Positions 1 through 30,081 of a DNA stretch of 30,081 nucleotides are shown piece after piece. A program made the translations under genes and the position numbers. Origin of the DNA: a virus; IMG/VR virus record IMGVR_UViG_3300031525_000574, positions 1 to 30,081 of that record, one strand, 5' to 3'. The stretch's first letter is position 1; each line of letters opens with the position of its first letter. The notes under the pieces were generated by a model. The model was not told the origin of the DNA. It did not search any database and was given only the letters and a program-made list of their open reading frames with translations.

Positions 1-101
1 AATCTCGATCCAGGAATAGGATTTTGCGCTGGCGTGAATAGCAGCGTGTGGACGCGCTCACCCCCACAAACCACGCAGCGCCGATCTCCAATCACGTGCA
101 C
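1..101 (-). CDS. Partial small zinc-ribbon-like protein, runs off left edge
   Basis: Read on the minus strand from a GTG at 101, the frame stays open to the window edge. It encodes a peptide starting V-H-V-I-G-D-R-R with a C-V-V-C motif at about residues 9-12, which suggests one half of a zinc knuckle. A strong purine-rich ribosome site (GAGGGAGGG) lies just upstream and is part of the distal end of the R repeat at 108-196. The C-terminus lies outside the window. Like other minus-strand cargo genes here, it starts at the box A end of an R repeat and runs away from the structural gene. Function is unknown. Confidence 0.45.
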   Translation of the reverse strand, partial: MHVIGDRRCVVCGGERVHTLLFTPAQNPIPGSR

Positions 102-107
102 CAGCCC

Positions 108-196
108 TCCCTCTCTACACAAACATCCGCACAACAATTCTATCGCCGATGAGCGGCCTCGTGCAGCGCGCGATTGACGCGCCGCAAAGCCCCAAA
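108..196 (+). repeat. R repeat copy, plus orientation, leader of the tail tube gene
   Basis: It matches the family from a CTCTCTACAC box A variant to CGCAAAGCCCCAAA (box D), with GCGCGATTGACGCG between. It shares the GATGAGCGGC variant of the middle box with the copy at 1661-1748, so these two form a subfamily. It ends about 30 nt before the start codon at 227. Confidence 0.7.
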
Positions 197-226
197 CTAA
201 AAGATTTTCAAAAGGATTAACTACCC

Positions 227-1288
227 ATGCCCCAATTCAACTCCCCTCGCTTTGAACGTTTTCTCATCCAAGCCCAGACAGGCGGCGTCGGACTCATCAA
301 CAACTCGGCCGGAACGTGGACGCCCGCCGGAGCGCAGGTGATCCGCGTCAACGACGGGTCGACAAGCGTGCTGCCCGTCGTGCAACTAATCGATCAGGAC
401 TGGAAGACTGGCGCACGATCCGCCGTTGCCGGAATCAGCGGACGCAAGAACGCACGGTTCACCATCAACAACTTTCCCGTTATTCCTTCGGGAACCGCGG
501 GCACGGCCTGCGATATGGATACGTTGCTCGCAGGCATCTTCGGACAGCCAGGCGTTGTCGCCGCCGGCACAAGCGTCACGTATTCGTTCTCCGATAATAC
601 GTTCGTTCCGATCACGCTCGTCAAATTCCAACATCTGTTGCCAACGCTTACACAGCGCATCATGGGCGGCGCAACCGTTGAGCAGGCCAGTTTTACGTTC
701 AACCAAAACACGTTTATGTGTTCGTTTTCGGGCGGCGGATTCTACGTCATCGACAACGACAACTTCGCCAACGAGGATTCCACCGGCAAGATGGGGCTTT
801 CGACGTTCCCGCTCGAAACGCAGCTCGGCGTCGGGAACACCACCGTACACGGCGCGATCCTGACAGGCTTCGCCGGCTCCGCTACTTTCGCGGGAACGCT
901 GATGACGACAATTACCGCACCAATCATCAGCATGAGCTGCACGGTAAAAACCGGCAACATTCTCTATACCGACCCATTTGGCACGGTGTATCCCTCCATC
1001 CAGGGAGGCGGCCTACGTAAAATTACGTTAGCGGTCGAGTTCATGGATACCGATTCCGCCGCCCTGATCACGCTCAAGAACAACGCCAAATCGAAAGTGC
1101 CGTTCAACGTCTCGGTCACGATTGGAACGGTGGCCGGCTCGATTATGACGTTCGCAATCAATCAGGTGCAGATCGAAATCCCGGCCATGACCGACGACAC
1201 GGCGCGAGTCAAGACTGCGTTTGCGGAGTCGGAGGCGCACGCAACAGTGCCTGGAAATGTGGATGACTTTAGTATTGTGATGACTTAG
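227..1288 (+). CDS. Major tail tube protein
   Basis: 353 residues. The protein is beta-rich and Gly/Thr/Ser-rich with no signal peptide or membrane segment, as expected of a siphovirus tail tube subunit that polymerises around the tape measure. Assignment rests on composition, length and position: it lies directly upstream of the tail chaperone pair and the tape measure gene, where the tube gene sits in lambda-like phages. The C-terminal third (a stretch with MDTDSAALITLKNNAKSK) resembles the central beta-sheet part of tube proteins. AAGGA lies about 10 nt upstream of ATG 227. The stop codon TAG at 1286-1288 abuts the R repeat. A different structural role, such as a second tube or decoration protein, cannot be excluded. 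Confidence 0.72.
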   Translation: MPQFNSPRFERFLIQAQTGGVGLINNSAGTWTPAGAQVIRVNDGSTSVLPVVQLIDQDWKTGARSAVAGISGRKNARFTINNFPVIPSGTAGTACDMDTLLAGIFGQPGVVAAGTSVTYSFSDNTFVPITLVKFQHLLPTLTQRIMGGATVEQASFTFNQNTFMCSFSGGGFYVIDNDNFANEDSTGKMGLSTFPLETQLGVGNTTVHGAILTGFAGSATFAGTLMTTITAPIISMSCTVKTGNILYTDPFGTVYPSIQGGGLRKITLAVEFMDTDSAALITLKNNAKSKVPFNVSVTIGTVAGSIMTFAINQVQIEIPAMTDDTARVKTAFAESEAHATVPGNVDDFSIVMT

Positions 1289-1655
1289 CCTTTTGGGGCT
1301 TCGTCGCGTTCAGGCTCTTTCGTAGTCGTGATGATTTAATGTCAGGGCTACTTTTTAGGGCGTCATGGTTGAGCTGGGCTCGTTCTCGAAGGCGGCGGGT
1401 GTTCACATTAGCCCGCTCCAGTTGCTTAATTGCAGCATAGGGAATCTGTTGGTTGCCCCAAGCCTCGCCTTCAAATAGTGCTCGAACCAGCGCCGTGTAT
1501 GCCATGTCCGCGCCAGTGAGTTCGCACTCGCCCTTGCACTCGATGCAGTGCGACGAACCGTCGAAATGATCATGCACTTGCGGTTTGAAATTGTAGCCAT
1601 CCAGCCATCCATTGGCGCGAACGCGTGTTTGGCGTTGCTTCTCGATTACAGCCAT
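1269..1655 (-). CDS. Minus-strand cargo gene, hypothetical protein with a Cys motif
   Basis: 128 residues from ATG at 1655. The start was chosen because GAAGAGGGGG lies just upstream on the minus strand; longer upstream starts would run through the R repeat at 1661-1748. The N-terminal half has an H-C-I-E-C-K-G-E-C cluster, possibly metal-binding. The C-terminal half is basic and helical, and its last 15 or so residues are encoded by the R repeat beside the tube gene. It overlaps the 3' end of the tube gene by 20 nt on the opposite strand. I do not recognise the family. It is one of several antisense genes placed between inverted R copies. Confidence 0.5.
   Translation of the reverse strand: MAVIEKQRQTRVRANGWLDGYNFKPQVHDHFDGSSHCIECKGECELTGADMAYTALVRALFEGEAWGNQQIPYAAIKQLERANVNTRRLRERAQLNHDALKSSPDIKSSRLRKSLNATKPQKAKSSQY
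1287..1314 (-). repeat. R repeat copy, minus orientation (box D end only)
   Basis: The sequence just after the tube stop codon, CCTTTTGGGGCTTCGTCGCG, is the reverse complement of box D plus the adjoining box. Similarity fades after about 26 nt, where the minus-strand cargo gene takes over, so this copy is truncated or diverged. Confidence 0.65.
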
Positions 1656-1660
1656 ACTAC

Positions 1661-1748
1661 CCCCTCTTCTACGTAAAAACATGCACAACATTCTACCTCC
1701 GATGAGCGGCCCGGTGTAACCCCGACTGACGCGCCGCGAAGCCCCAAG
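1661..1748 (+). repeat. R repeat copy, plus orientation, leader of the tail chaperone gene
   Basis: It runs from CTTCTACGTAAAAAC to CGCGAAGCCCCAAG. The middle box GATGAGCGGC and a CACAACATTCTA stretch are shared with the copy at 108-196. It ends 4 nt before ATG 1753, leaving no recognisable ribosome binding site. Its box A side carries the ribosome site of the minus-strand gene starting at 1655. Confidence 0.7.
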
Positions 1749-1752
1749 AAAC

Positions 1753-2388
1753 ATGAACATCACCTCAGAGTTACAAGAAACTTCCAAGCTGTACCCAGAC
1801 ATCTCGTACCGCATCCGCCGCTTGAACATGCTCCAGCGAGCGGACATCGACATGCAGACGCTCGCGTTGCGCCAGCGGCAGCGTGAAATCCAATTGGACT
1901 ACCCGGCCTTCACGGACCGCGAGCGCGAGCTGCGGGATCAACTCGCCCTGGCGTACCGGAAGCTCCGCGCTCTGCCGGCGGATGAAGCCGGCCCAGCCAT
2001 CACGGAGATCGAAGAGATCACCCAGGCGACGCGCGAGGCGGCCCCGGAAGGCGCGGAGAAGAGGCGCGCGCTCCTCGACATGGAATTCGAACTGGTGGCA
2101 GTACAATTGAAGCCGTATTTCATCCGCGCCGCGCTCGTTTCCGTAGACGGCCTGACGATCGACGATAAGCCCGTGCCGCTCGCCGGGTTCGTCGAAGCCT
2201 CGCCGCCCGAGCTGGCCGACGAAGTGTATCAATCGATCGAGGCGCACATGCGGCTGTCGGGGGATCAAGCAAAAAACTCGCCATCGCCTTCCACTTCTGG
2301 CGCAGTGGAGGGGGAACGGACGACAAGTACAACTGCGCCGAATGCCGACGCCCCGCCAATACCTATTACATCGGTCGTAACTGCGTGA
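1753..2388 (+). CDS. Tail assembly chaperone, short form (gpG-like)
   Basis: 211 residues, rich in charged helices (many E, R, Q and K in residues 25-110), as seen in tail assembly chaperones that hold the tape measure protein while the tube is built. Position between tube and tape measure genes fits. The strongest evidence is the A AAA AAC slippery heptamer at 2271-2277: a -1 shift there joins the first 175 codons to the downstream frame, the arrangement known for lambda G and G-T. After the shift site the zero-frame product ends in a low-complexity Ser/Thr/Pro tail of about 36 residues, typical of unconstrained sequence past a frameshift site. No clear ribosome binding site; the R repeat ends 4 nt upstream. 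Confidence 0.72.
   Translation: MNITSELQETSKLYPDISYRIRRLNMLQRADIDMQTLALRQRQREIQLDYPAFTDRERELRDQLALAYRKLRALPADEAGPAITEIEEITQATREAAPEGAEKRRALLDMEFELVAVQLKPYFIRAALVSVDGLTIDDKPVPLAGFVEASPPELADEVYQSIEAHMRLSGDQAKNSPSPSTSGAVEGERTTSTTAPNADAPPIPITSVVTA
2271..2277 (+). promoter_or_regulatory. Programmed -1 ribosomal frameshift site (slippery heptamer)
   Basis: The codons GCA AAA AAC contain A AAA AAC, a classic X XXY YYZ slip site. The -1 frame is open from 2277 through 2729 with no stop, passes through the short-form stop, and continues into the reading frame annotated at 2385-2732. The predicted fusion is about 326 residues. Confidence 0.75.
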
Positions 2389-2732
2389 AGTACTACCCGG
2401 CGCTGGTGAATCCGCGCGACCGTGGCAGGATCTGGAAGCCACCGTACAAGACGGAGGCATATTCCCAGGTCGTGAAGGGCAAAACGGAGGTTTCGTATAC
2501 CGTTGAGGACGCCAAATCGCTCGAATGCCCCGTCTCCTGCATTACGCAGAAATCCGCCGATCTGGTGTACCTAATTACGGGGCTAGAGAAATTAAAGGAG
2601 TATGCGGGATCGAGCGCGGGCTTAACTGACCTGACAGGAGCAACATCGGACGCTATCCGATTGATCTGCAACGAAGCCAGTGGAATTGAAAGCGCACGGA
2701 TGGAAGCGCAGGAAAGATATTCACACGTTTAG
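2385..2732 (+). CDS. Tail assembly chaperone, frameshift extension (gpT-like)
   Basis: Starting from GTG 2385, which overlaps the previous stop as GTGA, this gives 115 residues. The same frame is open back to the slip site at 2277, so the natural product is probably the C-terminal part of the chaperone fusion. The added upstream stretch has aromatic and Cys residues (AFHFWRSGG, then Y-N-C-A-E-C) that read as real protein and form a C-x2-C pair with a later Cys, possibly a zinc knuckle. Residues after 2385 include YYPALVNPRDRG and several Cys (CPVSC). The T domain in lambda-type chaperones binds the tube subunit. Independent translation by GTGA coupling is an alternative. Confidence 0.68.
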   Translation: MKYYPALVNPRDRGRIWKPPYKTEAYSQVVKGKTEVSYTVEDAKSLECPVSCITQKSADLVYLITGLEKLKEYAGSSAGLTDLTGATSDAIRLICNEASGIESARMEAQERYSHV

Positions 2733-2735
2733 TCC

Positions 2736-2829
2736 TTTGGGAGCTTCGTCGCGTTCAGGCGCTCACGAACTCTCGATGGCTCTTCAGCTCGTCGGTGTCA
2801 GTCCGCTTCCGCTGGTATAGATGGGTGGC
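2736..2829 (-). repeat. R repeat copy, minus orientation, after the chaperone gene
   Basis: Full-length copy. Its reverse complement reads ACCCATCTATACCAGCGG ... GAGCTGAAGAGCCATCG ... CTGAACGCGACGAAGCTCCC. It begins a few bases after the TAG at 2730-2732. Most of it is also coding for the C-terminus of the minus-strand gene 2755-3180. Confidence 0.75.
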
Positions 2830-3180
2830 TTTGAGTTTGTCGCGCCGGCGCATCTCGCCACGCAGGATGGGGGAAAGGCGACGCCGTCGCACGTCGTTTG
2901 CCTCTGCCTCTGAATCTACCTGGACACCAATAAAGCCAAGCAAGTCATACGCATCTTCTGCGGCAACCGCAGCAGGAAGTTCGAGAGCTATGTCGTAATG
3001 ACCACCCGCGCAATCCTGGTGCGGGGCGCCAAGGGTGACGCCCAGAAGACAACGGCAGGGGTGTGCGAACTCCATTTGGCCATCGGCGTTGAAAGCGTAG
3101 ACTTCACTTAAGCGTTGATCGCTGAATCGCGCAATCCAGTTGCGGATGTCGATCTTCACTTCTTTCAGTTCTGCATTCAT
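2755..3180 (-). CDS. Minus-strand cargo gene, hypothetical protein
   Basis: 141 residues from ATG at 3180. The longer frame starting at 3288 would begin inside the R repeat and translate it, so the shorter start is preferred. The sequence is balanced and protein-like (NWIARFSDQRLSEVYAFNADG; later HPCRCLLGVTLGAPHQDC with three Cys). The C-terminal 25 residues (ATHLYQRKRTDTDELKSHRE) are encoded by the R repeat at 2736-2829. I do not recognise a family. It lies antisense to the structural operon between two inverted R copies, like 1269-1655. Confidence 0.5.
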   Translation of the reverse strand: MNAELKEVKIDIRNWIARFSDQRLSEVYAFNADGQMEFAHPCRCLLGVTLGAPHQDCAGGHYDIALELPAAVAAEDAYDLLGFIGVQVDSEAEANDVRRRRLSPILRGEMRRRDKLKATHLYQRKRTDTDELKSHREFVSA

Positions 3181-3189
3181 ATAGCAAGT

Positions 3190-3296
3190 GTAGCGCCTCT
3201 CAACCAGCAGAACCAGCCCAACACGAATAAGCCGAAGAGCGTCCCAAAGCATCGCGCGACTAACCCAGACCGAACCTCCCAAAAACATCCTGATAT
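3190..3296 (+). repeat. R repeat copy, plus orientation, diverged
   Basis: It aligns along its length (CTCTCAACCAGCAGAA ... GCCGAAGAGC ... CGCGCGACTAACC ... CGAACCTCCCAAAAAC) but is the most diverged plus copy. It ends just before the signal-peptide gene at 3300. Confidence 0.6.
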
Positions 3297-3299
3297 ATC

Positions 3300-3698
3300 A
3301 TGAGAACTATCATCACCAAGCTCTTTTTTCTCCTGTTACCCCTCCCCACGCTCAGCTACGCCCAAACCATTTTAGCCACGGTAACGGGAGCGGACGGAAC
3401 AACCTGCCGGCTAACCAAGCAGCCCTCGACCACGATCTACGCCTCATTCGCCTGCACGTCGAAGGACGGCGACGCGCTGCTGCGAACCGCCGAGGTAAAA
3501 TCTACTTCGAAGGCGACGAGCTACGAGCTGTTTAGCCAAGGCAACGCGCCGATCTCCTTCTGGTGGATCGGCGTGAATCCCACGGCGGCCGTCGCTACGC
3601 TCCCAGGCATCGGCTCTGTTCCGGTCAATGGCATTACCTGGAATGTTGCTCCGGGGAATGGGGCCGCGATGGTGGTGGGTAGTGTGACGTGGCCATAA
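3300..3698 (+). CDS. Secreted small hypothetical protein
   Basis: 132 residues. A clear Sec signal peptide covers about residues 1-22 (Arg and Lys, then a Leu/Phe/Pro-rich core, ending S-Y-A before Gln). The mature part is a small beta-rich domain of about 110 residues with two Cys (about 37 and 52) that could form a disulfide. There is no membrane anchor after the signal. It sits between the tail chaperone and tape measure genes, a slot where phages often carry cargo genes, and is bounded by R repeats. A role in the infected cell envelope (for example blocking superinfection) would fit a secreted phage protein, but this is only inference; the family is not recognised. Confidence 0.6.
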   Translation: MRTIITKLFFLLLPLPTLSYAQTILATVTGADGTTCRLTKQPSTTIYASFACTSKDGDALLRTAEVKSTSKATSYELFSQGNAPISFWWIGVNPTAAVATLPGIGSVPVNGITWNVAPGNGAAMVVGSVTWP

Positions 3699-3756
3699 CA
3701 GCAAAACAGAGCGGGCGAGCGGGAGACGGGGCGAGCGGGCGAAACACCCGAGTGTC

Positions 3757-3848
3757 ACCCATCTCTACGTAAGAAGCATTCCGACATTCAAGCGCTGAAG
3801 AGCCATCCCGTATTCGCGCGATTACCCTAAATCGAAGCTCCCAAAAAC
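3757..3848 (+). repeat. R repeat copy, plus orientation, leader of the tape measure gene
   Basis: Near-consensus copy: ACCCATCTCTACGTAAGAAG ... AAGCGCTGAAGAGCCATCCC ... CGCGCGATTACC ... ATCGAAGCTCCCAAAAAC. It touches ATG 3849. No minus copy is visible after the preceding gene; that place (about 3705-3750) holds a GC-rich stretch with repeated GCGAGCGGG units. Confidence 0.8.
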
Positions 3849-6800
3849 ATGAGCGAACCGTTAGAGTTACGCATACCTGTCATTGTTGACAATGAAACAG
3901 GATTAGAAAACCTCACCCGAGGTACGCTCAAGCAGACGGAAGCTACCAAGGGACTGAATGACGCCGTCGCGGCCAGCGTAAACCCCTTCAACCGCGCACA
4001 TCAAGCGGCCAATGACTTTGCCAAGGACGAGGCGAAGAACGCGGCTAACCGGGAGACGTACTGGGTCGCGACTAAAAAGCAATTCGAGCAGGAGGAAGCC
4101 GCGTGGCGGCGAATGCAGAGCGTACACGAGCAGGCGCTCAAACAAAATACGGCGATGAATCAGCAGTTTGGTTCTTCCGTCCAGCAGTGGATCACCAATC
4201 CCTTGCAGATGGCCGGGCAGGCCGCCGGCAAGTTTGCGGCCGAGTATGGCATGGTCGGCGTGGGCATTCTGGGGGTAGGCACCGCCGCTGCAATGGCGGG
4301 CAAGATGGTGTTCGACCTTACCCGGCAGGTGGGGGCCGCCGCCATTGAATTCCGGAACCTTGCCAGCCGCACCGGGATGAGCGTGGAGGGGGCGCAATTG
4401 GTCTCCCAAACCTCCGGGGTGCTGGGCGTTAATCCTAACGCGATGGTTACGGCCATGCGGACCCTATCGCGGGGATTGGGCGATGTCAGCGGAGAAGGGA
4501 AGAAAGCCAAGGAGGCATTGGAACAGATCGGCATTACGGGCTATCAGGCGTTTCTGCCGATGGATCAGTTGATGCCGCTGATTTTCGATCACCTAAATCA
4601 AGTTGGGAACGCGATGGAGAAAGACAGACTGGCTATCGCGCTGTTCGGACGCGGCGGCCTGGAACTGATGCCGCTCATTGAACAGTTCCGCCAGATGAGT
4701 CTTGCGGTTAGCGCGACGGGAGTCATTATTAACAAGGAAGGCATTAATAATCTGGTCGAATACGAAGAGCACATCCGCCTTCTCGGACTCAGATGGAAGG
4801 GGCTTATTAATATCTTCGCGCAAAAGGCTATTGGCATCGTCGAGCTGAATACAATGCTCTTCAATCCCTTCAAGATGAACGCCGGCACCGCATGGAACGC
4901 CGTTTTCGGCGGGAATGCAGCCCCCCCCAAGCCATTCCAGCCGCAGGGTACCGGGACGCTCACGCAAGACTATGTTACCGCGCAAGGCCGTTCCGACGCG
5001 GCCGACTTCATTCAAACTTACAGCGCGTCCCACGGCAGTCTGGTGGATAGAAATGCCGTGCAGTTGCAGAATTTGGAAAACAAGCGCACGTCCTCCCAGG
5101 AGTCGTACTTCGCCGATCCGACGGGCGCTGGGAAACAACAAGCGTTCATCGATGCCGCCAAAAAAGTAGAGGATTTCAAAGCGTCCGAAGCCGCCGCTAA
5201 AACCGCCACGGAAGCCGAGAAAAAGCTGGCCGAGGCGCGCAAGAAGGTAGCCGAATGGACCGAGCGTTCCATCATGGCGGAAGACAAGGCTGGCGCGGCA
5301 ACGCCGGCGCAACGCCTCGCCGGCGAGACAGCCGCCACCCAAGCCGAGCGCATAGCGCGAATGAAAGAATTCGATCCCGCAATGATGGCGGCCAATCCAG
5401 ATCTGGGAGCGGGAATCAATCAGGCCGCTGCCAATCAACAGGCTGCCAACGTCAAAAAGTATCAGGCCGAAGTCGCCAAGAATGCCCTGGAACTCGCGGA
5501 AGCCCTGGAACGCGCGACGATCGCCGTCGATACAAGCTACCGCTCCACCGTCGATACGTCGCTGAGACGAACCGAAAAGCTCGACGACGATCCGGTCACA
5601 CGGATGCTGATGGCCACCATGCCGCAACTTCCGGCTGGCATGACGACCCCGCAGATTATTCAGCGAAATCAGATGACCGCCGGCTCGGCCCTGAATATCG
5701 CCAAATTGGGCCAAACGGCAGGCGGCAAGGCCGCCCTCACGCAATCGACCGACGATGCCACGGCGCAGCAGAGCTATGATCTGCAGATCAAGTACAACAA
5801 TCTGGTGCTCTCTAAACAGGCGGCCGAAGTCGCCAACGAAATCGCGCTCAACGTAATGATCGAAAAGAAGTACGCCAATGAGCTGCGCTACGAAGAGGAA
5901 ATGGCAGCCCTCCGGGAAGCGCAGATGAAAGCGTTCGAGTCGAAATCCGTGGAGCTGTTCCACGCCCTATTAAGCGGACACGGCGCGCAATTCGGGCGTT
6001 CGCTCGGCATGGGCATGGCCGACAAGGTAGTCGGTAACGCGGCGGGCATGGCGTTCAGTTCGCTCAATCTCGGCGGCAAGGTGCCGCAATTGCCAGGGTT
6101 TCTGGGGGCGCTGACGAAGGGCACGCCATTCAGTACCGGCATCACTAACGATCCGGTGGTCTCCTCCAACGTCGCCAACACCGCCGCGACTATCGCCAAC
6201 ACCAACGGATTGGCGCAACTCAATGCCAGTGTAGGAGGGCCCAGCATACCGGGCACATCGGCGACCGCGCCTGACAGCAATTCGCTGCTCGGCTTACTCG
6301 GAGGCATTCCGGGCCAAGGCCCCAGCACGTCCACCATTGCGTCCAATCCCTTTGCCCTGGTAGGCGGCTTGATGAACGGACTCGGCGGAGGCGTGGCATC
6401 GGGAACGGCCTCCAATCCGTGGGGATCGGTGGCATCTGCCCTCGGGCTGGCCGCCGGCGGGGGCGCGGCGGCGGGTACGGCGGCGGCCAACCCGTTCGGA
6501 GTATTTGGGGGGCTCACCAACGGACTCGGCGGAACAGTCAGCCCCGCCGCGATGACAGCTCGGCTATCTACTCCGGCTGGCAGCAGCAGTACTACTAATT
6601 TCGGCACCGGCTTCGCTAATCCGTTTAACCAGATCTTCGGCGGTTCCGAGTCAACCGGATCGGGCTCAGCCACTACCAACGCTGCCACCGGAATCGCCGG
6701 AGATTTTGGCGCCGGTGTAGCCGTAGCGGGAGCCGGCTTCGGCGTCTATCAGGGCGTCAAGTCTTTCATGAAGGGCGGCGCGCAAGGCGCGCTCTCCGGC

Positions 6801-7319
6801 GTGGGCGATATTACGGGCGCGGCGGCCATGCTCGATCCCGAACCGATCAGCAAGGCGATCCTGATGGGGGTATCCATGCTCACCGAGTTTACCGCTGCCA
6901 TCTTCGGCGATCCCAAGGTGAATCGCGCCAACGCCATTGCGAATGATTTGAAATTCTCGCAATTCCTGGCACCCGTCGCCCAGAACGTCACCATGGATAC
7001 CTCCGGGCACTACGCCGATACGAACTTTCTGGGTCAAGCGCGCTCTTCCAATCTGTCGCCGTATCCCGTAACGCAAAAACCGTATTTCGATCTGAATAAC
7101 AATGTGATTGTTCCGGGACGGACGCTCAATCAATTCGGGCCGCCGGTAGGGCCACAGAGTGCGCCGCCTCCAGCGCCGGTAACGATCATGGCAATGGATT
7201 CGCAATCATTCCAGGATTGGGGGGTGAGGAATGCGGATGCGTTTGAACATGTAATGACCAATGTCGTACAACGAGCAGCAGGGAATTTCGTAAGTGCTGC
7301 ACGAAATCAATTAGGCTAG
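3849..7319 (+). CDS. Tail tape measure protein
   Basis: 1156 residues, by length and position the protein that sets tail length and is threaded into the tube lumen. About residues 120-165 hold hydrophobic Gly/Ala-rich segments. Residues around 175-235 (LASRTGMSVEGAQLVSQTSG, then LGVNPNAMVTAMRTLSRGLG) match the conserved tape measure domain of lambda gpH-like proteins as I know it. Residues about 430-650 are predicted helical and coiled coil (Ala/Glu/Lys-rich). Residues about 760-950 contain imperfect Gly/Ala/Ser repeats built on NPF-x-GGL-x-NGLGG. Hydrophobic Gly/Ala segments recur near 960-1040. The start is ATG 3849 directly after the R repeat, with no clear Shine-Dalgarno sequence; the TAG stop overlaps the next R copy. 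Confidence 0.9.
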   Translation: MSEPLELRIPVIVDNETGLENLTRGTLKQTEATKGLNDAVAASVNPFNRAHQAANDFAKDEAKNAANRETYWVATKKQFEQEEAAWRRMQSVHEQALKQNTAMNQQFGSSVQQWITNPLQMAGQAAGKFAAEYGMVGVGILGVGTAAAMAGKMVFDLTRQVGAAAIEFRNLASRTGMSVEGAQLVSQTSGVLGVNPNAMVTAMRTLSRGLGDVSGEGKKAKEALEQIGITGYQAFLPMDQLMPLIFDHLNQVGNAMEKDRLAIALFGRGGLELMPLIEQFRQMSLAVSATGVIINKEGINNLVEYEEHIRLLGLRWKGLINIFAQKAIGIVELNTMLFNPFKMNAGTAWNAVFGGNAAPPKPFQPQGTGTLTQDYVTAQGRSDAADFIQTYSASHGSLVDRNAVQLQNLENKRTSSQESYFADPTGAGKQQAFIDAAKKVEDFKASEAAAKTATEAEKKLAEARKKVAEWTERSIMAEDKAGAATPAQRLAGETAATQAERIARMKEFDPAMMAANPDLGAGINQAAANQQAANVKKYQAEVAKNALELAEALERATIAVDTSYRSTVDTSLRRTEKLDDDPVTRMLMATMPQLPAGMTTPQIIQRNQMTAGSALNIAKLGQTAGGKAALTQSTDDATAQQSYDLQIKYNNLVLSKQAAEVANEIALNVMIEKKYANELRYEEEMAALREAQMKAFESKSVELFHALLSGHGAQFGRSLGMGMADKVVGNAAGMAFSSLNLGGKVPQLPGFLGALTKGTPFSTGITNDPVVSSNVANTAATIANTNGLAQLNASVGGPSIPGTSATAPDSNSLLGLLGGIPGQGPSTSTIASNPFALVGGLMNGLGGGVASGTASNPWGSVASALGLAAGGGAAAGTAAANPFGVFGGLTNGLGGTVSPAAMTARLSTPAGSSSTTNFGTGFANPFNQIFGGSESTGSGSATTNAATGIAGDFGAGVAVAGAGFGVYQGVKSFMKGGAQGALSGVGDITGAAAMLDPEPISKAILMGVSMLTEFTAAIFGDPKVNRANAIANDLKFSQFLAPVAQNVTMDTSGHYADTNFLGQARSSNLSPYPVTQKPYFDLNNNVIVPGRTLNQFGPPVGPQSAPPPAPVTIMAMDSQSFQDWGVRNADAFEHVMTNVVQRAAGNFVSAARNQLG

Positions 7320-7416
7320 TGCTTTGTGAGCTTCGATGCGGTATCACTCTTGCGTTGCACGGCATGACTGAGCGATTACCTGCGGGTGTCACGCTGTTTC
7401 TTGCGTAGAGATGGGT
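7317..7416 (-). repeat. R repeat copy, minus orientation, after the tape measure gene
   Basis: Full-length copy whose reverse complement starts ACCCATCTCTACGCAAGAA and ends CGCATCGAAGCTCACAAAGC. It begins at the tape measure stop codon. Together with 7437-7519 it makes an inverted pair with only about 20 nt between, so this intergenic region is R(minus)-R(plus) without cargo. Confidence 0.8.
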
Positions 7417-7436
7417 TACACCGGAACACGACGCCC

Positions 7437-7519
7437 GCAAAACGCTGACTGACACTAACGCGCTGAAGAGACATGCCGTGTAAGTGAACGGCTGAACGCT
7501 CGAAGCTCCCAAGAGGCTA
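7437..7519 (+). repeat. R repeat copy, plus orientation, leader of the distal tail gene
   Basis: It lacks box A but carries AAAACGCTGACTGACAC, GCGCTGAAGAGACATGCCGT, GGCTGAACGCTCGAAGCTCC and AAGAGGCTA. The last bases match the reversed start of the copies after the tube and 22 kb genes (TAGCCTTTTG), which suggests the repeat end extends to GGCTA. Confidence 0.75.
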
Positions 7520-7525
7520 ATTATT

Positions 7526-8503
7526 GTGTCGGGTATACTCCCGTTGGTCCGCAATACCGCAACAGCACTATTCCCCATCACCCGTACAGTAGAGTTCGAC
7601 ACCTCCGTTTCCATAGCCATTAACGGCAATGAGCAGCGATACAAACGCCGTCAAGTATTGATGCGGGCCACGCTCAACTACCAGCACCTGAACGTGACGG
7701 ACCGGAACAACCTGCGTACGTTCTTCAATTCCCAGAAGGGCCAATTCGATCCAACCTGGTATTTCGTTTTAGGCAAATCGGCCATCGGCAGCGTTAGCGG
7801 AACGACGCTCACGATCCCCACCTTCGGCCCGTATTATTTTGCGCCATCGGACGTGGGCGGAACGGCTTACATCGCCACGGCGGCCGGCGGCGGCAATCCG
7901 CTCATCGCGGCCATCACCGCGTATGTCAATTCGCACCAGGTAACGCTCGCAACGGGTGGAACGGCCAGTAATCAGGATACGCGCTGGGGCATCTATTTCG
8001 GCAACATGACGCTGCTATCCGACTCGCTATCGATGCAGGAACCGGGCAACGAGCCGTTGCTCTATACCATGACGCTGGCGTGCCGGCAGACCCGCCAACT
8101 CGTGAACGTTGCCCCCACGGCTCTAGCGGCCTATCCCACGCTGTCTACCGGACTGGTCGCGCAGCGCCCGTACACGCAAATCGAGCGCTTCTACACGATG
8201 ACGCAGGATCAGGCGTCGGGGATGCGGTACAGCTACGAATATTACAGCAGCGGGCTAGTCGGGTTCCCGACCGGCGCGCTATTCGGGTGGAAACTCACGT
8301 ACAACATATCGAATGCGGATCTGGCGACTATCGAGAGCTTTTTTCGCGGGCAATGGGGGCGGTATGGGGCATTCTCGTTCACTGACCCGGATAGCGGCAC
8401 CCTATACAGCCCGTGCCGCTTCGATTCCGATATTTTACAAATTGTGCATCAAGGGCCGAACTTGAACACGGTCACGATACAGATCGTGCAGACCAATAAC
8501 TAA
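7526..8503 (+). CDS. Distal tail / minor tail protein with two DUF2460-like halves
   Basis: 325 residues from GTG 7526, chosen because AAGAGG lies about 9 nt upstream. The protein seems to contain a tandem repeat of one fold: residues about 40-80 (LNYQHLNVTDRNNLRTFFNS, then GQFDPTWYF) and residues about 245-305 (LTYNISNADLATIESFFRGQ, then YGAFSFTDPDSG) both follow a pattern of hydrophobic strand, acidic helix, FF/F-F, short loop and F-x-D. This is the pattern of minor tail proteins of the gpM or DUF2460 type that join tube and tail tip. Position between tape measure and tail tip genes agrees. Family choice is by eye. Confidence 0.72.
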   Translation: MSGILPLVRNTATALFPITRTVEFDTSVSIAINGNEQRYKRRQVLMRATLNYQHLNVTDRNNLRTFFNSQKGQFDPTWYFVLGKSAIGSVSGTTLTIPTFGPYYFAPSDVGGTAYIATAAGGGNPLIAAITAYVNSHQVTLATGGTASNQDTRWGIYFGNMTLLSDSLSMQEPGNEPLLYTMTLACRQTRQLVNVAPTALAAYPTLSTGLVAQRPYTQIERFYTMTQDQASGMRYSYEYYSSGLVGFPTGALFGWKLTYNISNADLATIESFFRGQWGRYGAFSFTDPDSGTLYSPCRFDSDILQIVHQGPNLNTVTIQIVQTNN

Positions 8504-8530
8504 GTCGGAAGCACTCGGCAGCCGAGCGCT

Positions 8531-8734
8531 TCATAGCGGCAACGGGAGCACGCGGCGCCGGTCGACGTGCTCGTGTGTAAGCGTCAGAGACGACACCGCT
8601 AGCTTGAGGTCCCGAATCACCCGCATCTGATGAGTAAGAATGTGTTCCGCTTGCGAGCGTGCCTCCGGCGGATTCACTATCCAGAGAGCCGGGCTATGCC
8701 AATCTTCCAGATGGCGGACGTAAACACCGATCAC
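8531..8734 (-). CDS. Possible C-terminal part of a disrupted minus-strand gene
   Basis: 67 residues from GTG 8734, but the frame is open upstream to about 8822 and the extra residues look coding (LWQPGKLISIPQRTFPVIGV). No good start codon with a ribosome site is visible there. The protein ends in ...SLTLTHEHVDRRRVLPLPL. The segment L-W-x-P-G resembles the C-terminal end of the 29-residue peptide encoded at 10233-10322 (LDPERLLWVPG), and the DNA around both is similar, so the methyltransferase block may have separated the two parts of one gene. Function is not recognised. Confidence 0.35.
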   Translation of the reverse strand: MIGVYVRHLEDWHSPALWIVNPPEARSQAEHILTHQMRVIRDLKLAVSSLTLTHEHVDRRRVLPLPL

Positions 8735-8840
8735 GGGAAACGTCCGCTGCGGGATGGAAATCAGCTTCCCGGGTTGCCATAAGGAGCCGGTAAATGTGCA
8801 GCTTTCGCCGCCGCGCTTCTGTTAAACGCTCGACCATCTT

Positions 8841-9035
8841 TTGCGCTTGTACCGCGAGTATGAGCTACGGATGGGAGGATTCAATCACAAGCCGTACAAC
8901 CTGGGCTGGGGACATCATCACTGCAATGTCGTGGTTAAAGATTCCGGCATCCTACGGACGCTTGCGTGGATGGAGGAAGTGATACAAAGGAATGTCGAAG
9001 GCGGTCACTTACCGACAGCGAATAAGGGCAGTTGA
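8841..9035 (+). CDS. Small hypothetical protein, possibly frameshifted at its 5' end
   Basis: The plus-strand frame is open from 8826 to 9035 and gives about 65-70 residues that look like real protein (LRLYREYELRMGGFNHKPYN, then GWGHHHCNVVVKDSGILRTL and WMEEVIQRN). The only start is TTG 8841 with no ribosome site. A good site (AAGGAG, 7 nt before ATG 8794) lies upstream but in another frame, so a one-base indel may have split the gene. The His-rich GWGHHHC stretch could bind metal. It overlaps the 3' end of the methyltransferase gene on the opposite strand by 31 nt. Family not recognised. Confidence 0.4.
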   Translation: MRLYREYELRMGGFNHKPYNLGWGHHHCNVVVKDSGILRTLAWMEEVIQRNVEGGHLPTANKGS

Positions 9036-10147
9036 GGCAACTGACGGCTTGGCTTGACGGTAAGGTCGCAGCGAGCATCGGATTCTACCGGGTTGCGCAT
9101 ATCGTAGATTTGCAGTCGCTCCGCAATCGTGACAACCCATAGCGAAGCGATTTCCATAGAGATGCTGCGACGGCCCAACTTAAGGGCTGCGAGCGCCGTG
9201 CTGCCGGAGCCCGCGAAGCAATCAAGCACGATGTCACCGGGGAATGTGGTGGCTTCGATAGCGTGTTCAAGCATGGACGTCGGCTTCTCCGCCGGATGTT
9301 TGCCTTTGTAAGGGCGCACCGATGGGAAGTTCCAGACGTCCGTAAACTCCTTGGTGGCATCCATCGTGAAGGGCCTAACTGCATCCTCGTATGGGGGCAG
9401 GGGGGCGATTTTGCCAGTCGAAAATAGAGCGTCGCAGAGTTTGGCGTACTGCTCACGGCTTGGTATGTTGCGCCCCGCTTCCCAGTTGCATACCGCGCCG
9501 CCGTGGTTGATTCGACCGTAAGCCCCGGTTAGCTCAGCCAGGTCTTTGGCCGTTAGACCGGATTCCTTACGGGCCTCTCGGAGCATATGCGCTAGTGGCG
9601 AGCGGTGTAAATTTCCCTCGCAGGCTGGCTCGGCGAATATTATACGCTCGGTGTGCGGATACCACTGACGCAAGGCTTCCTTTTTCATCTTTTGTTTCCA
9701 GCCGTCAAATCCTGGGTCGTTGGGCTTCGTCCAGACGATTTGCGACAGGATGTTGAACTCCTTGGAGAACATGACCTCTAGTCGAGCGGCCATCTCCGAG
9801 GCGCAGAAGCAAAGAAAGGAACCATTCGGTTTAAGCACGCGCTTCCACTCGGCGGAATATTCGGCCATCCAGTCCAGATAGTGCTGGTCTTCCTCAAATG
9901 CCGTATCGCCGTAGATGTTGCTTTTCTTGGTCGCGTGGTAGGGCGGGTCGGTGAGTATAAGGGAGATGCTGTGGCTAGGGAGGCGACGAAGCAGTGCGAG
10001 CGAATCTCCTTCGGCTAAAAGAGCTTTGGACGAAGCGGCCTGCACGGAACTGTCGAGGGCAGCGGCAATTTTCTGAAAGTCTGTTTCCCGTGAGGGTGGG
10101 GAGAGAGCCGGGCCTGGCGATGCAGAGAGTTTTCGTTTTGCGTACAA
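9005..10147 (-). CDS. DNA methyltransferase (beta-type, N6-adenine or N4-cytosine) with an HTH-like insert
   Basis: About 380 residues from TTG 10147, chosen because AGGAGG lies 4 nt upstream and a promoter at 10179-10208 would start transcription downstream of the ATG at 10183. Numbering from TTG: catalytic motif IV T-D-P-P-Y at about 66-70, and the SAM-binding motif I D-C-F-A-G-S-G-S-T at about 309-317, preceded by HPAEKP and A-x-x-F-P-G-D-I-V-L-D. The order IV before I is that of beta-class enzymes, which transfer a methyl group to an exocyclic amino group of DNA. Residues about 197-240 (GLTAKDLAELTGAYGRINHG, then VCNWEAGRNIPS) look like an XRE-type helix-turn-helix in the target recognition region. 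No restriction enzyme is near, so it probably protects phage DNA or alters expression. Confidence 0.85.
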   Translation of the reverse strand: MYAKRKLSASPGPALSPPSRETDFQKIAAALDSSVQAASSKALLAEGDSLALLRRLPSHSISLILTDPPYHATKKSNIYGDTAFEEDQHYLDWMAEYSAEWKRVLKPNGSFLCFCASEMAARLEVMFSKEFNILSQIVWTKPNDPGFDGWKQKMKKEALRQWYPHTERIIFAEPACEGNLHRSPLAHMLREARKESGLTAKDLAELTGAYGRINHGGAVCNWEAGRNIPSREQYAKLCDALFSTGKIAPLPPYEDAVRPFTMDATKEFTDVWNFPSVRPYKGKHPAEKPTSMLEHAIEATTFPGDIVLDCFAGSGSTALAALKLGRRSISMEIASLWVVTIAERLQIYDMRNPVESDARCDLTVKPSRQLPQLPLFAVGK

Positions 10148-10178
10148 TGGCCCTCCTTTCACTGGCTTCAATACATGA

Positions 10179-10208
10179 TACATAAAGTCATCATAGCCGT
10201 GGTGTCAA
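10179..10208 (-). promoter_or_regulatory. Sigma70-like promoter for the methyltransferase gene
   Basis: On the minus strand a perfect -35 box TTGACA (10203-10208) is followed after 17-18 nt by a weak -10 box (TTATGT or TATGTA at 10179-10185). Transcription would start near 10172, between the ATG at 10183 and the TTG start at 10147 with its AGGAGG. Confidence 0.5.
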
Positions 10209-10232
10209 GCGTGGCAGCAATCGGGCAAAAGG

Positions 10233-10322
10233 CTAAGTGCATTCCCCGGGCACCCACAGGAGCCTTTCCGGGTCCAGGGCAGCGGCGGCGAGACAGGCGA
10301 ACAACGCGCGGCGACTCATCAT
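10233..10322 (-). CDS. 29-residue peptide with twin-arginine-like N-terminus
   Basis: The start ATG at 10322 overlaps the stop of the preceding minus-strand gene as ATGA, which implies translational coupling. The peptide begins M-M-S-R-R-A-L-F followed by a Cys/Ala/Leu-rich stretch and L-D-P-E-R-L-L-W-V-P-G, then stops after E-C-T. I recall the N-terminal arginine pair, short hydrophobic run and DPERLLW-x-PG from longer phage hypothetical proteins, so this may be a truncated member; its lost continuation may be the frame at 8531-8822. Function unknown. Confidence 0.45.
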   Translation of the reverse strand: MMSRRALFACLAAAALDPERLLWVPGECT

Positions 10323-10519
10323 TTCTTCGCCGCCTTCACCTGGGCCTCAGCCTTCAGACGGTCGATCTGCTGCTCGATGCGATCTAATTGATCATTAATG
10401 TGTTGCCGGTCTTTCCGGACCCGCTCGCTGTGCGCGTCGATCTGCCAGCTTGCAACACCCATTAGCACGACGGCCAGCAATCCGACCATAATGGCGAAAG
10501 CGATGTCTCGGCCATTCAT
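10319..10519 (-). CDS. Small membrane protein with coiled coil (i-spanin-like)
   Basis: 66 residues: a short polar N-terminus, one membrane segment at about residues 6-25 (IAFAIMVGLLAVVLMGVASW), then a highly charged heptad-like helix to the end (Ile, Leu and Asp/Glu/Arg/Lys). This layout, one N-terminal anchor and a periplasmic coiled coil, is that of inner-membrane spanins or small phage membrane proteins. It overlaps both neighbours by ATGA, so the three genes from 10752 to 10233 form one coupled minus-strand operon. The spanin label depends on the holin-like gene next to it; no outer-membrane partner was found. Confidence 0.5.
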   Translation of the reverse strand: MNGRDIAFAIMVGLLAVVLMGVASWQIDAHSERVRKDRQHINDQLDRIEQQIDRLKAEAQVKAAKK

Positions 10520-10752
10520 GAGCGACTCTCTTTTGTCCTAAACATGGAATAGCCGAACAGCATGACGCCGAGCACAAGCAAACCGTACCCGATCCAGGTC
10601 ATATGACCGACGAACCAGTGCGCAAAGACAGTTATGGCTTTATCGTAAGCCTGGATGATTAGGAGTTCCGCCCCGAGAATCACGCTCATGGCGGCGCACC
10701 ACCCGATGCCAAAGCGGCCGATGTCGGACTTCACATCACAAGCATAACCCAT
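10516..10752 (-). CDS. Small two-helix membrane protein (holin-like)
   Basis: 78 residues from ATG 10752, whose ATGGGT is the reverse complement of box A of the R repeat at 10747-10840. Two hydrophobic segments, about residues 18-38 (WCAAMSVILGAELLIIQ) and 50-70 (WIGYGLLVLGVMLFGYSMF), are followed by a short basic tail, as in class II holins. The next gene overlaps its stop by ATGA and encodes a spanin-like protein. An upstream in-frame start would lie inside the R repeat and the tail-tip leader and is less likely. A holin role in timed lysis is plausible; a membrane protein of other function is possible. Confidence 0.5.
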   Translation of the reverse strand: MGYACDVKSDIGRFGIGWCAAMSVILGAELLIIQAYDKAITVFAHWFVGHMTWIGYGLLVLGVMLFGYSMFRTKESRS

Positions 10753-10840
10753 CTCTACCAACAGAATCCGACCGACAGACAAACGGTCTCCAGTTCCCCG
10801 ATAACATCGCGCGATTGAACGCGCATCGAAGCCACAAAAG
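10747..10840 (+). repeat. R repeat copy, plus orientation, leader of the tail-tip gene
   Basis: It runs from ACCCATCTCTACCAACAG through CGCGCGATTGAACGCGC to ATCGAAGCCACAAAAG, touching ATG 10842. The middle box (GCGCTGAAGAGCC in others) is diverged. Its distal end contains the start codon of the minus-strand holin-like gene. Confidence 0.75.
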
Positions 10841-10841
10841 C

Positions 10842-13800
10842 ATGGCACTATCCGGCACAGTAGCGCAGAACAAGGACACAAAACCTTTAGGCTACAGGCC
10901 AGTTATCTTGATCCAACTCCAATTCTTGGATGGAACATATTTGTATCTGAGCACCATGCCGTTAAACCCCAACGAGGGTGGCTACGTCTACAACGGCAAC
11001 AATTATTTGGCGCGTATCGTCAGTGAAAACTTCTCCGTAACGCAGGCACGCAGCGCCGACGGCATCGACCGCATCCCCGCAATCACGCTGAAGCTGGCCG
11101 ACCCGGATTATTTCCTGTGGTTGTCCTACGAAATGCAGCACGGCTTCTGCGGCGCCATCATGACGGCCTCGCTGATCCTAATGGACATTTCGTCCACAAC
11201 CGGGGCGTACATCTACACCTCGGATTCGCCGATGCAGTTCATTGGCATCTGCGACCCGCCCAACCGGGAGAACGACGGCGCCACCATGACGTTGAGCGCG
11301 CAGTCGTCGCACAATATGGGCAAGGTCTATCAGCCCTATGTGCAGGTGCAGCAGCGCTGTCCGTGGGTGTTTCCGGTAGGCCCCACGCAACGGCTCACCG
11401 GCGGGACGGACCCGTCCTCGAATTGGTGGTTCTGCGGCTATGACCCGGATCAACCGGGTACCGATCCGGAACTGAACGGGCCGTGCGAACGGGGCAATAC
11501 CACCACGGCCAATCTGGTGATCGACGGGACCACGGTCACGGACGCCAACGGTGTTTACATCGCCTGCGACTACACCAAAAGCGGGACATATGGGTGCGTC
11601 GCGCACGGGATGTATACCGCCGATTCGCTCGGCCGGCAGACCGGACGGTTTGGCGGCGAACAATGGGCGCCGACCACGCTCGAAAGCCGCTCCAAAAGCT
11701 ATACGACCGGCAAGCAGGTGACCGTTTTCAGCGCCACCAATCAATCGATCTACACAGATCGGTTCCCCATGCTTTATGGGACGCAATGGGTCATCCCGCC
11801 CATTGTCATCAACGAATTGGGGGACGCCAATTCGACGCGCGGCGAAGCCACTATCTGCATGGGCAATATCGGCACCTACGGCATCCTACAGGTGGTTCTC
11901 AATTCGATCATCGTCCCACGCAACAATGCCGGGAATCCGCTCGGCCCCGGCGCTTCGCCGACCGATCCGCTCCAACGCTGGAATTTCACCGGCGGCGGCA
12001 CCTTCGGGTATTGCTATGGATCACGCAACGGAGCACCCACCGACGACGCCGGCTTCAACGATTCTAACGGTGTTCCGCAGGGCGATCCTCACGGCTCACA
12101 CGCCACCATCGAATGGGTAGTTTACAGCGAATTGCTGCAATCGACATCCCTGCCGTCCATGATGATTCTGGCCAGCGGGCCGCAAATTTGGGTATGGGGC
12201 ACTCCCACCACGAAGGCTCTCCAGTTCTCGGTTTCTCCAGCCTGGGCGGTGATGGATCTGCTGATCCATTCCAACTGGACTTTCCCGGAACTCGATATCC
12301 AGAGCTTCATCACCGCCGCGCAGATTGCGTTTGTCAACGTCAGCTACATCAACAACACGGGCCAGACCGCGATTCACCAGCGCTATATGTGCGCGATGGT
12401 CGTTCACCAGCGGCGCACCGCCCAGGAAGTCATCCAGATGACGCTGCGCTGTTTCAACGCGCAACTCGTGCCGAACTCCTCGTCCGGCCTGCTACAACTC
12501 ATCGTTCGACAGACCCTCGGCGACCAGCAGCCGGCGCCGATCACCGGCAGTAATTTCAATACGCTCATCCAATCCATTCCAGGGAACGCCTCGCAAACGC
12601 TGGTCAACACCTACGAAGCCGGCGGCTCCACTGGTTATTCCGGCTATGTGGCATGGATGTTCGACGAATCGTCGATCTACCGGCCGCAGACGGCCTCGGG
12701 CGATGCGCCGCCGCGCCTCCGCGTGTATTCGACGCCCAACCTGCAGCGGCCGAACGAAGTCACTTTCCCTTTCCAGGACCAGGATAATTCCTATGTTCAG
12801 GACAGTTTGACGCTCGACGACGAGGAAGCCATTAACCGGGCGGGAGGTTATAACGGCGCGGTGCTCAATACGGAGACCTATCAGGTTCTGGGTATTTCCA
12901 ATTTCGATCAGGCCATCCGCATCGCCAATGTGTATCTGGCGGAGCAGAATCATGGTAATCCGGAAGGCGATGCCCGGGGCACATACTTTTTCGAGCTGGA
13001 ATCGACCGTGCGGATCGAGCACCTTCGGGTGGGTCAGATCGTGCTCATGCAGAATCAATCGCTCGGCATGAATGGCGCTACGCCGCTGCAATCGCCGCCC
13101 GGCACTTCCATCCCAGGCTTCCTATGCCGGGTGATCTCGACGGCCCCCACCACCGACTTCGAGCGGTCCGTCTGCCAACTCGCCTGGCACGAGGATATCT
13201 GGTATACCGACGTATTCGGGCAGGCGCCGGCGCCCTTTTATTCCGCACAGGCCCGCGGCATCCCGGCGCGCCCCCCCTTCGCCTGGAGCCCATACGGCCA
13301 GCAGCCGCTGGCCGGGGACGCCATGTGGCCTTCGACCGACTGGGGCTTCGGGATCTCGCAATCCTATACGATCAATGCGGACGGATCGGCGCTCTGCACG
13401 GTGACTATCTACGGATGCCCGCCCGTCAATAAGTTCGCCACCGTCCTGGCGCCTCCGCTCCTGCCCGTCCAGGGCACTACCTCCCCGACCGGCGGCACGA
13501 TTTCTGGCGGCCAGTCGATCTACCTGATGCTGGCCGGCATCGACGTAAGCGGGTTCTATACACCGCTGTCGCAGCCGTGCCTGGTCAACGTCCCCGCGGG
13601 AACCAACACGAATACGATCAGTATTCCCTCGATCTACTGGCCCGCCGGCACGACGGGCTGGGTCTGCTATGGCGGTCTCGACCAGCAGCGCTTTTGCGAA
13701 CAGTCGAGCGGCACGGGAGATTCAATCACCAGCCTCCAGATCAACAGCCTGAACGTGTCCACCTATGGCGCGCCTGATCCGCTCGCGGCCAGCATGTATT

Positions 13801-16800
13801 ACCGCTGGAAACAGGAGATCCACGGCGGGATCTGGGGCGGACAGGTCAATGCTGTCACAACCGGGCAACTCACTTTCACTGGCGGCAATTTCGGCAGCTC
13901 GGGCTGGAACGGCCGTATCGTGAGCCTGATCGCCAATCCAGCGGGATCGCTGACGAACATCCCGTTGCAGGACTTTCTGGTCACATCCACGAGCGGCAAC
14001 ATCCTGACCGTCACGCCGGATCCGCTCGCCGCGGGCGTAGCGGTTGGCGCCGTCTTCGTGATGCGATGCGCGGCGACCACTTATACTTCGACTACCATCG
14101 GGGATTCGGGGTTCGTCAATGGCTTCTCGACCGGTCTCACTCCCGGCAAAGAAGTCGGCAATCAGGTGCGGGTCATCGGCAATTTCGGGAATGCAGCGAC
14201 CAATCAGACCCGCACCATCGTCGCAAATACCGCGACGGTGTTTACGCTGGATACGCCGTTCGACGTCACCCCGACGGCGGGCTCGATTTTCGTGGTGCTC
14301 CAAGCCGCTTGGCAAGGAAGCTTCGATGTGCCGTACACTTCCGCGACCACGGCGCCCAGCCCGGTACCGGCAATTGCATCGCTCATCGTCACCAATTTCA
14401 AGGGCACGACCATCTTCATCGAGGCGATGACTATGGACGCCTCCGGCAACACCGCGCTCGAATACTTTTCGCCCTGGCGCGAACTGTACGTCTGGGGCTC
14501 GGCGGGCACGGGCGGCGGCGTGCTGGCGGTGCTCGGCATTACCGCCGCGTTCGGCTTGGGCAACGTCGGCACGGCCTATACCGGTTCCTTCGTGGCGACG
14601 GGCGGCCTCAAGCCTTACACATACGCCATCACCAGCGGGTCGCTGCCGCCTGGCCTGAGCCTCAACACCGGGACGGTACCCGCGACGGCCGCAAATGCCG
14701 GGCAGGTAACCGGCACCCCCACAACGGCCGGCACAACTCCGTACGTGTGCGTGGTAACCGATTCGGCAGCTAACACGGCCACGACCACCGGCTCGATCAC
14801 CATCCTGCCCACCGGAGTCGGCCCGTTCACCGACGTGGTTACCGGTCTGATTCTGACGGTCGCCTTCCGTGCCAGCGGAAATCAGGGCGGCTACCAATTC
14901 GAAGTCCAGGGCAAATTCACGCCTCCCACGGATTCGGCCTATGCATATTCGATCGCTGGCCTGTTCGTGGTCGGTGCGTCGGGAACGCCTGGCACCGCGG
15001 CCAACCCCGGCGGACCACTGGCGGCCAACGTCGCGCCGGCAATCAGCAGTTGGACCGGGCCGTGGTACGACGTGCCCGCGGCCTCCACGCAATACATGGT
15101 GTACGTCTGGTGCATCAACATCAACGGACTCCAGTCCACGCTGAACACCAACACGTCCGCATCGCCGATCACCATCTCGATCGCTATCGCGCAGGCGTAC
15201 GTGAACGGCGGCGCTACGGTGGTGGGCGCGGAGATCCCGAACTGCACGCTATCGAACGTCAACATCGCGTACAACCTCGGCAACACCGCGGACGGAATCG
15301 AAGGCTACAACGTGATCGGGACCGGCACGACGCCGACAGACCCGCGCTTCGCCGGCGCCGAATTGTTCCTGTGCCCTATCGCCGAATTGATGGGCTACAA
15401 CGGCACGGTGGACGCGGTCATTCCGGCGATTTCGACCGCCTCGCCCACCGCCTTCAATATTCTCGTTTCTCCGTTCGGCATTACGACGGGCGGCACGTGT
15501 ACGGTAGCTTCCGACGGCGTCACCGTTACGAGTATCACGGCAACGATTGCCGCGGGGCTGGCCAATAATTTCGTCGCAATCGGCACGGTCATTTATCAGG
15601 TCCAGACGTATGTCAGTTCCAGCTCCGTGGTTCTAATCGCAGGCTCCGGATGTCCTCAAGGGACTGGCCTCGTCTTCCAGTCGCTCGAATGCCGATACAC
15701 TTTCGCGGTTGGAGACACCGTACAGATTGCGAATGAGCGTTTCACGCTGACCACGTATTCGCAAACTTGCACGTTTGCTTCCGGCAGCCCCTATCCCGTG
15801 TATTCGACATGGACGCTGACGACCATCGTCGGCCAAACCGCGGCGACACACACAACCGGCGTGGGCCAGCTCATCGTGGATGTGCTCAGCCCGGCCGGCA
15901 ATGTGGATCTTTACGGCGGAAGCCTGGCGCCCGGCTCCACCCAATCCGTGAGCGATGATTATGACATCGGTGCGCCCACGGCTTATATCGCCTATATGGT
16001 CAGCCTCTCGACGTTGGGCCTTTACAATACATGGCCCGTCGCGGGCATCACGCCATCCTTCATTATCGGCGCCGTGGAAGTGCAGACCACCGGCAACCTG
16101 CAAGCCTCGCGCCTGACGCCCACGCAATTCGACGGAACCATGGCAGTCGTCAACGGCCGACTCAGTTCGCTCGTGCCGACCGGCAGCAACATGTGTGTGA
16201 ACGGCAATTTCATGGCCGGCTACAACGCGGGCACCACGTGCCCGAAGGGCTGGACATGGGCCGGCGCCCCAAACACTATATCGGTTACCTCCGGCGTCGA
16301 ATTGGTGCCCGGCCAGCCCAGCGGGTATATCACCGGAAACGGCCAGCTTTCGAGCACCAATCAGCCCTGCTTTATTGGATCGCAGTACGGCATCCAGATG
16401 TGGTTCGATACCGGCTCCTCGCCCAACGGCACCTATGTCTTGCAGATTGCGTTTCTAAGCGCGGCCGGCGCCTACGTCAGCGACGGCGGCGCCGCCGTCA
16501 CCGGCAATCTCTCGTCGTTCAGCGGCGGCTGGGCAAGACTCCCTTCGACAACAAACACGCTGTTGGTTGGCACCGCGCCGGCCGGGGCCGCGCAGATGCA
16601 AGTCAATCTGGGCATCACCGGGATGACCAGCGGCTTTCTGTGCATCGCCAATTGCACCCTGCAGCTTCTCACCCCCGGCGCTGGCGTGCAGACGGCGGGC
16701 CCGGTGGGCGTCGATGCGAACAATAATCTCAACATCCTCGCTGCTTCGATCCAGAACGTGCATCTTGCGGCGGCGGCCGTTGCATCCTCGAATATTCAGG

Positions 16801-17468
16801 TCGCGGCTGTTACGGCGTCTCTGCTCGCCTCCGGCGCGGCGGCGTCCAACGTCAATCTGGTGGCTGGAAGTCTGCTGGTTCAAACCATCGGCGCGGGCAC
16901 GCTGGGCGTCGGGGTGGTCTATGCGGGCACGATCAATGTCTCGCAGATCAATGCGGGCACATTAGCCGTGGGCGTGATCTATGCCGGATCGATTGCGGCA
17001 AGCCAGGTCACGGCTGGAACACTCAGCGGGGTGAATTTAAGCATCAACAATTCTGGCGTCATTGTTGAAGTGCAGGTGCAATCGTTCCTCAGTAATACGG
17101 TCGGCCTACTGATCGAGGCCAATGTTCTCGGTTCGGAAAAACCAGTGTTTATATATCCTGGAGCAGTTAGCGTCGCCTCAACCGCGAGTGGCACCGGAGC
17201 AACCGCCGTGATGTATATCGACAGCAACGGCGGCCACCTTCAATTAGTAGACAGCAATGGTCATTATGGAGTGACGATAAACACTGGTGCGGTAACCGGT
17301 GAAGACGGCATCGATATTTTTGATGCCGGCAGCGGCGCGGCGCTGACAATTCTGACGGGCAGCGGCATCGTACAAATTACCAATCTTCCCACTACCAGCC
17401 CGGGCAGCGGCACCAAGAGACTTTGGTACGACCCTACGGACAGCAATCGCGTCAAATTCGCCTCTTAG
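10842..17468 (+). CDS. Tail tip / host specificity protein, gpL- and gpJ-like in one chain
   Basis: 2208 residues from ATG 10842, chosen over an earlier in-frame ATG (10815) because the latter lies inside the R repeat. The first 300 residues look like the gpL type: a beta-rich part and then a Cys-rich region at about 170-255 (RCPWVF, WWFCGYDP, GPCERG, ACDYTKSGTYGC), comparable to the Fe-S or metal-binding Cys set of lambda gpL. The middle carries the tail hub and central fibre region. Residues about 1226-1325 form a putative Ig (He_PIG-like) domain (TYAITSGSLPPGLSL, then VTGTPTTAGTTPY). Residues about 1965-2070 are repeats of AGTL-x-VGV-x-YAG-x-I-x-x-SQ, probably a trimeric stalk. It reaches the tube end and recognises the host. 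The L-J fusion is inferred. Confidence 0.82.
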   Translation: MALSGTVAQNKDTKPLGYRPVILIQLQFLDGTYLYLSTMPLNPNEGGYVYNGNNYLARIVSENFSVTQARSADGIDRIPAITLKLADPDYFLWLSYEMQHGFCGAIMTASLILMDISSTTGAYIYTSDSPMQFIGICDPPNRENDGATMTLSAQSSHNMGKVYQPYVQVQQRCPWVFPVGPTQRLTGGTDPSSNWWFCGYDPDQPGTDPELNGPCERGNTTTANLVIDGTTVTDANGVYIACDYTKSGTYGCVAHGMYTADSLGRQTGRFGGEQWAPTTLESRSKSYTTGKQVTVFSATNQSIYTDRFPMLYGTQWVIPPIVINELGDANSTRGEATICMGNIGTYGILQVVLNSIIVPRNNAGNPLGPGASPTDPLQRWNFTGGGTFGYCYGSRNGAPTDDAGFNDSNGVPQGDPHGSHATIEWVVYSELLQSTSLPSMMILASGPQIWVWGTPTTKALQFSVSPAWAVMDLLIHSNWTFPELDIQSFITAAQIAFVNVSYINNTGQTAIHQRYMCAMVVHQRRTAQEVIQMTLRCFNAQLVPNSSSGLLQLIVRQTLGDQQPAPITGSNFNTLIQSIPGNASQTLVNTYEAGGSTGYSGYVAWMFDESSIYRPQTASGDAPPRLRVYSTPNLQRPNEVTFPFQDQDNSYVQDSLTLDDEEAINRAGGYNGAVLNTETYQVLGISNFDQAIRIANVYLAEQNHGNPEGDARGTYFFELESTVRIEHLRVGQIVLMQNQSLGMNGATPLQSPPGTSIPGFLCRVISTAPTTDFERSVCQLAWHEDIWYTDVFGQAPAPFYSAQARGIPARPPFAWSPYGQQPLAGDAMWPSTDWGFGISQSYTINADGSALCTVTIYGCPPVNKFATVLAPPLLPVQGTTSPTGGTISGGQSIYLMLAGIDVSGFYTPLSQPCLVNVPAGTNTNTISIPSIYWPAGTTGWVCYGGLDQQRFCEQSSGTGDSITSLQINSLNVSTYGAPDPLAASMYYRWKQEIHGGIWGGQVNAVTTGQLTFTGGNFGSSGWNGRIVSLIANPAGSLTNIPLQDFLVTSTSGNILTVTPDPLAAGVAVGAVFVMRCAATTYTSTTIGDSGFVNGFSTGLTPGKEVGNQVRVIGNFGNAATNQTRTIVANTATVFTLDTPFDVTPTAGSIFVVLQAAWQGSFDVPYTSATTAPSPVPAIASLIVTNFKGTTIFIEAMTMDASGNTALEYFSPWRELYVWGSAGTGGGVLAVLGITAAFGLGNVGTAYTGSFVATGGLKPYTYAITSGSLPPGLSLNTGTVPATAANAGQVTGTPTTAGTTPYVCVVTDSAANTATTTGSITILPTGVGPFTDVVTGLILTVAFRASGNQGGYQFEVQGKFTPPTDSAYAYSIAGLFVVGASGTPGTAANPGGPLAANVAPAISSWTGPWYDVPAASTQYMVYVWCININGLQSTLNTNTSASPITISIAIAQAYVNGGATVVGAEIPNCTLSNVNIAYNLGNTADGIEGYNVIGTGTTPTDPRFAGAELFLCPIAELMGYNGTVDAVIPAISTASPTAFNILVSPFGITTGGTCTVASDGVTVTSITATIAAGLANNFVAIGTVIYQVQTYVSSSSVVLIAGSGCPQGTGLVFQSLECRYTFAVGDTVQIANERFTLTTYSQTCTFASGSPYPVYSTWTLTTIVGQTAATHTTGVGQLIVDVLSPAGNVDLYGGSLAPGSTQSVSDDYDIGAPTAYIAYMVSLSTLGLYNTWPVAGITPSFIIGAVEVQTTGNLQASRLTPTQFDGTMAVVNGRLSSLVPTGSNMCVNGNFMAGYNAGTTCPKGWTWAGAPNTISVTSGVELVPGQPSGYITGNGQLSSTNQPCFIGSQYGIQMWFDTGSSPNGTYVLQIAFLSAAGAYVSDGGAAVTGNLSSFSGGWARLPSTTNTLLVGTAPAGAAQMQVNLGITGMTSGFLCIANCTLQLLTPGAGVQTAGPVGVDANNNLNILAASIQNVHLAAAAVASSNIQVAAVTASLLASGAAASNVNLVAGSLLVQTIGAGTLGVGVVYAGTINVSQINAGTLAVGVIYAGSIAASQVTAGTLSGVNLSINNSGVIVEVQVQSFLSNTVGLLIEANVLGSEKPVFIYPGAVSVASTASGTGATAVMYIDSNGGHLQLVDSNGHYGVTINTGAVTGEDGIDIFDAGSGAALTILTGSGIVQITNLPTTSPGSGTKRLWYDPTDSNRVKFAS

Positions 17469-17863
17469 TTCGATACCGTGAACGCCTTTGAATCGAACGC
17501 CTTCAATTGCTCAACGAGCACCGAAACCACAACCGCTTCTGGAGAAGGCAATGGCACGAGCGCCACGGCGTTGTAGTATGAGCCCACGCCGCCGCTGTTC
17601 GGCGAGATCGCCGTCGATGTGAACGTGGAACCGTTGAACGTATATTTTACGAACACGCTGAAGGCTATCGTATCCACAGCTCCGCCGCTGATCCAGATCT
17701 GATAGAGCCCGCCGGTCATCCCCGAATATCCCATCACGGCGGCCGGCACTTTCACGGCGTAGATATCCAATTGGGCCGCTGGAGCGGTCGCGATAATCGG
17801 TATCGCCGAACTGGCATGAAGCCAGACGGCAACAACGGCGGCCGTGGCGAAGCGTTTGAACAT
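17465..17863 (-). CDS. Secreted small hypothetical protein
   Basis: 132 residues from ATG 17863, preceded on the minus strand by a perfect AGGAGG seven nt upstream, so this is a real gene although it opposes the operon. A Sec signal peptide spans about residues 1-20 (F-K-R-F, then Ala/Val-rich, ending A-S-S-A). The mature domain is beta-rich with Gly/Ser/Thr and few charges (LYQIWISGG, SVFVKYTFNGSTF). Its stop overlaps that of the tail-tip gene by 4 nt. It starts 44 nt from the plus-strand gene at 17908, making a divergent pair. A cell-surface role is possible; I do not recognise the family. Confidence 0.65.
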   Translation of the reverse strand: MFKRFATAAVVAVWLHASSAIPIIATAPAAQLDIYAVKVPAAVMGYSGMTGGLYQIWISGGAVDTIAFSVFVKYTFNGSTFTSTAISPNSGGVGSYYNAVALVPLPSPEAVVVSVLVEQLKAFDSKAFTVSN

Positions 17864-17907
17864 TTTCCAACCTCCTACTGTTCCTTAGTTTACGCGACTG
17901 AAATCCA

Positions 17908-18150
17908 ATGAAAAAGCTATACACCTTCGATGACAAAGAAGTTGCCTTCCTCAAACCGGTCCGCGATGCCCTGGCGCAGAATCAGATCGAATTGAAACGG
18001 CGTTTGAAGAATATCGCCGAGATCAATGGCCTGAGCGGCGAATTAACGGAAGCCCCCGATTCGAGCGGCTTTCTCGCGCCCAATACGGAAGCTCCCGCTA
18101 TTCCGCCAGATCCACGCGGCACCCAGACATTCGACGCAACGGCGCTATAA
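17908..18150 (+). CDS. Small hypothetical protein
   Basis: 80 residues. The N-terminal half is a charged helix (DKEVAFLKPVRDALAQNQIE, then KRRLKNIAEING) and the C-terminal half is Pro/Ala-rich and ends G-T-Q-T-F-D-A-T-A-L. The last 30 nt and the following bases belong to a direct repeat that recurs at 18305-18360, where a G-T-Q-V-L-G-A-T-A-L tail is encoded. The gene sits right after the tail tip gene and 3 nt before the next ATG; it might be a small tail accessory protein. No clear ribosome binding site. Confidence 0.5.
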   Translation: MKKLYTFDDKEVAFLKPVRDALAQNQIELKRRLKNIAEINGLSGELTEAPDSSGFLAPNTEAPAIPPDPRGTQTFDATAL

Positions 18151-18173
18151 GCCATGTGGCTATACAGCCAAAC
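18118..18173 (+). repeat. Direct repeat, copy 1
   Basis: About 56 nt beginning GGCACCCAG and including GGCG-T-TATAAGCCATGTGG-like bases; similar to 18305-18360 with roughly ten differences. It spans the end of one gene and the first codons (MWLYSQ) of the next. Confidence 0.75.
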
Positions 18174-18354
18174 GACGACCGGCCCCTTCAACGCGGGCAC
18201 CATCGCATCCAGTATTATCTATGCCGGGTCGATCGCGGCGACCCAGATCACAGGAGGCACCATCGGGGTAGCCATCGTGCTGACGGCTCCCACGATTGTT
18301 ACGAGGCACCCAGGTACTCGGCGCAACGGCGTTATAAGCCATGTGGATATATAG
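18154..18354 (+). pseudogene. Mosaic ORF: DUF2778 N-terminus joined to tail-tip stalk repeat
   Basis: 66 residues. The first six (MWLYSQ) equal the start of the DUF2778 gene at 18341 (MWIYSQ). The next part, about residues 12-38 (NAGTIASSIIYAGSIAATQI), matches the stalk repeat near residues 2030-2060 of the tail-tip protein at both protein and DNA level. The last 25 residues are a shifted reading of the second direct repeat copy. It therefore looks like a recombination product rather than a designed gene, although the ATG and frame could still be translated. It overlaps the start of the DUF2778 gene. Confidence 0.5.
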
Positions 18355-18360
18355 CCAGAG
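18305..18360 (+). repeat. Direct repeat, copy 2
   Basis: Second copy of the unit at 18118-18173, spanning the same functional junction: a TATAAGCC stop region followed by ATGTGG of the DUF2778 gene. The 131 nt between copies holds the tail-tip-like fragment. Confidence 0.75.
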
Positions 18361-18709
18361 CAGTGGGCATTTGCGGGACCCTCACGACCGATTGCTGTGC
18401 GCCGCCGGCTATTCAGGCTCGGGGTTCGACAAGAACCAGCCGGCGGACGAGGGAATCGTAAACCTTGGACCCATCCCGCAAGGCGACTGGCGCATCGGCG
18501 AAGCGCAGGACGACGCGCGGCTGGGGCCTGTCGTTATGGCGTTAACGCCCATGAAAGGGACGGATGCGCTGGGACGATCGGGGTTTTACATCCATGGAGA
18601 TAATGCTGAACATTTAGGGCAATCGAGTCATGGATGCGTGATTCTGCCAAGGTCAATACGTGCTTTGATGGCCGTGAGTGAGGATCGAACTTTACGGGTT
18701 GAACTATAA
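18341..18709 (+). CDS. L,D-transpeptidase-like DUF2778 (Tlde1-type) peptidoglycan enzyme
   Basis: 122 residues. It shows the full DUF2778 pattern: W-x-Y-S-Q-S-S-G-x-L at 2-11, GYSGSGFDKNQP at 23-34, GPIPQGDWRIG at 43-53, then GRSGFYIHGDN at 78-88 and SSHGCVILP at 95-103. His85 and Cys99 are the expected catalytic pair; related type VI effectors such as Tlde1 act on the peptide stem of peptidoglycan as L,D-carboxypeptidase or exchange transpeptidase. There is no signal peptide, so it would act after holin release or from the virion. Its place behind the tail tip gene fits either a lysis enzyme or a tail-associated cell wall enzyme. The family is clear; the role is inferred. Confidence 0.8.
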   Translation: MWIYSQSSGHLRDPHDRLLCAAGYSGSGFDKNQPADEGIVNLGPIPQGDWRIGEAQDDARLGPVVMALTPMKGTDALGRSGFYIHGDNAEHLGQSSHGCVILPRSIRALMAVSEDRTLRVEL

Positions 18710-18710
18710 G

Positions 18711-18803
18711 TCTCTTGGGGCTTCGTCGCGTTCTGTCGCCCACTTACACGGCATGGCTCTTCAGCGGTTGCTTCCCATTCGAGTTCTTGCGGGCGTTGAT
18801 GGT
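18711..18803 (-). repeat. R repeat copy, minus orientation, after the DUF2778 gene
   Basis: It starts at the stop region (TCTCTTGGGGCTTCGTCGCG) and includes ACGGCATGGCTCTTCAGCGG, the reverse of the middle box. The box A end is diverged. Confidence 0.75.
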
Positions 18804-18829
18804 AGACTTTCTTTAGTGGAGCTATTAGT

Positions 18830-19162
18830 ATGAAGCACATTGGACCGTTTGGACCGTCTTTCGTAGTGAGCTTCAGTTTGTTGATGGGTCTCGCCGTTGG
18901 CCTTCAATCGCAAGCGCCTAAGGCCGCCGCCCCCGCGCCACCCGCCGCCGTTGTCGCGTCCCCATCGAAGCCGGTATCGGACGCGGACCGCGCGGACATC
19001 CGTGAGATGCAGATGCACATCAAGGATTTGCAGCGAGCGTTGCAAGACGCTCAGCAGGCCATGATCGCCAAGATCAGTGCAATCACGCCCAAAGGGTATC
19101 AGTTGCAGGAGACCCAGCAGGGTAAGTTGGAATTCGTCGCGATGCCCGAAGAGAAAAAGTGA
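18830..19162 (+). CDS. Small secreted or membrane-anchored coiled-coil protein
   Basis: 110 residues. The N-terminus has a hydrophobic run at about residues 8-26 (signal peptide or anchor), a Pro/Ala-rich linker (about 29-50), then a helical, coiled-coil-like part (about 53-85: DADRADIREMQMHIKDLQRA and on) and a short tail. GTGGAGC lies about 9 nt before the ATG. This is the plus-strand member of a cargo block between R copies; the minus-strand gene at 19168-19344 converges on it with a 5 nt gap. The layout could suit a spanin-like or periplasmic spacer protein. Not assigned to a family. Confidence 0.55.
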   Translation: MKHIGPFGPSFVVSFSLLMGLAVGLQSQAPKAAAPAPPAAVVASPSKPVSDADRADIREMQMHIKDLQRALQDAQQAMIAKISAITPKGYQLQETQQGKLEFVAMPEEKK

Positions 19163-19167
19163 GCGAT

Positions 19168-19344
19168 TTAATTGCTTGGCCTGATCCGGGTGACCGCCTT
19201 GGCGGGCAATACCGCGCGCCGGGAAAGATGAAAGTCGCGCACCTCTCGCCAACTCATGCCGGGATTGAGACGCTGCCAGAGCGGAAGCGGGTCATCGAAC
19301 ACTGACGGCTCTTGCGGATCTTTCTTGAGCCACTTGACCAGCAT
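19168..19344 (-). CDS. Small minus-strand cargo gene, 58 residues
   Basis: Starts at ATG 19344, with GGTGAG directly upstream, and encodes MLVKWLKKDPQEPSVFDDPL followed by LWQRLNPGMSWREVRDFHL and a basic end. The sequence is balanced, with aromatic residues and Pro placed as in a folded small protein, while the other frames are interrupted. It begins about 17 nt inside the box A end of the R copy at 19361-19450 and runs away from the plus-strand gene at 19453. Function unknown. Confidence 0.5.
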   Translation of the reverse strand: MLVKWLKKDPQEPSVFDDPLPLWQRLNPGMSWREVRDFHLSRRAVLPAKAVTRIRPSN

Positions 19345-19360
19345 CTCACCAGCATTCTAG

Positions 19361-19450
19361 CCCATCTCTACCAGCAACATCATCACAACAAGTGAATTGC
19401 TGAAGAGCCATCAGAACATCGCGCGATTGACCCGCATCGAAGCCCCAAAA
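19361..19450 (+). repeat. R repeat copy, plus orientation
   Basis: CCCATCTCTACCAGCAAC, TTGCTGAAGAGCCATCAG, CGCGCGATTGACCCGC, then ATCGAAGCCCCAAAAG touching the ATG at 19453. Confidence 0.85.
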
Positions 19451-19452
19451 GA

Positions 19453-19737
19453 ATGAAGCCGATTTTTGTAGTGACGGCTCTGGGAGCTATGGCCATGTAT
19501 TTGGTCAGTGTGCTCATCTTCTGCGCCTGGAAATTGCCTTCTCAAACAGTAGTACTTCTCTTCATCTCGAATACCGCAACGGGCCTGCTGAGCGCGCTGT
19601 ACACCTATTTGAGATTGGAAGACGGCGTACCTGTTCCGCCGGGAAGCATCTCGACAACTACGGTCCAATCCACGCAGAAAGTAGAATCGCCAGCATTGCC
19701 CGCAGTGCAACCCATCTCTACGCAAAAAGCCGACTGA
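19453..19737 (+). CDS. Small two-helix membrane protein (holin-like)
   Basis: 94 residues. Two hydrophobic segments, about residues 4-25 (FVVTALGAMAMYLVSVLIFC) and 31-53 (TVVLLFISNTATGLLSALYTY), are followed by a Ser/Thr/Pro-rich tail. The layout fits a holin or another small phage membrane protein. The C-terminal residues P-I-S-T-Q-K-A-D and the stop codon are encoded by the box A end of the R repeat at 19710-19802, so the repeat has been taken into the gene. The start is ATG 19453 directly after an R copy, with no clear ribosome site. Confidence 0.55.
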   Translation: MKPIFVVTALGAMAMYLVSVLIFCAWKLPSQTVVLLFISNTATGLLSALYTYLRLEDGVPVPPGSISTTTVQSTQKVESPALPAVQPISTQKAD

Positions 19738-19802
19738 CAGCATAGGTCTCGCTCAGTCATCAGTGATCGCGAGCGACAGAACGCCGCGAAGCTCACAAAC
19801 AA
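19710..19802 (+). repeat. R repeat copy, plus orientation, overlapping the end of the upstream gene
   Basis: ACCCATCTCTACGCAAAAAG begins inside the coding region at 19710; the copy continues through CGACTGACAGC to CGCCGCGAAGCTCACAAAC. This copy ends about 45 nt before the next ATG, which has its own ribosome site. Confidence 0.75.
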
Positions 19803-19846
19803 CAGTCTTTGTACTAAACCAATTCACACACTCAAGGAGTTTCTCA

Positions 19847-20314
19847 ATGGCACAAAATGGAAGGAAGTACGGCTTCTCCGGAAGCATTACCGGCAACACC
19901 ACCGCCGCCACCTCGACGGCTATCCTCGTAACCGCGACTACTGCGGTGCGCCCCTACCTGCTCGATCTGATCATTTCGAGCGCCGCGACCCCCGCTGACA
20001 ATGCGTCGGAATGGCAAGTGTTGCGTTCGACCGCCGCCGGCACCACCACGGCCGTAACGCCGACCGCGTTCGATTCTGGCGATCCCGCCGCGACTTCGAT
20101 CTGCGGAAAAATCAGCTCCGTCACCCCGACCTATTCCCCCACCGTCAGCTTACTGGACATAGCGCACAACCAGCGCGCCACATTTCGTTGGGTGGCAGCG
20201 CCCGGCGAGGAAATCATCGCGCCGGCAACCGCTTCGAACGGATGGGGTGTCTCCTGCGTGGCAATAGGAGGGAGCGGTGTGGTCGAACTGGTGGCGGCTG
20301 TTTTTGGAGAATAG
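19847..20314 (+). CDS. Phage structural protein, hypothetical
   Basis: 155 residues from ATG 19847; CAAGGAG lies 8 nt upstream and decides the start over an earlier frame opening at 19763. The protein is beta-rich, low in charge and has no signal peptide: an N-terminal stretch NGRKYGFSGSITGNTTAA, a central WQVLRSTAAGTTTAV, then FRWVAAPGEEIIAPATASNG and a final hydrophobic strand (SGVVELVAAVFGE). The pattern of about 150 residues with repeated strands resembles small virion decoration or baseplate proteins in composition. I cannot name the family. Unlike most first genes of a cassette, it has a good ribosome site, which suggests strong expression. Confidence 0.6.
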   Translation: MAQNGRKYGFSGSITGNTTAATSTAILVTATTAVRPYLLDLIISSAATPADNASEWQVLRSTAAGTTTAVTPTAFDSGDPAATSICGKISSVTPTYSPTVSLLDIAHNQRATFRWVAAPGEEIIAPATASNGWGVSCVAIGGSGVVELVAAVFGE

Positions 20315-20316
20315 GC

Positions 20317-20345
20317 TTGACAAGTTACGGGCAAACCGCTACTGT
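20317..20345 (+). promoter_or_regulatory. Sigma70-like promoter giving a leaderless HNH mRNA
   Basis: TTGACA (20317-20322), a 17 nt spacer and TACTGT (20340-20345). The expected transcription start, 7 nt after the -10 box, is the A of ATG 20352, so the transcript would have no leader. Confidence 0.5.
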
Positions 20346-20351
20346 TGAAGC

Positions 20352-21593
20352 ATGACCAGTGCAGAGCGGATGAGGAAATATCGAGCGGAGCACCCAGAAT
20401 ATGCTGAACACATGCGGCGGTGGCGCGAAGAGAACAAAGATCGCGTCGCCGCCCAACGGCATGAATACTACGAACAAAATCGCGAACAAGCGCTGGCTCA
20501 ATCGCGCGAGCGGCAGAAGGAAAAATGGGATCGGATTTTATTACTGAAGCGCGTCAATAATGCCAATCAGCGATACCCAGGAGTATTGACGCTCGATCAA
20601 TTCGAAACACTGATCGACAAAAGCCAGCGTACTTGCTGCTGGTGTGGAAAAACGAATCTCCAAGGGCGAGATCTCACGCTGGAACATGTGCGTCCAACGA
20701 ATGCCATTGAAGATTTGGCAATCGCCTGCCTTTCCTGCAATGCGACGAGACGCACGATGGGGCTCAATCCCCAATCTGAACAGGCACGGTTGCGCAATCG
20801 ACAGAACCGCGAGCGACGCTTCGCGGCATCGACAGCGGCCCAGCGAGAACTCTCCCGAATCAAAAGTCTGATCGGACACATGCGCCATCGTTATCCAGGC
20901 GCGATCACCGCGGAGGATTATCGGAACATCGTCGCCGCCGCCGAAGGGAAATGCTATTGGTGCGACAGACCGGTCGAAGGCGCAGCCATCACCATCGAGC
21001 ACTTGAAACCCATCAACGACCCGCAATTCATGGTGGTCGCCTGCCGCTCCTGCAATGCGCGGAAACTCGCGGGCGGGCGCCGCACGTCCGTCGAGGTGCG
21101 AGCCCATCGCGAGCAGTTACGCACGCTGCCGACTCCCATGACGGAGGCCGAGCGCGCGGTAAGTAAAATCGAGGTGCTAAAGGCATGGCGTGCCCGTAAC
21201 CCTGACCGGTCTAAAGAAGACTCCCGTAAATTCCGAGAAGCAAATCGCGAGCTTGTAAACGCGCGGTCCGCGCAATGGAAACTGGATCATGCGGATCAGG
21301 TCGCTGAATACAAACGCAAGCATCGGGCCGAGAATCCGGGACAGGGAACAGCGCAGTATCGCGCGTGGCGCGCCGCACATCCCGAACATGCCCGCGAAAC
21401 CAAGCGCGCGTGGAACGAAGCGAATCCCGACAAGGTCAAGGCGATGAAGGCGGCCTCGTACCAGCGGAACAAAGCGCGCCGCGATACGCCCGAGAACCGT
21501 GAGAAGCGAGCCGCCGCGTTGCTCAAATATCGCGAAGCCCACAGAGAAGAGCTTGCCGCTCGCCCCAGGGCGCGCCGGGCGGCGGCAGGATAA
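20352..21593 (+). CDS. HNH endonuclease-like protein with two HNH domains
   Basis: 413 residues. Two zinc-finger HNH cores are present: residues 95-131 (C-C-W-C-G-K, then LTLEH-V-R-P at 108-114 and C-L-S-C-N at 126-130) and residues 201-235 (C-Y-W-C-D, ITIEH-L-K-P at 213-220, C-R-S-C-N). Both have E-H instead of a leading H-H pair and share a third motif S-C-N-A. Around them are arginine-rich helical repeats with W-R-x-x-N-P-D/E and Y-R-x-x-H/N-P units (about 8-60 and 275-400), which probably bind DNA. Such genes are common as homing or intron-less endonucleases in phages. Domain duplication within one chain is unusual. A promoter just upstream makes it independent of the structural operon. 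Confidence 0.78.
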   Translation: MTSAERMRKYRAEHPEYAEHMRRWREENKDRVAAQRHEYYEQNREQALAQSRERQKEKWDRILLLKRVNNANQRYPGVLTLDQFETLIDKSQRTCCWCGKTNLQGRDLTLEHVRPTNAIEDLAIACLSCNATRRTMGLNPQSEQARLRNRQNRERRFAASTAAQRELSRIKSLIGHMRHRYPGAITAEDYRNIVAAAEGKCYWCDRPVEGAAITIEHLKPINDPQFMVVACRSCNARKLAGGRRTSVEVRAHREQLRTLPTPMTEAERAVSKIEVLKAWRARNPDRSKEDSRKFREANRELVNARSAQWKLDHADQVAEYKRKHRAENPGQGTAQYRAWRAAHPEHARETKRAWNEANPDKVKAMKAASYQRNKARRDTPENREKRAAALLKYREAHREELAARPRARRAAAG

Positions 21594-21604
21594 GGAGAAC
21601 ACAA

Positions 21605-21916
21605 TTGGCCAGAATCGACGACAACAAACCCGAGGGTGTGGAATGGTGCGATACCTGCCGCCCACATAAACCGGGCTGCTGCGACGGCTGCCACCAGCCG
21701 TTCGCCGGCAAACGCATGTATCGCGGGGCTTCCCAACACTATCATCCGGGGGCCGTTAACGGCGTGCCTGGGATGCGGGCGATCTTCGGAGACCTGTGCC
21801 GCGAATGCTATCTCCAGGATTTCGCGAAAGTGTATCCGAAAGAGAAACTACCCTATCTACCGAAAGACGTTATAGCCGGGCCGGCGAAACCCGTTGGCTT
21901 CGGGGATCGAGCATGA
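21605..21916 (+). CDS. Small Cys-rich zinc-binding protein
   Basis: 103 residues from TTG 21605, chosen because AAGGAG, overlapping the HNH stop codon, lies 8 nt upstream. Eight Cys occur in pairs: C-D-T-C at about 15-18, C-C-D-G-C at about 25-29, and C-R-E-C near 66-69, with His between (PHKPGCCDGCHQPF). This indicates one or two zinc knuckles. The next gene overlaps its stop as ATGA, so the two are translated together. No family is recognised; small zinc proteins next to HNH genes in phages often have DNA-related roles, but that is only context. Confidence 0.6.
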   Translation: MARIDDNKPEGVEWCDTCRPHKPGCCDGCHQPFAGKRMYRGASQHYHPGAVNGVPGMRAIFGDLCRECYLQDFAKVYPKEKLPYLPKDVIAGPAKPVGFGDRA

Positions 21917-22227
21917 CCGAGCACAGCGCCATCCTGATGGATGGCATTCAATGCGGCAGCCTCCAAAAATGTCCGCATTGCGGTGGGCACTTTTTGCTTG
22001 CGGCATCTGGCCATCTATCCGACGCCCGCAAGGTCATGGGGAATGCCGCGCACCCGCGCGTCTTCTGTCAGAAGTGCGGACGGCTCACGTGCGGACGCCC
22101 GCAGTGCGATCCAATCATAGCCTGTATTCCAATGGAAGCTCAATTGGAACATGCAGAAGGAAAACGAACAAGGTACGATGATTTGATTGTTGAGGTGAAA
22201 TATAACAGGGGGCTACCAATACTCTGA
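21913..22227 (+). CDS. Small zinc-ribbon protein
   Basis: 104 residues from ATG 21913, overlapping the stop of the preceding gene as ATGA. Pattern: C-P-H-C-G-G-H-F at about 20-27, then F-C-Q-K-C-G-R-L-T-C-G and a further C (C-D-P) near 52-65: two C-x2-C pairs of a treble-clef or zinc ribbon. The order DG-x-QCG, CxHCGGHF, FCxKCGxLTCGxPxCDP is one I recall from small phage hypothetical proteins, where the function is unknown. The C-terminus ends at the R repeat beginning at 22228. The longer frame from 21796 would overlap the upstream gene and is rejected. Confidence 0.6.
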   Translation: MTEHSAILMDGIQCGSLQKCPHCGGHFLLAASGHLSDARKVMGNAAHPRVFCQKCGRLTCGRPQCDPIIACIPMEAQLEHAEGKRTRYDDLIVEVKYNRGLPIL

Positions 22228-22308
22228 ATAGCCTTTTGTGGCTTCGATGCGTTCTGCTTCTCAGTTACGCGGCGCGGCTGGGTGTCAGTCAGCTTCTTGC
22301 GTAGAGAG
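22226..22308 (-). repeat. R repeat copy, minus orientation, after the zinc-ribbon gene
   Basis: It begins at the stop codon region (AATAGCCTTTTGTGGCTTCG) and ends near GCTTCTTGCGTAGAGAGG. The string AATAGCCTTTT recurs at the other end of this intergenic region (22549-22559), just before ATG 22560. Confidence 0.75.
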
Positions 22309-22310
22309 GT

Positions 22311-22438
22311 GGAGAGCCCGCCGGCGTTGTGCCGGTAATTTGCACTGATCTCGTTTGCCTCTTCATCGACTTCTCTCGTTGCTGCCTAAACACATGGCTA
22401 CCGGGCATCCTCCCCGGCTGAGGTTTAACGGGCTCTCC
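22311..22438 (+). ncRNA. Candidate structured RNA inside an R(minus)-R(plus) pair
   Basis: A perfect 10 bp stem, GGAGAGCCCG (22311-22320) with CGGGCTCTCC (22429-22438), closes 108 nt. Inside are a hairpin CCGGC-GTTGT-GCCGG (22321-22335) and a hairpin CCGGG with CCCGG (22401-22417, 7 nt loop), both GC-rich, giving a multi-branch shape on either strand. No convincing ORF with a start codon fills this segment. Which strand is transcribed is not clear. It could also be the remnant of a mobile element with hairpins. Covariation in related phages would decide. Confidence 0.4.
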
Positions 22439-22454
22439 CAATTAAGCTCAGTGT

Positions 22455-22545
22455 ACCCTATCTCTACGTAAGAACTCCACCGACCGCACGCCGCCGCGCA
22501 GCCACCCCGTGTGACGCGCGACTGACCCGCATCGAAGCCCCGAAC
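22455..22545 (+). repeat. R repeat copy, plus orientation
   Basis: ACCCTATCTCTACGTAAG, CGCGCGACTGACCCGC, ATCGAAGCCCCGAAC. It ends 14 nt before ATG 22560, with AATAGCCTTTT between. Confidence 0.8.
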
Positions 22546-22559
22546 ACAAATAGCCTTTT

Positions 22560-23657
22560 ATGGGAGTTAACTATTTTGCAGGCGCGGAGACCGGTGATCT
22601 TTCCGAGCTCGCCGCTACTACGGGATCGGTATCGGCGTACGCCGGCATCAATGTGCATGCTCCCGGCGTTTATAGCTATCTGATCAACGGGTTGAGCATG
22701 TCGTCTGGAATCACGTTCACCACGGGTTTGAACGCCCCTGCTTCCTATTTACGCTTTTGGTTGAATATTAGCGCCGTACCTTCCCCGTCCGCACTCTCGC
22801 TCGTCCAGGTTCGCGATTCCACCGAAACGCTGCTAGGCCGAATCACGCTGAGCGTTCTGGGTCAATTGCAGGCGCTGGCCGCCGGCGGCACGATGTCCCC
22901 GGGCACCATGATCCTCGCCTATAACGTCTGGTATCTGATCGAGTGCAAATTCGTGACAGGGACCGGCGCTAACGCAATTATGGAAGTTCGCGTGGGCGGG
23001 GCGGTGCAGGCGTCCTGCTCGAACGGCACGGCCGTCACGAACGCCGATAATTGGACCGTCGGGGCCGGGTCCAATATGTTTTCGCTCGTGGACGACGTTC
23101 TCATTCGCAACGATCAATATCCGGGCGACGGCCGTTGCCTCGCGCGTCAGGGAACCTCCGGCGCGCCTACCTATACCGCCTGGACCGAGGTCGGCGGCTT
23201 TATCTATGTAGTCTGGTCGAACACTCCATACAACGCCACGCAGTATGCGGTAGCGACGGCCGCCAACCAGAACCAGAGCATGTTGATCGCCGCGTTTACC
23301 CCCGGCGGCATCGGACCGATCGATACGATCAATGCCGTCAAGGTCGGGGCCGTGGGCAATCTGGCTTCGGCTGGCGGCACCAATCAGACGTTACTCATGA
23401 GGTTCAACGGCGTGAATCAATCGTCGGGTGGCCTGGGACTTACCACCGCGACCGCCTACACCGAATTTTACCCGGCAACATTGCCGACCGTCGCGCAATT
23501 GAACTCGTGCCAGGGCGGCGCGATGCAAGGGACCAGTACTAATTTTCTGCAAATAGACGACTTGTGGGTGATGGCTGACTTCACGCCAGTATGGTTCGAT
23601 GAGATGCCGACCAACAACCCAATCTTTGAAGGTATTGGAATCACCTCTTACGGATAA
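22560..23657 (+). CDS. Lectin-like (concanavalin-type) phage structural protein
   Basis: 365 residues. The N-terminal half (about 1-195) has the alternating strand pattern of a concanavalin/laminin-G jelly roll: YFAGAETGDLSEL, YLRFWLNISAVP, VQVRDSTETLLGRITLSVLG, WYLIECKFVTG and DDVLIRNDQYPGDGR. The last is a frequent signature in phage adhesins that bind carbohydrate. The C-terminal half (about 200-365) is a second beta-rich domain ending in a conserved-looking W-F-D-E-M-P motif. There is no signal peptide. It may be part of the tail tip or a head decoration, as such lectin-like genes occur in both places. Start ATG 22560 is 14 nt after an R copy, without a clear ribosome site. Confidence 0.65.
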   Translation: MGVNYFAGAETGDLSELAATTGSVSAYAGINVHAPGVYSYLINGLSMSSGITFTTGLNAPASYLRFWLNISAVPSPSALSLVQVRDSTETLLGRITLSVLGQLQALAAGGTMSPGTMILAYNVWYLIECKFVTGTGANAIMEVRVGGAVQASCSNGTAVTNADNWTVGAGSNMFSLVDDVLIRNDQYPGDGRCLARQGTSGAPTYTAWTEVGGFIYVVWSNTPYNATQYAVATAANQNQSMLIAAFTPGGIGPIDTINAVKVGAVGNLASAGGTNQTLLMRFNGVNQSSGGLGLTTATAYTEFYPATLPTVAQLNSCQGGAMQGTSTNFLQIDDLWVMADFTPVWFDEMPTNNPIFEGIGITSYG

Positions 23658-23659
23658 GT

Positions 23660-23750
23660 ATTTTGGGGCTTCGTCGCGTTCAGGCGCTCGCTAATCCGGC
23701 ATGGCTTTTGAGCGCTTCGGTGTCATTCGGCTTTTTGCGTAGAGATGGGT
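23660..23750 (-). repeat. R repeat copy, minus orientation, after the lectin-like gene
   Basis: Near-consensus copy: TTTTGGGGCTTCGTCGCG, CGGCATGGCTTTTGAGCGCT, GTGTCATTCGGC, GCGTAGAGATGGGT. It starts two bases after the TAA stop. Confidence 0.85.
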
Positions 23751-23915
23751 GACGCCGGACCGTTCTCGGCACGATCAGCCTGCCCCATCAGCGCCAAGGC
23801 TATTCGTCGGGCATCCTCGGGAAACACCGTGACATCGACGTTCCCGAAAGCCATAAATTACCTTTCCGGTGTCCGGGTCTCCCTCGATGCGAATCTCGTC
23901 AAGATCGAAGCGCAT
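23723..23915 (-). pseudogene. Minus-strand cargo gene split by an apparent frameshift
   Basis: From ATG 23915 (after GGGAAGGA) a frame encodes MRFDLDEIRIEGDPDTGKVI and YGFRE and runs to 23775 with less protein-like sequence after that. From about 23854 a second frame encodes NVDVTVFPEDARRIALALMG and QADRAENGPASP and ends at 23723 in I-S-T-Q-K-A-E. Joining the two by a one-base change gives a continuous, plausible protein of about 65 residues (GFR followed by NVDVTVF). The C-terminus lies in the box A end of the R copy 23660-23750. Either a sequence error, a true pseudogene or two overlapping genes is possible. Function unknown. Confidence 0.45.
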
Positions 23916-23941
23916 TCCTTCCCATTTCCACTAACAGCGTA

Positions 23942-24032
23942 ACCCATCTCTACCAGCGGAATCCAACCGACCGCCAAGCCTCACTCAATCATGCCGTATA
24001 ACGCGCGATTGACAGCGCATCGAAGCTCACAA
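23942..24032 (+). repeat. R repeat copy, plus orientation, leader of the first fibre-like gene
   Basis: ACCCATCTCTACCAGCGG, ATCATGCCGTATAACGCGCG, ATTGACAGCGCATCGAAGC, ending TCACAAA directly before ATG 24034. Confidence 0.85.
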
Positions 24033-24033
24033 A

Positions 24034-27000
24034 ATGAAGCCCCTCATTCTATTTCTCTTGATTGGCTGTAGTGTGGCAATGGCCCAATATGCTCCCTCGG
24101 CTTCCGGATCAAGCATTGCGGCGGCGGAAATGAACAGCAAAGTGGCGCAGCAAACGGGATTCGGCGCTCCCAGCGGACTGAATTGCACGGCGGGAAAAGA
24201 TTTATACACGAACCTCAGTAATGGCGCTTTGTATGACTGCATCACGACGGGCACTCCGGGCACATGGCAGGCCGTGGTCGCAAGCTCGGGAGCCAACACC
24301 GCGCTGAGCAATCTGGTATCACCGCAAGTAAATGCGTCCATTGGGGCCGCCACAACGCTTTCGATTGGAACCGCGGCCAATCCCTTTCTTGCCCTGTATT
24401 TATATCCCAATGGCAGCTACGGAACGTATGATGCCCTTATCAATACGACCTGCGCTCACGCACCGTGCACATGGACGATACCAGATTCCGCTGCCGATAC
24501 GTTTATCGGGCAGAACACCACCATCGCCCTAGCAAACAAAACTCTCACGGCGCCGGTCATCAACGGCACGGTGACCGGGAGCGGTGTGTGGAACGCCTCC
24601 GCCCTGGTCGCCGCTTACGTGCCGGCAATTGCCAGTTTGACGAATTATCCACTGACAACCGCCGGCGATTTATTCCTCGGCGGGGCTTCCGGCGCAGCCG
24701 CGCGGCTCGCTTCGACAGGTTATAGCGTCCTCGGATCGGGAGCCACTAATCCGTCCTGGATCACGCCGACGGCCAACGCGCAATGCTTCATGTCCGGCGC
24801 ATCCAGCTATGCGACAACCACGCCTTCGTTTCAGGCGTGTCCCAGCGGCGGCGGAAATCTAAGCAGCAGCGGTTCCCCGGCACAATACCAAATAGGCGTA
24901 TTTGCCAGTTCCTCGACGGTCACCGGAATAGCGCCAAGCGCCACGAGCGGCGTAGCGCTGATCTCTCAAGGATCATCGGCTAATCCGGCCTTCGGAGCGA
25001 TCAATCTTGCAGGCGGCTCCAGTATCGTTACCGGCGTGCTGCCGGCGGGAAACATTGCCGCCGCGCTATCGAGCAGCACCAGCGTGAATGGCACGACCAT
25101 CCCCGCGTCCCAGACGCTGCTGTATACCGGCGGGGCTTTGGGAACGCCATCGAGCGGCACGCTGACGAACGCTACCGGTTATCCGAGCGCCAGCCTGTCT
25201 GGCGCCGTGCCTCGTTCGCTGGGCGGCTTGAATTCCACGAGTGCCGGGACGGGCATTCTGCGCGACAGTACGACTCCCGCCGCATCGGAGATCAGCGGCG
25301 ATTGCACCACTTCGGGCAGCAACGCGATCATTTGCACGAAGGCCAACAGCGTGGCGTTTGGCGGAGGCGCCACGGCCACCTACGCCACCAATCCGCAGAT
25401 CGCTACGTACCAGGTCCTAGCAGGAGATTTCACCAATCTGAAGACCATCCTGGTTGCCAGTGGGACATTCACTATCACGTTGGTGGCGAGTGGCGCTCAG
25501 CCACCGGCGGGGCAGTATATCACCATTCTCAACTACGGCTCGGGAGTGGTGACCATCGCACGGTCGGGCCAGAACGTCAACGGAGGAACCGCCAGCGTGA
25601 CGCTTCCGGCATCTTCTGCAGCGGCGCCCACGCAGGCTTTCGTAATCTCCGACGGGACAAACTATTTCGGCAATCTAACGGTCGGCCCCGCGGTGACCAC
25701 GCTAGCCAGCCTAACGTCCGTCAACGGCACGAGTATACCTAGCGCGGCTACTTTACTGGTCAATGGTGGCGCGTTGGGCACGCCATCGAGCGGCACGGCT
25801 ACGAATCTTACCGGCCTCCCCTTGTCCACTGGGGTAACCGGGACCTTGCAGGCCGCTCAGATGCCAGCGCTCACCGGGGATGTGACGAATACAGCCGGCA
25901 GTCTTGCCACAACCGTCGGGGCCATCGGCGGCAAAACGGTGTCGCTAAGCGGAAGTTTGACAACGACCGGTGCCTTCAATCCCATATTTGCGATTCCCTC
26001 TTCATCGACCTGGACATTCCCAAGTGGCGGCGGCACGCTCGGGCTCCTGAATGCGAACACCACCGGGACAGCGGCGAACGTCACCGGCACGGTGGCGATC
26101 GCCAACGGCGGCACGAACGCCACCAGTTCGGCGGCCGGAACCATCCCGAACGCCACCAGCGGCAGCGCCTCATCCTGGACCGCTACGCCTACGTTGGGCG
26201 CGGCGGGCACGCTCGGGTCTCTGACTATGGGCAATGCGACGAGCGGCCTGCTCACTCTGGAACCCGTCACCGGGGCACTCGGAACGGTCACCGTGAGCAT
26301 CCCGGCGGCCACGGATACCCTGGTCAATCTCGCCGGAACGCAAACGCTCACGGGTAAGAGCATTGCAGCGACCGAAGTGAACAGCGGCACCCTGGCGTGC
26401 GGTCAACTACCGGCCTTGACGGGCGATACGACCACCACCGCCGGATCGTGCGCGGCTACAACGGCCAAGATCAACGGCACAGCATTTACCGGAACCAACG
26501 GGCATCTCGTATCTTTCGGCGCTTCCAACATTCCCGCCGATTCGGGCGTCGTGGCGGCGAACGCGGTTACCGCGTCATCGCCTGGCGTGGGATTGTGCCA
26601 TTTCGCCGGATCAACGCAAGTCTGCACGAGTTCTCTGGTGGCGTTGGCGTCCGACGTCAGCGGCACCCTGGCGGCGGCACAGGAGCCTGCGCATACCGGT
26701 GATGCAACAAACTCCGCGGGCTCCCTGGCAATGACGGTTGGCGCCATTGGCGGCAAGACGGTTTCGCTTTCCGGAAATTTGACAACGACCGGCGCGTTCA
26801 ATCCGACGTTCGCTATTCCATCGTCGAGCACCTGGACACTCCCCTCCGGCGGCGGCACACTCGGGCTGCTGAATGCGAATACCACCGGAACCGCCGCGAA
26901 CGTCACCGGCACGGTGGCGATCGCCAACGGCGGAACGAATGCAATCACTGCAGCGGCGGCGCTGATCAGTTTATTGCCGGCTGGCACGAGAGTCGGAGAT

Positions 27001-27744
27001 ATCCTTTATTGCTCGGCTTACAGCGCGAGCGCCTGTACCGCGTGGGCTCTGGTGGCGGGGAATAATTCCGGCACAAACTATCTCCAAGAGACCGCCGCGG
27101 GCGCACCAAGTTGGACATCTCCTTCGGCAGCGGGCACCGTAACCAGCGTTGCGACCACCGGGCCGATTACCGGCGGCACGTTCACCACGTCCGGCACTAT
27201 CGCTTGCGCCACGTGCGGCGTAACCGGAAGTCCATTGTCGCAATTTGCGTCTACCACCTCAGCCCAACTACGGGGACTTATCAGCGACGAGACTGGCACA
27301 GGCGCGGCGGTATTCGGTACCAATCCAACCATGACGCTGAGCGGCGCGACGCTGAATAGTATCGCCGTCGTGGGAATGGGAATCCCGATTATTGGATGGC
27401 AAAGCGTGCTGACCAATAGCAGCGCCACTTCCCTGGTGACTCTGGCGACAGCTCCCGGCGCCGGAGATTATGAAATTCATTTCAACTTGGACATGCACAC
27501 CGCTTGCACGACCGGGACGGGACAGCTTGCCCTGGCATTCGCCTGGGCCGGGAATAGCAGCCGGACGCTTCAGACCGGAGGCATGACGCTGGCTTCTTCC
27601 CAAGGAACTAATAGCTTCATCAGCGGCGTGCAGCCCATCCATGTTGTAAGTGGCAACGTGACTTATACGCCCACGCTGGTTACGGCGTGCGCGACCGGCA
27701 CGGCGACCTGGGACGGAGATGTGTATGTTACGAGGGCAAATTAG
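24034..27744 (+). CDS. Long tail fibre-like protein with signal peptide
   Basis: 1236 residues. Residues 1-17 form a Sec signal peptide (KPLILFLLIGCSVAMA, then Q). The next 1,100 residues are low-charge Gly/Thr/Ser/Ala-rich modules typical of phage tail fibres: GDVTNSAGS, VNGTSIPSAATLL, GALGTPSSGT, AIANGGTNA and GTVTSVATTGPI units. A module of about 82 residues occurs twice (about 614-695 and 888-969; see the repeat features). The last 120 residues (about 1115-1236, with GAGDYEIHFNLDMHTACTTG) look like a compact beta-sandwich head, likely receptor-binding. The signal peptide is hard to square with assembly in the cytoplasm, so it may be a surface protein instead. Start ATG 24034 after the R repeat. 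Confidence 0.72.
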   Translation: MKPLILFLLIGCSVAMAQYAPSASGSSIAAAEMNSKVAQQTGFGAPSGLNCTAGKDLYTNLSNGALYDCITTGTPGTWQAVVASSGANTALSNLVSPQVNASIGAATTLSIGTAANPFLALYLYPNGSYGTYDALINTTCAHAPCTWTIPDSAADTFIGQNTTIALANKTLTAPVINGTVTGSGVWNASALVAAYVPAIASLTNYPLTTAGDLFLGGASGAAARLASTGYSVLGSGATNPSWITPTANAQCFMSGASSYATTTPSFQACPSGGGNLSSSGSPAQYQIGVFASSSTVTGIAPSATSGVALISQGSSANPAFGAINLAGGSSIVTGVLPAGNIAAALSSSTSVNGTTIPASQTLLYTGGALGTPSSGTLTNATGYPSASLSGAVPRSLGGLNSTSAGTGILRDSTTPAASEISGDCTTSGSNAIICTKANSVAFGGGATATYATNPQIATYQVLAGDFTNLKTILVASGTFTITLVASGAQPPAGQYITILNYGSGVVTIARSGQNVNGGTASVTLPASSAAAPTQAFVISDGTNYFGNLTVGPAVTTLASLTSVNGTSIPSAATLLVNGGALGTPSSGTATNLTGLPLSTGVTGTLQAAQMPALTGDVTNTAGSLATTVGAIGGKTVSLSGSLTTTGAFNPIFAIPSSSTWTFPSGGGTLGLLNANTTGTAANVTGTVAIANGGTNATSSAAGTIPNATSGSASSWTATPTLGAAGTLGSLTMGNATSGLLTLEPVTGALGTVTVSIPAATDTLVNLAGTQTLTGKSIAATEVNSGTLACGQLPALTGDTTTTAGSCAATTAKINGTAFTGTNGHLVSFGASNIPADSGVVAANAVTASSPGVGLCHFAGSTQVCTSSLVALASDVSGTLAAAQEPAHTGDATNSAGSLAMTVGAIGGKTVSLSGNLTTTGAFNPTFAIPSSSTWTLPSGGGTLGLLNANTTGTAANVTGTVAIANGGTNAITAAAALISLLPAGTRVGDILYCSAYSASACTAWALVAGNNSGTNYLQETAAGAPSWTSPSAAGTVTSVATTGPITGGTFTTSGTIACATCGVTGSPLSQFASTTSAQLRGLISDETGTGAAVFGTNPTMTLSGATLNSIAVVGMGIPIIGWQSVLTNSSATSLVTLATAPGAGDYEIHFNLDMHTACTTGTGQLALAFAWAGNSSRTLQTGGMTLASSQGTNSFISGVQPIHVVSGNVTYTPTLVTACATGTATWDGDVYVTRAN
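25873..26118 (+). repeat. Internal fibre module, copy 1
   Basis: A 246 nt unit encoding GD-V-TNTAGSLATTVGAIGG through GTLGLLNANTTGTAANVTGT and AIANGGTN. The second copy at 26695-26940 has the same length and high identity. Confidence 0.75.
26695..26940 (+). repeat. Internal fibre module, copy 2
   Basis: Same length and reading frame as copy 1, 822 nt downstream; most differences are silent third-position changes. Suitable for recombination that changes fibre length. Confidence 0.75.
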
Positions 27745-29247
27745 ATGAAACGAGCATTCCTCATTCTCCTGGCCGCTTCCGGGTGCTGGGCACAATCGTC
27801 CGGCGTAGGATCCAATTGGACCTCGGTAACCGGCACGCTTCAATCCGCCGCAGTGGCGAACGGCAACGGCACCGCTCTCGCCGTTCAGGGACTTAGCACG
27901 GCGCTCGTTACCGTAAACTGCACGGTCGCCTGTACGGGCGGCACCGCGGTCACCTTCCAAGTTTCACAGGACGGCGCGAACTATTTCCAGGTATTCGGCC
28001 AGCAGGTGGGGGTCAGCGCCACCCTTTCTACTTCGGTCATCAATCAGGGTACGAATCCGACGCTTTGGCTGATTAATATATCCGGGGCCCAATTGCTTCG
28101 CGCGCCAATCTCTTCCTATAGCGCCGGCACCGTTACGGTAACGGCTACAGCCACCGCTGGATCGGCATCCCCGTCCGCCGTGGGAGTTATCAGCACGCCG
28201 AATGTAACCGTACCGATTTTGGTTCAGAGCGCCAGCGCTGTCAGCACCAGCAGCGCCGCCAATATCCAGCCGGTCTTTAAAAATGTCAACACGCTCGGCA
28301 ACAGCATTGTCGCTAGCTGCGGAATTGGAAACGGCACCACTGCGACGGTCACAGACTCCAACAGCAATACATATGCCTTAGCGCTGAACGAGCCCAACAG
28401 CACGGCCTTTTCAAGCCAGATCTTTATCGCGGTCAATGTAAAAGCCGGCGCTAACACAGTAACGATCGCCCCAAGCTCCGCGACTTCGGCGGCATGCGCG
28501 ATCTATGAATTTAACGGCTTTATTACCGCAACAAATATAGCGGGGGGCACGGTTCAGGCGGCCATCATCGCCGTGGATCAAACCAATGGCGCAATCGCGA
28601 CCGGCACCGCCGTGCTCTCCGGTCCTGTCGGAACGCTCGTGCCCAATGAATTTGCCGTGGTCGCGGTGAGCGTGGGAACCGGCACGTCCACCTTTGGCGC
28701 TGTCACGCCTGGGTTCAACACCGACTACAGCGTCAACAGCGCAGGTACCGCGAGCGGCCTGTTCTCCTTTCTCAGCGGCAGCGCCTATTTGCCGGTCAGC
28801 ACTTCCGTAAACTCAGCCGTTACGCTGGGCACTTCGCGCCCATGGGCAGCGGCAATTGTCAGCTTTAAATCTGTTATCCTCCCGGTCGAATCGGTTGGCC
28901 CGACGACCTCTCCAGCGGTCGGTATCTCGATAGGAAACCTAACGGCCAACACTACAGCGGCATCGATCAAGGCCACGGCGGGCAATTTGTACGGATGGGC
29001 GATTGGAAATCCCAATACAACCGCCTGCTACCTTCAGTTTTTCAACACTTCCAGCGTGACGCTCGGGACAACGACGGAACTCCTGGATGTCTTGGTTCCG
29101 GCGAGCGCCACCAGCACGGGCGGCAATAACTACACGCTGCCGTTTCCCCTTTCCTTCAGCACGGCTATCTACGTCGCCAGCACGACGGCGGCGCACGGCG
29201 CGAGCACATGCGGGACGGGGATGAATGTCGCGATCTTTTATGAATAA
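27745..29247 (+). CDS. Second fibre-like or surface protein with signal peptide
   Basis: 500 residues, starting directly after the previous stop (TAG-ATG). A signal peptide covers about residues 1-17 (KRAFLILLAASGCWA, then Q). Residues about 20-150 form one beta-domain (VTFQVSQDGANYFQVFGQQV). Residues about 155-375 form a second domain (NTLGNSIVASCGIGNG, VTDSNSNTYALALNEP, VNVKAGANTVTIAPSSA, IYEFNG) that I know from secreted proteins of Acidobacteria and other soil bacteria. The last 110 residues form another small beta domain (LTANTTAASIKATAGNLYGW). Gene coupling with 24034-27744 suggests they work together at the cell or virion surface. The host-like domain suggests transfer. Confidence 0.65.
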   Translation: MKRAFLILLAASGCWAQSSGVGSNWTSVTGTLQSAAVANGNGTALAVQGLSTALVTVNCTVACTGGTAVTFQVSQDGANYFQVFGQQVGVSATLSTSVINQGTNPTLWLINISGAQLLRAPISSYSAGTVTVTATATAGSASPSAVGVISTPNVTVPILVQSASAVSTSSAANIQPVFKNVNTLGNSIVASCGIGNGTTATVTDSNSNTYALALNEPNSTAFSSQIFIAVNVKAGANTVTIAPSSATSAACAIYEFNGFITATNIAGGTVQAAIIAVDQTNGAIATGTAVLSGPVGTLVPNEFAVVAVSVGTGTSTFGAVTPGFNTDYSVNSAGTASGLFSFLSGSAYLPVSTSVNSAVTLGTSRPWAAAIVSFKSVILPVESVGPTTSPAVGISIGNLTANTTAASIKATAGNLYGWAIGNPNTTACYLQFFNTSSVTLGTTTELLDVLVPASATSTGGNNYTLPFPLSFSTAIYVASTTAAHGASTCGTGMNVAIFYE

Positions 29248-29265
29248 ATTACGACGCGCAATCCC

Positions 29266-29715
29266 TCACGTTGACGGTGGGTTAGCGGCGTGGCCGCCTG
29301 GGCGACCCTGGTTTTCAATGTACGCTTTGAGAGTTTCGAGAGTGGCTCCGCCAACGGAGCACAGGAAGAACCCGCTGGACCAAAAGGTGCGCGCATGTTT
29401 GCCGTAATAGACGGAGCCGAAGCGGTCCAGAACGGAGGAGGCGCTCTTGCTTTTAAGCGCGCCGATAAAGTCACTGAGTACTACGGTGGGAGGGTACCGT
29501 ACCAGCATGTGGATATGGTCCTGTTCTCCGTTGTAATCAAGGATTTCGGCCTTGTAATTACCGGCGATCTGTTCGATAATGGACTTGATAAAGTCTCGCT
29601 TCTCCGAAGTGAGTGTATGCCTGCGAAACTTCGTACAAAACACGACGTGCACGGCCAAGTGATAAACACAGTGGCTTGCACAGTCAAAATCAAGATTCCC
29701 GATACGCTTGCGCAT
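29266..29715 (-). CDS. tnpA: IS200/IS605 transposase TnpA (Y1 HUH)
   Basis: 149 residues from ATG 29715 (M-R-K-R-I-G-N). The frame is open further to 29913 but those residues are antisense to tnpB and do not look like the family, so the shorter start is preferred. The HUH metal-binding motif is D-H-I-H-M at about 66-70, and the catalytic tyrosine is Tyr132 in L-K-A-Y-I-E-N-Q. Other family features: HLAVHVVFCTKFRR at 19-32 and ALKSKSA. This transposase cuts and joins single-stranded DNA at hairpin ends, without target duplication. The last residues after ENQ are encoded by the left-end hairpin. Length is normal and all key residues are present, so the gene is probably functional. Confidence 0.9.
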   Translation of the reverse strand: MRKRIGNLDFDCASHCVYHLAVHVVFCTKFRRHTLTSEKRDFIKSIIEQIAGNYKAEILDYNGEQDHIHMLVRYPPTVVLSDFIGALKSKSASSVLDRFGSVYYGKHARTFWSSGFFLCSVGGATLETLKAYIENQGRPGGHAANPPST

Positions 29716-30081
29716 CGCCTTGACAGCCTCCTGCTGGACGTCGCCCCATGTGTCAAGCGGATGCTCCACAACCGCGGCGAGGCCAGTAGTAAATTCTATC
29801 CCGAAATTCCTAGCGTTGTCTCGAAAAGTCTGATCGCCAAGTACCAGCGCAACCGCAAATGTAAGGCCGCCACGAATCTGATCATCCCGGTCTGTGGCGA
29901 TAAGGGGCGGCAAATCAAAGTCGAAGGCGATGGTGTTCGCATCCCCGCGCTGTTCCAGAAAGTGATCCTGCCCCTTGTCTTCCCCCGCCCGTGCATTGCC
30001 GACGAACAGGGCCGGCGCAACGTCTCCGCGGAGTTCTTTATGCGTGGCGGCCAGTGGTACGGGGCGTTCTCGTACAACACC
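29617..30081 (+). CDS. tnpB: TnpB (IS605 OrfB-type RNA-guided nuclease), N-terminal part
   Basis: An open frame of 155 codons runs from ATG 29617 to the window end without a stop. It begins with TVKIKIPDTLAHRLDSLLLD, then CVKRMLHNRG, KFYPEIPSVVSKSLIAKYQR and, near the end, GVRIPALFQKVILPL and NVSAEFFMRGGQWYGAFSYN. This is the usual N-terminal order of TnpB: a strand-rich wedge with helical part before the RuvC domain. The RuvC catalytic residues and zinc finger lie outside the window. It overlaps the 5' end of tnpA by 99 nt on the opposite strand. GTG 29671 is an alternative start. TnpB is an RNA-guided nuclease that helps the element survive. Confidence 0.8.
   Translation, partial: MPAKLRTKHDVHGQVINTVACTVKIKIPDTLAHRLDSLLLDVAPCVKRMLHNRGEASSKFYPEIPSVVSKSLIAKYQRNRKCKAATNLIIPVCGDKGRQIKVEGDGVRIPALFQKVILPLVFPRPCIADEQGRRNVSAEFFMRGGQWYGAFSYNT

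Follow-up and report, generated by a model that had tools for sequence, protein, structure and literature searches.

The locus at positions 22225–22559 raises the question of what is carried between two inverted repeats in a phage genome. The sequence analyzed (hereafter the window, 30,081 nt in total) is part of an uncultivated tailed phage with tape measure, DUF2460, and hub genes. The original prediction was a structured RNA, carried as cargo in a place where other copies hold protein genes, with an 11-nt direct repeat as a possible target duplication of the whole element. Our analysis gave good support to an element that has inverted ends and encloses an interior, while it did not support the reading of this interior as structured-RNA cargo.

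Two inverted repeats flank a short interior

The predicted location between inverted repeats was borne out, as two inverted copies of a ~95-nt repeat, named R, flank a 108-nt stretch at 22229–22320 (minus strand) and 22449–22545 (plus strand). Based on alignments, profile searches, and a tree, the left copy is a stop-side end of subtype B, with its outer tip after the TGA of the upstream gene (22225–22227), and the right copy is a start-side end of subtype A, with its tip 15 nt before the ATG at 22560. The perfect 10-bp GC-rich stem described earlier as closing the 108 nt is also present: GGAGAGCCCG (22311–22320, plus strand) pairs perfectly with CGGGCTCTCC (22429–22438, plus strand), and the enclosed interior spans 22321–22428. 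A putative antisense ORF of 50 codons, starting from a TTG, was read from the sequence at 22289–22441 (minus strand). The B end holds its C-terminus (..PPLYARS*), and this layout matches the cargos of sister elements. Consensus scans detected no terminator-like site in 22228–22548 and placed the promoter-like matches outside this element.

The 11-nt repeat AATAGCCTTTT is found on the plus strand of the whole window only at 22227–22237 and 22549–22559. It is therefore present twice, as predicted, with a left copy that starts at 22227 and not at 22226. The B-end tip consensus TTAGCCTTTTG overlaps the left copy, and the right copy adjoins the ATG at 22560.

Other repeats were also observed in the window. 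Direct repeats at 18114–18170 and 18301–18357, near 18.2 kb, are 86% identical over 57 nt, and those at 25834–26133 and 26656–26955, inside a gene for a fiber-like protein of 1236 aa, are 77% identical over 300 nt.

The interior folds no better than shuffled sequences

The minimum free energy of the 108-nt interior was −27.7, compared with −25.9 ± 2.7 for dinucleotide shuffles (z −0.68), 49 of 200 of which were as good. The two GC hairpins that had been noted in it are seen in the predicted fold, but they are ordinary for such a composition. Together with the 10-bp stem, the interior reached a z-score of −3.6 against shuffles, and the complete 321-nt stretch was far more stable than its shuffles (z −5.1). 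The strong folding of the latter is due to the inverted arms and not to an RNA body. In ten pairs from two phages, the pairing energies of cognate arms summed to −767.8 kcal/mol, and those obtained after shuffling the partners summed to −793 ± 39 kcal/mol (p 0.74). Cognate arms are thus no more complementary than non-cognate ones, which argues against a co-evolving RNA stem. An alignment of 30 R copies yielded no consensus structure, with zero predicted pairs.

Rfam covariance models gave no match in the window at the gathering score, and no homologues of 22311–22438 were found, hence no covariation. The perfect, GC-rich closing stem and the better-than-shuffled folding of stem plus interior are what a structured noncoding RNA at 22311–22438 would predict. 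Against this stand the ordinary interior, the equal pairing of non-cognate arms, the lack of an Rfam match, of homologues, and of a fold common to R copies, and the position of the stem just within the inverted arms, of which it can be an inward extension. We consequently regard such an RNA as very improbable. We also considered whether the interior could be a degenerate sister cargo gene and rejected this, as an 11-nt match to the cargo of element E9 (see below) and similar residues seen by eye were insignificant in shuffled alignments.

Copies of the repeat lie at gene borders

Profile searches revealed 16 copies of R (~95–105 nt) in the 30 kb, every one at gene borders. Most form inverted pairs that enclose small ORFs, many of them antisense. 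The tip of minus-oriented copies lies 3–7 nt from a stop codon in all cases (6/6), and a start codon is found 1–37 nt from the tip of plus-oriented copies in nine out of ten, mostly within 1–17 nt. The elements range from 196 bp to >2 kb. Between the paired ends are ORFs of 43–141 aa, mainly antisense to the operon, or almost nothing (7320–7515), and the final codons of cargo ORFs often extend into the B end (PISTQKAE*, LKSHREFVSA*). The cargos of different elements are unrelated to each other, with no ORF in common.

Several sister elements do contain ORFs, in agreement with the protein genes predicted for other copies. Element E1 (1285–1752), between the tail-tube gene and the next gene, is made of a B end, an antisense ORF (MAVIEKQRQ..), and an A end. 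The same arrangement is seen in E2 (2729–3290), whose antisense ORF (MNAELKEV..) terminates within the B end, and in E9 (23658–24034), where the antisense ORF has its C-terminus PISTQKAE* in the B end. E6 (18709–19452) holds a 110-aa plus-strand ORF and a 58-aa antisense ORF between its B and A ends. E4 (7320–7515) is cargo-free and has swapped ends, with the B type on the start side; both of its ends are non-A. Adjoining the tail genes, a protein with a Tlde1/YkuD-type L,D-transpeptidase domain is encoded at 18341–18709 (plus strand).

Several R ends are solo, which means either that incomplete units are common or that single R copies can move. Profile searches detected solo A ends on the plus strand ahead of the tail-tube gene (99–214) and immediately 5′ of the tape-measure gene (3749–3850; ATG at 3849). 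Another solo A end (10739–10841, plus strand) precedes the hub gene and delimits, on the right, a 2.3-kb insert that holds an antisense methyltransferase gene. A solo non-A end (19702–19800, plus strand) is located at the 3′ end of a 94-aa ORF (19453–19737) with the C-terminus QPISTQKAD*. The insert between DUF2460 and the hub (8504–10841) encodes, in antisense, an N6/N4 methyltransferase that contains an internal HTH domain, as well as small antisense ORFs, and has an A-type R at its right border only.

Junctions are empty in relatives

A relative, L091, was retrieved by protein search with the tail-tube protein, and L092 and L093 came from a later alignment. L091 and L092 share with the window the tail tube (52%), the next gene (37–38%), the tape measure, and DUF2460. 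No R was found in these two syntenic relatives. The junction A|B, which holds E1 in the window and measures 464 nt there, is 5 and 10 nt long in L091 and L092. Likewise, the junction T|tape measure is 1 and 2 nt vs >1 kb in the window, and the DUF2460|hub junction is 3 nt in a relative vs 2.3 kb. Insertion between genes that are adjacent in relatives was found for E1, E2, and the 8504–10841 insert. No record found has an empty 22228–22548 junction, and this element is without counterpart in L091 and L092 because the downstream genes differ there.

Inserts of antisense genes that are devoid of R were observed between the tape measure and DUF2460 in L091 (15916–17417) and L092 (15921–18147). The L091 insert is flanked by the direct repeat TAACTTCT, beginning at the upstream stop codon. 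Within the L092 insert, a repeat that begins with TTTCCTCCTACCCCTGTATCGCTGGGGGAGCG is present at 17086–17745 in two copies of 71 nt (94% identical) and a third of 33 nt.

The repeat is shared with a distant phage

Record G003 (53.5 kb) was reached through a locus in it (L103) that matched a degenerate DNA pattern of R. It is the only other R-bearing record found in exact-pattern scans of collections, from which records very close to the window may be absent. Exact DNA patterns of R gave 0 and 82 matches, with no R among them by profile search. The pattern that led to G003 gave 64 matches, one of them being this lead, and bacterial genomes gave one chance match. BLAST searches against reference phages and plasmids returned nothing for R or for the tail-tube, hub, and DUF2460 proteins, and protein searches of viral contigs with 22560–23657, the hub, and DUF2460 gave no matches.

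The G003 phage is distant from that of the window, with 32% identity for the tail tube, 26–30% for the hub, and 18–25% for the tape measure, and almost no DNA similarity between structural genes. It nevertheless has ~15 copies of R, including four clear pairs. These lie at junctions other than those of the window, and the homologous tail junctions in G003 are empty (0–7 nt). When the DNA of the two was compared, 34 of the 38 matches were R to R, including the best 24, with up to 79% identity over 95 nt, a value reached by the R at 19702–19800. Median R identity was about 76% both across phages and within a phage, and no cargo was common to the two. This R-to-R similarity with a distant phage at other junctions indicates that R has moved or been exchanged.

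In G003, the inner ends of two R copies exactly delimit a 676-aa gene (15649–17679). R copies also surround a 210-aa gene, whose start codon follows ..GTAGAGAGGGGGAACGATG / GTAGAGAGGGGGAACG at an R inner end. In the same record (L167; 3047–3132 and 4114–4209), C-terminal codons of plus-strand genes pass through R, and at the R tip the stop codon shares bases with the ATG of the next gene (ATGA).

R copies of the window and G003 interleave in a tree of ~95-nt sequences, from which subtypes A and B were labeled. With these labels assigned partly by eye and the sides by hand, an A end is joined to a non-A end in 9/10 pairs (P 0.03), and 12 of 13 A ends are start-side compared with 6 of 16 non-A ends (Fisher p 0.006).

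The 11-nt repeat and a possible target duplication

That the element is flanked on its two outer sides by an 11-nt direct repeat is more than chance would give (~1e-5 by a rough estimate). Removal of the element and one 11-nt copy gives ..CTCTGA-ATAGCCTTTT-ATGGG. The restored TGA-ATAGCCTTTT-ATG gap of 10 nt is typical of the lineage, and a target duplication is therefore a fair reading here. It should be noted, however, that the left copy overlaps the element tip: of its 11 nt, 7–9 correspond to the consensus tip of the left (B) end, and other B ends also have TAGCCTTTT as their tip (E1: TTAGCCTTTTGGGG). A non-cognate comparison gave a 9-nt match, which we attribute to this common tip. Among ten elements, flanking duplications were 11 nt at 22228–22548, 6 nt at E4 (marginal), and 3–5 nt, at chance level, in the others. 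The predicted target duplication thus fits 22228–22548 and has no parallel above 6 nt in any other element. As a general feature of the elements it was rejected, because a constant length is absent and only 1/10 exceeds 6 nt.

R is not needed for direct repeats to arise at stop/start junctions, since the R-less insert of L091 is flanked by TAACTTCT. Like this insert, Corndog gene 14 has a direct repeat at a stop/start junction without R (PMC4351075).

A cassette family as the best explanation

How morons and other extra genes enter dense phage operons is a long-standing open question, and most of them have been found without recognizable ends. On balance, we favor the view that 22228–22548 belongs to a family of small, mobile, moron-type cassettes in an undescribed group of tailed phages. 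Copies of a repeat family sit at gene junctions, several such junctions are empty in relatives, and R, but not the cargo, is common to the window and a distant phage. The element itself has a short interior with at most a putative antisense ORF of 50 codons and no demonstrable RNA structure.

A cassette would consist of two ends of ~95–105 nt, inverted copies of R that belong to subtypes A and B. The A end would usually mark the 5′ boundary of the cargo gene and adjoin the start codon of the downstream phage gene, and the B end would mark its 3′ boundary, adjoining the upstream phage stop codon. The cargo would vary and could be a large gene, a short ORF (in many cases antisense to the late operon), or nothing. 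The inner ends of R may act as leader or ribosome-binding regions of the cargo. Cassettes would insert into the 0–10-nt gaps between phage genes, so that essential genes would stay intact. They may move as a unit through an enzyme acting on the ends; the best reading is mobilization by a putative enzyme or by recombination. Among the genes scanned in the window and in G003, no transposase, integrase, or recombinase had R ends. An IS200-type Y1 transposase (Pfam Y1_Tnp, E 1e-34) is encoded at the right end of the window (29266–29712, minus strand) and has no R flanks. A 413-aa protein with two HNH/endonuclease VII-like domains, encoded in the same tail region (20352–21593, plus strand), is not tied to R.

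The points against the cassette reading are that none of the scanned enzyme genes has these ends, that only one duplication is clear, that several ends are solo, that cargo is unshared between the two phages, that E4 has two non-A ends, that the A/B labels are partly by eye, and that neither an empty counterpart of the 22228–22548 junction nor a second R-bearing record besides G003 was found. A stronger version, which we put forward tentatively as a possibility short of probable, would be a dedicated phage cassette system, in which A/B ends and a putative specific recombinase would bring arbitrary small genes into stop/start junctions of late operons and allow their exchange between distant phages.

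The strongest rival is homologous exchange at R. Here, R would be a recombination linker, that is, a boundary sequence retained as modules are exchanged or added by homologous recombination between co-infecting phages; there would be no dedicated enzyme, and inverted pairs would result from repeated exchange. That R is the only DNA common to the window and G003, with equal identity across and within phages, and that many copies are solo agree with such a role, which was proposed for lambdoid boundary sequences (PMC3029335). However, the first arrival of R at junctions that are 1–10 nt in relatives and the joining of the two subtypes as A plus non-A are both left unexplained, and we judge this explanation rather unlikely. 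A regulatory role is weaker than the linker, because the positions of R are not conserved. In this case R would be a start-associated sequence, similar to SAS/ESAS, for the initiation of transcription or translation, and a minus- and a plus-oriented copy would be inverted halves of one site. The start-side location of A-type R (12/13), the tips that lie 1–5 nt from start codons without a Shine-Dalgarno sequence, and the existence of ESAS, which are inverted repeats with a variable spacer adjoining starts (PMC3203893), all speak for it. Nevertheless, relatives express the same genes without R, positions are not common to relatives, R copies equally abut stop codons, spacers with genes reach 2 kb, and R is far more conserved across phages than genes are, which together make this role improbable.

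Alternatively, an intergenic hairpin could couple translation, if its fold brought the upstream stop to the downstream start and thereby allowed ribosomes to reinitiate. Stop and start codons do adjoin both tips, the downstream genes are without Shine-Dalgarno sequences, the corresponding gaps in relatives are 1–10 nt and coupled, and the RNAs of the elements are predicted to fold strongly. Yet the arms do not co-evolve, and some elements have kilobase cargo or only one R; we regard this possibility as a minor and very improbable one. The question of how extra genes enter becomes testable with a repeat family that delimits many different inserts on both sides, occurs in two distant phages, and has known empty junctions.

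Comparison with known systems

Morons, in lambdoid and other phages, are extra genes that separate two neighbors of related genomes and in many cases run antisense to the late operon. Classical morons are not known to have long inverted ends in common with other morons of the same or distant phages. R cassettes likewise sit between genes adjacent in relatives, often with antisense cargo, and differ from morons by their common inverted ends. A further resemblance is with Corndog gene 14, inserted at a stop/start junction with a 17-bp direct repeat that is single in relatives (PMC4351075). Its short flanking direct repeat recalls the 11 nt found here and TAACTTCT of L091, but it is without inverted ends.

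The SAS and ESAS of Cluster K mycobacteriophages are 13 and 17 bp long, separated by a 4–13-bp spacer in most sites, and are found at positions conserved across the cluster, at non-structural genes only (PMC3203893). R is similar in that many copies adjoin start codons and in that ESAS are inverted with a variable spacer. In contrast, R is ~100 nt long, lies at stops as well as starts and in the tail operon, and is absent from relatives. Assignment of R to this class was rejected, as neither linkage to starts only nor conservation of position in relatives was found. The terminal inverted repeats, the non-autonomous look, and the one 11-nt flanking duplication are reminiscent of MITEs, but target duplications are not consistent, no parent transposase with the same ends was seen among the genes scanned, and the interiors are non-homologous. 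As with the attC sites of integrons, R is found where small genes of various kinds end, and C-terminal codons extend into it; unlike attC, R has no conserved self-pairing and forms inverted repeats at both ends. An attC-like site was rejected, given that no self-pairing was found in the 30 aligned R copies.

The MPMEs are near-identical units of ~440 bp, all of which have one 123-residue ORF in common and add 6 bp (PMC3029335, PMC4351075). Membership of the R elements among them was rejected, since they have neither a common ORF of ~123 residues nor a near-identical unit of ~440 bp: their ends of ~100 nt are ~76% alike, each copy has a different cargo, and no common ORF was found. MPME1 and MPME2 are nonetheless small tailed-phage elements with terminal inverted repeats and a small ORF (PMC3029335, PMC4351075), and close relatives differ by whether a given site is occupied, with insertion at a gene border in some cases. 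The R cassettes share these traits, and the MPMEs are the nearest described kind.
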